From: Frateuria sp. Soil773
Lineage (GTDB): Bacteria > Pseudomonadota > Gammaproteobacteria > Xanthomonadales > Rhodanobacteraceae
Assembly: GCF_001428405.1 (NCBI RefSeq)
Contig: NZ_LMSL01000040.1
Coordinates: 150,122 to 214,121, forward strand
Direction: 5' to 3'
Length of the DNA stretch: 64,000 bases
A program made the position numbers and the translations under genes. Positions 1 to 64,000 of this stretch are shown here, piece after piece. The notes below the pieces were generated by a model. It was not told the origin of the DNA. It saw nothing but the letters and a program-made list of their open reading frames with translations, and ran no database searches. Position 1 is the stretch's first letter. Each line of letters begins with the position of its first letter.

Positions 1-138
1 ATCATCGGTGCGCTCGATGGGTTCCCTCCCGGTGACGTCCGCTGCGTGATTGCCGACTTGATTCATGCCGGCCAGCTGTCGATCGACCCGAAGTCGCAGT
101 TGACAGGACACTCGATTGTCCAAGTGAGGCGCGCGTGA
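1..138 (+). CDS. C-terminal end of a TnsA-like transposon endonuclease (partial)
   Basis: The first 46 codons of the window form an open frame ending at TGA 136-138; the 5' part lies outside the window. What is visible is a short helical and winged-helix-like tail ending in VQVRRA. The stop overlaps the GTG start of the TnsB-like gene (GTGA), the coupling normally seen between tnsA and tnsB. In Tn7-like elements TnsA is the endonuclease that cuts the 5' strand at the transposon ends and works as a heteromer with TnsB. The identification rests on position and coupling, because no catalytic residue is in view. It could also be another small protein of the transposition module. Confidence 0.5.
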   Translation: MIGALDGFPPGDVRCVIADLIHAGQLSIDPKSQLTGHSIVQVRRA

Positions 139-2012
139 AGAAGAAGGAGATCGCTGCCCCACCCTTCTGCGTTGAGATGGACTACCCGAAGCCAAGCCGT
201 GAATACGTCAAGAAAAAGTACTTGGCCGATTTTGACAAACGTGTGCTCGCCTTAAGCGCAGTCCTCGACGGAGCGTCCGTTCAACAGGCAGCCAAAGCAC
301 ACGGCGTCGACCGCACGACGTTGTCGGGCATGATCGAAGCCGTCGCGAAGATCGCCCCGGACGGCAAACCATTCGGCTACCGGGTGTGCATCCCGTGGTA
401 CCGGGTGACGGATTCCGAAGTGCTCGAAGCCGAGGTTCCTCTGGCACCGGGCGCAGGGGCATTCACTCAGTTACTCGTCGCCCTACCGGAGCTCAAGGCG
501 ATCGTAAACAGCTATAAGGGCAAGCTCCCGTCGCATAACGATCCCAGCCCGAAGTTTGATGTCTTCTTCAAGAAATTCGTTGCGTATCTGAAGGGCAAAG
601 GGCTCGAATGTCTCTACCCGCTGAACTGTTGGGACAGCGGCCGTCGGGCACTCCAAAACTGGATCAAGCGAGAGCGTAAGGCGCTACTCGACGCTCAAGT
701 CGCAGAAAACGAAGACGTTGATTTTATGCTGGCCCGCGTCGATCAACTCTTCAAACTGCAGCCGCTTGATCGCGTCGAGGTAGACGGGCACATCATTGAC
801 GTCGAGTGGCATGCTCAAGTCCCGACAAAAGATGGCAAGTGGACCGCCGAACAGATAAGCGGCATATGGATCTTGGTAGCGATCGACGTCGTGTCGCTGG
901 CCGCATTCCCATGCACGTTGGTCATCGGGCCCGCCTATGACCGCTATGACCTCCTCGATGCGTTCGCGAACACGCTGCGACCATGGAAGCCGCGAGAGCT
1001 AATTGTCCCCACACTCCAATACACATTTGGAGCATGGATGCCCACCGTGGCCCGCGACGCGGCCGGCGTGTATCGCCCTGCGTCGGTTGCGGTCGACAAT
1101 GCCCTCGCCCACAAGGCCAAGATGTCCACCGAAAACTTTGGTGACCATCAGTTGGGCGTCATCAACCTTGGATTTCCACACGTACCCGAAGGACGTCCCA
1201 ACATTGAAGCGTTTTTCAAGCGCCTGGAAGAAGCAGTACTGAGGCTTTTGGCTGGGGGTTTTCGACCAGCGAAGGAGCGCGGCAGCAAAAAGAGGAAGGT
1301 ATCCACCAAATCCGCCAAGCACCATCCGGTCAATATTGAGGCGCTCCGGGATCTGATGGATGTCGAAATTTCGTCGTACAACGTGACGCCCCACCCGGCG
1401 CTGCAAGACCGCACGCCGCGGGAAGTCTTCGAGGCCCATATCGACGACGGCATGTGGACGACCCAGTCCTTCCTCACCGCTGAGGACGCCGCCGAACTCC
1501 TCGTGCTTCACCAGACCGTGACCATCCGCGGTGACAAGCGCAAAGGTGTGCTCCCGTACGTGAAATTTCAGCACGCGCGGTATCGGTCGTCGAAGTTGAC
1601 CCACCGCTGGGACCTGGTGGGAAAGACGTTTCAGGCCAGCGTAGCCAGTGACTCCGCTCATGAGATGTCACTCTGGGACACCGACGGGAACCTCTTCGTC
1701 GTCCTGCGCGCACTGCGCCCTTGGGGGATTCCTCACAGCCTCCAGCAGCGCAGCGCAATCCTCAAGTGCACCAAACGCGGTCTCCTCTCGATCGAGGGTA
1801 CCGACGACGCTTTGGCCGCCTATCACGCCTTCGTGCGCACCAAGGCTTCTGAAATCCGCTGGGCGGCGGATGCTTATGTGAAAGAAGGCCTCAAGGAAAC
1901 CCAGCAGGCACCTGCTCAAGCCAAGCCATCCTTGCTTGACCACCTCGACTCGCTGTCCGGACTCGCACCGCGCGCGGGCCGCGTCGACCTTCGTCAACGG
2001 AGGAAGTCTTGA
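135..2012 (+). CDS. tnsB: TnsB-like DDE transposase (Mu/Tn7 family)
   Basis: This 625-residue protein is the strand-transfer transposase of a Tn7-like element. It binds the transposon ends and joins their 3' ends to target DNA. The N-terminal part carries a helix-turn-helix-like stretch (QQAAKAHGVDRTTLSGMI, about residues 55-75). An RNase-H-fold integrase core follows, with acidic residues D217 (in VEVDGH), D321 (in VAVDNA) and E358 (in RPNIEAFF). The 36-residue gap between the second D and the E is typical of DD(35-36)E enzymes. A Mu-transposase C-terminal beta-barrel and a tail follow. The GTG start at 135 overlaps the preceding stop. GC content is lower than in the genes to the right, which suggests transfer. 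All three catalytic acids are present, so the protein looks intact. Confidence 0.9.
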   Translation: MKKKEIAAPPFCVEMDYPKPSREYVKKKYLADFDKRVLALSAVLDGASVQQAAKAHGVDRTTLSGMIEAVAKIAPDGKPFGYRVCIPWYRVTDSEVLEAEVPLAPGAGAFTQLLVALPELKAIVNSYKGKLPSHNDPSPKFDVFFKKFVAYLKGKGLECLYPLNCWDSGRRALQNWIKRERKALLDAQVAENEDVDFMLARVDQLFKLQPLDRVEVDGHIIDVEWHAQVPTKDGKWTAEQISGIWILVAIDVVSLAAFPCTLVIGPAYDRYDLLDAFANTLRPWKPRELIVPTLQYTFGAWMPTVARDAAGVYRPASVAVDNALAHKAKMSTENFGDHQLGVINLGFPHVPEGRPNIEAFFKRLEEAVLRLLAGGFRPAKERGSKKRKVSTKSAKHHPVNIEALRDLMDVEISSYNVTPHPALQDRTPREVFEAHIDDGMWTTQSFLTAEDAAELLVLHQTVTIRGDKRKGVLPYVKFQHARYRSSKLTHRWDLVGKTFQASVASDSAHEMSLWDTDGNLFVVLRALRPWGIPHSLQQRSAILKCTKRGLLSIEGTDDALAAYHAFVRTKASEIRWAADAYVKEGLKETQQAPAQAKPSLLDHLDSLSGLAPRAGRVDLRQRRKS

Positions 2013-3031
2013 TGGCGATCGTGCTCCCTTCAAACAAACCCGTTCATCCCATGCTTCAAGCAAAGAGGCCAATCATCGTGACTGGACCAATTAATCGTTT
2101 GGGTGATGCGCTCGCCGCCGCCCTGGAACGTGGCGACAAAGGCATCCATATCAGCGGCAATGGCCGTGACGGCAAGACCTGGGGCGTGGAGTGCCTCGCC
2201 ATGCATTCCGAGTGGCAACCCTTCCCCGTCGCATTCTTCTTCCTTGATTACGGCAAACCTGACAAGGCGTCGGAGAACTACTTCTCAGCGACGTTCCTCC
2301 AAGCCGCCGACATGAAGGCCGTACGGCATGCAACGGGTGCCGAAAGCATGACGCGTGCATGCAACATGTTGATCGAGAAGACTCGAGACTCTCGTCAGGA
2401 AGTCATAGCGATCGTGGTCAATGAGGCACAGCGCTTTTCGGAAGCCGAATACGAACATCTCGTCACTATGGACAATATGTTGGAACGCCGGAATAAGCGC
2501 GTGTTCTTTATCCTGATCCATCAAAACGACGCCGACACCGGCGGTAAGCAATCCATTGATCGTCGCCCGCCTTCGCATGTGACTGGACGCTTCTACTCCA
2601 TGGCACACAAATTCACCGGGCTTCTGTGGGGCAAAGAGGATTCCATTGACTTCGAAGACTGCGATGTGGCAATGGCACTCAACGAGTACGACGACGGCCC
2701 GAAGTTTCCGGATGAAGCAACGGGCGTTCCTCCCACCGCCTACTTCGCGCGTCATGCCTACGCGAGCGGCTATCGCATGACTTCACAAGTTCCCCTCTTC
2801 CGCGAGTCCGTGAAGGAGCTGCGTATCAAGAATCATCTCGATGCGAATGCGCCTTTCCCCATGCAATCGTTCGAGCGGTTCGTGTACTTCCTCCTCGTCC
2901 GAATCGCGTGGGATGATCCCAACTTTCGCGAGTTCAGTAAGGCCCAAGTGGATCAGGCGCTTCTCTGGTCTGGCTACATCGAGCTCGAACTTTCCAAAAA
3001 GCCGGCGATGTCTGATGTTCCGCACCGCTGA
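2012..3031 (+). CDS. tnsC: TnsC/TniB-like AAA+ ATPase, transposition regulator
   Basis: The product (339 residues) is the AAA+ adaptor that links target selection by TniQ to the TnsB transposase. A Walker A motif, GNGRDGKTW, has its lysine at residue 55. A Walker B-like strand, VIAIVVNEAQ, lies at about residues 131-140 and reads N-E where most relatives have D-E. The ATG at 2012-2014 is chosen because GGAGGA at 1999-2004 is correctly spaced and the start overlaps the TGA of tnsB by one base; a TTG one codon upstream (2009) is also possible. The gene lies in the same reading order as in Tn7-like and Tn5053-like modules. The family assignment is firm; whether it is functional depends on the odd Walker B. 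Confidence 0.85.
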   Translation: MAIVLPSNKPVHPMLQAKRPIIVTGPINRLGDALAAALERGDKGIHISGNGRDGKTWGVECLAMHSEWQPFPVAFFFLDYGKPDKASENYFSATFLQAADMKAVRHATGAESMTRACNMLIEKTRDSRQEVIAIVVNEAQRFSEAEYEHLVTMDNMLERRNKRVFFILIHQNDADTGGKQSIDRRPPSHVTGRFYSMAHKFTGLLWGKEDSIDFEDCDVAMALNEYDDGPKFPDEATGVPPTAYFARHAYASGYRMTSQVPLFRESVKELRIKNHLDANAPFPMQSFERFVYFLLVRIAWDDPNFREFSKAQVDQALLWSGYIELELSKKPAMSDVPHR

Positions 3032-3032
3032 C

Positions 3033-4361
3033 ATGAAAGGACCAGTCTTCGTAGGCGCGGACTTCTCAAGCCTTCCTGGGATCTCCGCATTCGGGGCATT
3101 CGCTCGTGTAGTGAGGCTCAATCACATCAACCCCAAGGGCTTTTTTTCTGCGTTCGGACTGAGCAATCGTCGTGACGATGATCTCTCGCGACGTTTGACG
3201 TTCAGTGAAGCAAGCCGCGACAAGGTTGCCGAAGCACTATCGCTTGCCTCATCGACGACGCTCGATGCGGCGAACTGGCTGCCCTTCCAGGGTGGCTCGG
3301 GCTGTCTCGAGGCCAGTTGGTCATTTCGATACTGTCCTGCCTGCCTTCGCCAGGGCTTCCACACCCTGTTGCACCAGCTTTCCTGGGTGACCCAGTGTCC
3401 GTGGCACCGAACGCGACTGAAGACGAAGTGCGCGGTCTGCGGCGGACTGCTTACGCTACGAGGGGAACAGGGTTGCCAACTGCTCATCTGCTCCAAAGGC
3501 CATGACATGGTCAATGAGATGGTCTGTTGCGCCGACAAGTTTGATCAGGTGGACGCTGCAGCTGCATTCATCGAGCGCTACCTGAGTTGGGCCGCGGAGC
3601 AGCGGGCGCAATGCGTCCTCATCCCACCGGAGGGCGCCACAACATCGTTCGAGGTCATGCGGAGCGCCATAGTGTTGCCGCGGACGCTTCGCGACTGTTG
3701 TCAGGAGACCGGGTTGACGTCCTCCACGAACCAATCGCTGACGTTGAAGCGCAAATCTGCCTTGGCGACCGGAGTTCACGATCTCCCATCGGCCCTCGCC
3801 AAATGGTCTTCGCTGCGCCAGGAGGTTGCCACGCTGGATCTCCCTGTTCATGTTGCGCCAGGATTCGTCGACATTGCTTGCCGGATCGCAAATCGCCTGC
3901 CCCCGGAAAGCCTGTCGGATGCAGAAATGTCGCTCTTTTTTGACCGACTCGAACGCCAACCGGATAAGTCTTTCAAACCCGCGAAACGTGCGTCGCATAC
4001 GGAGATCAGCTTCCTTCCACCGTTTTTTATCGGCGAGAGGCGCTTCATTCACCGGAGCACGCTCAGCAAGTCCGCCGCGCAGGCGGCCGCGAGGCTGTTA
4101 GCGTTGGTCATGGGCGAGGCTGCGATGGATGATCCTCCTGAGGAATCAAGCCAGCACCTTCTCCTGTCTGTTTTGGCCAGCATCCTCAAACGGGCTTATG
4201 CCGAAGGTACCCGCGTCGTGCTGTCCCGCTATATCCCATCCCTGTTCGACTCGAAGCGGGACCGTCCCCGGCTGACCGAGCCGTGGATCCTCGCTTGGAA
4301 AGATGGACAGCAACTAGCGGCTGTCACCATAGTTTGGGCAAAGCGAAAGTGGCTTCCCTGA
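3033..4361 (+). CDS. tniQ: TniQ/TnsD-like target-selection protein
   Basis: This 442-residue protein belongs to the TniQ family, which recognises the target site and recruits TnsC. The N-terminal region has the typical zinc-binding arrangement: C101-P-A-C104, C122-P-W-H125 and C133-A-V-C136, with the HQLSW segment between. The ATG at 3033 comes one base after the tnsC stop (3029-3031), so it is the likely start although the frame is open further upstream. It is the last gene of the transposition operon. No Cas genes or TnsE-like gene are visible to its right, so targeting probably depends on this protein alone. The preferred target cannot be told from the sequence. Confidence 0.85.
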   Translation: MKGPVFVGADFSSLPGISAFGAFARVVRLNHINPKGFFSAFGLSNRRDDDLSRRLTFSEASRDKVAEALSLASSTTLDAANWLPFQGGSGCLEASWSFRYCPACLRQGFHTLLHQLSWVTQCPWHRTRLKTKCAVCGGLLTLRGEQGCQLLICSKGHDMVNEMVCCADKFDQVDAAAAFIERYLSWAAEQRAQCVLIPPEGATTSFEVMRSAIVLPRTLRDCCQETGLTSSTNQSLTLKRKSALATGVHDLPSALAKWSSLRQEVATLDLPVHVAPGFVDIACRIANRLPPESLSDAEMSLFFDRLERQPDKSFKPAKRASHTEISFLPPFFIGERRFIHRSTLSKSAAQAAARLLALVMGEAAMDDPPEESSQHLLLSVLASILKRAYAEGTRVVLSRYIPSLFDSKRDRPRLTEPWILAWKDGQQLAAVTIVWAKRKWLP

Positions 4362-4444
4362 CTCAGGTATCGGGTGCGGGTCGTGCTTCACGCACTTTCC
4401 TCTATGCCGATGTTTGTGTGCGCCGCATTCCCGCATGCGTAACC

Positions 4445-4560
4445 TCCTCTGCAGTGGATTCCCCACTGCAGAGGTTTCTCTGAGGTGCTTTCCCCACCGT
4501 AGAGGTTCCTCTGCCGTGAGTTCTCCACTACCGAGGTTTCTCTGCAGTTGCCACTGCACA
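4445..4560. repeat. 31-bp tandem palindromic repeats (3 full units plus a partial one)
   Basis: Units are at 4445-4475, 4476-4506, 4507-4537 and 4538-about 4560. Each begins (T/C)TCTCTG-like and ends GAGGT. Unit 1 contains a perfect 12-bp inverted repeat, CCTCTGCAGTGG and CCACTGCAGAGG. Units 2 and 3 keep about two thirds of the dyad. The period of 31 bases is not a multiple of three, so this is not a protein repeat. Position just after tniQ suggests TnsB-binding sites or another end-associated structure, but this is inference. Confidence 0.7.
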
Positions 4561-4638
4561 ACGGGCTCGAAAGGTCCCCGCTCGACTCAATCAAATCAAA
4601 TGGTTAGCTATTCGAGGTTTCAGTGCCGAGAACACCTC

Positions 4639-4667
4639 TTGTCGCAGATTCCGGATACTTCTAGCAT
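4639..4667 (+). promoter_or_regulatory. Possible sigma-70 promoter for the adaptor gene
   Basis: TTGTCG (4639-4644) and TAGCAT (4662-4667) are separated by 17 bases; each matches four of six consensus positions. They lie about 78 bases upstream of the ATG at 4745. This is the best pair in the gap, but the match is modest. Confidence 0.3.
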
Positions 4668-4744
4668 GCGCTTCTGCATCAGGGGGCGCGCGGCGATCGG
4701 AACGGCTGCGTGCGCAATTCAAGCTGCTTACAGGGACCGAAGGA

Positions 4745-5638
4745 ATGGTGCGCTTGTCCGCAGGGGGAGCGGTGCTTGAGCGTGTTGCGAGGATCAGGCG
4801 GGGCCTTGTCGCTGCCCTGCTCGGGATCGTTTTGCTCGCATGCGTGCAGCCGCTTTGCGCGGCCACTTCCCATGATTGCCTGATCGAGCCGGCGGAGACG
4901 GTCGAGCTCGGCACGGCTGCGGGCGGCGTGCTCGATCGCGTGTTTGTGCGACGGGGCGACCGGGTCAAGCAGGGCCAGCCGCTGGCGACGCTCGATACCC
5001 GCGCCGAACTGGCCGCCGCCGCGCTTGCCCACTACAGGTCTGAACTGGCCGGTCCGACGGAGCAGGCGCAAGCCAAGATCGAGTTCTCCAAGCGCAAGTT
5101 CGCGCGCCGGAAGGACATGGCCGCCGAGAAGCTCATGTCGCAGCAGGACAGCGACGACGCGGAAGCCGAGTTGCGGCAGGCACAGGCCGACCTGAAGGTG
5201 GCGAAGGAAAACCGCGAAGTGGCGCGGCTGGAATACCAGCAGGCGCAGGCCCAGCTCGCATTGCGCACCGTCCGCAGCCCCTTCGACGGCATCGTGGTGG
5301 ACCAGATGATCTGGCCGGGCGAGACGGTCGAGCCCGGTGCGACCAAGCACGCGATCCTGAAGCTGGCGCGCCTGGACCCCTTGCGGGTGCGCGTCGTCAT
5401 GCCGATGCAGGCGTTCGGCCAGTTCGAGAAAGGCATGGCCGCGACCATCGTGTCGGAGATCCAGCCCGACAAGCCGTACGCTGCCCGGGTCTCCAGCGTC
5501 GATCCGACGATCGACGCCGCGAGCGGCACCTTCGTGGTCTTCCTGGACCTGCCCAATCCCAAGTTCGATACGCCGTCCGGCGTGAAATGCCGCGCGACCT
5601 TCGGCTCGGCTCATTCGGGACAACGCGCCGGCCCTTGA
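4745..5638 (+). CDS. Secreted periplasmic adaptor protein (HlyD/RND MFP family)
   Basis: The 297-residue product has an N-terminal signal sequence with a hydrophobic core (about residues 19-36) and a likely cleavage near PLCAA-TS. The mature part shows the first half of a barrel-sandwich (lipoyl-like) domain (GGVLDRVFVRRGDRVKQGQPL), then a Gln/Glu/Ala-rich coiled-coil hairpin (about residues 90-170). The second lipoyl half (SPFDGIVVDQMIWPGETV) and a beta-barrel follow. Such adaptors bridge inner-membrane machinery to a TolC-type channel. At 297 residues it is shorter than typical RND adaptors and lacks an extended membrane-proximal domain. No pump gene is adjacent. The next gene, 136 bases downstream on the same strand, encodes the giant LEPR-XLL protein, so a role in its export is likely. 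Confidence 0.8.
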   Translation: MVRLSAGGAVLERVARIRRGLVAALLGIVLLACVQPLCAATSHDCLIEPAETVELGTAAGGVLDRVFVRRGDRVKQGQPLATLDTRAELAAAALAHYRSELAGPTEQAQAKIEFSKRKFARRKDMAAEKLMSQQDSDDAEAELRQAQADLKVAKENREVARLEYQQAQAQLALRTVRSPFDGIVVDQMIWPGETVEPGATKHAILKLARLDPLRVRVVMPMQAFGQFEKGMAATIVSEIQPDKPYAARVSSVDPTIDAASGTFVVFLDLPNPKFDTPSGVKCRATFGSAHSGQRAGP

Positions 5639-5774
5639 GCCGTGCCACGCATGCGCCATGCATGCCGAATCCCGGGAGCATCGCCCTGCTCCCCAGCTCC
5701 TCCCATCCAATAAATGAAGTTCCGGGCCGCGCGACCGCTGCGCCCGGAAGCACAAGTCCACTCAGGGGAACAAC

Positions 5775-8700
5775 ATGGAACAGTCGAACGGTGCCGCTTC
5801 CGCCACGGATGCTTCTGAACAGGTCGCCGCGGCGCCGGGGGAATTTCCCCAGGCGGATACGCCGGCCATCCGGTTCGAGGCGCTGGAACCGCGCGTCCTG
5901 TTGTCGGGGGACGTCAACCCCGCCGCCGTCGCCATCAACGGCACGCTGGACCTGCCCGGGCAGCAGAACCATTACCAGTTCACCGTCCAGGACACCAAGC
6001 GCGTGGTGTTCGACAGCCTGACCAATCGCACCGACCTCGGCTGGACGCTGAGCGGCCCCGAGGGGCAGATCGACAGCCGCAGCTTCTACGCAACGGACAA
6101 TTCCAGCCAGTCGCCGGTATACGACCTGGGGCCGGGCACCTACACGCTGACGGTCGACGGCAGCGGCGATGCGGTCGGCGCCTATGCGCTGCGCCTCATC
6201 GATGCCGATGTCGCCGCCGACCTGGGCCTGGGCAGCTCCACCCATGGAAGCCTGCTGCAAGGCAACGAAACGGGCGTCTATCGTTTCAACGCTACGGCCG
6301 GCGAGAAATTCTCTTTCCAGGCCGGAGGCATCACCTCCAGTGCCGGGGCGTCGGTTGATTGGCGGCTGATCGACCCGTACGGGCGCCAGGAGGGCAACCT
6401 CAACAACCTGGGCAGCAACCTGGATTCCTTCACGGCCAAGACCAGCGGCCAGTACCTTCTCGTGGTGGAGGGCGCCCAGGGCAATACCGCCCAGGTCGAC
6501 TACGCCTTCACGCTCAACCGGGTCGACGACGTCGATGCGCCGATGGCGCTCGACCAGACGGTCGAATCGGGCGGCACCCTGCCCGGCCAACTGATGAACT
6601 ACCACTTCACGCTGGACAGCGACCGGGCCGTGCTGTTCGACAGCCTGGCCGGGGGCAACTACCAGTGGTCGCTGTCCGGGCCGCTCGGCAAGTTGGTCAC
6701 CAACAGCCGGCCAGGCAGCAGCGAGAGCGGCAACTGCCTGCAACTGGCCGCCGGCGACTACACGCTGACCGTAGCCGCCGTGTCGGGCGCCAGCGGAAGC
6801 TACGCGTTCCGCCTGCTGAGCGAGGCATCGGCGAACCTGCTGGAAAAAGGCGCCACGATCGATGCCACGCTCGATCGCAGCAGCGGCTCGGCGATCTACA
6901 AGGTCGCCCTGCAGCAGGGCGACCGGGTGCATCTGGATGCCCTGGCTCCGACCCATGGAACCGTGGGCTGGCGCCTGCTCGACCCCTATGGCATCAGCGT
7001 CGCCAGCGGGCAACTTGGCAATGCCACGGCAACCCAGGTCGCGGCGGTGAGCGGCGACTACTGGCTGGTGCTGGATGGCTACAACGGCAATGCCGCCGGC
7101 GCCGAAGTCGGCTGCAGCTTCTCGCTCAACCTGGTGCCGGACCTCGTTGCGCCGGTGGTGCCGGGCACGCAGGTCGATGGCCAGTTGCAGGCGGGCCAGC
7201 GCGCGGTCTACAGCTTCCACCTGTCCGCCGCCACCCAACTGGTCTTCGATGCGCTGACCCGCCGTTCCGACCTGTTCTGGACGCTGAGCGGGCCGCGCGG
7301 CACCGAGGTCGACAGCCGGCGCTTCGACCAGAGCACCGGGCTGGGCGTCAATGCCCTGCCCTCCGGCGACTATACGTTGACGGTCAGCGGCAGCAACACG
7401 GCCAGCGGTTCGTTCGCTTTCGCCCTGCTCGACCTCGCATCGGCGCCTGCGCTGGCGCTGGGCGCGCCGGTCGCGGACTCGCTCGCGCCAGGCAACGGCA
7501 GCCGCGCCTACCGCTTCTCGGCAAGCGCGGGCGACCAGGTGCAACTGCATGCGCCCAGCGTCACCGGCGGCAGCATCCGGTGGCGCCTGGTCGACGCCTA
7601 TGGCCGCGATGTCACGAGCCCGGCCAACCTTTCCGGCGACGCGGGACAGGTGACCCTGGCGGCCACCGGCAGCTACACCTTGCTGCTGGAGGGCGCCGAG
7701 GAGAACACCGCACCGGTCGCCTACCAGATCGAACTCGACAAGCTCGGCAACGTCGCGCCGTCGCCGCTGCCCGCCGGCGATACGCTTACCTTCGGCAATC
7801 CGGCCGCGGGGACGCTGCCCACGTGGGACGCGACGAAGACGTACCGCTTCACGCTCGGCGCCGATACGCTGGTCGTGTTCGACCCGCAGCACAGCAACAG
7901 CAATGCGATATGGAGCCTGGTCGGGCCGCGCGGCGTGGAATTCAGCCAGTCCACGCTCTCCAGCGGCGACAGGACGCTCGCCCTTCCCGCCGGCGACTAT
8001 GCGCTGACCATCCAGGGCGCCGCGAGCAGCGGCAGCTATTCCGGCGCGGGCGCCTACACCTTCCAGTTGCTGGAGCGCTCCGCCCTGACGGAGCTTCAGC
8101 TGGGGCAGTCCACCACGGCCACGAGGTCGCCCTTCAGCGCCACCGTCGGCTACCGTTTCGAAGGTACGGCGGGCACCAAGCTGGTGTTCAACACCAGCTA
8201 CAACTACTACAACACGCTGCAACTGCTCGACCCGTACGGCCACGTCGTCGGCTCGCATGCCGAAGACACGCCGGGCTCGGTATTCACCCTGTCCGCCACG
8301 GGCACCTACACGTTCCTGGACATCGGCAGCTACAGCGCCAACTACAATTCCACCGATACGTTCACGCTGTCCGTGCAGGACGTGCAGCAGGCCCCGATAG
8401 CCTTGAACGACGCCGTCGGCGGCACCTTGGCCGGCCGCCAGAGCCTTGCCCAGTACAGTTTCGACCTGGCCGGTCCGACGACGGTTTTCCTCGATGCGTT
8501 GAGCGCCGCAGCCGGGGCCGGCTTGCCGGGCAACGTGCAGTGGCTGCTGCGCGACACCCACGGCAACGCCACCAACTGGAAGAGCCTGTCGAACGACCAG
8601 AACGCCAACCGCCTGGCCGCCGGCCATTACACCCTGGTCCTGCGCAACACGCAGGACACGCCCGCCGATTTCCGGCTCCGCCTGCTCGACCGCGATGCGG

Positions 8701-11700
8701 CGGTCGAGCTTCCCCTGGGCGTGCCCGCCGGGACGGCCCAGCCGGCGGATCAGACCCAGTTGTACCGGTTCACCGCGCAGGCCGGCGAGCACGTCTATTT
8801 CAGGGGCGATGCGCAGCATCGCTACGACGGATCGTGGATTCTGGCCGCCCCCGATGGGAGCATCGTCGCCAGCAGCGGTTCCCTGTACGACGTCACCGAC
8901 ATCGCGCTGTCGCTGTCGGGCGAGTACGTGCTGTCGGTCTGCCCCGGCGCAAGCAACGCATCGTCGGCTTCGCCGATCACTCTCGACTTCGCGCTGGGCC
9001 GCCGCATCGTCAGCGATGCCGCGCTGACCATGGGCCAACTGGTCAACGGCCAGATCACGCAAGCGGGCCAGAGCATCCAGTACGCCTTCACCCTGGATGC
9101 GGCCGCCTCGCTCCTGATGAACCCGCAGCACGGCGTCCAGGCGAGCTGGAGCCTGGTCGGACCGCGCGGGAGCGAAGTATCGCAGCGCAGCTTCGACGAC
9201 AGCAGTACGGGCACCATCCTCGCCCTGCCCCCGGGCACGTACGTGCTCACCATCGGGCGGACCGACCTTTCGACCGGGGCCTTCGCCTTCAGCCTTTCGG
9301 ACATCGGCTCCCTGCCGGCGTTGCCGCTGGGCCAGGATGTGGCGACCACCCTGCCCGCCGGTGGCCGCGTGGCCGCGTATGCCATCGATGTCGGAAGCGA
9401 CGGCGGCGACTATCGGATCGATATGCCTGCGCCGGTCAACAATACCTGGTGGAGCGTGGTCGACGCCCAGGGGCGTACGCTGCAGAACGGCTACGGCGGC
9501 TATGCCGACCAGCCGACGTTCCACCTGGGCAGCGGGCGGTATACGTTGCAGTGGAACACCTATTCGGGTGTGTCGGAGGATCTTCCGCTCACTTTCGCCC
9601 TGCTGCCGATCGTCACCACGTACCAGACGCTGGCGCTGGGAACGCAGGTCGCGGGAACGGTCGCCCAGCCGGGCCAATGCTACGAATACGACTTCAGCCT
9701 CGCCGCGCCGACCATGGCCTTGTTCGACAGCCTGGGCGCGGACGACGGCATCGAGTGGCAGCTCATCGGCCCCACCGGCACGCTGGTGGCCGGCACGGCG
9801 ATGAATGCGTCCGAATCCAATGCAGCGATCCCGCTGCAGGCTATCGGCCATTACCGCTTGCTGGTGACGCCGCGAGGCCATGCCACGGGGACATTCGGTT
9901 TCAACCTGATCGACCTCTCGGCCGTGCCGGCGCTGCCCCAGGGCACCGCGCAGACACTCGCCATCGGCAACTCCACGGTTGCCTATGCGTTCGACGCCCA
10001 TGCGGGCGACTACCTGCACTGGCCCATCGCCAGCGTCGGCACGGGCTCGGTGCGGGCCTGGATACTGGATGCGGACGGCAATCGCGTATTCGGCCCGGAT
10101 GCGGTTGCGCAGGGCGGCCGGTTCAACATCGAGCTCCCCGGCGACGGGCGCTACGTACTGGTGATCGCGGGAGACATCGGAAACGATGCAGGCGCCTCGC
10201 TCGGGTTCACCGCTTCCCTCGTCACGCCCGCAAGCGCCGCACTGGTGCTGGGCAGCGACATGCAAGGCTCGACGGCCGCCGCGGGCGTGCCCGACCATTG
10301 GACGTTCGCGCTGGCGGTGCCTACCCGCGTATTGATCGACGGCCTGGCGGGCCTGGGCCAGCAGTGGACCCTGCAAGGCAGCGACGGCTCCAGCTACGGC
10401 TCCCTGGATGACGCCACGCCGCTGGTGCTGGGGCCCGGCGTCTATTCGCTGGACATCGAGGCAGGCGAAGACGCGGCTGTCGGTTCCTACGCCTTCCGCC
10501 TGCTCGACGTGGCCCAACTGCCCGAGCTGACACCCGGGCAGCCGCTCGATGCCGCCATGACTGCGGGCCACGCCCTCGCCTACCGCGTGTCCAGCACGCT
10601 GGACCTGGCGGCGCTGCAGCTCTCGGTCGCCGGCGGCGACGCCGCCGTCAGCGTCTATGACGCCAACGGCAACCTGCTGGTCGACCGGCAAGGACCGTTC
10701 GACGGGCAATCCATCGCCGAGGCGGTCGGCGCCGGTACCGAGCGCATCATCGTCATCGACGGCGGCGACTCTTCCAGCTACACGGTCACCGTGAGCCAGG
10801 ACGCGGTCAGCGAGGAAACGCTGCCGCACGCCGACTGGGGCGCGATCCTGCGCGGCACGCTGGCCCATGCCGGCGACAGCATCAGCTACCGGATGAAGGT
10901 GGATTTCAACCAGGGGCCGGCAGTGGAGACGCTGCTGCGCGACATCGGTTCCCACGGCATCCACTGGAAACTGGCCGGGCCGGAGGGCGATGCCCCTTGG
11001 CAGGACCAGGACACCGCGCAGTTCTACGACCACAACCTGCCGGCCGGGGACTACCTCCTCACCATCGAGGCCACGGCCGACGACGCGGCCTACGCGCTGC
11101 AGACGATCGATGCGGCACGTGCGCCGCTGGCCGACAGCGGGAGCGTCCAGGCGACCCTGGCGGCCGGCCAGTGCTATGCGGCCTATCGCTACGACCTCGT
11201 CCAGCCCCGCTTGCTGCATATCGCCCTCGACGGCGGGGCCGGCCTCGCCTGGAGCTTGATCGACGCGGATGGCAACCAGGTCGCCAACGGCGATACCACC
11301 GCCCCCGTGGATACCGACCTGCTCGACAACGGCGTCTATACCCTGCTGATCGGCAGGGACGCGTCCGCCAGCGCCGATGCCGTTCCGTTCACGGCGTCGC
11401 TGACCGAGCGGGAACCCGAACTGACGCTGGGCAACATCACCACCGGGCACCTCGAATCCGGAAAGCGCGCGGTCTACCTCGTGGACCTTCCCATCGGCGG
11501 CCGCATCCGCCTGCACGATGCCGGCACCAATGGGAACGTACGCTGGGTCCTGGTTCCGGCTGGCGTCGGCGTGGAAGTGCCTTCCCTGGGCTCGGGCGAA
11601 TCCGGCAGCAATACGTTGGCCTGGGATTACCTGTCCGGCGATTCCGATGATTCGTTTGCCGCCGGCCGGTACGAACTCTACCTGGAGAACGACGACAACT

Positions 11701-14700
11701 ACGGCTCGGCAGACTACGCATTCCAGTTGTTCGACCTTAGCCACGCCCAGGCGCTGCCGGACTCCGGCGCCAGCGGCACGCTGCCCGGAGGCCACTACGC
11801 GGCGACCGCCTACAGCGTGAACGTCCAGCCGGGTACCGGCCTGCATCTGATCCTTGGCAGCGGCAATGCAGACGACTTCGGTTGGAGCCTACTCAACCAG
11901 TGGGGCGGCGTTTATGCAAGCTCGCTTTCCGCCGGCACCTACGACACCGATATATTGCCGGGCGGCACCTATACGCTCTGGATCAACGGCGATGCCCAGG
12001 CGGACTTCGCCTATAGCGTGAGCGCAACGCCGTTTACGCCGCCATCCTGCCAGCCGGGCCAGTTGCTGAGCGGCACCTTGTCCGAGGCCGCCTCGAAGGC
12101 GAGCTACCGCCTGGTCGTTCCCGAAGGGGGGCGCTTCCTGCTCCACGATGCGGGAAGCGCCACTGGCGTCAGCGTCGACATCATGCAGAACGGCAACGTG
12201 TTCACGCACGTCGGCGGCACGGATTCGAGCGGCTACGCATCGACGCCCCGCTGGATCGACCTGCCTGCGGGTACCTACGACATCCGGTTCATCGCCCAGG
12301 GATCGACGCCGGCCGATTACCGCTACGACCTGATCGACTACGCCACGGCGAGCCCGCTGCCGGCGACCGCGCTGGCCGCAACCCTGGCCGCGGGCCAGGA
12401 CGTGGCGCTCTACCGCTTCCATGCCGACGGCCTGACGCCGCTGGATCTCGGCGTCCTCGCCGCCGATCCCGCGACGATCGGCTGGTCGGTCTTCAGCGAA
12501 TACGGCGATGCCGGCACTGACGCCACGGGCGCCTCCGCCACCCTGCCCGCCAAGGGCGACTACACGCTGCTGGTCTATCGCAAGGCGCCGGGCGACCTGG
12601 CACTGGACTATCAGGTGTCGGCGACCGAGCTGGCGATCGAGGCAACGCCTCTCGCGGTAGGTACCAGCCAGACGCTCTCGCTCGCTGCGGAACAGGCCTA
12701 CAGGCAGGATTTCACCTTCAGCCTGGATGCCGCCCGCCGCCTGCTGCTCGTTGCGCCCGCCGCGACCAACGCCAACGTCGACTACGAAATCGTCGACGCC
12801 AACGGCCAGAGCCTGGTCAGCGGCTCGCTTTCCAACCCCGGCGGCAGTCCCTCATGGCTGCTGGCGGGTACCTATACGATCCGCTTCACGGGATCGTCGG
12901 CGACGCAGACGGCGTTCCAATTGCTGGACGCCGATGCAAGCGGCACGCTGCCGGCCAATGCGAACCAGACGATCGCCCTGGCATCCGGGAGCGACCTGCA
13001 GATCCTGAAGATCGGCGGCACCGCCGGCGACACGATCGCCATCAACAGCGTCCTGCTCGGCGGCAACAGCGTCTACTGGACCGTCATGGCCCCGGACGGG
13101 CAGCAGATCGGCAGCGCCTATGCCGACGGCGGCAGCTTCACCTGTCAGCTCACGCAGACGGGCAACTACCTGCTGATCGCCAGGGGAAGCGGCGAAGGAC
13201 AGTCCATCCGCTTCGTCTCGACGCTGCAATCGCATGCGGACCTGCCCGCGCCGGTCGTCTCCGCTCTCGCGCTGGATTCGGCCACGCACGACAGCATCGA
13301 CGCGAACGGAAGCTACGTCCATACCTTCCATCTCGACGCCACGTCGCTGCTGTTCATCGACGGCACCAGCAGCGGCACCGCGGCCTGGAAGCTGGTCGGG
13401 GCCGACGGCCAACTCGCCGGCGGGCGGTTCGGCAATTCTCCGGCGAGCGTTTCGCTTGGCGCCGGAGATTACCAACTGATCGTCGTGAACGAGGGAACCG
13501 GAGCCGTTTCCGCCGATTTCGACGTGACGACGCAGGCCAAGGCCACCGTGCTCGCCGCGGGCAGCAATGTGCCGGGCACGGTCGGCATCTACGCGTTGCC
13601 GCTTTCCGCAGGCAAGGACTATGAACTGGTCAGCGGCAACGGCGTTTCCTATGCGCTCTATCGTCCGGACCTGGGCTTCTACGGCTCCCGCTCCGACGGA
13701 GGCAGCAGCGAAGGCGGCTTTGGAAGCGGCGCGCGGCTGCAGGTGAGCCCCGATGCCGACGCCGTGTGGTACGTGGTGGTCCAGCGCTCGTACGGCGATA
13801 CGGCCGTCTTTGTCGACCAGCCCTCGGCGATGGCGTTGAACCAGCCGCAGGACGGCGAACTGGCGGGCGGCTTCCTCGACGTACGCACGCTGTCGCTGGA
13901 TAGCGACCAGCCCGTCTACTTCTATTCCACGGACGGCATCTCGTCCCTGCACATCTCGGGCGCAGGCATCGACAGGGATATCACCTTCGGGTACGGCCAG
14001 GAGGGCACCTTCCTCAACCTGGCCAAGGGCGACTACCGGATCGAGTTGAACGGCAACTCGAATTCGAGCGGGTACAGCTCGGGTTCGACCCCCTATGTCC
14101 TGTACGCGCTGAGCGCAAAGGACATCCCCACGCTCACCGCCGATACGGCGGCCAGCGTGACGCTGGCCGACCCGGACCAGGTCGTGCTGACCAGCTTCGA
14201 GGGCCAGCAAGGGCAGCGGCTCTACTACGTGCCGGATGCGGGCACTCCGTACGATGCGGAATGGACCCTGCTGGACGCACACGGAAACCACCTTGCGAAC
14301 GGTGAAGGGGATTTCGCTTCCGTGCTGCCGGCGCTGCCTGCCGACGGCGTCTACTACATGCGCTGGGACGTCTGGAACAAGGATGCCACGGGGAGCGTTA
14401 CCTGCGGCTTCAAGCTCTCCAGCAGCCTGGCGGCGCTGGATCCCGCATCACTTGGCGACGTCCTGCAGATCGCGCCAGGGTCCGGGCGCACGTCCGTCTA
14501 TCGCATCACCCTGGATGCGCCCACGCAGTTGATCCTCGCTCCGCAACTGACCGGGGCCGACAGCGATACGGATTTCTACTGGGAGCTGGACACGCTCGAC
14601 GGCTCCAGCTGGGGAAGCGATACCACGCTGGCCAACCCGGGCTCGCAGATGCTGGCCCTGGCAGCCGGCACCTACATCTTCAACGTCGGGCAGTATGGCG

Positions 14701-17700
14701 CCGGCGCGCTGACCCTCAGGCTCATCGACGGGCTGCAGGTGCCGGAAGTGGTGCCGAACCAGCCGGAAGCCCTGTCGCTTCCCCCCGGCACGACCCAGGT
14801 CTTCGGATTCAATGCGCTCGCCGGTACCGCCCTGCAGTACACCCCGGGCGACCTGGGCGCACTGCAAGGGCATTGGGTGCTGCTCGATCCCGACGGCAAT
14901 GTCGTTCAGGCGGCCGACCTTTCGGCGGCGACGGCATTGCAGATCAGGGACACGGGGCATTACCTGCTGCTGTGCCAGGCGGATGCGGGAAGCGCGGCCG
15001 ACGGGCGGCTGCAGTTCTCGCTCACGGGGGGGATCACGCCGGGAACCGGCACGCCGCAGCAGTCGATCCAGCTTGGTGAGCCGGTCGAACTGGCTTCTGG
15101 CGAGACGGCCTCCTTCACGGTCGCCACTGCAACCCACGTGCTGGTGGATTTTCCGTCGTCCCCCGGCTACGGGCAGTACTGGGCCATCCTGAGGGATGGC
15201 CAGGTCGTCTGGAGCAGCCAGACCTACACCCCGTCGCTTGCCAGGGAGGAGAGCGATTCCGAATCCGGCTATGTCGTCGAATTGACGGAAGGCGACTACC
15301 AGCTCGCCTTCACGGGCAACTCGAACAGCAGCAACGGTTACGTGCGACTGCTCGATCTGGGCCTGGCACCCACCATCGCCGCCGGGACGGCAGTGACCGG
15401 AAGCGCTTTCATCGGGGTTGCGAGCGCCTACAGCTTCCAGGCGGCAGCCGGAGACAACCTCGTCGTACAGTCCGACGAGAGCGACATCGTCTGGACGGTC
15501 TACGACGAATTCGGCCATCTCGTCGGGCAGGCGGCCAGCGGCAGCCAGGTAAGCCACCTGCCGCGCACCGGCAAGTACTACCTCGTGCGCGATACCGACT
15601 CCTCCGGCGGCGGAGAGGCCGTGGCCGATACGGGCAGTGCCGTCGACTTCAGCTTCTCGATAAGCCTGAACCGGTCCGTCCCGGTATTGACGATCGGGCA
15701 GCAGGCCGACGGCATCCTCGACAGCAACGGCGAACTCGCCTACCGGTTCGTTTCATCCGCGGCTTCGACGCTCTGGCTCTCGTCGATGGACAGTTGGCCG
15801 TCGGTCTCCGCGCAGATTTACGACAGCCACGGCGTGCTCGTCTATGACGGCCAATCCAGCCGGGGCTTCGACCGTCCGATCCTGCTGCCTGCCGGCGGCA
15901 GCTATACCCTGCTCTTGCGCGGCGATTCCGGGCAAGACGATGCCGGCAGGGACATCCACATCCTGCTCGGCGACATAAGCGCCGCGGCAACGATTGCGAC
16001 AGGCGACGCGGTCACCGGCAGCTACGATCCGGCCGCGGGCGTCGTCGCCTATCGCCTGGACATGCCGCAGGCGGGCGACTTCAGCTTCGTGGGAGTCGCG
16101 GGCAACAACGGAAACCTGCGCTGGAAGCTCCTGTCGCCCTATGGCGTCGAACTGGCGTCCGGATACGCCAACGCGAACAGCCCGCCCTATGCCCTGGCGG
16201 CAGGCAGCTACCTGCTGGTCATCGACGGCGAAGGCTATGTAAGCGCCCCGGCGGACTACCAGTTCACCGCCGGCGGAGCCATGCCCGCCATCCCGCTCGG
16301 CAGCCTCATCACCGGAACGCTGCCGCAGTACGTGACCACGCAATACAAGGTGCATTTCGACGCGGACGCGGTGCTGGCCTTCGAGAGCTCCGGCACGTCG
16401 CTCACCTGGCAGCTGACCGGTGCTACCGGAACGGTCTTCTCCCAGGGCACGGGCGCCTATTTCGGCAAGATCGCCGCCGGCGACTACATTCTCACCGTCA
16501 GGAACAGCTACTACAGCAACGCGTCCTACAGCTTCCGCATCCTCGACGTCGGCGCCTCCGCCAGCGCCGAGCCACTGCCCGAAAACGTGGCGGTCGACAC
16601 CAGCCCCGCACTGCAGACCGGCGTGAAGATCTACCGCTTCGACGCGACGGCGGGAGCGAAGTACTTCCTCGACGTCCTTTCCAACAGCGGCGTCGGCTAC
16701 GGCAACTCCCCGCGCTGGACCCTGCTGGATCCGCAGGGCCATGCGGTCTTCGGTCCGACCAGCATGGCCTACTACTCCAGCGGCTACGACGTCGATCTCG
16801 GGACGCTGGCGCAAGGCGGCACCTATACCCTGATCGTGGAAGGAGCGAATACCACCGGTACGGCACCCGACGTCAAATTCCGCCTGGTCAGGGTCCCCGA
16901 GTACCCCACGGTGATCCTGGACACGCTGGTGGCCAACCCGGGTCCCGACCTCGCCGTCAACAGCATCGTGCTGAATCCCGCCACCGACCTGCACACCGGC
17001 CAGGACGTAGACGTGCAGTGGGTGCTGGAGAACCGCGGCATGCTGTCCACCGGCGGCAACTGGACCGACCGCATCGTCGTGCGCAACACCGAGACCGGGG
17101 CGATCATCGCCGACCTGAGCGTGCCCTACGACGCTGCGGCGTACGGGACGCTGGATGCCGGCCAGTCGATCACGCGCCACGTCACCCTGCACCTGCCCGA
17201 CGGCACCGTCGGCGCCGGCCATCTCAGCATCACGGTGCTCGCCGATGCCGACAACGTGCTGAAGGAAAGCAATGCCAGCGGCACCGCCGAGGGCAACAAC
17301 GCACTTACGACCGAGGTCGACGTCGCGCTCGCGCCCTACCCCGACCTGGCCGTTCAGGACCTGACGCTGCAGCCTTCCGGCGCATTCGAGCCCGGCCAGA
17401 CCGTCCAGGTCGGCTGGACGACGGCGAATCTGGGGACATTGCCGGTATCGGCCCCCTGGAGCGAGACGCTGGAGGTGCGCAACCTGTCGACCGGCAAGCT
17501 GGTCGCCAGCTTCACGCTGCGCGATACGCTGGATGCCGGTCCGCTCGATCCCGGCGCCAGCCGCCAGCGCAGCGGCAGCTTCGTATGGCCGGCGGGAGTG
17601 GATGCCGCCGGCAATTTCTCGATCCGCGTCGTCGCCGACAGCCTGGGCGAGATTCCCGAGGGCAATGCCGATGGCACGGCCGAGACGAACAACGTGGCCG

Positions 17701-20700
17701 AAATCCGCCAGCCGGTCGGTCCGGACCTGCTGGTGAGGAACCTGCAGGTTTCCAGCACCGACGTCAAGGCCGGCGGACTGGTCACCATCACCTGGAACGA
17801 CTGCAACGACGGCAGCAGCGCCGCCGCCGCGGCGTTCAGCGACCGCATCCGGGTGACGCGCGCTGACTCGGGACTGGTCCTGCTCGACACCAGCCTGCTG
17901 TACGACCCCATGGCCAGCAGCGGCGGCCAGCTCAACGGGTCGATCGAACCCGGCACCCTGCGCCAGCGCAGCTTCACCTTCCGCCTGCCCGACGGGCTCA
18001 AGGGCACGGGCAACCTCGTCATCACGGTCACCGCCGACCAGAACACCGCCGGCCTGGGCGTGATCTACGAGACCAATCTCACCCACGACGCCGAAACGAA
18101 CAATGCCGCCGATACCCTCACGGTGTCGGCGGCCGTGCCCTATGCCGACCTCACGGCCAGCCAGGTCAGCGCGCCGGCCGCGGCGATCGGGGCAAGCGCG
18201 ATCACCGTGGGATGGAACGTGAGCAACCGCGGACAGGCGGCGACGTCGGCGGACGCCTGGACCGACGAGATCATCCTCAGCACCGACAGCGTCATCGGCA
18301 ACGGCGACGACGTGGTGATCGGCCACGTCCGCCACCAGGGGGCGCTCGCCGTCGGCGAAAGCTACGCGCAGACCGCGACGGTGAACCTGCCGCGGCTGGC
18401 CGACGGGCGCTACTACATCGCCGTGCGCAGCGATGCCGACGGCGAAGTCCTGCAGCCCGATACCCGGTCCGACACCGTCAGTGCCGCCGTGCCCGTCGAC
18501 GTCGCCGCCGCGTATGCGGACCTCGGCGTCGTTTCCGTCAGTGCGCCGGCCGCCGCGCAGAGCGGCGAGAACATCCTCGTCACCTGGCAGGTCCGCAACA
18601 CAGGCAACGCGCCGACGGACCTGTCGCTCTGGAACGACCGCGTGGTGCTCTCGCGCGACGGCAAGCTGTCGGCCGACGACATCGTGCTGGCCGGCTCGGT
18701 CGTCCATGCCGGCGTGCTGGCCGTAGGCGACAGCTATACCGCCACCGCCACCCTGACCCTGCCGCGCGACCTGACCGGCGACTATTTCGTGCTGGTCTAC
18801 ACGAACCTCAACGACGGCGTCTACGAGAAGGGGCTCACCGCGAACAACCTCGCCTCCGCGCCGCTGACGGTCGCGCTGGCGCCCGTGGCGAACCTCACGG
18901 TCGATGCCGTCGACGGCCCGGCCGCCGTGCGCCCGGGCGATACGGTGACGCTCGCCTACACGGCGCACAACACCGGCAATGCCGATGCCGTGGGGGCCTG
19001 GCGCGACCGCATCTACCTGGAGGCCGGCAACGGCACGCTGGTGGAGGTCGCGAGCCGCTTCTACACCGATGGCCTGGCTGCCGGCGCCAGCGCGGCGCGC
19101 ACGATGAGCTTCACCCTGCCCGCCGGACTCGCCGAGGGAAGCTACACCTGGGTGGTGCGCACCGACGTCGACGATACGGTGTACGAGCGCGACGGCGAAG
19201 CCGACAACCTGGCCCGCGGCGGGGCCGTGGCCGTGGCGCGCCCGGATCTGGCCGTCGGTGCGGTCAGCGGCCCGGGGCTGGCACAGTCCGGCACGACCAT
19301 CCATGTCGACTGGACGGTGACCAACCATGGCGGCCTGGCCTCGGGCGGCTGGGTCGACCAGGTGTTCATCTCGCGCGACGGCGTGCTGACCAAGCTCGCC
19401 GAAGTCGCCCATGCGGACCCGCTGGCCGGCGGCGCCAGCTACACCGCCGGCGCGGATCTCGCCTTGCCGCTGGCGTACAACGGCGAATACGAGATCGTCG
19501 TGGTCACCGATGCCACCCAGGTGCTCGATGACCATTCGCGCACCGACAACACCGCCAGGCAGGCGCTGGCGGTGGAGATGGCGCCCTACGCCGACCTGGC
19601 CGTGAGCGCCGTGCAGGCGCCGGCCACGCTGATCGCCGACCCCGCCACGCTGGACGTGAGCTGGACGGTGACCAACCAGGGTACCGGCGCCGGCGCCACG
19701 AGCCAGTGGACCGACAAGGTCATCCTGTCCGGCAACGACGTGCTCGGCGACGGCGACGATCGCGTGATCGGCACCGTGCTGCACGACGGCTCGCTTGCCG
19801 TCGGCGCGTCCTACACCGGGCGGCTGAGCATCATGCTGCCTCCGGGCACGACCGGGCGCTACAAGCTGTTCGTGGTGACCGATGCGGCGGCCGCGGTGTT
19901 CGAGAACGGCGCCCGCGCCAACAATACGGCCGAGGTCGACCACACGGTCGACGTGATGCCCAAGCCCTACGCGGATCTTCAGGTGCAGTCCGTCTCCGCG
20001 CAGGGCGACGCCGTCAGCGGCCGGCCGCTGCAGGTGAGCTGGACGGTGACCAACCAGGGCATCGGCATCACCGACAGCGCCGAGTGGTCCGACCAGGTGT
20101 GGCTGAGCAGCAACCCCGACGGCACCGGCGTGGTGGCGCAGTTCGGCAGCGCCAACCACATCGGCCAGTTGGCGGTGGGCGACAGCTATACGCGCAGCAT
20201 CAACGTCACCCTGCCCAACGGCATCCAGGGCAACTACTACCTCAACGTGCGCACGGGCGGGCCGTTCGAGTTCGTCTACGGCAACAACGACACCGGCCAC
20301 AGCGTGTCGATCCCGGTCGTGCTGGCGCCCTCGCCCGACCTGGTCGTGCAGTCGGCCAGCATCTCGCCGGCGTCGCCGGACAGCGCCGCGGCGGACGGCG
20401 GCCTGCTCGAAGGCGCCCTGGTCGACGTCGCCTGGACGGTGAGCAACCAGGGCCAGGCCGACGCGGTGGGCCCATGGGTCGATACCGTCAAGCTGGTACC
20501 CACGAGCGGAACCGGCTCGCCCATCGTGCTAGGCACCTTCACCTACGACCGGCCGCTCGGCGCCGGCATCAGCTATACGCGAACGGAACAGTTGCGCCTG
20601 CCCGCGAAGATCGAAGGGCTGTACCGCCTGGAGGTGATCACCAACGCCAACTTCGGCGGCAGCGGCGCCCAGGTGTACGAATACGGCGCCGCCGGCAGCA

Positions 20701-23700
20701 ACAACGTCCTTATCGCCAGCAACCCCACGCCGGTCAGCCTGCAGCCGCGTCCCGACCTGCAGGTGGGCGCGGTCACCCTTCCGGCCCACGTCGCGGCCGG
20801 CACCAGCGTCGGCATCCAGTACACCGTCACCAACATGGGCACGGTACCCGCCAGCGGCCACTGGCGCGACAAGGTCTATCTCTCGCTCGACGGCACGCTC
20901 AGCGGCGACGACCAGCTCGTGGGCACGTTCGACAACGGCAGCGCGCTCGCGCCGACCGAGAGCTACTCCAATACCACCGGCACGATCGACATCCCGATCC
21001 AGTTCCGCGGCGATGCCTACCTGATCGTGGTGGCCGACGCCGGCAACGCGGTCGACGAGTATCCGAACGACGGCAACAACGCCAAGGCGGTGCATTTCTA
21101 CGTCGATCCGGTGCCGTTCGCCGACCTGGTCACCAGCAACGTCACCGCACCCGACCAGGCCGTGCACGGCGGCACCATCGACGTGCGCTACAAGGTCAGC
21201 AACCTCGGCAGCGCCACCACCCGCGGCCTCACCGCGGACGTCGACAGCTGGACCGACACGGTATGGCTGGCCAAGGATCCGCGCCGCCCGGGCGCCAACA
21301 AGGGCGACGTGCTGCTGGGCTCGGTGGTGCATACCGGCAACCTCGCCGTGGGCGAGGACTACCTGGGCGACATGCAGGTCACCATTCCGGACGGCACGCT
21401 CAGCGGCCAGTACTACGTCACCGTCTGGAGCAACACCTACGGCACCATCCTGGAAGACACGCTGGCGTCCAACATCAACCCGGACGACCCCAACCAGGTC
21501 AACAACAACGACTACAAGGGCCGGGCCATCAGCGTGCTGGGCATCACCCCGCCCGACCTGGTGGTGACCCAGGTGGTCGCGCCGCCGAGCATCGACGCCG
21601 GCACCGTCGTCGACTTCAGCTACATCGTGCAGAACCAGGGCGACCTGTACACCGGCGGCTGGACCGACACCGTCTACGTGGCCGACAACGCGGACCTGAG
21701 CAAGGCCACGCACATCTGGACCATCGGCAGCTACACGCAGAACCGCACGCTCAACAACGGCGAGAAGTACACCGTCAGCCAGAGCGTGCAACTGGCGCCG
21801 GACATCACCGGCAGCTACATCATCGTCAAGACCGACGCGCTCGGCCAGGTGCGCGAGCTCAACGATGGCAACAATGCCACGCCGCTCGCGGCCGCCGTCG
21901 TTCCGCATCCGGCCGACCTGCAGGTCACTTCGGTGCAGGTGCAGCCGCAGAACTATTCCGGCGAACCGACCCCGATCACCTGGACCGTCACCAACCAGGG
22001 CGGCGCGGTATGGCCGGGGACGGCCAGCTGGCTGGACTCGGTGTTCATCAGCACCGACCCCACCTTCATCCCCAGCCGCGCCAAGTTGCTGGGCCGCTTC
22101 GAGCACCAGAACGTCAACGGCCTGCCCGCCGGCGGCAGCTATTCGACCACGGCCAATGTGCAATTGCCGGCAGGCACGAACGGCCGCTACTACATCTACG
22201 TGATCACCGACGCCACGCGCGACAACCAGAATCCCGCGCGGGCCGCCGATGAAATCAACAGCGGCGGCGACAACGCCTGGCCGCTCGGCTTCTACCGGAC
22301 ATCGGTCTACGAAGGCACGCAGAATACGAACAACGTGGGCGGCAGCCCGCTGGACATCACCTACCGCGAGGCCGACCTGCAGATCGACAGCATCCAGGTC
22401 TCCAACCCCGCGCCCAAGTCCGGCGACCAGATCACCGTCACCTGGGTCGTGACCAACCGCGGCAACCGCGCCACCCGCGTCAGCCAGTGGAACGACGGCG
22501 TGTACCTGTCCAACGACAGCTCGCTGGACGTCACCGACTACCCGCTGGTGGAAGGCTCGCTCTACGACAACCCCGGCCGCGTCAAGGCCGTGTCCCTGCT
22601 CGACGACCAGGGCAAGCCGCGCTTCCTGCAGCCGGGCGAGTCGTACACGATGTCGGCCACGTTCCACCTGCCGCAATCGATCAGCGGCAACTACAACATC
22701 ATCGTCAAGGCCGACACCTCCACGGTGAAGGACTGGTACTACAGCGAACCCAGCTCGATCCGCGACGGCCTGGACGTGGTCATCGGCGACGGCCCCGGCG
22801 CGGTGCTGGAGTTCCAGGACGAAGGCAACAACGTCTCGTCGATCGCGCTGCCGATCACCCTGGCCACGCCGCCCGACCTGCAGGTCAGCCTGGTCGACGC
22901 GCCGGCCACGGTGGTGGCGGGCCAGGGCTTCACCGTCGACTACCACGTGGCCAACGCGGGCGGCGACACGCCCAGCGACCAGGGCCAGTGGAACGACCTG
23001 ATCTACCTCTCGCGCGACCGCTTCCTGGACGTCAACCAGGACCGCTACCTGGGCTACCTCGCCCATACCGGCGGCCTGGCCGCCGGCGGCGGCTACGACG
23101 GCCGCTTCACCGTCACCGCGCCGCGCGACCTGGACGGCCCGTACTACGTGTTCGTCGTCACCGATCCGGCGCGCGCCTTCGGCGCCGGCCCGTACGGCAA
23201 GGTGATGGAGTTCGGCAACGACCAGAACAACGCCACCGCCGCGCCGCAGCCGATGCTGGTCAAGACGCCGCCGCCGGCCGACCTGAAGGTCACCGGCGTC
23301 ACCGTGCCGCCGCAGGCCCAGGTGGGCGACCAGGTGACGGTGGACTACACCATCGTCAACGACTCCACCAACCCGGCCTACGGGCAGTGGACGGACGCGA
23401 TCTACCTGTCGATGGACAACGTCTGGGGCCTGGACGACATCCTGCTGGGCAAGGTCGTGCACAACGGCGATCTTGCCGGCGGCGCCAGCTACAGCGGCAA
23501 GCTCACCGCGCAGTTGCCGCCGCTGAAGGACGGCAACTGGCGCATCGTGGTGCGCCCCGACCTGTACAACGAGGTCTACGAAGGCGGCATCAGCTACGGC
23601 CCGGACGGCCTGGTGATGGCGCCGGGCGAAGCCAACAACCTCACCGCCTCGGCCGCCACCATCCAGACCCGGGTGCCGCCGCTGGCGATCGCCAGCCCGC

Positions 23701-26700
23701 TGCAGACCACGCTCTCCGGCGGCGACGTGCAGCTTTACAAGGTGAGCGTCGCGGCGGGCCAGACCCTGCGCGTGCTGCTCGATTCCACCGCCGCCAGCGG
23801 CGACAACGAGCTGTACATCCGCTACGGCGACATCCCCACCACCTTCGCCTACGACGCGGCGTACACCAATGCCTCGTCCGCCGACCAGCAGGCGCTGATC
23901 CCCAGCAGCCTGGCCGGCGACTACTACATCCTGGTGCGCGCGCGCAGCGGCAACGCCGTGCCGGCCACCCTGCGCGCCGACCTGCTGCCGTTGTCGATCA
24001 CCAAGGTCACCCCGGACAACGGCGGCGTCAGCGACGACGACCACCGCTGGGTCACGCTGGACATCTACGGCTCGGCCTTCCAGGCCGGCGCCCTGGTCAA
24101 GCTCACCCGCCCCGGCGTGTACGAGGCCGAGCCGGACCGCTGGCAGGTGCTGGACGCCACGCACATCCGCGCCATCTTCGACACGCGCAGCTTCCCGCTG
24201 GGCCTGTACGACGTCACCGTCATCAACCCCAACGGCCAGAGCGTCACCGAAGCGAACCGCTACCTGGTCCAGCGCGGCATCGAGGACGACGTCACCATCG
24301 GCATCGGCGGCCCGCGCAACCTCGAGCCGGGCGACGCGGCGACCTACACCGTGTCGCTGCAGAGCCTGACCAACGTCGACACGCCGTACGTGCGCTTCGA
24401 CATCGGCGCGGTCGAGATGGGCTACAACCATTACCTGATCGACGGCCTCAACCTGCCCTACGCGATCTTCGGCTCCAACGTGGGCGGCTCGCCGTTCGGC
24501 AGCATCGGCGGCTCGCCGGCCAACGACCAGGCCTACGGCCAGACCGGCTCCACGCTGCCGCGCAGCGACATCCCGTGGGCCTCGCTGGACGGCACGCTCA
24601 ACACCGGCGGCTTCAACCTGGCGCCGGGCTACGCCTTCGACGTGGCCGCGCACGGCTTCGTGGGCATGAGCTTCCGCCTGCAGACCTATCCGGGCCTCAC
24701 CGCCTGGATCAACCGCGACTTCGACGGCCTGCGCGACGCGCTGTACGCCGTGCATCCGGACTGGAAGGCGCAGGGCATCCTCGACGGCGGCGTCAGCGGC
24801 CTGGACAACATCCAGCAGGGCCTGGCCGCGCGCTTCCGCTCCACCGAGCCGGAGGACATCATCACCAAGCTCGAGGCGCTGTCCGAGTCGTTCCAGATGA
24901 ACGTGGTGGCCGCCGCCACCGCGCTCACCCGCGGCGAATTCATCGCCGAGCAGACCGCCTACGCGCTGCGCCTGCGCGGCGCCGTGCTGGCCGACGCAAG
25001 CGCGCCGAGCAGCCTCGCCGCGCTCGCCGCGGACGCCTCGCAGTGGGTCAACGGCTGGCTGGCCGCGCTGGAAGCCTCCGGCATGCTGCTGCCGGCCGAC
25101 CAGGCGCCGCCGATCACCACCAACCCGCAGGTGGTGAGCCTCAACGCCACGCTCGCCGCCGGCATCCTGATGTCCAAGGGCGGCGACAGCTACCGCACCC
25201 AGGCCGACATCCTCAGCTTCTTCGCCAAGGTGCAGCAGTGGTACGGCGACACCGCCAGCTACGCCGGCGATCCCAACGCGGCCAAGGGCCCGATCGACCA
25301 CTACGAGACCCGCCAGGACGACGAGGGCGACGAGATCGAGGTGCCGGTGCCCGCGCTGGCCGACCCGGCCGACTACGACCGGCATGCCGGACGCACGCTG
25401 CAGTTCGAGAACTTCCAGATCTTCGTCGGCAGCCAGGCCGAACTGGAATACCTGCGCGCGCAGGGCCTGCTCGACGACAAGTTCAACCCGTTGCCGGGCA
25501 AGAGCCTCAACCTCACCCAGTACCTGCAGCTCGTCGCGCAGCAGGCCGGCGCCAGCGACGCGGCGATCAGCGTGCAGGGCCCGCAGGGCCAGGCCGCGGC
25601 GGCCGACGGCAGCGTGTACGTGCCGGCCGCGACGCCGCTGCCGTACACCTTCGCCTTCAGCAACCCGACCGGCCAGGGCGTCGGCCAGATCCGTATCGTG
25701 TCGCCGCTCGATGCCGACCTCGATCCGCGCTCGGTACGCCTGGGCGATCTCAAGATCGGCGACATCAACATCCACATCCCGGCCGATCGCGCCAATTTCC
25801 AGGGCGACTTCGACTTCACCGGAAGCAAGGGCTTCATCCTGCGCGTGAGCGCGGGCGTCGACGCGGAAACCGGCATCGCCACCTGGCTGCTGCAGGCGAT
25901 CGACCCGATCACCGGCGAGGTGATGCAGGACACCACGCGCGGCCTGCTCTCCGGCACCAGCCTGGGCGGCTTCGTCAGCTTCACCGTGGCCGCCGCGCCG
26001 GGTGCCGCCTCCGGCACGCAGATCGCGATGCAGGCGCGCGTGTTCTTCGACGACACGCCGCCGATCGACAGCGCCACGCTCAACGTCACGCTGGACGCCA
26101 AGGCGCCTTCCACCACCGTCACCGTCACCTCGCTGGGCGACAACGCCCAGGGCGCGCCGACCTACGACGTGAAGTGGGATGCGCAGGACGACGCCAGCGG
26201 CATCCGCTTCGTGACGGTCTACGTCGCCACCAACGGCGGCGACTTCAGGATCTGGCAGCGCCAGGTCGGACCGGGCATTACCGGGGCGGTGTTCACCGGC
26301 GAGGCCGGCAACCACTACGAGTTCCTCGCCGTGGCCACGGACCTGGCGGGCAACCGCGAGGCCGCCACGGTCAGCAACGCCGTGCTGCCGGACGACGGCG
26401 CGCGCCAGCAGGTGCTGGACGGCCTCGGCGTCACGCCGGGCGTCGACCAGAGCGCCGAAGTGCCGCAGGCGCCGCAAGACCGCGACTACGACGACAACCC
26501 GCTGTTCCAGCAGGCCACGCAGATGCTGCCGGGCGCGGTGGCGAGCGTGAATGCGGGCGACCTCAAGAACGTGCTCGCGCCGTTCGCCGCGCGCGGTTTC
26601 GCCGACGGCTTCGCCACCGGCGCGGCCGACATCGGCGCGATGGCCATGGTGCAGCTGCCCGACCAGTCGATCCTGGTCAGCGCCGGCCAGCAGCGCAACG

Positions 26701-29700
26701 AGGTGTACCGCTACGGCAAGGACGGCGGGCACGGCACCACGCCGCTGTTCGTGCTCGACCAGCCGGTGCTCGACATGGCCGTGGACGCGCTCGGCCAGCT
26801 ATGGGTGATGACCGGCAACGAGCTGTTGCAGGTCGACGCCGGCAGCGGCGCCATCGTGCGCCGCATGCAGGGTCCGAGCCAGCAGCCGCTGACGCACGCC
26901 CTGGCGATCCAGCCCGGCACCGGCGACATCTACGTCTCCGACGGCGACGGCATCGAGGTGTTCCACCCGAACGAGACCGATCCGAACAAGGCCTGGCAGC
27001 ACTTCAGCAATACCCGCGTCGGCGACCTCGCCTTCGGCCCCGACGGGCGCCTGTGGGGCATCCGCTGGACCGGCAGCGACATCGCCGCCGCCGACCCCAA
27101 CGGCAGCACCGACATCGTCAGCTTCCCGATGGGCGGCATCACGCTCGGCCGTGCGGAACTGGAGTACCGCATCCGCGGCGTGGTCGACAGCATCGCCTTC
27201 GGTGCGGCAGGCACGCCGCTGGCCGGCCTGCTGGTCGCCTCCGGCGCCCTGCCCCAGCACGTGCAGGTCGCGGGCGTGGCCGATACCACCACCGGATCGT
27301 CCGTGTGGATGATCGAGCTGCAATCGCGCCGCGTGCTGCAGGTGGCGGGCGGCGGCACCCAGGGCGAGGCCATCCTCACCACGGCCGACGGCCGCATCCT
27401 GGTCGCCGAGACCCACCACATCGACGAGATCGCCCCGGCCCATGCCCCGAAGGTGATCGCCACGAGCGTGCCGGACGGTGCACTGGTGCCGCTGCCGGTC
27501 GGCCAGATTGCCGTGCAGTTCGATCAGGACATGTGGCTGGGCACGGATCCGCAATCCGCGCTGACGGATGCGTCCAGCGTGCTGGACGCCGACAACTTTC
27601 AGTTGATCGGTGCCACCACCATCATCCCCAACAGCGTGCGCTGGGATGCCGCCACGCATACCGCCTACCTGGACGTCACCGGCCTGCCCGCCGGCCACTA
27701 CCAACTCACCGTCAGCGGCAACCTGCGCAGCGCCGCGCAGTTGCGCATCGGCCAGGACACCATCAGCGGCTTCACCGCGCTGCTGGACATGAGCACGCAG
27801 GTGCAGCTGACTTTCAGCAACACCCGTTCCGACCAGAGCACCGGCGCGGTCAGCTACGACGTCAGCCTGAAGAACATCGGCACCGACGACCTGCATGGCC
27901 CGCTGATGCTGCTGCTCGATCCGGGCGCATACTTCGGCATGGACATCGACGGCGCCACGCAGGGCACCGGCGATCAGTCCGACCTGTGGGTACTGGACCT
28001 CACCGGCGCCCTGCAGGCCCTGGGCGGCAAGCTGGCGGTGGGCGCCACGCTCGCCGACCAGACCATCAGCGTGGTGCCGGCCAGCCACTTCACCGGCGGC
28101 CTGGTCGACCTGGCGAAGTTCAACCTCGGCCACGGCATCTATGCGGTGCCGCAGGCCAATCTGCCGCCGACCATCGCGCCGGTGGGTGCGAGCGCCGATA
28201 CGCCGGACACCTTCACGCAGCCGGCCACCATCGGCCAGCCGTGGAGCGCCACGGTGGACGCGATCGACAGCGACGGCACGACGTTCTACTGGCAGGTGGT
28301 GCAGGCGCCGCCCGGCCTGGTGCTGACACCGCCGGCCAGCTATACCGTCGGTGCCGATGGCAACTACCACTCCACCGCCACGCTTAGCTGGACACCGGGT
28401 GTCAGCGCCATGGCCGATACCGTGGTGGTGCTGCGCGTGCAGGACAGCCGCGGCGGCGTCGCGCTGCGCACGCTGCACCTGACTGTGGGCAATGGCGACC
28501 ACGCGCCGACGCTTGCCGCGCAGGGCAACGTGACCCTGCTCGAAGGCCAGACGCTCAGTCTGCCGCTGTCCGCTGTCGATGCCGACGGCGACACGCTTGC
28601 CTTCAGCGTAAGCAACCTGCCGCCAGGCGCAGTGTTCGATGCCGGCACCGGCGTGCTGACCTGGACGCCGACCTACGACCAGGCCGGCACCTACCACAAC
28701 GTCACCGTACGCGTCAGCGACGGCAAGACCACAGTCCACGAGCAGTTCGACATCGTGGTTCAGCAGGGCTTCGCGCAGCCCGTGCTGGGCGCAGTGCCGG
28801 CGCAGACCCTGCGCGAAGGCGACGCTTTCGCGTTGCAGTTGGCCGGCAGCCTGCCGGGTGGCCTGAGCCGCGCCGACGGCACCAGTATCACGTTGAGCTA
28901 CTCCGCACCCACCCTGCCCGGCGGCATGCAACTCAACAGCGATACCGGCTGGCTGAGCTGGACGCCGGGCTATGCGCAGCACGGCGACTACAGCGTGGTA
29001 GTGACGCTGACCGCGACCTACACTCTGCCCGGCGGCGACATTCGCCGCCTGAGCACCCAGCAGGTCGTCCAGTTCAACGTACTCAACGCCAACGGCGCGC
29101 CGCAGTTCGATCCGCTGGTGAGCCAGACCTGGAACACCCTGGAAGGCCAGCCGCTGCAGATCAGCGTGTTCGCATTCGATCCCAACAACCCAGGCTTCGT
29201 ACCCAAGATCCGCCTGCAGCCCGGCGGCCCGCTGCTGGACCAGGACGGTGGCGGTACCGTGCCGGCCACGGTGAGCTATCAAGTGCTCGGCCTGCCGGTC
29301 GGCGCCAGCTTCGACCCGGATACCATGACCATCAGCTGGACGCCGGGCTATGACCAGGCCGGCACCTACCATGTGACGGTGATCGCCACCAACGATGGCG
29401 ACGGCACCGGCACACCGGCCTCCTCGCAGGTGATCATCCCGATCGTGGTGGGTAACACCACGCGTGCGCCGGTGATCGCCGCGATTGGCAATGCCTTCGT
29501 AGACAAGGGCGCCACACTGGACGTGCCGTTCGACATAACCAACGTGGACGGCAACCCGATCGTGGTCAGCTTCAGCGGCCTGCCGCGTTTCGCCAGCTAC
29601 ACCCAGAATCCGCCCAGTGCGAACGGCCATATCACCGGCACCATCCATTTCGCGCCGGGCGATGGCGATCGGGGCGACTACGCCATCACCCTGGTCGCGC

Positions 29701-32700
29701 AGGACACCGGCGGCGACACGCCGGGCCAGGCGCAAGCCACTTCGGTGAGCTTCGTGGTCACCGCGCGCAGCGTGACCGAGCCACCGGTGTTCAGTCTGCC
29801 GCAGCAGATCGTGGCGGTGGCCGGTCAGCAGCTCAGCCTGCCGATCGCGATCAGCGACGCCGATCAGGACGCGCTGCACTTGAGCGCGAGCGGCCTGCCG
29901 CTGGGAGCGCAGTTCACCCTGCAGACGCAGTACGGTCAGGCCCTGTTGACCTGGACGCCGACCGCCGACGACGTCGGTCCGCACGACATCGTGTTCACCG
30001 TCGCCGACAGCGGTCTGCCGCCGCAGGATCAGGGCTATACCAATCCCGCCGACCCGGTGCCGAACGTAGTCAGCCATACCATCCGCGTGGTAGTGCGCGC
30101 CGCGGACACCGCGCCGCAACTGCTGGGCGTGCAGCTCAACGGCAACGCCGTGGCCGACAGCGGCGATGTCGCCGTGCCGGTGGTGCTGGCCGGCAGCGAG
30201 GGCAACCCGCTCACGCTGGACCTGTTCGCCACCGATGCCGACGCCGATCTGGTCAACTGGAGCGTGACCGGTCTGCCGCCGGGCATGACGCTTGACGTGC
30301 CCGCGGCGGGCGCCGGCAAGCAGGCCACCTTGCGCTGGACGCCGGGCATCTACGCCGCCAGCGGCGGCAATGCAGGCACTGCCAGCCCCGGCGTGTACCG
30401 CTTCAGCGTGACCGGCAGCGACGGCTCGGCCAGTTTCGTGCGTACGTTCGAGATACACGTGGCTCACGTGAACCTGGCACCGACCATCCTGCCGATGCCG
30501 ATGCAGTTGGTGAACGAAGGCGGCACGCTGTCCTTCAGCCTGCACAGCGCGGACCCGAATGGCGATCCGGTGCACATGAGCATGGTGTACGACGACAACA
30601 CACCTGCTGGCGTGTCGTTCAACAGCGCCACCGGCTATTTCGAATGGACGCCTGGCTACGGCGTGGTCGACAATGCCAGCGCCAGTAGCCGCGACTTCAC
30701 CTTCACCTTCAAGGCCACCGATGGCGACCTGAGCACTACACGCACGGTCACGGTGCGTGTGCTCGACGTGAACCTCGCGCCCACGCTCGCGGTCAGCAGC
30801 CATGCCGTGGCGGTGGGGCAGACGTTGAGCCTGCCGGTGCAGCTCGGCAGTAGCGGCACCGCCGGCAGTATCCTCGCCGGCGATCCGGACGGTGAGCTGC
30901 AGACCGCCGCGCTCACGGTGAGTTTCAGTGGCCTTCCCGAGGGCGCCAGCTACGATGCTCAGGCCGGCAAGCTGGATTGGACGCCTGGCCCAGGCCAGGT
31001 CGGCGACTTCGTTATCACCGCCCAGGTGAGCGACGGCCAGGCCAGCGTGCGCAAGACCTTCACAGTGCGCGTGGTGGCCAATGCCGCCGCCAATGCGCCG
31101 GCGATCCTGATCGACAGCGTGCCAAGCACACCGGCCCTGCCCGGCCAGACCGTGCTGGTCACGGTGCGCGCCAGCAGCTTCAGCCCGATCGCCAGTATGG
31201 TGGTGCAGGTGCGCGGCGCCGGGCTCGGCAGCGACCAGTGGCAGACCGTGGCGCTAGATGCCAGCGGCCGCTTCCACCTGCAGGCCGTGCAGCCTGGCCT
31301 GGTCGACATCCGCGTGACAGCCACCGACGCAGACGGCTTCAGTGGCATGCAGGACGGCCAGCTGCGCGTGCGCGATCCAGCCGACACTCAGGCTCCCGCG
31401 CTCGGCTGGCTGGGCGCGCTCGTCGGTGCCACCGCCACCGGCAGGCCGGTGGAAATGGATACGCCGACCGCACTGCAGGCTTCGCTGCAGGAACTGCAAC
31501 TGATGGGTTATCGCCTCGAACTCGCCGCAGCCGGCAGCGACCGGTGGCAGACACTTGCCCAGCAGGATGGGGGTGCCGCCAGCGTCGACCAGCAGCTCTC
31601 GCTGGCCACACTCGATCCGTCATTGCTGCGCAACGGCGTTTACCAGCTACGCCTCACCGCGTGGGATCTCAGCGGCCGCACCAGCGAGATCGATGCGCGC
31701 GTGATCGTGGACACCGAGCATAAGGATTTCGGCCAGTTGAACGTGGCTGATGCAAGCTTCCAGCTCGGCGGTCATGCTTTCACCGTCGATCGCGAACTCG
31801 ACGACGGAACCGGCGCTGCCTTCGGCAATTGGGGCTTGCCCGGTTTCGACACCGGCCTTAGCACCGATCAGCTCGTCACCACCGCCACCGGTGCCACCGC
31901 TGCATGGACGGTCGGTTCGCGAGTCTGGCTGCGCATGCCCGACAACCTCGGCGGTGCCGATGCCAGCGTCCGCAATCTGGGTTTCACCCTCAACACCAAC
32001 GCCACCATCATGCCAGGCGGTGCCGGCGCGCTGACGGTATACCAGGCCAGCTTCGGCAGCGACCAGGGCTGGCAACTGCAGGCGACCAACGGCAACAACC
32101 TGCAGCGCCAGGGCGGCCACCTGTACGACCAGCTCACCGGCCTGCCATGGGTACCGAACGGCTATGTGCTGACCGCACCCGACGGCACGTACTACAGTCT
32201 CGACGCGCAAGGCCGGCTTACTGGCGTCAGCTTCGCAGACGGTGTGCAGTGGCTGGTCTCCGATGCGGGCATCGCCCTGGTCGGCGGCCGCAACTCCGAT
32301 CGCGTGGACATCGTGCGCGACGCGCAAGGGCGCATCACGCGCATCAGCGGGCCGCTCGACGCCGCCGGCAGCAGCCGCAGCATTGTGTACCGCTACGACA
32401 CGCAGAATCGCCTGGTGTTGGTGCGCGCGCTGGACGACAGCGCGATGGGCATCCCGTACGGCTACGATGCGTCCGGCCAGCCTTATCCCGACGACATTGC
32501 CGCCAACCTGGGCACTGCCGCCAACTGGCTGGGCAACAACGCGGCCAATCAATGGAGCGGCAGCCTGGCAGCCGGCCAGACCACCACGCTGGCTTTCCAG
32601 GTGCGCGACAGCGAGTTGGCTTCCACGATCAGCGTGCCGGGCAGCCATGGCGCGCTCATCGTGGCCATCAGCCTGCGCTTCGGCGATGCTTCGTCGGACC

Positions 32701-35700
32701 TTCAGGTGATCGGCGGCGACGTGCTCGGCAGCACGTTGCACGATGGCGTGCGTACCGTGCTGGTGCGCATGACCGAAGCCGGTCTCAAGCTGTTGCGCCT
32801 CACCGGCATCGGCAGCGCACAAGTCAGCCTTGCGGTGGCAGGGGATCTCAATCGCGATGGCCGCATCGATGGCGCGGACAGCGCGCTTTGGGCCCAGGAT
32901 GCAGCCGCAGGCAGTCTTGCCGGTGATATCGACGGCGACGGCATGACAGGCCAGTCCGACCGGCAGCTCCTGTACGCCAACTACGGCTGGCGCGCCAATC
33001 TACCGCCGCAGGCGGCGGACTACGGCGCGGCGACCACCCATGTGGGGCTGCCGGCGCAGATCGCGTTGGACAACCTGGCTACCGACCAGGACGGCGACCC
33101 GGTGTTCTGGCGTGCGGTCGGCGCCACCCACGGCCAGGCACGGTTGAGCGAAGACGGTCAGACCGTGATCTTCACGCCGGACCCGGGCTTCAGCGGTGCG
33201 GCCAGCTTCGTGCTGCTCGCCGACGACGGCTACAACGCCTCGCTGCCGATGACGGTCACCGTCAATGTCAGCGCGGCGCCGCTGACCCGTATCGACTCCG
33301 GCACACTCGGCTTCCTCACGCCGGGCAGCTCGGTGCCGTTGCATCTGTACGGCGAGTTCGCCGACCAGGCGCACGTGCGGCTGACGCAGGGCTATGTGCA
33401 GTTCAGTTCCAGCGATCCGTCGGTGGCCACGGTGGATGCATCCGGCGTGATTCATGTCGTCGGCGCGGGCAGCGCGGTGATCTACGCGCAGGCCGGCGGT
33501 TTGACCGCCGCGATGGCCTTGCAGGCCTCCGGCAGCACGGTCGACAGGAACGTCTACAACGCCAATAACCAATACGCCTACGACGTGTACCCGGGCAGCG
33601 TGAGCCTGATCGAGAATCAGGGCACGCGGCAGATCCGCATCAATGCCTCGATCGGTCCCGACCAGTCCGGTGCCGGCAGCGGCGTGATCTACCGGGTGCA
33701 GAACCCGGACGTCGCCATGGTCACTGCAGATGGCCTGATCGTAGCCAAGAATCCGGGCTTCACCATCGTCAGCGTGATCACCAACGGCCTGCAGCGCGAC
33801 ATCGAAGTGCAGGTGACAGCGCTGCCGGCATCCGGCGCGCAGCAGCTCGACCCTGCGGTGGGCGGCATCGTCAACGGCGGCAACGGACTGGTGGTGCAGG
33901 TGGCGCCGGACGCGCTGCCGGCCGCCACCCAGGTGTCGATCACCGCCACCGATCCGGCCAGCCTTCCGATCGCGCCGCCGGCGTTCCCGGCGGACTTCAG
34001 CATGGCCGGCGCCTTCGACCTGCAGATGGGGTCGACCCAGTTGTCAGTACCGGTGCAGCTGTCGATGCAGGCCCCGGCCGGTGCCGTGGCGGGACAAACG
34101 GTTTATTTCTACAAGTACACCACCTTCCTCAACGAAACCGGTGCGACGCAGGGCGTGTGGCTGGCGGTCGAATCCGGAAAGGTCGGCAACGACGGCTTCA
34201 TCCATACCTCTTCGCCGCCGTATGCGGGCCTGGCCAACTCCGGCTTCTACGTCGCCGCGGTCAAGCGAAACCCGGACGACGGCAGCCGCCAAGTGGTGCT
34301 GGGCATGCAACCGGCGCTGCTGTTCAACCCGGCGACCAATATCGCCATGATAGCCGGCGGCCTGCTCGGCGCGGCGATCTCGCTGGACGCGATCGCGATC
34401 AGCGCCAGTTCGGTGATAAGCGCCTATGCGTTCCGTTCGGGCATCACCTACGTCAGCCAGGCGACCATTCCGCCGCTTGCTCCCGGCCAGCCGCCGGTCT
34501 CGCTCGACAGCGTGTTGCCGCTGCCGCCACCGGACTTGGCGTTCGCGCAGCCGAAGATCGACGACATATCGCTGGACGACAGCGGCACCACCCTGACCAT
34601 CACCGGCTCCAACTTCAGCCCGTCGCAGCCAAACGCGCTCTATGGCGACCTGATCCTGCGCATGACCGCGCCCACCGGCGACCATTACGACAAGGTGATT
34701 CCGGCCAGCGGCATCGGTGCCAGCCAGCTTCAGGTCGCCGTACCCGGCGGCATGCCGCTGGCCGGGATGACGCTGAGCGTGGTGCGAGTGATCCACCAGC
34801 AGACCATGACCGCCAGCGGCGACAGCTCGGTGTCGGACACGGAAGTCACCAGCGGAAACGCGAAGGTGGAAGGTCGCCATAACCTGACCATCGTGGCCCA
34901 GGGGGACCACATCCTGGTCATGCAGGGCGGAAACCTGATCAAGACCATCACCCAGGATCAGGACGGCGGCGTCATCAGCGTGGTCGGCTGGCACGTGCAG
35001 GACGTGGTGTTCTCGGCCGACAATGCACGCGCCTACGTCGGCGGCCAGAACGGCCGGATCTACGCGATCGACACTGCGACGCTGTCGATCTTCGACACCT
35101 TTACCATCCCCGGCGCCAACAGCGGCACCACGATCACTTCGCTGGCGATCGCCAATGACTCGCTGTACGTAGCGCTGGGCGACCGCTATGGAGTCGGTTC
35201 CGAAGGGCTGTACCGCTTCGACATCGATCCGTATTCGTCCACCTACGACACCCAGCAGGCGGTACTGCAGTTGAAGCTGGGCGATGCCTCGGTAATGCCG
35301 TACGGCATCTACGGGCTGGCCGTCGGCGGCCACGGTCGCTACCTGCTGGCGACCGCGCCGAGCCAGGAATACACGTTGTTCCCGAGCGGGCCAAGGGTGC
35401 CCGGCAACCTGATCGTGATCGACCTGGACTCGGTCGATCCGCTTACCGGCAAGTGCAAGACCTGGAACGTGGGCTCGGCGCAGGGCTTCAATGGCGTCAC
35501 CCCGCTGTTCATCGAGGCGGCCTCGGATAGCACGCACTTCATCGTCTCCAACGCGCAAAGCTTCAACGACGGCATCGCCACCCTGCAACTGGTCACCGAC
35601 CCCTCCACCGGCGACCTGCAGCGCGTGAACGTGTCGCCGCTGATCAACATGGCGCCTCCGGGATACACGCAGAACCGCTACTGGCAGAACATCAACCAGG

Positions 35701-38700
35701 CCGCGGGCATCGTGATCACGCCGGACCTGAAGTACGCCTTCATCGCCGACTACAACCTCACCCGTGCCAAGCTGGAGTTGACCGGCGACCTCGACATCTA
35801 CAACCAGATCTCACTGGACTTCATCGGCGGCAAGATCGGCGTGATCCAGGATCCGTTCGGCCTCAACGGCTCACCGGTGTACATGGGCGCGACCACTCCG
35901 ATCGACGGCGGCGCGCTCAGCGGCCTCAGCCTGACACCGGACGGCAAGTACATCTACGCTCAGGTGTTCAATGCGGACGGTCCTGCCGGGCTGATGCAGT
36001 ACACGGTCGACACGCTGATCGCCGACGCGCACGCGGCCTACGGCTACACGTCGGATACGCGTCCGATCGACCAGCCGCCACCCGGCACGCAGCCGCCCGC
36101 AGGTAGCCTGCCCACGCTGTATCCGATCGGCTTCGCGCACGGCATCGGCAGCCAGGCACAGGACGCCACGCTGGTGGACCACAGCGTCGATGGTATCGAC
36201 TCGTATACCGATGCGACCAAGCTGATCCAACCCGTGTTCCACTGGAGCATCGACGATCCGGACTACGTCGACGGTGACCCGATCGAAGCCACGCTGTACC
36301 TCAGCGTGTTCGACGCCAACCACGGCCTGTTTCCAGACCCGAACGACAAGTACGGCTCGATCAATAACTACCTGCCGCTGCTGCCGGACAGCATCCGCGA
36401 GCGGCTGCCGTCGATCGACGGCTCGACCACGGTGGATTCGCATGCGGGCCGCATCCTGACGGTCAAAGTGCATGGCCACTACGAGAATGGCAAGCTGGTG
36501 TTCGAGTACGCCACCAAGGACGCGCCGAACTTTGCGCTGACCGCCTCGCAGCAGTACTACTGGGGCGTCACCTACGATTCGCTCAGCGACGGCAGCACGG
36601 TGATCCGAGAGTCCTACGCCTTTACTACGCCGTCCTACCGCGCGCCGGGCGGGCAGTACGCGGGCATCACGCTGATCACGCACGGCTACCAGCCTTCGCT
36701 CGAACAGGGTTTCGTGGAGACCACCTCGGCCTATGAGTTGGGCCGCGAACTGGCCCTGCGCACCGGCGGCGGCTTGTTCGTCTATTCGCCCGTCACCGGC
36801 GAGTGGGTGGAGTACGACGCCTCGCAGGAGAATCCGTACTTCGCGCGCCCAAAGGGCACCGACTCGCAGGCGGCACTGGCGGCCTACCGCGCGGCCGGCA
36901 AGCCGATCTTCCTGATCTCGGACTGGTACTCGCAGTCGGGCATGAGCACCACCGGCTTCACCGAGGCAGCCGCCGACGCGATCTTCGCCAGCCTGATGCA
37001 GTTGGGAACCGACGCGCTCAACAATGCGCCGTTGCAGCTGATTGCGCATAGCCGCGGCACGGTGGTCAATTCAGAGATCGCGCAGCGCCTGGGTCAGTGG
37101 GGTGTCCATCCCAAGGACCTGCAGATGACCGATTTCGACGTGCATGACTACGACCAGCCGTCGCTCGACCTCGGCAACCTGATCAACGACGACTTCAACG
37201 ACGCCAACGTCATCGACTGGCGCAACGTCAACTTCGAGGACAACTACTACGAACAGGAAGCGCTGGAGCTGCGCATCGCGCTGACCTTCAACCCGAACGG
37301 CCGCTCGCTGGTGGATACCAACAAGGAGCCGTTCTACCGCAACGACCAGGTCTCCTCGGCTTACTGGCTGATGCTTGCCGGCGGCTACAAGCGCTTGCTG
37401 AGCGATGCCAATATCGACTTCGACCTGAGCCAGTTGCCGGGCTTCACCGGTCTGTCGGACGGTATCGGCGCGTTCGGCTCCGCCCTGCAGGCAGGGCCAC
37501 ACTCCATGACCCAGAACTGGTACCTGGGCACGGCGGCGCTGAACCTGGTCGCGCCGCCGAAGGGCTCGCCCACCGGGATCGAAGACGGCAAGCCTATCTG
37601 GCGGCATTTCTCTGATTCGTCGGCGTATTCCGTTCCGCTGATCAACAACTATCCAAACTACACGCCTTGGTACATCAATGAACGGCAGAACCTGCGCAAG
37701 TCGGATGGCAGCACGATCTATTCGGCGGCGGACGGCCTGCTCACCAACTGGCGGGCGGATTTCGCCGACAGTTCGTTCGAGGGCGTAGGCGAAGGCTGGT
37801 TCTATTCCATCCTCGGCGGCGGCTCGAGCCGCCGGCCGCCCCTGCTCGCCCCGGCCAGCAACCAGCCGAGCAACGGCTACAACAACTCCGAGCGCCCGAT
37901 CGTCACCGTCGACCATGGAGCGCCGGGTGAGACCAACCTGCAGGCGTTCGAGAACGGCGACCAGGTTTACGACGACGGCTTGCAGGTCTTCAACGGCACC
38001 TTCGAGCAGAGCCGCAACGGCTTCGAAGGCCGCTACATGACCTCGTACGACGTGCCCGGCTGGAGCATCGACAACGGCGAAGCGCTGAGCGGCAACTATC
38101 CGAACAGCCACGACACGCGCGACAGCCGTGCCCAATTCCTCGATCTGCGCAACAACTGGAACTACTCGGATTTCGAATACAAGTTCGTGCACGCCTTCCC
38201 GAGCTTCGACAACCCGACCTCGAAGGCGGCAATCCAGCAGCTCTACGACGTGATCGTGACCCAGGTACAACCGCTGCTGGACCAGGCGATCAGTGCCAAC
38301 TACTCGGCGATCGCTCAGGAGATCAAGAGCTCGGCGATGGACCGTTCGCTGGGGGCGACGCTGGGCTTCGTGGTCAAGGGCACGCCGATCTACAACACCA
38401 TCCTCGGCGTGATCGACAGCGTGGCCAGGCAACTTTACAGCTCGGGCCTGGAGCAGACCCTCGGTGGTATCGCCTCCCAACTCGGCGGCGATCTCATGGC
38501 GGGGACGCTCAAGTCGCTGTTGGGCATCGACCTCAGCTCGGGCAACGGCCTGGCCGCCAAGGATGCTGACAATCCGAACGCCCTCGATCAGAGCCGCAGT
38601 TACAACTTCATCTACTCGATCTTCGAGGCCAACTCAGACGGCGACTACGACCTCAGCTATGTGCTGGGCGCCAACGACAACTACACGCTCACCCACGACC

Positions 38701-41700
38701 GCATGGCGATCCCGCCGACGGCCGACAGCCTGTCGCTGCAGATTTCGACCACCGCCACGCAGCCGGGCACCACGTTGCAGGTGCAATGGATTCCGCAGGT
38801 CGATGGCAAGGACGGCACCTCTGCGATCACGCTCGGCACCATCGCGCTGAACGATCCGAGCTATGCCGACGGGGGCTTCCGCACCCAGGTGATCAGCGGC
38901 CTGCAGGGCAAGCTGGGCATCGACCAGATGCAGGGACGGCTGCGCTTCGTGGTAGTCAACGCCGGCGAGCCGGCAGGCATTGCCGGCGACCTGGTGCGTC
39001 TGGACAACCTGCGTTTCCTCAAGGCGCAGGCACCGGTGGCACACGCCATATCGCTGGCCAGCGCCGTGCCGGCGGGCACCACCGCGGAGGCAACGGCGAC
39101 CGGCTCGGATACGAGCGGCCACTACACCATGGTCCTGCCCCAGGCCGGCGAGTCCTTGCCGCAGGCCGCGGTCAACCCGACGTTGTCCAACGGCGGCTTC
39201 ATCGACGGATCCGGCTGGACGACCACTGGCCAGGCGACTCTGGGCAACGGCTCGGCCACGCTGGGTGAGACGGCGTTCGCGCAAAGCCGTGTCGGCCAGT
39301 CTTTCGTGGTCGGTGCGAACGACAGCTTCCTCAGCTTCACCGTCTCCAACATCTACCTGCAGAACCCCGGCGACATGCCGGAGGATGCCTTCGAGGTGGC
39401 GCTGGTCGACGCCTCCACCGGCAAGGCCATGGGCAACACCATCGCCCTGGGCGGTACGCAAGACTTGCTCAATCTGCAGGGCGACGGCACGGCCTTCCTC
39501 GCGCAAGGCATCAGTTGCGTCACGAATGCCGACGGCAGCCGCACCTACCTGGTCGACCTGCGCGGCATCGCCGCCGGCACGGCGGTGAACCTGTCGTTCG
39601 ACCTGATCGGCTTCGGCCCTGCCGGCAGCCACGTCACCGTCAGCGACGTGGCCCTGATGGGCCTGCCGCAGGCCAACGACGACCAGGCGCAGGGCCTGGA
39701 GGACGGCGCGGTCGATGTCGACGTGCTGGGCAACGACGTCAACGCCATCGGCGCCACGCCGACCATCGTCGCCGGCCCCGCGCATGGCACGCTTACGCTC
39801 AACGCCGACGGCAGCTTCACCTACGTGCCGGATGCGCTGTTCTACGGCAGCGACAGCTTCAGCTACCTGCTCGACAACGGCAAGGCGCAGTCCAACGTCG
39901 CCAAGGTCAGCCTCGCCATCGCGCACGTGAACCATGCACCGGGCGCGAGCGGCCTGGCGGTGACGCTGCAGGAGGACGGCAGCGCGATCGTCGACCTGGG
40001 CCAGCTCGCCTCCGACGTGGATGGCGACGCCCTCACCTGCCGCATCGTCGGCCAGCCGCAGCACGGCTCGCTGACGCAGAACGCGGACGGCACCTACACC
40101 TACGTGCCGGATGCGCTGTTCTACGGCGACGACAGCTTCACCTACGTGGCAAACGACGGCGCCGCCGATTCGGCGCCGGCTACCGTCAGCCTTGCGGTGA
40201 CCCACGTCAACCACGCGCCGGTCGTGGTCGACGCCCAGGTGCATACGCTGGAGGAGCAGCCGTTGAGCGGCCAGGTGACGAGCTACGGCACCGACGTGGA
40301 CGGCGATCCGCTGACCGCCATGCTGGTCGACGGCCCGCAGCACGGTTCGCTCACCTTCAACGCCGACGGCAGCTTCACCTACGTGCCGGACGCGCTCTAC
40401 CGCGGCACCGACAGCTTCAGCTACCGGTTGAGCGACGGCCAGCTCGCCTCGGGCGTGGCGACGGTCACCATCACCATGGACCCGGTGAACCACGTGCCGA
40501 CTGCCGCCGACCTGGATGCCACCGTGGCCGAGGATGGCGTGCTGGCGATCGATCCGCGCAGCGGCGCCACCGACGTCGATGGCGATGCGCTCGCCGTGGT
40601 GATCGTGAGCGGCCCGCAGCACGGCGTGCTCACCCGCCTGGCCGACGGCAGCTACCAGTACGTGCCGGATGCGCTGTATCGCGGCGACGACAGCTTCACC
40701 TACAAGGTGAATGACGGCACGGCGGATTCGAACGTCGCCACGGTGAGGATCACCGTGACACCCGTCAACCATGCGCCCACTGTCGCCGATACCGACGCCA
40801 CGGTGGCCGAGGACGGTTCCGTCGTCGTCGATCCGCTCCGCAACGCGGTCGACGTGGACGGCGATCCCTTGTCGGTGGTGATCGTCGACGGGCCGAGCCA
40901 CGGCAGCCTCACCCGGAACGCCGACGGCAGCTTCACCTACGTGCCGGATGCGCTCTACCGCGGCAGCGACAGCTTCAGCTACAAGGTCAACGACGGCACG
41001 GTCGACTCCAACGTCGCCACTATCACCCTGACCGTCACGCCGGTGAACCATGCGCCGACGGCCGGCGACGGCAGCGCCACGGTGGCCGAGGACGGTTCCG
41101 TCGTCGTCGATCCGCTCCGCAACGCGAACGACGTGGACGGCGACCCGCTGTCGGCGGTGATCGTCAGCGGCCCCGCGCACGGCTCGCTGGTGCGCAATGC
41201 CGACGGCAGCTTCACCTACACGCCGACCACGTACTACGCCGGTGGCGACAGCTTCACCTACAAGGTGAACGACGGAGCGGCGGACTCGAACGTCGCCACC
41301 ATCGTGCTGACGGTGACCCCGGTGAACCACGCGCCGGTGGCGTTGAACGATACCGCCGCCACCGACCAGGGCGTGCCGGTGACCATCGATGTGCTGGCCA
41401 ACGACAGCGACATCGACAACAGCACGGGCGCCAACGCGGGCTCCGGCCGGGCCGGCAATGCCGGCCTCACGGCACGCATCGTCAGCCAGCCGGCCAACGG
41501 CACGCTCACGGTGAACGCGGACGGCACCCTCACCTACGTGCCGGATGCGGCCTTCAGCGGCATCGACGGCTTCAGCTACGTCGCCAACGACGGGATGGTG
41601 GATTCGGCGGTGGCCTCGGTGACCATCACCGTGCGTGCCACCAACCATGCGCCGGTCGCCAACGACGACGCGTTCGACGGCAGGCAGGGCCAGCCGCTGG

Positions 41701-43583: not shown

Positions 43584-43595
43584 GGCGAGTGAACT

Positions 43596-43632
43596 CCACC
43601 GCGTGACGGCCGTGCACGCCGTTACGCGGTGG
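43596..43632 (+). terminator. Strong hairpin after the giant gene
   Basis: The arms at 43596-43610 (CCACCGCGTGACGGC) and 43618-43632 (GCCGTTACGCGGTGG) pair at 14 of 15 positions, plus one G-U pair, around a 7-base loop. The hairpin begins 13 bases after the stop codon. No run of T follows, so it is either a terminator without a U-tract or a 3'-end stabiliser of a 38-kb transcript. Confidence 0.65.
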
Positions 43633-43710
43633 CGGCGGGAATCATCGTGACCATCCGTTGCGACGTCGGATGGTCTAGCGTACGCGCACGCTTCGGTCCC
43701 ATTACGCGGG

Positions 43711-44460
43711 ATGCTCATGGGCCGCCGATCCCTTGTCGTGCTGATCCTTCTGGTCCTGCTGGGCGCCTGGGGCCTGCAACAGGTGTCGGGCGCGGACCGG
43801 CCGCGATGCTGGGCACCCGCCTGACCTCCACGGCTTTCCGTCCGCGCTTCGGGCTCAATCCGCCGCAGCGGCTGCCGATCCTGCGCAATGCAGTGTCGAT
43901 CAGCTTCGAAGACAGCCGCCTGGTGGCGGTCGACCGCCAGGACCAGGTGTGGTCGTACTACCGCGGCGAATCCGATTGCGACGCCCCCGCGCCGATCAAG
44001 GCGCTCGACGCCGCCATGGTGGCGAAACAGCACCTGACCCTATGCGTGCCGGCACATCTGGCTCACTCGTCGACTTCCGGCGAGTGCCGGGCATGAGCAA
44101 CATCGTCGTCGTGGCCGCAGGCATGCGCAAAGGCACGGTGCTTACCTGGGGCAATCTGTCCAATCCCTTGTTTGGTTTCCCCACCAGCCTACCCGTAGCC
44201 GGCAATCCGTATCGAGCGGATCGCCAGCTACTATGCTGGCGATCTGGCGCTGGACACGACAGACCATGGCTGGGGCTGGGACTTCAATAGCTGCGGCCAA
44301 CTCGGCGTGGATCCCGGCCATGGACCGGAGCGGATCGAATACTACCTGGAGCAACCGCTGCGATTCGAAAGCCTGCTGCTGATCCGCGCCATCGCCTCCG
44401 GCAAGCGCCACTCGCTCGCGCTCGACGGCGACGGCCAGGTCTGGGCCCTACGAAAGCGGC
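43711..44460 (+). pseudogene. Frameshifted RCC1-repeat protein with signal peptide
   Basis: The ATG at 43711 (or 43717) opens a signal-peptide-like sequence, MGRRSLVVLILLVLLGAWG, that stops at 43824. The reading then continues in other frames: a VDRQDQVWSYYRGES segment ending at 44096, and VVVAAGMRKGTVLTWGN in a third frame. DHGWGWDFNSCGQLG and IRAIASGKRHSLALDGDGQVWA follow in yet another shift. These are RCC1-type propeller repeats, so one ancestral secreted RCC1-repeat protein was broken by at least three frameshifts. Beyond about 44460 the similarity fades; short cysteine-containing pieces (to about 44560) may be a further remnant. Sequencing error is an alternative, but three independent shifts argue for real decay. 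Confidence 0.65.
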
Positions 44461-44743
44461 AAATGTCTGTGCGGAGCCAGACGCAGGTTCGGTCCTCATG
44501 GCCTCGTGCCGTTTGCTTTGCGCCACTGGTGCGGGGTTGGCGCTCCCTCCGCAAAAATGTTCCGAAGGCCGCTATCGATCTTCAGGACGATGCGTGGACT
44601 GACTCGTTGCACCTGATCTGGCTGCGCGTCAGGGTCGGATGTCCGCCGATGAGGGGCGGCACGCCCAGTTCCTTGGCGCAGCAGTGCCGCCCGATCGGCA
44701 TGGATTGCGTGGAGACCGCCGGCCAGGCGGAGCCACACACCAG

Positions 44744-46141
44744 TCAAAGGATGGAACCGGTATTTCGTGTACGGCCATCGCTACTGGCAGCCATCAGCAC
44801 GAGGAATGCCAGATTGATGCCAGCAAAACCCCAGAACCACGGCGAGTCGTCGGCCATGGGTTTGGCGGCCAAGCCCTGGCGCGGACCGGTGTCGGGTACG
44901 CCGGCGACGAAGTAGTAGCTCCACGGCATCGACACTGCCACTTTGGCCATGAAGCCGAACGTGCCGCTGAGCGGTGCTCCACGAGTGGCGCCGGCAGGGC
45001 GATCCACGACGTTGATGGCAACCGCCAGCACGAGCAGCATTGCATACAGCTTGGCGAGGGTGGGCCAGATCCCTGCACCGCCACCGCGGCGGACCCGGTA
45101 GGCTACCAGGCAAATCATGCCCAGCAGCGTCAGCCCCGCAAGGATACCCATCGGGCTCGTCGTTTTCTGCGCCAGGCCGCTCGCGCATGTCCCCAGCGCT
45201 GCGCATGAAGCCGACTGCAGCTTCATGCGGGCTTCCGTCTCGGCCGCGGCGCGCCAAGCGTTGTCCAGCGTCACGTTGCTGGTGCCAGCCTCGGTATCGA
45301 CCGCGAGATGCAGCGCGTCGAACCGGATTTGCAGCGCTTTCGGCGCGGGCGGACCGATCGGCCGCAGCGCGAGCAGGTTCTCGCGTGCAGACGCCTTTTC
45401 CTCGGGCGTCAACAGCACCCAGCCACTGCCGTCCTTGCGGGCCGTCCTGCCGCGGAGCGGGACTTTGCATACGCCATAGCGATGGTCCGCAGCGACGACA
45501 TCGTTGGCTTCGCAGGTCAGGACCATCCCCGGCGCCAAGTCGTACTGCAGCCGGATGTCGGCCTTTGTAGCCATGCGGTTGCGGATATCCACGGCAATGT
45601 AGAGTGCTTCCGCTTGCTCCAAGGTCGATGCCTGGTTCGCATCCGTGCCCTTGAACAGGCCCCACAGCCCCGGCGCCAGGCGTTCGAAGTGCGCAAGCCC
45701 CTGCGCACTCATCTGCAGTTCGGGCGCAGGGGCGTTCTCCGCTTCGACGCCGGAAGGGAACGCCACCGCGACACCGTCCTTTGCGATGCGCGCGGCCGTG
45801 GCGCGCAGCGCTCCCGCAGCATCCGGCCCGGCGATCACCTCGCGCAGCGTGGCTGCCTCCCTGGCCGGCGGCGGCATGGCCGTCGACAGCAGGCGCCACT
45901 GCTCATACGTATCGAGCTTGCCCGCCGCGGCCTTGAAGCCCAATAGATCGAACTGGGTTTGCAGCACGATGTATTCGAGGGCGTCTTTCGGCGGCGCGCG
46001 ATCGAGGGCCTTCCGCAGCAGTGGTACGGCCTCCATCGAGGACTCGCCCATGGGAACGCCGGCCCAGGACGGTGTCATCCAAGCAAGGGCGAACGCGGCC
46101 GCGAGCCCCATGGATGCCAGCCAGCGAACGGTCATCGTCAT
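44744..46141 (-). CDS. Exported membrane protein of unknown function
   Basis: The 465-residue product starts at 46141 with GGAGGAAG correctly spaced upstream. It has a Sec signal peptide (hydrophobic core about residues 9-22, likely cleavage after PSWA). A periplasmic region of about 300 residues contains a few Cys pairs. Three or four hydrophobic helices follow near the C-terminus (about 320-342, 350-371, 385-405, 430-450). The tail (SSDGRTRNTGSIL) is polar. I do not recognise the family. It is transcribed against the surrounding export genes and converges on the RCC1 pseudogene. Secretion followed by C-terminal membrane anchoring suggests an envelope protein; no function is assigned. Confidence 0.75.
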   Translation of the reverse strand: MTMTVRWLASMGLAAAFALAWMTPSWAGVPMGESSMEAVPLLRKALDRAPPKDALEYIVLQTQFDLLGFKAAAGKLDTYEQWRLLSTAMPPPAREAATLREVIAGPDAAGALRATAARIAKDGVAVAFPSGVEAENAPAPELQMSAQGLAHFERLAPGLWGLFKGTDANQASTLEQAEALYIAVDIRNRMATKADIRLQYDLAPGMVLTCEANDVVAADHRYGVCKVPLRGRTARKDGSGWVLLTPEEKASARENLLALRPIGPPAPKALQIRFDALHLAVDTEAGTSNVTLDNAWRAAAETEARMKLQSASCAALGTCASGLAQKTTSPMGILAGLTLLGMICLVAYRVRRGGGAGIWPTLAKLYAMLLVLAVAINVVDRPAGATRGAPLSGTFGFMAKVAVSMPWSYYFVAGVPDTGPRQGLAAKPMADDSPWFWGFAGINLAFLVLMAASSDGRTRNTGSIL

Positions 46142-46210
46142 GTTTCTTCCTCCAGCGCACGGATCCCAAATGGGACTGCAACGGCAATCATCCAGGCTAC
46201 GGGACAGCCG

Positions 46211-47065
46211 TCATGGTTCCGGCTGCGCAATGCACCGCGACAGTCCTTCGATAACGCGCTCGACCGAAATCCCCTTCATGGCGTCGCCCGGCGCATGCCG
46301 CGCGCTGTCGTATTTGCCGGGGGGCCACGGGATTTCGCCATGGACGTCGATGCACAGCGAGCCGTCGCGATACGGGCCGTAAGTCAGGGCGCTGGTGGCG
46401 CCGTACAGGCCAACGACGGGTATGCCCAAGGCGTCGGCCAGATGGACATGGCCGCTGTCCGGGCCGACCAGCGCCCGGGCGCCGGCGATCAGGTCGCCAA
46501 GGGCTGCCGCATCGATATCCCGGTGGATGACGCCGGCGGGTGCCGGAACGCGCGGCCTGCCCGGCATGCCGCAGATGAAGACGCCCTGCCGGCATCCGAG
46601 GAGATATTCCGCGACGGCGCCCCACCGTACTGCCGGCCACTCCTTGTAGCCGGCCCCGGCATGCGGGCAGAGGACGACGTAGGGACGCTGCCCTTCCGGC
46701 GGCGAGGCATCGAGTCGCAGTACCAGATCGCGTCCTTCGGCCACGCCTGCTGCCCTGGCCATGGTGTCGCGCACGTGCTCCCCGTGCCGGGGGCCGTGGA
46801 ACGCGAAAGGCAGCGACTGCCATTGCGTGCCGCGGTCGCTGGCCGAAACGGGCAGCGGGCCGCCGGCGAACAGCGTCGCGTAGGGGCGATAGGCGACGAA
46901 GCCGTCTGCCTTGCCTTCCGCCGCCAGGGCGACCGTGACCGCATAGGCGTGGATGCTGTCGCCCAGGCGGCGCGTGACGTGCAGTGTCCCCGGGCGCGGC
47001 GGCGGCACCGGTCGGCGCACCGGCAGGCGACGGGACTGGAGCGGCGGCGTGCGCCGGCGGCGCAT
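46211..47065 (-). CDS. Glycosyltransferase family 9 (heptosyltransferase-like) protein
   Basis: This 284-residue protein resembles ADP-heptose:LPS heptosyltransferases (GT9, GT-B fold). It has an N-terminal RLGDSIHA motif (about residues 33-40), CPHAGAGYKEWPAVRW in the middle, and GPDSGHVHLADALGIPVV in the nucleotide-sugar-binding half. Family members transfer heptose or related sugars during lipopolysaccharide core or glycan assembly at the inner face of the cytoplasmic membrane. It is shorter than the usual 320-350 residues, and the arginine- and proline-rich first 25 residues may mean the true start is internal. It starts 10 bases after the lipoprotein gene, so the two are probably co-transcribed. 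Confidence 0.75.
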   Translation of the reverse strand: MRRRRTPPLQSRRLPVRRPVPPPRPGTLHVTRRLGDSIHAYAVTVALAAEGKADGFVAYRPYATLFAGGPLPVSASDRGTQWQSLPFAFHGPRHGEHVRDTMARAAGVAEGRDLVLRLDASPPEGQRPYVVLCPHAGAGYKEWPAVRWGAVAEYLLGCRQGVFICGMPGRPRVPAPAGVIHRDIDAAALGDLIAGARALVGPDSGHVHLADALGIPVVGLYGATSALTYGPYRDGSLCIDVHGEIPWPPGKYDSARHAPGDAMKGISVERVIEGLSRCIAQPEP

Positions 47066-47075
47066 CCGGCCGGCC

Positions 47076-47390
47076 TCAGGAAGCCGGCGGAACGATCGTC
47101 ATGCCGTGCAGCCCTTCGCGTTGCGCATGCCCGGGGCCGAATTCCACCACCTTGCCGTCCTTGAGGACCACCGTGTAGTCGGTGCGGGACAGCGAACGCC
47201 GCCGCCAGTGCCGGCCCAGGTAGGTGTAGACCTGGTAGTCGTCGACGATCCGCATGGCGTCCGGGCGCCCCAGTTGGGCGAACACGTCGGCGCTGCCGCT
47301 GCCCGGCTGCAACCGGGTGATCTTTTCGCCGGTGGTGCTGCACGCGGCAAGCGCGACCGCCGCAAGGGCAGCCATCACGATAGGTTTCAT
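47076..47390 (-). CDS. Small SmpA/OmlA (BamE)-like lipoprotein
   Basis: The 104-residue product starts at 47390 behind a GGGAGGGGGA ribosome-binding site. It has a lipoprotein signal with lipobox LAAC (Cys17). The mature part (SADVFAQLGRPDAMRIVDDYQVYTYL and VVLKDGKVVEFGPG) resembles the two-layer SmpA/OmlA fold of BamE-type outer-membrane lipoproteins. The frame is open upstream, but the lipoprotein signal fixes this start. It is followed closely by the GT9 gene. A role in the envelope is likely; it is probably not the housekeeping BamE, which is normally in another context. Confidence 0.7.
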   Translation of the reverse strand: MKPIVMAALAAVALAACSTTGEKITRLQPGSGSADVFAQLGRPDAMRIVDDYQVYTYLGRHWRRRSLSRTDYTVVLKDGKVVEFGPGHAQREGLHGMTIVPPAS

Positions 47391-47639
47391 TCCCCCTCCC
47401 CTGTCCATAGACCGGATTCCCTGGACGCGCATCATATAGCCTGTTCCGTCCGTGGACAGGGCCGGCGCGCGCACTTGGCACGGCGAACCGCCGGGTGCGA
47501 AAATCCGCCCGAGGGGGAACTGGCCGGAGTCCTAGCGTCCTGGCGCCACGCAGGTGGCGGCCGGCGATGCCGTGCCGATCCGGAAGCCTGCGGTTCCCCT
47601 GGCCGCCGACAAGGGAATCGAGGTTTGCCGCAACATGCC

Positions 47640-49124
47640 ATGTCTTTCCATGCAGCGCCCGACGACGGGAACGTCCGCGTGCCCTGCAAGCCGTCCAGCC
47701 GCCCTCGGCCCCAGCCCGTGAATGCTTCGCCGGCGCTGGTCGTCGCGCTTTGCCTCCTGCTGGCGCCATCGTGCACGCACGCGCTACCCGCGGCCGCCAG
47801 GACCACCACGCTCGGCGAACTGTTCGACGCATCCGTGGAAAGCGAGCCCGGCTACCACGCGGCCAAGGCCAACGTCGCCGTATCGCAGGCGCGCACGCGG
47901 CAGGCCCTTGGCGCGATGCTCCCCCAGCTCTCCCTGACGGCGAGCGCGAACGGCAACCGCCGCAGCTACAACACCCACGACGCCACGACGGTCACCATGT
48001 ACGACCGCTACCACAGCCACAGCGACCAGTTGAGCCTCACCCAGCCGATCTGGCGCCCGGCCAACGTCGCCACGTGGGACGAGGCGAAGGACAGCGAGGC
48101 CCAGGCCCACTACCAGCTGGCCGATGCCGAGCAGAAGCTCTACGCGAAGCTGGCCGATGCCTGGTTCGACCTGATGGAGGCGCGCGACGAGATCGAATTC
48201 ACCGCCGCGCAGCGCGATGCCCTGCAGGCGCAATGGGCCATCGCCCGGCGCGGCGCCGAGCTGGGCGCGCGCGGCGTTCCGGAGGCGGACGAGGCGGAGG
48301 CCAAGTACCGCGAAGCCGATGCGGACGCGGCATCCGCCGCGCTCGACCGCGAGGCCAAGCTCGCCGCCCTCGAACAACTGGCCGGGCCCGCCGACGGCCT
48401 GCTGCAACCGTACCTGCGCGATGACGCCGACCTTCCCGACCTGGTCGGCGGCGATCCGGACGCCTGGCTCGACCTGGTCGACAGCGAGTGCCCCAGCCTG
48501 CACGCCGCGGCCCGGGCCGTCGCGGCCGCCGACGACGAGGTGCGCAAGCAGCGCGCCGGCGGCCGGCCGACCCTCGACCTGGTGGCCAACTACGGCAACA
48601 ACGACCAGGCGGTGGGCAACTTTCCCGGGCAGAACGGCTACGGCATCCGCACGCTGACCGTGGGGTTGCAGCTCAACGTGCCGCTGTATACCGGCGGCAC
48701 CCAGTCGGCCAAGGTGGCCGAAGCGCTCGCCGCGCGGGAAAAGGCGCTGGCGGACCGCGACGCGGCGCGGCGCCAGGCCATCCTCGACATCAGGACGGCC
48801 TTCCTGCAATGGCGCTCCGGCCTGGCCAAGGCGAAGGCATCGCGCGTCGGCATCGCCTCGGCCCGCACGTCGTGGCAAGCCGCCGTCCGGGGCGAGGCCA
48901 AGGGCCTGAAGACCCATGCCGACGTGCTGTCGGCCATCCAGCAATGGGAGGGATTGCGCCGCGACCTGCACAAGGGGCGCTACCAGCAGATCACCGCCTA
49001 CGTGAAACTGCGCGCCACCCTCGGCCAGTTGGGCGCCGAAGACGTCGACGAGCTCGACCGCCTGTTCAGCGCCACCGACCAGGACGCCCCGCCCCTCGCC
49101 GATGCGCGCGGAGGGACGCCATGA
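47640..49124 (+). CDS. TolC-family outer-membrane factor
   Basis: The protein (494 residues from ATG 47640) is an outer-membrane efflux channel of the TolC/OEP type. A signal sequence (NASPALVVALCLLLAP, ending near HALPAAA) precedes two OEP repeats. Each has long alanine- and glutamate-rich helices, with beta segments such as LSLTASANGNR and LTVGLQLNVPLYTGG typical of the barrel strands. A GTG at 47718 (468 residues) is an equally good start because it places the hydrophobic core closer to the N-terminus. Its stop overlaps the next start as ATGA, so it leads a translationally coupled operon. Such trimeric channels let substrates pass the outer membrane with periplasmic adaptors, here encoded just downstream. 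Confidence 0.85.
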   Translation: MSFHAAPDDGNVRVPCKPSSRPRPQPVNASPALVVALCLLLAPSCTHALPAAARTTTLGELFDASVESEPGYHAAKANVAVSQARTRQALGAMLPQLSLTASANGNRRSYNTHDATTVTMYDRYHSHSDQLSLTQPIWRPANVATWDEAKDSEAQAHYQLADAEQKLYAKLADAWFDLMEARDEIEFTAAQRDALQAQWAIARRGAELGARGVPEADEAEAKYREADADAASAALDREAKLAALEQLAGPADGLLQPYLRDDADLPDLVGGDPDAWLDLVDSECPSLHAAARAVAAADDEVRKQRAGGRPTLDLVANYGNNDQAVGNFPGQNGYGIRTLTVGLQLNVPLYTGGTQSAKVAEALAAREKALADRDAARRQAILDIRTAFLQWRSGLAKAKASRVGIASARTSWQAAVRGEAKGLKTHADVLSAIQQWEGLRRDLHKGRYQQITAYVKLRATLGQLGAEDVDELDRLFSATDQDAPPLADARGGTP

Positions 49125-50956
49125 ACCGTGCGGCTCCCACGCTTCCGGCGCAGGAAGGCGGACCGGCCACGGCGTGGGAACGCTTCGTGTCCGCCCGCAC
49201 GTCGGACGCCTTCGGCGCGGCGTGGCTGGCGCTGGTCTGCGAAAGGCATCCGGCGGTGCGCCAGGCCGCCGTGCTGGCCGAATCCGCCGACGGCCAGAAC
49301 TACGTTCCCCTGGCGGTCTGGCCGGCGGCGAGCACCGACATGGGGCGGATGGGCGAGGCCGCGCAACAGGCGCTCGGCGGGCGGCGCATCGCCGTGCAGC
49401 GGGTGCCGGACCTGCCCGGCCTGCTGCACGTCGCCGTGCCGCTGGGCGAAGGCGAGCGCGTCGCCGGAGCGGTGGTGGTGGAGGCCGCGCTGGAGGAGTC
49501 GGCGATCCAGGACCTGCTGCGGGAGCTGCACTGGGGCAGCGCCTGGCTGGTCAACATGTTCGGCCGGCGCGAGCTTGCCGAGGCGCGCAAGGCCAGCGAG
49601 CGCTCCCTCGGCGTGCTGGAAACCATTGCCGTCGCGTTGCGCCATGCGCACTTCCAGCAGGCGCTGTTCGAATTGAGCAACGCGCTGCGCCAGCGCTTTG
49701 CCTGCTCCCGGGTCGCGATCGGCCTCGTCCGCGAAGCGCATGCCCGCCTGGCCGCCTTGTCGGAGGCCGCCACGTTCGAGAAGTCCTCGCCGATGGTGCA
49801 TGCCTACGTGGACGCCATGGACGAGGCCTGCGACCTGGGCCAGGTCGTGCACGCTTCGTCGGCGCCGGATGCGGACGACTACCGCGCGCATCGCGCGCTC
49901 ATGCAGCGCGTCGGCGCCGGTGCGCTGATCAGCGTGCCGGTCACCCACCGGGCGCGGACCGTCGCGGTGGTGGTGCTCGAACGCGAGAACGCCGCGCCGT
50001 TCGACGCCGACGAACGGCGCTGGCTGGAGACGTTCGCCAGCCTGTTCTCTCCCGTCGTCGTGCAGCGGACCGACGCCGAGCGCAGCTCGCTGCGGCGGCT
50101 GGGCGACGAGGCGCGCGGCTTCTGGGCGGGCCTCGTCGGGCCACGCCACCTGCTGTGGAAGGCCGGCGCCGCATTGGCGGCGATCGTGCTGGCCCTGCTG
50201 GTCTGGCTGCCGGTGCCCTATCGCGTCGCGGCGAAGACGGTGACCGAGGGTGAAATCCAGCGCGTGGCGGCCGCCCCGTTCGAGGGCTACCTGGCGGCCA
50301 GCCTGGTGCGCGCCGGCGACGTGGTGCGCAAGGGCCAGCCGCTGGCCCGGCTCGACGACCACGACCTGCTGGTAGAGCGCGCCAAGTGGTCCAGCGAGCG
50401 CGACCAGTACCGCAACAAGCTGCGCGAGGCGATGGCCGAGCACGACCTCACCGCGGTCCGCGTGGTCACCGCCCAGCTGGACGAGGCGCAGGCGCAGCTC
50501 GACCTGGCCGAGGACAAGCTGGCCCATGCCAGCGTGCTGGCGCCGTACGACGGCGTGGTCGTCAGCGGCGACCTCAGCCAGCAGATCGGCACGCCGGTGG
50601 AAGCGGGCAAGAAACTGTTCGAGATCGCCCCGTTGCGCAGCTACCGCATCGTCCTGGAGGTGGACGAGCGCGACATCGGGCAGATCCAGGTCGGCCAGCC
50701 GGGCGACCTGGTGATGAGCGGGCTGGCCGGCCGGCCGATGCCGTTCGCGGTGGCCCGGATCATGCCGGTGGCGACCGTGCAGGACGGCAAGAACTTCTAC
50801 CGCGTCGAGGCGCGGCTCGAGCACGATTCGCCGCTGCTGCTGCCGGGCATGGAAGGCGTCGGCAAGGTCGAGGTCGGGCGGCGCAGGCTCGGCTGGGTGC
50901 TGCTGCACGGCCTGCTCGACTGGCTGCGCATCAGCCTGTGGCGCTGGAGCCCGTAG
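49121..50956 (+). CDS. GAF-domain/HlyD fusion: membrane-anchored periplasmic adaptor
   Basis: This 611-residue protein starts at ATG 49121, overlapping the TolC stop by four bases. Residues about 20-150 and 170-320 look like two GAF-type sensor domains (VAVPLGEGERVAGAVVVEA; ISVPVTHRARTVAVVVLER). A single transmembrane helix follows at about 345-365. The periplasmic half has an HlyD barrel-sandwich (APFEGYLAASLVRAGDVVRKGQPLARLDD), a short coiled coil, the second lipoyl half (APYDGVVVSGDLSQQIGTPVEAG) and a beta-barrel. The C-terminus (LLHGLLDWLRISLWRW) is amphipathic. Adaptors usually link an inner-membrane motor to a TolC channel; the cytosolic GAF domains suggest signal- or ATPase-dependent gating. 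The function is inferred. Confidence 0.8.
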   Translation: MNRAAPTLPAQEGGPATAWERFVSARTSDAFGAAWLALVCERHPAVRQAAVLAESADGQNYVPLAVWPAASTDMGRMGEAAQQALGGRRIAVQRVPDLPGLLHVAVPLGEGERVAGAVVVEAALEESAIQDLLRELHWGSAWLVNMFGRRELAEARKASERSLGVLETIAVALRHAHFQQALFELSNALRQRFACSRVAIGLVREAHARLAALSEAATFEKSSPMVHAYVDAMDEACDLGQVVHASSAPDADDYRAHRALMQRVGAGALISVPVTHRARTVAVVVLERENAAPFDADERRWLETFASLFSPVVVQRTDAERSSLRRLGDEARGFWAGLVGPRHLLWKAGAALAAIVLALLVWLPVPYRVAAKTVTEGEIQRVAAAPFEGYLAASLVRAGDVVRKGQPLARLDDHDLLVERAKWSSERDQYRNKLREAMAEHDLTAVRVVTAQLDEAQAQLDLAEDKLAHASVLAPYDGVVVSGDLSQQIGTPVEAGKKLFEIAPLRSYRIVLEVDERDIGQIQVGQPGDLVMSGLAGRPMPFAVARIMPVATVQDGKNFYRVEARLEHDSPLLLPGMEGVGKVEVGRRRLGWVLLHGLLDWLRISLWRWSP

Positions 50957-50968
50957 GAATACCCGCCG

Positions 50969-53113
50969 ATGGCGCGCAACCCGTTCAGCCCTTCCTGGCA
51001 CAGCGTCGCGAACCTGCGGCCGCGGCTGATGCCGTACGCGGTGGTGCAGCGGGTGGTGTTCCGCGGCCGGCCCTGGTACGTGGTGCAGGACCAGACCGGC
51101 GGCCGCGTCTACCGGTTCTCGGCCGCGGCCTATGCGCTGATCGCCGGCATGGACGGCCGCCACACCGTGCAGGCGCTGTGGGAGCGCGCCAACGCCTCGG
51201 AAGTGCGCGACGCCTGCACCCAGCCGGAAGTGGTCGACCTGCTGGTGCAACTGCACGCCGCCGACCTGCTGCAGACCGATGCGCTGCCCGATTCGGCCAC
51301 CGCGCTGGACCGCCACCGGAAGAAGCGCTCGGAACTGCTGCGCCAATGGCTGCTCAACCCGATGAGCCTGCGCCTGCCGCTGTTCAATCCCGACCGTCTG
51401 CTAGGGCGGCTGCTGCCGTACGTGCGCTGGTGTTTCGGGCCGCTCGGCGCCGCGCTCTGGCTGGCCGCGATGCTGCCTGCCGTCGTGCTCGCCGCGCAGC
51501 ACTGGCAGGAACTGACCCGCAACCTGTCCGACCGGGTGCTTTCCTCGAGCAACCTCCTGGTCATGCTGGCGGTGTACCCGGTGGTCAAGCTGCTGCACGA
51601 GCTCGGCCACGGCTTCGCCGCCAAGCGCTGGGGCGGCGCCGTGCGCGAGCTCGGCCTGATGTTCCTGATCTTCGCGCCGGTTCCCTACGTGGAGGCTTCC
51701 TCGTCGGCCGCCTTCCCTTCCAAGTACCGGCGCGCCCTGGTCGCCGCCGCCGGGATGATGGTGGAACTGCTGCTGGCGGCGCTGGCCCTGTACGTCTGGC
51801 TGCTGGCCGAGCCCGGCGTCGTGCGCGCGGTCGCCTTCAACGTGATGGTGATCGGCGGCGTGTCCACGCTGCTGGTCAACGGCAATCCGCTGCTGCGCTA
51901 CGACGGCTACTACATCCTGGCCGACCTCATCGAGATGCCGAACCTGGCCCAGCGCGGCCAGGCCTGGTGGGCCTGGCTGCTGGACCGCTACGTTTTCGGC
52001 GCCACCGAGGCGACGAAGCCCGACGAGACGGCCGGCGAACGCCGCTGGCTGTTCTTCTACACCCCGCTGGCGTGGTGCTACCGCACCTTCGTCACCCTCT
52101 CGGTGATCTTCCTGGTGGCCGGCAAGTACTTCATCGTCGGCGTAGCGATGGCCGCATGGAGCGCGGTCAGCCTGCTCGGCGTGCCGCTCTACCGCGGCTG
52201 GAAGCATCTGCGCTCGGCGCCGGCGCTGCATCGCCGCCGCGCGCCGGCCATGCGCCGCACCCTCGCCGCGCTGGCCTGCGCGGCCCTGCTCGCGGCCTGG
52301 CTGCCGCTGCCGCTGCGGACCCGCGCGGAAGGCGTGGTCTGGCTGCCCGACCACGCCATGCTGCATGCCGGCGAGAACGGCTTTTTCGCGCGCTGGCTGG
52401 TGCAGCCGGGGACGCAGGTCGAGGCGGGACAGCCGCTCTACGTGCTGGACGACCCGCAGCTCCACGCCGAGGTCGAGGTGGACCAGGCAAAGCTGGCGCA
52501 GGCGCAGGCGCGTTACGACGCCGACCGGTTCACCGACCCGGCCAAGGCGGCGATCTCGGCCCGCCAGCTCGACGAAGCCCGCGACGTCCTGCGCCAGGCC
52601 GAGGCGCGCGCCGCGCGGCTGACCGGCTTCGCGCAGGCCGGCGGCCGGCTGATGGCGGCCATGCCGCAGGACATGCCGGGCCGCTACTACAAGAAAGGCG
52701 AACTGGTCGGCTACGTGCTGCGCAACGACGAACTGCTGGTGCGGGCCATCGTGGACCAGGACGACATCGACCTGGTGCACAAGCGGCTGCGCGGCACATC
52801 GCTCAGGCTGGCCGACGCCCTGGGACAGGTCTGGCCCTCGCGTGTCGAAAGGGCGTTCCCCGGCGCCGTCGACGAATTGCCGACCGCGGCGCTCGGCCTG
52901 AACGGCGGCGGCGCGATACCCACCAGCCCGAACGACCCGAACGGCCTGAAGACGCTGCAGCGGGTCTTCGTGGTGGACCTCGCCCTGCCGCCGCACGTCC
53001 GGCCCCCGTTCGGCGAGCGCGTGTACGTGCGCTTCGAGCACGGCAGCGAATCGCCGCTGCGGCAGGGCATGCGCCGGTTGCGGCAGGTCTTCCTGAGCCA
53101 TTTCGGTGTCTGA
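50969..53113 (+). CDS. PqqD-like / M50 site-2-protease-type / HlyD fusion protein
   Basis: The 714-residue product begins 12 bases after the previous stop. Residues about 15-110 form a PqqD-like winged-helix domain (VYRFSAAAYALIAGMDGRHT). A multi-pass membrane region with the M50 metalloprotease motif H210-E-L-G-H214 follows, then NPLLRYDGYYILADL, which contains the conserved aspartate of the zinc site. After the last helices comes a periplasmic HlyD lipoyl domain (ARWLVQPGTQVEAGQPLYVLDD), a coiled coil and a beta-barrel. The active-site residues are intact, so proteolysis is plausible. Related M50-HlyD fusions occur with peptide exporters. In this operon it could anchor the SecA-like motor or process the giant substrate. 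Its stop overlaps the next start by eight bases. Confidence 0.85.
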   Translation: MARNPFSPSWHSVANLRPRLMPYAVVQRVVFRGRPWYVVQDQTGGRVYRFSAAAYALIAGMDGRHTVQALWERANASEVRDACTQPEVVDLLVQLHAADLLQTDALPDSATALDRHRKKRSELLRQWLLNPMSLRLPLFNPDRLLGRLLPYVRWCFGPLGAALWLAAMLPAVVLAAQHWQELTRNLSDRVLSSSNLLVMLAVYPVVKLLHELGHGFAAKRWGGAVRELGLMFLIFAPVPYVEASSSAAFPSKYRRALVAAAGMMVELLLAALALYVWLLAEPGVVRAVAFNVMVIGGVSTLLVNGNPLLRYDGYYILADLIEMPNLAQRGQAWWAWLLDRYVFGATEATKPDETAGERRWLFFYTPLAWCYRTFVTLSVIFLVAGKYFIVGVAMAAWSAVSLLGVPLYRGWKHLRSAPALHRRRAPAMRRTLAALACAALLAAWLPLPLRTRAEGVVWLPDHAMLHAGENGFFARWLVQPGTQVEAGQPLYVLDDPQLHAEVEVDQAKLAQAQARYDADRFTDPAKAAISARQLDEARDVLRQAEARAARLTGFAQAGGRLMAAMPQDMPGRYYKKGELVGYVLRNDELLVRAIVDQDDIDLVHKRLRGTSLRLADALGQVWPSRVERAFPGAVDELPTAALGLNGGGAIPTSPNDPNGLKTLQRVFVVDLALPPHVRPPFGERVYVRFEHGSESPLRQGMRRLRQVFLSHFGV

Positions 53114-55094
53114 CGTACGCGCCCTGCTGGCCGGCCGCGACCTGCCGCTGGGGGACGGCCCCTACCTCGAGCGGCTGGACCCGCCGCGCCGCCCCTGGGA
53201 AGACCGGCTACGCTCGCTGCTGGACCGGCTGCCGCGGCCGGAACACCGGCGTGCGCAGGCCTTCCTGCACGCCACCAACGGGCTGGAGGCATCCGCCCGC
53301 AGCCGGACCGACGCCGCGCTGCGCACCGGCCTGGACGAGGCGGTGCGGCAGATCCGCCGCCACGGCTTCGACGACCGCACCCTGCCCGCGGCCTTCGCCC
53401 TGGTGCGCGAGGCTTCGCGGCGCACGCTCGGCATGCGCCACCACGACGTGCAGTTGCTGGCCGGCCGCACGCTGCTCCGCGGCCGGCTGGCGGAAATGTC
53501 GACCGGCGAAGGCAAGACCCTGGCCGCCACGCTGGCCGCCTGCACGGCGGCCGTGACCGGCGCGGCCGTGCACGTGGTCACGGTGAACGACTACCTGGCC
53601 GAGCGCGACGCCGAGCACAACCGCCCGCTGTTCGAGCTGCTGGGCCTGAGCGTCGGCGTGGTGCTCCAGGACATGGACGTGCCCGGGCGCCGTCAGGCCT
53701 ATGCCTGCGACATCACCTACGTGTCGAACAAGGAACTCACCTTCGACTACCTCAAGGACTGCATCGCGCTGGGCGAGGCCTCGGCGACCCAGCAGCGCCT
53801 GCGCGAGTTCGCCGGCGGCGGGCGCGGCGAACCGCCGATCCTGCGGGGCCTGCACGTGGCCATCATCGACGAGGCCGACAGCGTGCTGATCGACGAGGCC
53901 GGCACGCCGCTGATCATTTCCGAGACGCTGCCGGACGATCTCGACCCGGCCATCTACACCCAGGCCATCGCGCTGGCGGACTCGCTGCGGCCGGGCATCG
54001 ACTTCATGTCGGGCGAGCATCGCGACGTGTGGCTGACGCCGAAGGGCAAGCAGGCGATCCGCAAAGCGGCCGACGACCATGGCGGGCTGTGGCGCTCGCC
54101 GCTCTGGCGCGAGGAGTTCGTGCAGAAGGCGCTGTCCGCGATCCACGGTTTCCAGCGCGACCAGCACTACATCCTGGCGGACGACAAGGTGCAGATCGTG
54201 GACGAATCGACCGGCCGCGTGATGCCCGACCGCACCTGGGAGCGCGGCCTGCACCAGATGATCGAGTCGAAGGAGGGCTGCGAGGTGACCGGGCAACGAC
54301 GCACCCTGGCGCAGATCACCTACCAGCGGTTCTTCGGCCGCTACCTGCTGCTGTGCGGCATGACCGGCACCGCGCAGGAAGTGGCCGCCGAGGTGGGGCG
54401 CACCTATGGACTGGCGGTGACGCGCATCCCGCTGCACCGTCCGAGCCGCCGCACCCGCCTGCCGGACCGCATCTGCGCCGACACGTCGCTGCGCTGGCGC
54501 GAGGTGGCGCGGCGCGCCCGCGAGGTGGCCGCGGGCGGGCGGCCGGTGCTGATCGGCACCCGCTCGGTGGAGGCTTCGGAACGGCTCAGCGCGCTGCTCG
54601 CCGGGGAAGGAGCGGAGCACACCGTGCTCAACGCCCGGCAGGACGAGGCCGAGGCCGAGGCCGTCTCGCTCGCCGGGCAGCCGGGGCGGATCACGGTAGC
54701 CACCAACATGGCCGGGCGCGGCACCGACATCAAGCTGGACACGCGTTCCGAACAGGCCGGCGGCCTGCACGTCATCCTGACCGAATTCCACGAATCGGCG
54801 CGCGTCGACCGCCAGTTGTTCGGGCGCTGCGCGCGCCAGGGCGACCCCGGCACGACCGAGGCCATCGTCAGCGTCGACGACGAACTGTTCCGCCGCTTCG
54901 CGCCCGGGCCCGGCCGGGCATTGATGGCGCGGCTGGTGGTCGGCACGCACATCAGCCGGCGCTGGCTGCGCGCCTGGGTGACCCTGATCCAGAACCGCGC
55001 CGAGCGGCACTACCGCTCCCAGCGCAGCTCGACGCAACGCCAGGACGCGGAGTGGATGAAGGCGCTGGGCTTCGTCGGCAAGACGCGCAAATAG
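53106..55094 (+). CDS. SecA-like ATPase, short accessory form
   Basis: The GTG at 53106 lies inside the end of the M50 gene. The 662-residue product has both SecA motor domains. Walker A is MSTGEGKTL with K137, the DEAD-type Walker B is IIDEADSVLIDEA, and TNMAGRGTDI lies in motor domain 2. A preprotein cross-linking domain is inserted (YACDITYVSNKELTFDY to about residue 350). After VSVDDELFRRF the sequence soon ends (about 65 residues), so most of the helical scaffold, wing and C-terminal linker of the roughly 900-residue housekeeping SecA are missing. An N-terminal extension of about 60 residues is unusual. It is clearly an ATPase of the SecA family but not the general secretion motor. Its operon suggests a dedicated partner of the adaptor and protease proteins. 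Confidence 0.9.
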   Translation: MSDVRALLAGRDLPLGDGPYLERLDPPRRPWEDRLRSLLDRLPRPEHRRAQAFLHATNGLEASARSRTDAALRTGLDEAVRQIRRHGFDDRTLPAAFALVREASRRTLGMRHHDVQLLAGRTLLRGRLAEMSTGEGKTLAATLAACTAAVTGAAVHVVTVNDYLAERDAEHNRPLFELLGLSVGVVLQDMDVPGRRQAYACDITYVSNKELTFDYLKDCIALGEASATQQRLREFAGGGRGEPPILRGLHVAIIDEADSVLIDEAGTPLIISETLPDDLDPAIYTQAIALADSLRPGIDFMSGEHRDVWLTPKGKQAIRKAADDHGGLWRSPLWREEFVQKALSAIHGFQRDQHYILADDKVQIVDESTGRVMPDRTWERGLHQMIESKEGCEVTGQRRTLAQITYQRFFGRYLLLCGMTGTAQEVAAEVGRTYGLAVTRIPLHRPSRRTRLPDRICADTSLRWREVARRAREVAAGGRPVLIGTRSVEASERLSALLAGEGAEHTVLNARQDEAEAEAVSLAGQPGRITVATNMAGRGTDIKLDTRSEQAGGLHVILTEFHESARVDRQLFGRCARQGDPGTTEAIVSVDDELFRRFAPGPGRALMARLVVGTHISRRWLRAWVTLIQNRAERHYRSQRSSTQRQDAEWMKALGFVGKTRK

Positions 55095-55155
55095 ACGGAT
55101 GGATGTTTCACCCCCGCCCTGTCGTCACGGAGAGGCATGACCGCCGTGGTCGCGC

Positions 55156-55847
<692 letters not shown>

Positions 55848-57326
55848 TCACTTCGCGCCGGCATCGCCCTTCATGGCGAGCAACGCTCCCGCCGCCTGCA
55901 GGCCGGAGTACATCGCCGCCGGTACGCCGAAGCCCGGAAAAGTGGTCTGGCCGGCGAGGAACAGCCCCGGCAACGGCGTGCGGTGCGGGAAGTAGCGATC
56001 GGGCGCGGCACCGGGGGCGATGCCGTAGAGCGCGCCTTCGTACAGGTGATGCCGGTCGGCGAAATCCCGTGGGTCGAGCGTGCGCAGGGTCTCGACCTTC
56101 AGGCCAGGCAGGCGGGCGTGCAGGCCGGCCAGGTGCCATTCCAGCGCCTGCCCGGTCATGGCCGGCGTCCAGTCGTCCGCACGCGCGATGCCGGAGACGG
56201 GCGCATAGGTCTCGATGATGGTCGTGCCCGCCGGGGCCAGCCCGGGCAGGACCGTCGTCGGCGCCGTCCACGACAACCATCGCGCCGAGGCTCCGGCCGC
56301 CCGATGCAGTTCGCCCTGTCGTTCCATGTCCGGCACGTGGTTGACGATGAAGGCGCCGGACGGCGGCTCGAACCGCCCGGCCAATTGCACGGCGATGGCG
56401 CGATGCGACAGCGGCGCCCTGCGTGCGGTGCGCCGCAGGGCGCGGGGCACGTCCTGCGGCGGCAACAGGCGCTCGACCACCGCGAACCCCGCGCATGTGG
56501 CGATGACGTCGCGTGCGGGAATGCGCTCGCCACCCGGCAGCACGACGGCCGCCACGGCCCCCTGCCGCACTTCGATGCGCTCGACCCGGCAACCGCAGCG
56601 CACCGTGGCGCCCGCTGCCAGCAAGGCACGATGCAGGGCTGCAGCAATGGCTCCCATGCCTGTCCGCGGCAGGTGGAAGCCTTCTTCCAGCAGTGCTACC
56701 AGCCCGATCAACTGCGAAGCCGGCAGGCGCTGCGGCGCCGTGCCGGTATAGAGCAGGATGGAGGCCACGGCGGCCCGCAGCGCCGGATCGGGGAAATAGC
56801 GGCCGATCGCGCGGTCCGCCCTGCCGGCGAGCTTCGGCAGGTAGCGCCACAGGCGCGCCAGGGTGCGCGGCAGCGACGGCTCGAACGGCAGGATTTCGTC
56901 GAGCAGGCAGCGATAGAGCGGTTGCCAGTCGCGTTGCATGGCGCGCAGGCCGTCGCGCAGCAAGGCGGTACGCGTCCGCCCCCCGGGGCCTTCCACCCTT
57001 GCCGCATCCAGCGCCCCCAGGTGCACCACGGCACCGTCGTCGAGATGCGTTTCGTGCGGATGCACGATGGGAGCCAGCGGCACCTCGGCGTCGAAGTCCA
57101 GGCCCAGCTCGCCGAAGGCACGGCGCAAGAGCGACGGCACGGCCACATAGACCGCCCCGTTGTTGAACGTGCAACCCTCCACCTGCGCGTTCGAACAGCA
57201 GCCTCCCACCGTGTCGGCGGCTTCCAGCAAAACGACCTCGCGCCCCGCGCGCGCCAGCGCCAGGGCCGCGGAAAGGCCGGCCAGGCCGGCGCCGAGTACG
57301 ATGCAGGGAGGGGAATCGAGGGACAT
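55848..57326 (-). CDS. FAD-dependent phytoene desaturase/CrtI-like oxidoreductase
   Basis: This 492-residue flavoprotein begins with a Rossmann dinucleotide motif, VLGAGLAGLSAALALARAG (from about residue 9), and VGGCCSN, and ends with LAGQTTFPGFGVPAAMYSGL. This pair is typical of the CrtI/CrtISO/RetSat branch of FAD oxidoreductases. Known members desaturate carotenoids or reduce retinoids; the substrate here cannot be told. The start at 57326 is chosen because the Rossmann fold follows at once. The open frame extends upstream into the regulator's promoter. It is transcribed divergently from a TetR-family gene, and the region between them holds a near-perfect palindrome that probably is the operator. 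Confidence 0.85.
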   Translation of the reverse strand: MSLDSPPCIVLGAGLAGLSAALALARAGREVVLLEAADTVGGCCSNAQVEGCTFNNGAVYVAVPSLLRRAFGELGLDFDAEVPLAPIVHPHETHLDDGAVVHLGALDAARVEGPGGRTRTALLRDGLRAMQRDWQPLYRCLLDEILPFEPSLPRTLARLWRYLPKLAGRADRAIGRYFPDPALRAAVASILLYTGTAPQRLPASQLIGLVALLEEGFHLPRTGMGAIAAALHRALLAAGATVRCGCRVERIEVRQGAVAAVVLPGGERIPARDVIATCAGFAVVERLLPPQDVPRALRRTARRAPLSHRAIAVQLAGRFEPPSGAFIVNHVPDMERQGELHRAAGASARWLSWTAPTTVLPGLAPAGTTIIETYAPVSGIARADDWTPAMTGQALEWHLAGLHARLPGLKVETLRTLDPRDFADRHHLYEGALYGIAPGAAPDRYFPHRTPLPGLFLAGQTTFPGFGVPAAMYSGLQAAGALLAMKGDAGAK

Positions 57327-57425
57327 GGCGCGCCTTGCCGATGGATGGGGAGAGAGGCCGACCCGGCCTGCCCGGCCGCAACCGCCGCGGCGCGGATGCC
57401 TCGCCGGCACCGGATCGATATTGAA

Positions 57426-57447
57426 CAATGTACAATTTTGAACATTG
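57426..57447. promoter_or_regulatory. 22-bp palindrome, candidate TetR operator
   Basis: CAATGTACAA (57426-57435) and TTGAACATTG (57438-57447) are inverted with 9 of 10 matches around TT. The site lies 18 bases before the TetR start at 57466 and about 100 bases before the divergent oxidoreductase start, the usual place for a shared autoregulated operator. Confidence 0.7.
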
Positions 57448-57465
57448 ACCTGAACCACTGCAAGC

Positions 57466-58062
57466 ATGACTGCCTCGACACGCACCGACCGCAAGCGCGC
57501 CCGCACCCGCGACCACCTGGCCGCGACGGCGCAGGCGCTGTTCGAACGGCACGGCTACGAAGCCGTCACCATGGAGCAGATCGCCGCCGGGGCGGATGTC
57601 GCCCGCGGCACGCTGTACAACCACTTCCCGCTGAAGGAGGCCGTACTGGCGCATGCCATGCACGCGCAGTTGGCAAACGACCTGGCGCCCTTGCTGCGCC
57701 GGGTCATGGCCCGGCGCAGCGTGCAGGCCCGGCTCGCCGGCGTGATGCAGGCGTCGGCGCAATGGTGGGAGGCGCACCGCGGCTATGCCGCGCCGTACAT
57801 CCGCTACCGTTTCCAGGCGCTGGCCGACGGCCAGGCTGGCGAGGGCGATTCGGACATGCTGCGGCTCTACGCCAGCCTGATCGCGCAGGCGCAGGCAAAG
57901 GGCGAGATCCGCGACGACATCGCAGCGACGCTCCTGTCCAGCCACCTGCACTTCCTCTACCTGGGCGCCGTCTTGCGCTGGCTGGAGAACCGCCAGGCCC
58001 GACTGGCCGACGAGCTGGCCGGCGCACTGGCGTTCTTCATGGCCGGCGCGGCTGCGCGGTGA
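57466..58062 (+). CDS. TetR-family transcriptional regulator
   Basis: The 198-residue protein has a typical TetR N-terminal helix-turn-helix (ATAQALFERHGYEAVTMEQI, then ADVARGTLYNHFPLKEAVLA, about residues 20-65) and an all-helical ligand-binding domain. The ligand is unknown. It is divergent from the phytoene-desaturase-like gene and likely represses it and itself through the palindrome at 57426-57447. The aromatic N-H-F turn in the recognition helix region is conserved in the family. Confidence 0.9.
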   Translation: MTASTRTDRKRARTRDHLAATAQALFERHGYEAVTMEQIAAGADVARGTLYNHFPLKEAVLAHAMHAQLANDLAPLLRRVMARRSVQARLAGVMQASAQWWEAHRGYAAPYIRYRFQALADGQAGEGDSDMLRLYASLIAQAQAKGEIRDDIAATLLSSHLHFLYLGAVLRWLENRQARLADELAGALAFFMAGAAAR

Positions 58063-58399
58063 CTGTACCGCCATCGTCGCGTGCCGCGATCCAACAGGAA
58101 TCCCTGGCGATCCACCGATAACCGCGGCCGTATGCATCGCATGCGTCAGGAGCCGGCCTCATGCCGGCATGGAGCCGACAAGGCCCGCTGAAAGCCTGCT
58201 CACGATCTACCCGCCGGTTCAACCGCCTCATCGCCATTCCTGCAAAAGCGGGAAGCGCTTTTCAACAGCCGAAGGGCCGGTCGTCCAGTGACTTGACGCT
58301 CCAAAGCTTCCAAGGCGCTGGATCCCGGCTCTTGCCACCTTTTCGGGGTTCGCTGGGATGACGCTTCATGGGGGATACCTGGAGATCGTGCCCGGCCTC
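58063..58399. other. Intergenic region with an interspersed-repeat remnant
   Basis: No gene was found. The right part (58224-58362) looks like a degenerate copy of a dispersed element; the left part holds nothing recognisable. Confidence 0.5.
58224..58362. repeat. Degenerate interspersed repeat
   Basis: The sequence begins GCCATTCCTGCAAAAGCGGG, has TCCAGTGACTT in the middle, and ends CGCTGGGATGAC. This is the layout of the common intergenic repeats with CATTCCCGC...GCGGGAATGAC-type ends found in many GC-rich gammaproteobacteria. Only this copy is in the window, so it was recognised from the general pattern. Confidence 0.45.
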
Positions 58400-59638
58400 T
58401 CAGGCCCTTCCCGCATCGACGTAAATCGCGGTGCGTTTCCCGAGCCACCTTGTTGCCGCCCAGGTCAGCAAGGCCATGGCGCTGAAGGCGGCGCCCAGCA
58501 TCGACACGCCAGCCCATCCTGCCCGGGCATGCGCCACCGTGGAGGCGATGGCGCCGATTGCGCTGCCGATGGAATAGAACACCATGTAACCGCCCACGAG
58601 GCGGCTTCGCGCATCGGGATGGCGCTCGAAAACGATGCTCTGGTTCGTGACGTGCACGGCTTGCACGGCCAGGTCGAGCACGACGACGCCAACCAGCAGA
58701 AGGAACAGCGACGTCGGCAACATGGCGATCAATGCCCAGGACGCCAGCAGGAACGCGAGCGACAGCCCCGTCGTCCATTGGTCCAGGCCGCGGTCGGCGA
58801 GCCGCCCCGCGCCTGTCGCCGCCATCGCCCCGGCCATGCCGACGAGGCCGAACAGGCCGATGCGGGCATGGCCATAGGAGAACGGCGCGGCGCTGAGCGG
58901 CAGCACCAGCGCCGTCCAGAACGTGCTGAACGCCGCGAACACCAGCAGCGCCAGGAAGCCGCGGGCCAGCAAGACCCGGTCGCGCAGGAACAGCCTGGGG
59001 ATCGAGCGCAGCGCGGTGGCGTAGCTGTCGTTGCTGTCCGGCGGAAGCCGGCGCGGCAGGACATGCGCAAGCACGCCGACCATCGCCGCGGTCAGGATGG
59101 CGGAGGCCAGGTAAACCAGGCGCCAGCCGCCGAGGTCGGCAAGCAAGCCAGCCACGAAGCGGGCGGCGAGAATGCCGATCACGACACCGCTTGTCACCCT
59201 GCCGACCGCCCTGCCGCGCTCGGCAGGCGCTGCCAGTGTCGCCGCAAAGGCCACCAGCACTTGCACCACGACGGCAAGCAGCCCCATCGCCGCAAGGCTG
59301 GCGAACAGGATCGCTTCGGTCCTGGCCGTTGCGACACAGGTTAGCGCGGCAACGGACAGGATGCCCTGGCCGACGACGAGGCGCCGGCGATCGACCAGGT
59401 CGCCGAGCGGCACGATGAAGATCAGGCCCAGCCCGTAGCCGACCTGCGTCAGCATCACGACAAGGCCGATCGCGGCAGGCGGGATGCCGAAATCCCGCGC
59501 CATCGCATCGAGCAACGGCTGCGCGTAGTAGATGTTTGCGACGCTGAGGCCGGCGGCGGCTGCAAACAGCAGCGTCATCGCTTTCGACAGGGTGCCGGTG
59601 GAGGGTTCCTGGCCGTGATGTCCGTTCCATTGAGGCAT
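58400..59638 (-). CDS. MFS transporter, probable drug or metabolite exporter
   Basis: The product (412 residues) has the twelve hydrophobic helices of the major facilitator superfamily. The loop 2-3 signature is GLIFIVPLGDLVDRRRLVVG, and a motif C-like helix follows (GVVIGILAARFVAGLLADLGG), which is typical of proton-driven antiporters of the DHA1 type. ATG 59638 is chosen because GGAAG lies seven bases upstream. It is divergent from an HxlR-type regulator, with a 7+7 palindrome between the two starts. The pair is therefore likely an inducible efflux unit; the substrate is unknown. Confidence 0.85.
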   Translation of the reverse strand: MPQWNGHHGQEPSTGTLSKAMTLLFAAAAGLSVANIYYAQPLLDAMARDFGIPPAAIGLVVMLTQVGYGLGLIFIVPLGDLVDRRRLVVGQGILSVAALTCVATARTEAILFASLAAMGLLAVVVQVLVAFAATLAAPAERGRAVGRVTSGVVIGILAARFVAGLLADLGGWRLVYLASAILTAAMVGVLAHVLPRRLPPDSNDSYATALRSIPRLFLRDRVLLARGFLALLVFAAFSTFWTALVLPLSAAPFSYGHARIGLFGLVGMAGAMAATGAGRLADRGLDQWTTGLSLAFLLASWALIAMLPTSLFLLLVGVVVLDLAVQAVHVTNQSIVFERHPDARSRLVGGYMVFYSIGSAIGAIASTVAHARAGWAGVSMLGAAFSAMALLTWAATRWLGKRTAIYVDAGRA

Positions 59639-59664
59639 GGCGATCTTCCGCATCCGCATATGAA

Positions 59665-59679
59665 GTCTCATAATGAGAC
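59665..59679. promoter_or_regulatory. Perfect 7-1-7 palindrome, candidate HxlR operator
   Basis: GTCTCAT (59665-59671) and ATGAGAC (59673-59679) are a perfect inverted repeat around one A. The site lies between the divergent MFS and HxlR-type genes, 27 bases from the MFS start and 64 from the regulator start. Confidence 0.6.
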
Positions 59680-59742
59680 CACTTGCCAGAACAAATTCCA
59701 GTTCTTTTTCAGGACCGGATCGGCGGACGGAGGGCGAAGGCC

Positions 59743-60186
59743 ATGGCCAAGCGAGTCAGCCTGTGGAATGCAGGGTGCCCGGTCGCGCGGGCGCTGGACG
59801 TCATCGGCGACTGGTGGTCGCTACTGATCATCCGCGACGCCTTCGACGGCGTGCGGCGCTTCAATGAGTTTCAGGCCGGCCTCGGGATCGCCAAGGGCAT
59901 GCTGGCGACCCGCCTGCGCGGCCTGGTCGGGAAAGGCGTCCTGGATACCGCGCCCGCGTCGGACGGCTCCGCCTACAGGGAGTACGTGCTGACGGAGAAA
60001 GGACGCGGCCTGTTCCTTGTCATCGTGGCGCTGCGGCAATGGGGCGAGGACTATCTCTATCGCCCCGGCGAACGCCGCTCCTCGCTGGTGGAGGCCAGGA
60101 CGGATGTGCCGGTGGGAAAGCTGAAGCTGCGTTCGGCCAAGGGGCGTCCCCTCGAATGGAGCGATACGCGCGTGACGCGCTGCTGA
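59743..60186 (+). CDS. HxlR-family transcriptional regulator
   Basis: This 147-residue protein has the MarR-like winged-helix fold of the HxlR family. The typical start C-P-V-A-R-A-L-D-V-I-G-D-W-W-S-L-L-I-I-R lies at residues 12-31, followed by the recognition region FNEFQAGLGIAKGMLATRLRG and the wing VLTEKGRGL. The start at 59743 follows GGAGGGCGAAGG; the open frame extends further upstream but that part is non-homologous. It is divergent from the MFS gene and likely controls it through the palindrome at 59665-59679. The cysteine near the N-terminus could sense electrophiles or oxidants as in some relatives, which is inference. Confidence 0.9.
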   Translation: MAKRVSLWNAGCPVARALDVIGDWWSLLIIRDAFDGVRRFNEFQAGLGIAKGMLATRLRGLVGKGVLDTAPASDGSAYREYVLTEKGRGLFLVIVALRQWGEDYLYRPGERRSSLVEARTDVPVGKLKLRSAKGRPLEWSDTRVTRC

Positions 60187-60318
60187 TCGCCATCGCCGTC
60201 CCGCAGCGGCTGCCGCGCGCAAGCGAAGCATTCCCCCGTATCGTCCAGGGACCGGTGGGTAGCGCCCGGGCCGGCTTTCTCCATCGTCGGGCGGCATCCT
60301 GCCAATGGCTCTGCCGCG

Positions 60319-60561
60319 TCAGGCGCCGGCACTGGCGCGGTGATGGGCGACCAGCGCATTGGCGTGGCCGTGGCCCATCCCATGCTCCGACTTGAGCATG
60401 GCTACCGCCTCCATGTGCTTCATGTCCTTCGCGCGGTCCAGGATAGCCAGCCAGTGGCCAATCGGTTTTCCGTGCTTCTTCTCGATCGAGGGGAAATAGG
60501 ATGCGGGACCTTTCACTTTGTCGTCGGACACGGGTGCCTCTCCGGTTCTGGCGGCCACCAT
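60319..60561 (-). CDS. DUF4287 protein
   Basis: The 80-residue product consists almost entirely of a DUF4287 domain (residues about 15-76: SYFPSIEKKHGKPIGHW, LKSEHGMGHGHANALVAHH). Family members are small proteins, often fused to DUF5655, of unknown function. The ATG at 60561 is chosen because the longer open frame upstream is arginine-rich and unrelated. It converges on the HxlR gene and is divergent from the following small gene. Confidence 0.8.
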   Translation of the reverse strand: MVAARTGEAPVSDDKVKGPASYFPSIEKKHGKPIGHWLAILDRAKDMKHMEAVAMLKSEHGMGHGHANALVAHHRASAGA

Positions 60562-60779
60562 GGCCGGCACTCTGTCGAAAGACGAACCGGCGGTGCGGAT
60601 TTCGACATGGGATCGGGCGTATCGTAGCCATGCACCCGCCGCGGCGGCCAGTGGCAACGCAGGCAAGCGTGCGCCCCGCCGCCGCGGCCCGATCCAGACG
60701 GACGTACAACCCATGGAACCTTCACGTCCGGCGACGATAGGATCGGCCGCGGATGTCTCCGGCACGACGGAAGGTTGGG

Positions 60780-61073
60780 ATGCTCAGGCGTTTCTCCGCC
60801 AACCACACGCACCTCTATCCCGGGGCGTTCCTGCGCGCTCTCGATGCCCTCGGCGGAGCGATGCCGTCCCGCGGCGACGGGATGCTGGTGGAGTTCAGCG
60901 ACGGCGTGGTCGCCACGGGCCGCTTGCAGGAGGCGGACGGCGACGCGGTCGTGCTGCGGATGCCGGGCTATCGCACCCGGCGCGGAACCGACGTTGCGCC
61001 GAAGGCATGGCGCCTCGTTCCCGCGGACGAACCGGGACAGATGAAGGTGCAGGGGCGGCTGCCTGCGGCGTGA
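60780..61073 (+). CDS. Small hypothetical protein
   Basis: The 97-residue protein starts at ATG 60780 with GGAAGG eight bases upstream; an ATG at 60753 in the same frame has no such site. It has no signal peptide or transmembrane helix. The middle (GMLVEFSDGVVATGRLQEADGDAVVLRMPGYRT) looks like a small beta-rich, Sm-like or SH3-like barrel. I do not recognise the family. Confidence 0.55.
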   Translation: MLRRFSANHTHLYPGAFLRALDALGGAMPSRGDGMLVEFSDGVVATGRLQEADGDAVVLRMPGYRTRRGTDVAPKAWRLVPADEPGQMKVQGRLPAA

Positions 61074-61251
61074 AGGCCGCTGCGGTGCAGCGGGAAAGGG
61101 TCGGGTTCGGAGCCACGGGGGTCGATGGCGGTACTGGCCCCTCCCCTTGCGCACGGCCTTCCGCCACGATGGCAAGCCGCTGCGAGCCGCATTGCGTGTC
61201 ATGCCGCCGAACACCCGATGCCGGCGATGCGCCGGCACCGGGCATGCCCGG

Positions 61252-61737
61252 TCATGCGACCTTGGGGGCATCGATCTGGCGCGCGACCCGCGGTGCGTCC
61301 TGCGACCCGTCATCGCGGATCTCGATGCGCCGCGGTTTCAGCGACTCGGGAATCTCTCGCTGCAGATCGATGGTCAGGAGTCCGTTCGCCAGCGAAGCGT
61401 GCGCCACCTTTACGTGGTCGGCCAGCTCGAAGCGGCGTTCGAACTCGCGCTCCGCGATGCCCTTGTGCAGGTACGTGCCTTCCTGCGAGTCGCCCTTCCT
61501 GGCTCCCGCGACCACCAGCAGGTTGGGCCGGTCGGTCAAGGTCAGCTCGTCGCGGTCGAAGCCGGCGACCGCCATGACGATGCGGTAGGTATCCTCGCCT
61601 TGCTTGACGATGTCGTACGGCGGCCAGTTGTCGAAAGGCTGCACCCTCGCTGCGGAGTCGAGCACGTCGAACACGCGGTCGAAGCCGATACCGGTACGGA
61701 ACAGGGGAGAGAAATCGAGTGTGGTCCTCATAGCCAT
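61252..61737 (-). CDS. Hsp20/IbpA-type small heat-shock protein
   Basis: The 161-residue protein has an alpha-crystallin domain (about residues 38-135) with YDIVKQGEDTYRIVMAVAGF at its start and the conserved A-x-L-A-N-G-L-L-T-I-D-L end. The C-terminal I-E-I motif (RRIEI) used for oligomer contacts is present. It binds unfolding proteins without ATP and passes them to DnaK or ClpB. The N-terminus (TTLDFSPLFRTGIGFDRVFD) is typical of IbpA. The 5' region contains TTGCT before the ribosome-binding site and might form a ROSE-type thermosensor. Confidence 0.92.
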   Translation of the reverse strand: MAMRTTLDFSPLFRTGIGFDRVFDVLDSAARVQPFDNWPPYDIVKQGEDTYRIVMAVAGFDRDELTLTDRPNLLVVAGARKGDSQEGTYLHKGIAEREFERRFELADHVKVAHASLANGLLTIDLQREIPESLKPRRIEIRDDGSQDAPRVARQIDAPKVA

Positions 61738-61975
61738 ATCCTCAGAAGTTCAAGCAACATGGGCATGAAGAAGCATCGGAACCGACGCTCTCACGGCGGA
61801 CCCCGAAGGCATCCGCAAGCGCCAGTTAGGATCGGGGAAAACCGATTTCAAGGGCCGCCGGACGGCGTTCAGCTTCGATTTGGGATCACGAAGCCGGGCG
61901 GCGTCGCCTGCCCACCCCGCCGCTTGGCGGAGCGACTTCCGCGGCAGGAAGCGCGTCTCCGCAGCGGCGGACGGC

Positions 61976-62413
61976 CTACAGATAGAACATGGTCTTGGCC
62001 AGGAACACGATGCCCGCCATCAGCGCCAGCACGATGCGATGGGTATGGCGGAAACGGCACACGTCCATGCGGCCGCGCCGCGAGGCCCACATCGCATTGA
62101 CGAACACGCCGAGCACCCCGAACGCCAGCGCCACCTTCGCCAGCAGCAGGTAGCCGAAGCGCGAGCCTAGGCAGCTCGTGCCGCCGCAGCGGACCGCGAA
62201 CAGCATGCCGCCGCTGACGAACAGCAACAGCACCACCACCGGCATGAAGCGGCGCACCCTCGCCATCACCGCCTGCTCCAGCCGCTGCATGGCGGTCGCG
62301 CCGAGCGGCTTGTGCAGGGCTTCGAGCACGAGTACCTCGAACGCCACCGCGCCGACGAACACGATGGCGCAGGCCAGGTGCACAAGCACAATCCACGGAT
62401 ACCAGGCAGCCAT
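61976..62413 (-). CDS. CopD-like four-helix membrane protein
   Basis: The product (145 residues) has four hydrophobic helices (about residues 5-30, 56-73, 86-107 and 124-142), with H12 in helix 1 and a short H-T-H-R motif before helix 4. Small CopD-type or cytochrome-b-like membrane proteins of this layout may bind copper or heme; this is inference. The start at 62413 has GAGG suitably spaced. It is divergent from the nitric oxide reductase gene, and FNR/DNR-like boxes lie between them, so both may be induced under low oxygen or by nitric oxide. Confidence 0.65.
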   Translation of the reverse strand: MAAWYPWIVLVHLACAIVFVGAVAFEVLVLEALHKPLGATAMQRLEQAVMARVRRFMPVVVLLLFVSGGMLFAVRCGGTSCLGSRFGYLLLAKVALAFGVLGVFVNAMWASRRGRMDVCRFRHTHRIVLALMAGIVFLAKTMFYL

Positions 62414-62469
62414 CGCAGACCTCGACGCAGGGTGACGATGCAGCTTCCGTCGTCGCCGGCCGCCGGGCC

Positions 62470-62483
62470 ATGACCTGCATCAA
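62470..62483. promoter_or_regulatory. FNR/DNR-like box near the CopD-like gene
   Basis: ATGAC-CTGC-ATCAA matches the FNR/DNR consensus TTGAT-N4-ATCAA at 8 of 10 positions. It lies 57 bases upstream of the CopD-like start and shares the CTGC spacer with the box near the nor gene. Confidence 0.45.
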
Positions 62484-62545
62484 GCACGGCGCCGGGGCGC
62501 ACCCGCGCCCATGCCCGCGCAAGCCCGGCCGCGCGCCTGCGCGCA

Positions 62546-62579
62546 CTGCGTGCGGCGATGCGCGGACGGCCGCACGCAG
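62546..62579. other. Perfect 11-bp inverted repeat between divergent genes
   Basis: CTGCGTGCGGC (62546-62556) and GCCGCACGCAG (62569-62579) are perfect inverted repeats with a 12-base loop. Being between two divergent starts it is unlikely to be a terminator for either; it may be an operator or a 5'-leader structure. Confidence 0.5.
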
Positions 62580-62619
62580 CGCCTGCGACAACGCGTACGC
62601 CCGGCCAGCCGGCGCCGGC

Positions 62620-62633
62620 TTGATCTGCATCAG
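62620..62633. promoter_or_regulatory. FNR/DNR-like box upstream of the nitric oxide reductase
   Basis: TTGAT-CTGC-ATCAG matches TTGAT-N4-ATCAA at 9 of 10 positions and is centred about 61 bases before the ATG at 62688. Regulators of the CRP/FNR superfamily (FNR, DNR, NnrR) that use such sites commonly control nor genes. Confidence 0.6.
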
Positions 62634-62660
62634 GGCCGGCGCGCCGGCGACGCCGGAGCA

Positions 62661-62688
62661 TGCGCGCATCTTTGAGGAGATGCGCGCA
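62661..62688 (+). promoter_or_regulatory. Hairpin holding the ribosome-binding site of the nor gene
   Basis: TGCGCGCATCT (62661-62671) and AGATGCGCGCA (62678-62688) are perfect inverted repeats with the 6-base loop TTGAGG. The Shine-Dalgarno-like GAGGAGA begins in the loop and runs into the 3' arm, whose last base is the A of the start codon. In the mRNA this would partly hide the translation start. Confidence 0.6.
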
Positions 62689-64000
62689 TGAGTACCGCCC
62701 GAAAACTTTGGCTTGGACTGGCCGCCCTGCTGCTGGCCTCGTTCGCCGTGCTGCTGTGGGTCGGCAAGGAGGTGCACCAGCAGGCGCCGCCGCTGCCGTC
62801 GGCCGTGGTCACCAGCGACGGCCATACGCTGTATACCCATGCCGACATGGAGCGCGGGCGCGAGGTCTGGCAGAGCATCGGCGGCCAGCAGCTTGGCTCG
62901 ATCTGGGGCCATGGCGCGCTGGTCGCGCCGGACTGGAGCGCGGACTGGCTGCACCGCGAGGCCACCGCCATGCTCGAGCTGCTGGCCCGCGACGAAGGCG
63001 CCGCCTCGTTCGATGCGCTCGATGCGGAACGCAAGGCCGCGCTCGAGGCGCGCATCCTGCCGGAGCTTCGCCGCAACACCTACGACGCGGCCAGGGACGT
63101 GATCGTGGTGTCGCCGCTGCGCGCCCAGGCGATGGCGGCCGTGGCGGCGCACTACGAGAGCCTGTTCGGCAACGATCCGGCGACCGCCGGGCTGCGCAAG
63201 AGCTACGCCATGCGCGACAACACCATCGCCGAGATGGAACGCCGCCGCACGGTCACCGCCTTCTTCTGGTGGACCGCCTGGGCCGCCGCCGCCGAGCGTC
63301 CCGGGCGCACGATCAGCTATACGCAGAACTGGCCCTACGACCCCCTGGTGGGCAACAGGCCCACGCCGACCAGCTTCATGTGGTCGATCTTCAGCGTGCT
63401 GTTCATGATCTGCGGCATCGGCCTGCTGGCCTGGTACCACGCGGTGCAGGGCCACCGGGAGGCGCCGGCGGCGCCGCCGGCGCGCGATCCGCTGGCGGAC
63501 CTTAAGCCGACGCCGTCGATGAAGGCCACCGCCAAGTATTTCTGGACGGTCCTGGCGCTGTTCCTGGTGCAGATCCTGCTCGGCGCCACCACCGCGCACT
63601 ACCAGGTGGAGGGCCAGCAGGCCTACGGCATCGCCCTGGCCAACTACCTGCCCTACAGCCTCACCCGCACCTGGCACACCGAACTGGCGGTGCTGTGGAT
63701 CGCCACCGCCTGGCTCGCCACCGGCCTCTACATGGCGCCGGCGATCTCCGGCCACGAGCCGAGGTTCCAGCGGCTCGGGGTGAACTTCCTGTGGGTCTGC
63801 CTGCTGGTCATCGTGGTGGGTTCGTTCGCCGGCCAGTGGTTCGCCGTGATGGACAAGATGGGCCTGAAGTACAACTTCTGGTTCGGCCACCAGGGCTGGG
63901 AATACACCGACCTCGGCCGCTTCTGGCAACTGTTCCTGTTCGTCGGCCTGATGCTCTGGCTGTTCCTGGTCGGCCGCGCGCTGTGGCCGGCGATCAGGCG
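62688..64000 (+). CDS. norB: Quinol-dependent nitric oxide reductase (qNOR), 5' part
   Basis: The 437 visible codons match the single-subunit quinol-type nitric oxide reductase (often called NorB or NorZ, about 760 residues), which reduces NO to N2O in the inner membrane using quinol. An N-terminal helix is followed by a periplasmic cytochrome-c-like domain without a CxxCH heme site (GREVWQSIGGQQLGSIWGHG). Next come the linker (ISYTQNWPYDPLVGNRPT) and the first helices of the heme-copper-oxidase-type core (LTRTWHTELAVLWIATAWLA), whose His probably binds the low-spin heme. The gene runs past the window end. ATG 62688 follows GAGGAGA. The FNR/DNR-like box and hairpin upstream suggest NO- or oxygen-dependent control. 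Confidence 0.93.
   Translation, partial: MSTARKLWLGLAALLLASFAVLLWVGKEVHQQAPPLPSAVVTSDGHTLYTHADMERGREVWQSIGGQQLGSIWGHGALVAPDWSADWLHREATAMLELLARDEGAASFDALDAERKAALEARILPELRRNTYDAARDVIVVSPLRAQAMAAVAAHYESLFGNDPATAGLRKSYAMRDNTIAEMERRRTVTAFFWWTAWAAAAERPGRTISYTQNWPYDPLVGNRPTPTSFMWSIFSVLFMICGIGLLAWYHAVQGHREAPAAPPARDPLADLKPTPSMKATAKYFWTVLALFLVQILLGATTAHYQVEGQQAYGIALANYLPYSLTRTWHTELAVLWIATAWLATGLYMAPAISGHEPRFQRLGVNFLWVCLLVIVVGSFAGQWFAVMDKMGLKYNFWFGHQGWEYTDLGRFWQLFLFVGLMLWLFLVGRALWPAIR

Follow-up and report, generated by a model that had tools for sequence, protein, structure and literature searches.

Related systems

A locus that combines a GAF-HlyD protein, an M50-HlyD protein and a secondary SecA was described in 2015; the part of that account concerned with it leaves its biological role open, already proposes a regulatory or sensory role for the GAF/HlyD protein, and puts the M50 protein forward as a possible pore (Kamneva, Poudel and Ward, 2015; PMC4452313). 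The locus analyzed here, in a window of 64,000 nucleotides (the whole stretch of Frateuria sp. Soil773 DNA that was studied), is of this type, with a secondary SecA_DEAD gene beside GAF/HlyD and M50/HlyD genes. As far as that portion of the paper describes it, the published locus has the same gene set and likewise joins GAF and HlyD in one protein, to which our analysis adds a tandem GAF arrangement, a retained M50 active site and LEPR-XLL proteins as the likely substrate. The locus type has been known since 2015; the LEPR-XLL link, which identifies a likely substrate, is the added result. With it, a locus of so far open role acquires a concrete cargo along with a short candidate signal, which makes the export question testable in environmental bacteria. 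Our main reading, to which we assign a probability of roughly two-thirds, is that the GAF-HlyD protein is an inner-membrane adaptor of a dedicated exporter of giant LEPR-XLL proteins, gated by its GAF pair.

The locus also resembles Type I secretion (HlyB-HlyD-TolC), the route by which LapA-type adhesins are exported, in pairing an HlyD adaptor and a TolC channel with a giant, repeat-rich, adhesin-like cargo. However, the four genes of the window operon include a SecA-like ATPase and an M50 protein and no ABC transporter, and the conserved motif of the LEPR-XLL cargo sits at the N-terminus. The tandem-GAF sensors PDE2/5/6 and CyaB2 share domain fold and two-domain order with the adaptor, whose output would instead be export; the two also differ by a large two-domain rmsd and by the absence of the NKFDE motif from the adaptor.

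Operon and giant gene

At the level of sequence, the architecture of the adaptor, its operon, the retained protease and ATPase motifs and the pairing with LEPR-XLL proteins are established as set out below. The genes and sites are as follows.

5775–43583, + strand: repeat protein of 12,602 aa with an N-terminal LEPR-XLL leader, the proposed substrate
5871–5936, + strand: LEPR-XLL stretch (NF012209) of the giant, 34.3 and 39.3 bits
47475–47504, + strand: sigma-70-like site 5' of the TolC gene (by consensus only)
47640–49124, + strand: outer-membrane channel of TolC type, 494 aa with the start chosen here (OEP, E 1.6e-47)
49121–50956, + strand: GAF-GAF-TM-HlyD adaptor, 611 aa (open reading frame, Pfam profiles, structure model)
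50969–53113, + strand: PqqD-like, M50 metalloprotease and HlyD-like protein, 714 aa, HELGH kept
53106–55094, + strand: short SecA-like ATPase, 662 aa (SecA_DEAD, E 2.2e-97)

The start ATG of the adaptor gene shares 4 bases with the stop of the preceding TolC gene, and the SecA-like gene overlaps the M50-HlyD gene by 8 bases. Between 46,800 and 55,700 one sigma-70-like site was observed, against 0.2 expected from shuffles. The TolC-type protein matches TIGR01844 (E 5e-62) with 210 bits, under the cut-off of 225. In the window M50-HlyD protein the PqqD match (PF05402) reaches 14.9 bits, under the Pfam cut-off of 23.4; across the family 18 of 23 M50-HlyD members match at E <= 0.1, the best at 9.5e-9. 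HExxH and N306/P307/D312 are unchanged in all 23 M50-HlyD proteins, and the Walker A and DEAD motifs are conserved in at least 90% of 21 SecA-like proteins. The window giant passes the NF012209 model, at 34.3 bits against a cut-off of 17.

Architecture of the adaptor

The initial annotation described an HlyD adaptor preceded by two GAF-like domains, an arrangement borne out by a combination of profile and structural evidence. The parts of the adaptor are listed here.

49166–49495, + strand: first GAF-fold domain, residues 16–125 (structure only: model pLDDT 92.5, best matches are GAF structures)
49496–49639, + strand: long helix between both GAF domains, residues 126–173 (secondary structure of the model)
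49646–50080, + strand: second GAF domain, residues 176–320 (PF01590, E 9.7e-11; Z 18.0 to 3ci6)
50147–50218, + strand: single transmembrane helix, about residues 343–366 (hydropathy; model helix 344–361)
50210–50887, + strand: HlyD/MacA-type periplasmic adaptor domain, residues 364–589 (Pfam HlyD_3 and HlyD_D23; MacA structure matches)
50888–50947, + strand: conserved, tryptophan-rich C-terminal helix, residues 590–609 (model and family conservation)

The second domain is recognized directly by PF01590 over residues 179–309 (42.8 bits, cut-off 22.4). Its model aligns with the GAF structure 3ci6 over 152 residues at an rmsd of 2.8, and its sequence matches 21 sequences of solved structures at E <= 0.1, with PDE5/6 on top. 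The first domain gave no Pfam GAF match, even when searched alone; in the family, 3 of 23 members match PF01590 there at E <= 1 (best 0.00061). Its profile compares weakly with that of the second domain (hhalign probability 23%, E 9e-4), and its sequence has two matches among solved structures, both at chance level. Modelled alone, however, it reaches a mean pLDDT of 92.5; the best Foldseek match of this model is the GAF structure 3p01 (E 4.3e-5), and VIA-align pairs it with GAF 3ci6 (Z 13.8, 130 residues, rmsd 3.7). The first domain thus appears to adopt a GAF fold, as judged by a confident model and not by a Pfam sequence match. Roadblock-type chains also occur among its structure matches, at Z 11–12.

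The adaptor region carries both an HlyD profile (HlyD_3 at residues 472–576, E 2.1e-20) and the fold of HlyD/MFP periplasmic adaptors. Hydropathy gives one hydrophobic stretch, residues 343–371, and because there is a single membrane stretch and the usual HlyD topology is assumed, the GAF pair would lie on the cytosolic side. We consider it confirmed that the reading frame at 49121–50956 encodes a genuine, recurrent bacterial export adaptor that carries two sensor-type domains, predicted to face the cytosol. Tandem GAF domains could be aligned from PDE5 (adaptor residues 17–329, rmsd 11.0), PDE2 (15–331, 9.5) and CyaB2 (1–321, 7.5), values from which we conclude that the two GAF domains of the adaptor are placed differently toward each other than in these proteins. 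Relatives of the GAF part were absent from 50,697 phage records.

Recurrence of the locus

The combination of GAF and HlyD, first noted as unusual, is so among HlyD proteins at large, but within this locus type, as far as the 2015 paper covers it, it is a standing subunit (Kamneva et al., 2015; PMC4452313). Comparison with other GAF-HlyD operons agreed: all 80 closest named loci align across both GAF domains, from residue 34 or earlier to 609–611. An M50-HlyD gene follows in every one of the 73 among these with at least 2.3 kb downstream, and a SecA-like gene in 65 of the 66 with at least 5 kb. The order GAF-HlyD, M50-HlyD, SecA-like also recurs in a set of 22 retrieved loci, all of which have M50-HlyD and 21 of which have SecA-like. 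The GAF-HlyD adaptor is a standing subunit of an already published type of locus. Tractable laboratory strains that carry it include Methylobacterium extorquens AM1, which the 2015 paper names, and a Dyella. Class II loci have M50-HlyD and no nearby SecA-like gene (10 of 10), so a SecA step is not general.

Role of the GAF pair

Conservation was assessed in an alignment of 111 rows, comprising 79 of the 80 named loci (L165 was omitted for its broken frame), 31 others and the window protein itself. In at least two cases a pair of rows duplicates one gene (L007/L135, L008/L140), and 9 type-B rows lie outside the counts given over 102 type-A rows. Mean conservation is 0.49 in GAF columns and 0.66 in HlyD columns. 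Polar residues of the second domain are kept (S214 in 102 of the type-A rows, E235 in 99, H257 in 97), which is compatible with a common ligand or partner.

NKFDE is the motif of cyclic-nucleotide-binding GAF domains; it is absent from every one of the 111 rows, and a GAF domain of that kind was rejected as judged by motif. A redox state had also been put forward as a gating signal. Because C195 is variable, being replaced by alanine or glycine in 12 of the 102 type-A rows, close relatives among them, and CxxC is rare (2 of 111 rows), gating by a conserved thiol is disfavored and a redox switch through a conserved cysteine was rejected. Gating by a small ligand, taken on its own, falls somewhat short of an even chance in our judgment. 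If the tandem GAF does gate, the sensor would be built into the secretion adaptor itself.

The GAF pair could alternatively be a structural docking and dimerization module that binds no small ligand and serves to hold a partner, such as the SecA-like motor or the leader. The poor conservation of the GAF columns, the missing NKFDE and the long inter-domain helix, a feature of tandem-GAF dimers, fit such a role, but S214, E235 and H257, kept in 95–100% of 102 rows, speak against it. So do the class II adaptors, half of which (5 of 10) match GAF at E <= 0.02, one of them over the cut-off; since these lack a nearby SecA-like gene, the pair probably does more than dock SecA. We regard a ligand-free docking module as possible, if doubtful. 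In our main reading the cytosolic GAF pair, joined by its long helix, would most likely sense a cytosolic small molecule or a partner and gate or assemble the channel.

Pairing with LEPR-XLL proteins

Co-occurrence was counted in 299 sampled genomes of the phylum, with kinship among genomes ignored. Where a GAF-N match is present, LEPR-XLL exceeds its cut-off in 33 of 36 genomes, and where it is absent, in 34 of 263; the three exceptions (G111, G273, G276) have weak partial GAF matches. When M50-HlyD scores above 450 bits, a LEPR-XLL match is present in every genome (37 of 37), versus 30 of 262 others. The 450-bit divide between close and distant M50-HlyD was set post hoc at the gap from 452.6 to 361.4 bits, and 5 of the 37 matches are marginal (G042, G073, G120, G163 and G202; 17.0–18.6 bits, cut-off 17). 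The association is incomplete in both directions: among the LEPR-positive genomes, 6 have no M50-HlyD at E <= 1e-50; conversely, LEPR does not exceed the cut-off in 23 of the 84 genomes with M50-HlyD.

The genes are also often neighbors. A LEPR-XLL reading frame lies within 10 kb of GAF-HlyD in at least 28 of 47 loci (the 51 GAF matches, less 6 that are partial or have frames unlike the family, plus G002 and G010), a count that is an approximate lower bound because it used 42 LEPR rows and gene ends estimated from frame length; in the other 19, no LEPR frame of the 42-row set is on the same contig. In one genome, G054, there are four GAF-HlyD loci, and every one of them has a LEPR frame of its own, 11,649–15,434 codons long, no more than 5 kb away. 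On plasmids, a LEPR-type gene stands upstream of the locus in all 8 records examined, within about 4 kb in 7; these are 8 of 14 matched records; of the others, H1 and H2 have no annotation, H14 was left out, and no feature is listed beneath the match in H6, H7 and H10. In 7 of the 8, DUF3467 separates the giant gene from the GAF-HlyD gene; it has no match at E <= 1 in the genome of the window and was rejected as a core part here.

Gene pairing indicates giant LEPR-XLL surface proteins as the likely cargo. The locus might instead be an efflux or maturation system for small molecules or peptides, with the adjoining giant gene unrelated. Its M50 part does resemble peptide-maturation proteases, namely the daptide model NF041824 (E 5.9e-41, but 140.9 bits against a cut-off of 300) and YydH/LiaK NF058609 (E 2e-8, but 34.2 bits against 225), and its adaptor resembles MacA/RND adaptors. 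In contrast to those proteases, the window M50 protein has a fused HlyD domain. The LEPR-XLL pairing recurs (37 of 37 genomes, four pairs in one) and a small precursor is not among the four genes of the operon, so that we consider this explanation highly improbable.

Proposed export mechanism

We infer that export, leader recognition, cleavage and GAF gating proceed as follows. With its HlyD part the adaptor would span the periplasm and reach the TolC channel, whose gene lies directly upstream; its inner-membrane partners would be the PqqD-M50-HlyD protein and the SecA-like ATPase. PqqD-like domains are leader-binding folds in peptide systems; here the domain may recognize the LEPR-XLL leader, which the M50 protease would cut off while the SecA-like ATPase drives the chain through. 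A fully specified version is an ABC-free machine for some of the largest proteins in bacteria. In it the PqqD-like domain reads the leader, an intramembrane M50 cuts it, the chain is driven by the short SecA straight into a conduit of TolC and HlyD, and the tandem GAF, on the cytosolic face of the adaptor, opens that conduit only once a metabolite is bound; this version seems to us unlikely.

Export could also occur in two steps, the SecA-like protein working with SecYEG and the adaptors merely guiding the giant from the periplasm to TolC, as the retained SecA domains and nucleotide motifs would allow. The leader argues otherwise: it is mostly hydrophilic and has no Sec-type hydrophobic stretch, and none precedes LEPR in the 20 of 20 readable leaders (10 of 30 LEPR loci were omitted, having no motif near the center). 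We therefore judge two-step export to be quite unlikely, and prefer the dedicated exporter. Leader hydropathy maxima reach 1.71 once the 30 residues past the motif are counted.

The GAF-HlyD locus and its domain architecture

GAF-HlyD, a protein with two GAF-fold domains and a membrane helix ahead of an HlyD/MacA-type adaptor, is the second of four genes on one strand. The single promoter-like site found lies at 47475, and a giant open reading frame (ORF) ends 4 kb before the TolC-type gene.

Features of the locus (window positions)
5775-43583: giant ORF, 12,602 aa, LEPR-XLL stretch close to its start
47640-49124: TolC-type channel, first gene, same strand as the other three
49121-50956: GAF-HlyD, second gene, same strand, 611 codons; overlaps the TolC-type gene by 4 bases
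50969-53113: PqqD-like/M50/HlyD gene (M50-HlyD), same strand; 12-base gap after the GAF-HlyD gene
53106-55094: SecA-like gene, same strand; 8-base overlap with the M50-HlyD gene

Those pieces of the giant ORF that were tested hold tandem-95, VCBS and large-adhesin-like repeats. Between it and the TolC-type gene, the minus strand of 46211-47474 carries two ORFs: one is heptosyltransferase-like (E 5.9e-12, under model cut-offs), the other small, lipoprotein-like by eye and with no family match.

The initial annotation placed two GAF-like domains before the adaptor, and both are borne out, domain 2 (residues ~176-320) by Pfam and structure and domain 1 (~16-125) by structural match. Pfam detects one GAF domain, at residues 179-309 (PF01590, E 9.7e-11); its HlyD matches begin at about residue 382. 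The best NCBIfam model, an RND adaptor family, scores 94.6 bits, slightly below its cut-off of 94.9. Domain 2 is clearly a GAF domain by structural comparison (Z 18.0). The profile match did not extend to domain 1, N-terminal to it, which had no Pfam GAF match in the window protein. Across the family, PF01590 matched domain 1 at E <= 1 in 3 of 23 members, hhalign gave it a 23% probability of relationship to domain 2, and sequence comparison with solved structures returned two chance-level matches only. Its predicted structure is confident (pLDDT 92.5), and GAF domains top both lists in searches with this model, with Roadblock-type chains next (Z 11-12). Both domains, connected by a 48-residue helix in the model, can be aligned to the tandem-GAF structures of PDE5, PDE2 and CyaB2, with a large rmsd (7.5-11.0). 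Strong hydrophobicity is confined to a single stretch, residues 343-371, and the usual HlyD topology would place the GAF pair on the cytosolic side. Short conserved stretches with aromatic/arginine positions were seen at the C-terminal ends of GAF-HlyD (window 50888-50947; W592, W601, W607) and M50-HlyD (window 53050-53110; including R705).

GAF-HlyD and its partner genes

The adaptor had been called unusual; its architecture is real and the initial annotation was right in its main point, and the protein is not unique. Kamneva et al., 2015 (PMC4452313) already describe this type of locus; the new element here is the proposed LEPR-XLL cargo. The N-terminal 360 residues matched in 36 of 299 genomes of a phylum draw, the source genome counted, and a scan with the whole protein returned at least 472 stretches encoding relatives; HlyD proteins that lack GAF may be among them. 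Among the best 80 of these, every alignment starts at residue 34 or earlier, and the genera and groups include Fulvimonas (79% identity), Dyella, Rhodanobacter, Trinickia, Methylobacter, Accumulibacter, Bradyrhizobium, Desulfobacteraceae and Nitrospira.

The initial annotation suggested a comparison with other operons. M50-HlyD lies nearby in 77 of these 80 (73/73 with at least 2.3 kb downstream) and the SecA-like gene in 70 (65/66 with at least 5 kb), counts drawn from the closest relatives, a choice favouring constant M50-HlyD pairing. In 22 other loci the figures were 22/22 and 21/22, and thus M50-HlyD accompanies GAF-HlyD in every testable case examined. Six of these 22 (L071, L078, L080-L083) have a short third HlyD-like ORF after the SecA-like gene; none was noticed at that place in the window.

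Association with LEPR-XLL giants

Of 38 genomes with GAF matches, 35 carry LEPR-XLL (NF012209), an N-terminal motif of giant repeat proteins, at a score above the cut-off. Within the 299-genome draw the motif passed that threshold in 33/36 genomes with an N-terminal GAF-HlyD match versus 34/263 without, and 28 of those 34 carry M50-HlyD at E <= 1e-50. It was found in 37/37 genomes with a close M50-HlyD (>450 bits; five of the 37 LEPR-XLL matches score only 17.0-18.6 bits) versus 30/262 others, and in 61/84 versus 6/215 when all M50-HlyD at E <= 1e-50 are counted; Fisher values are very small, kinship among genomes being ignored. A LEPR ORF lies within 10 kb of GAF-HlyD in at least 28 of 47 loci, and in one genome (G054) four GAF-HlyD loci are accompanied by as many LEPR ORFs, the members of every pair lying at most 5 kb apart.

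Eight of 14 matched plasmid records were examined, and on seven a LEPR-type giant lies within ~4 kb upstream of GAF-HlyD. Five giants (Mesorhizobium, Methylosinus, Pseudosulfitobacter, Terrarubrum, Thalassospira) bear [LIF]EPRxL[LM] at residues 16-54; the Pontibrevibacter giant is assigned from annotation; that of Pseudohalocynthiibacter has YEPRLLL near residue 62, in a frame that continues beyond the end of the record and reopens where the record begins. On the eighth, Rhodobacteraceae M382, the annotated LEPR-XLL gene is 14.4 kb away in the upstream direction, on the far side of the record's start; the space adjoining GAF-HlyD is occupied by an open frame of 4,238 codons. A small DUF3467 gene, possibly for a chaperone or regulator, sits between giant and GAF-HlyD on 7/8 alphaproteobacterial plasmid records (L214-L218, L220, L221); DUF3467 had no match in the window's genome.

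Only two of the open-access articles searched use the term LEPR-XLL, in passages on a giant protein from Vibrio and a transcript from Baikal that mention no exporter, and none of the other papers listed in the search links the motif to this type of exporter.

The proposed leader and the M50-HlyD protein

A readable motif was obtained from 20 of 30 LEPR loci, where a frequent pattern is a basic stretch followed by [FLV]E[AP]-[LMI]EPR-x-LL-S-[GA]-[DE]. Ahead of the motif, all 20 lack a hydrophobic stretch comparable to the signal peptide of the window's TolC: 12-residue hydropathy maxima reach 0.95, or 1.71 with the 30 residues after the motif included, versus 2.81. Judged by sequence, LEPR-XLL has the look of a peptide leader and not of a Sec signal. 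In peptide systems, PqqD-type domains are leader binders. A PqqD match at E <= 0.1 was present in 18 of 23 M50-HlyD proteins, and HExxH plus the N-P...D motif are invariant in all 23. We therefore prefer a putative active protease to the pore role suggested in the 2015 article (PMC4452313).

Class II loci and the proposed role of the GAF pair

More distant loci (class II), one of them in the window's genome, combine M50-HlyD with other HlyD proteins; none of 10 had a SecA-like gene within the stretches examined, and five of the 10 adaptors gave a weak GAF match, one over the cut-off. Class II genomes have LEPRx[LM][FL]D[GA]A (nine stretches: L119, L120, L122, L124, L127, L129-L132), an ending different from LEPRxLLS[GA][DE]; the end of the leader thus seems to follow the exporter class. 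The locus in the window's genome (L119, G000:C2:543001-563000; 6855-14738), with M50-HlyD and no SecA-like gene within that stretch, has an HlyD adaptor with a weak GAF match (E 0.0012), together with a 687-aa protein that bears LEPRLMFDGA (LEPR-XLL 16.6 bits, slightly below cut-off).

That GAF matches occur in some class II loci lacking a nearby SecA-like gene argues against a GAF role limited to SecA docking. We propose that the GAF pair is a sensor or assembly gate; ligand sensing by the pair is tentative, at somewhat under even odds. Sensing of redox state had also been suggested, and conservation across the GAF-HlyD rows makes a thiol switch unlikely. The NKFDE motif was absent from 111 rows. 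In 102 type-A rows, which are not independent (at least two pairs are the same gene), column conservation is 0.49 for GAF, similar to the linker (0.48), and 0.66 for the less variable HlyD part. Domain 2 retains each of S214, R197, E235, D238 and H257 in 93-100% of these 102 rows, suggesting a common pocket or contact.
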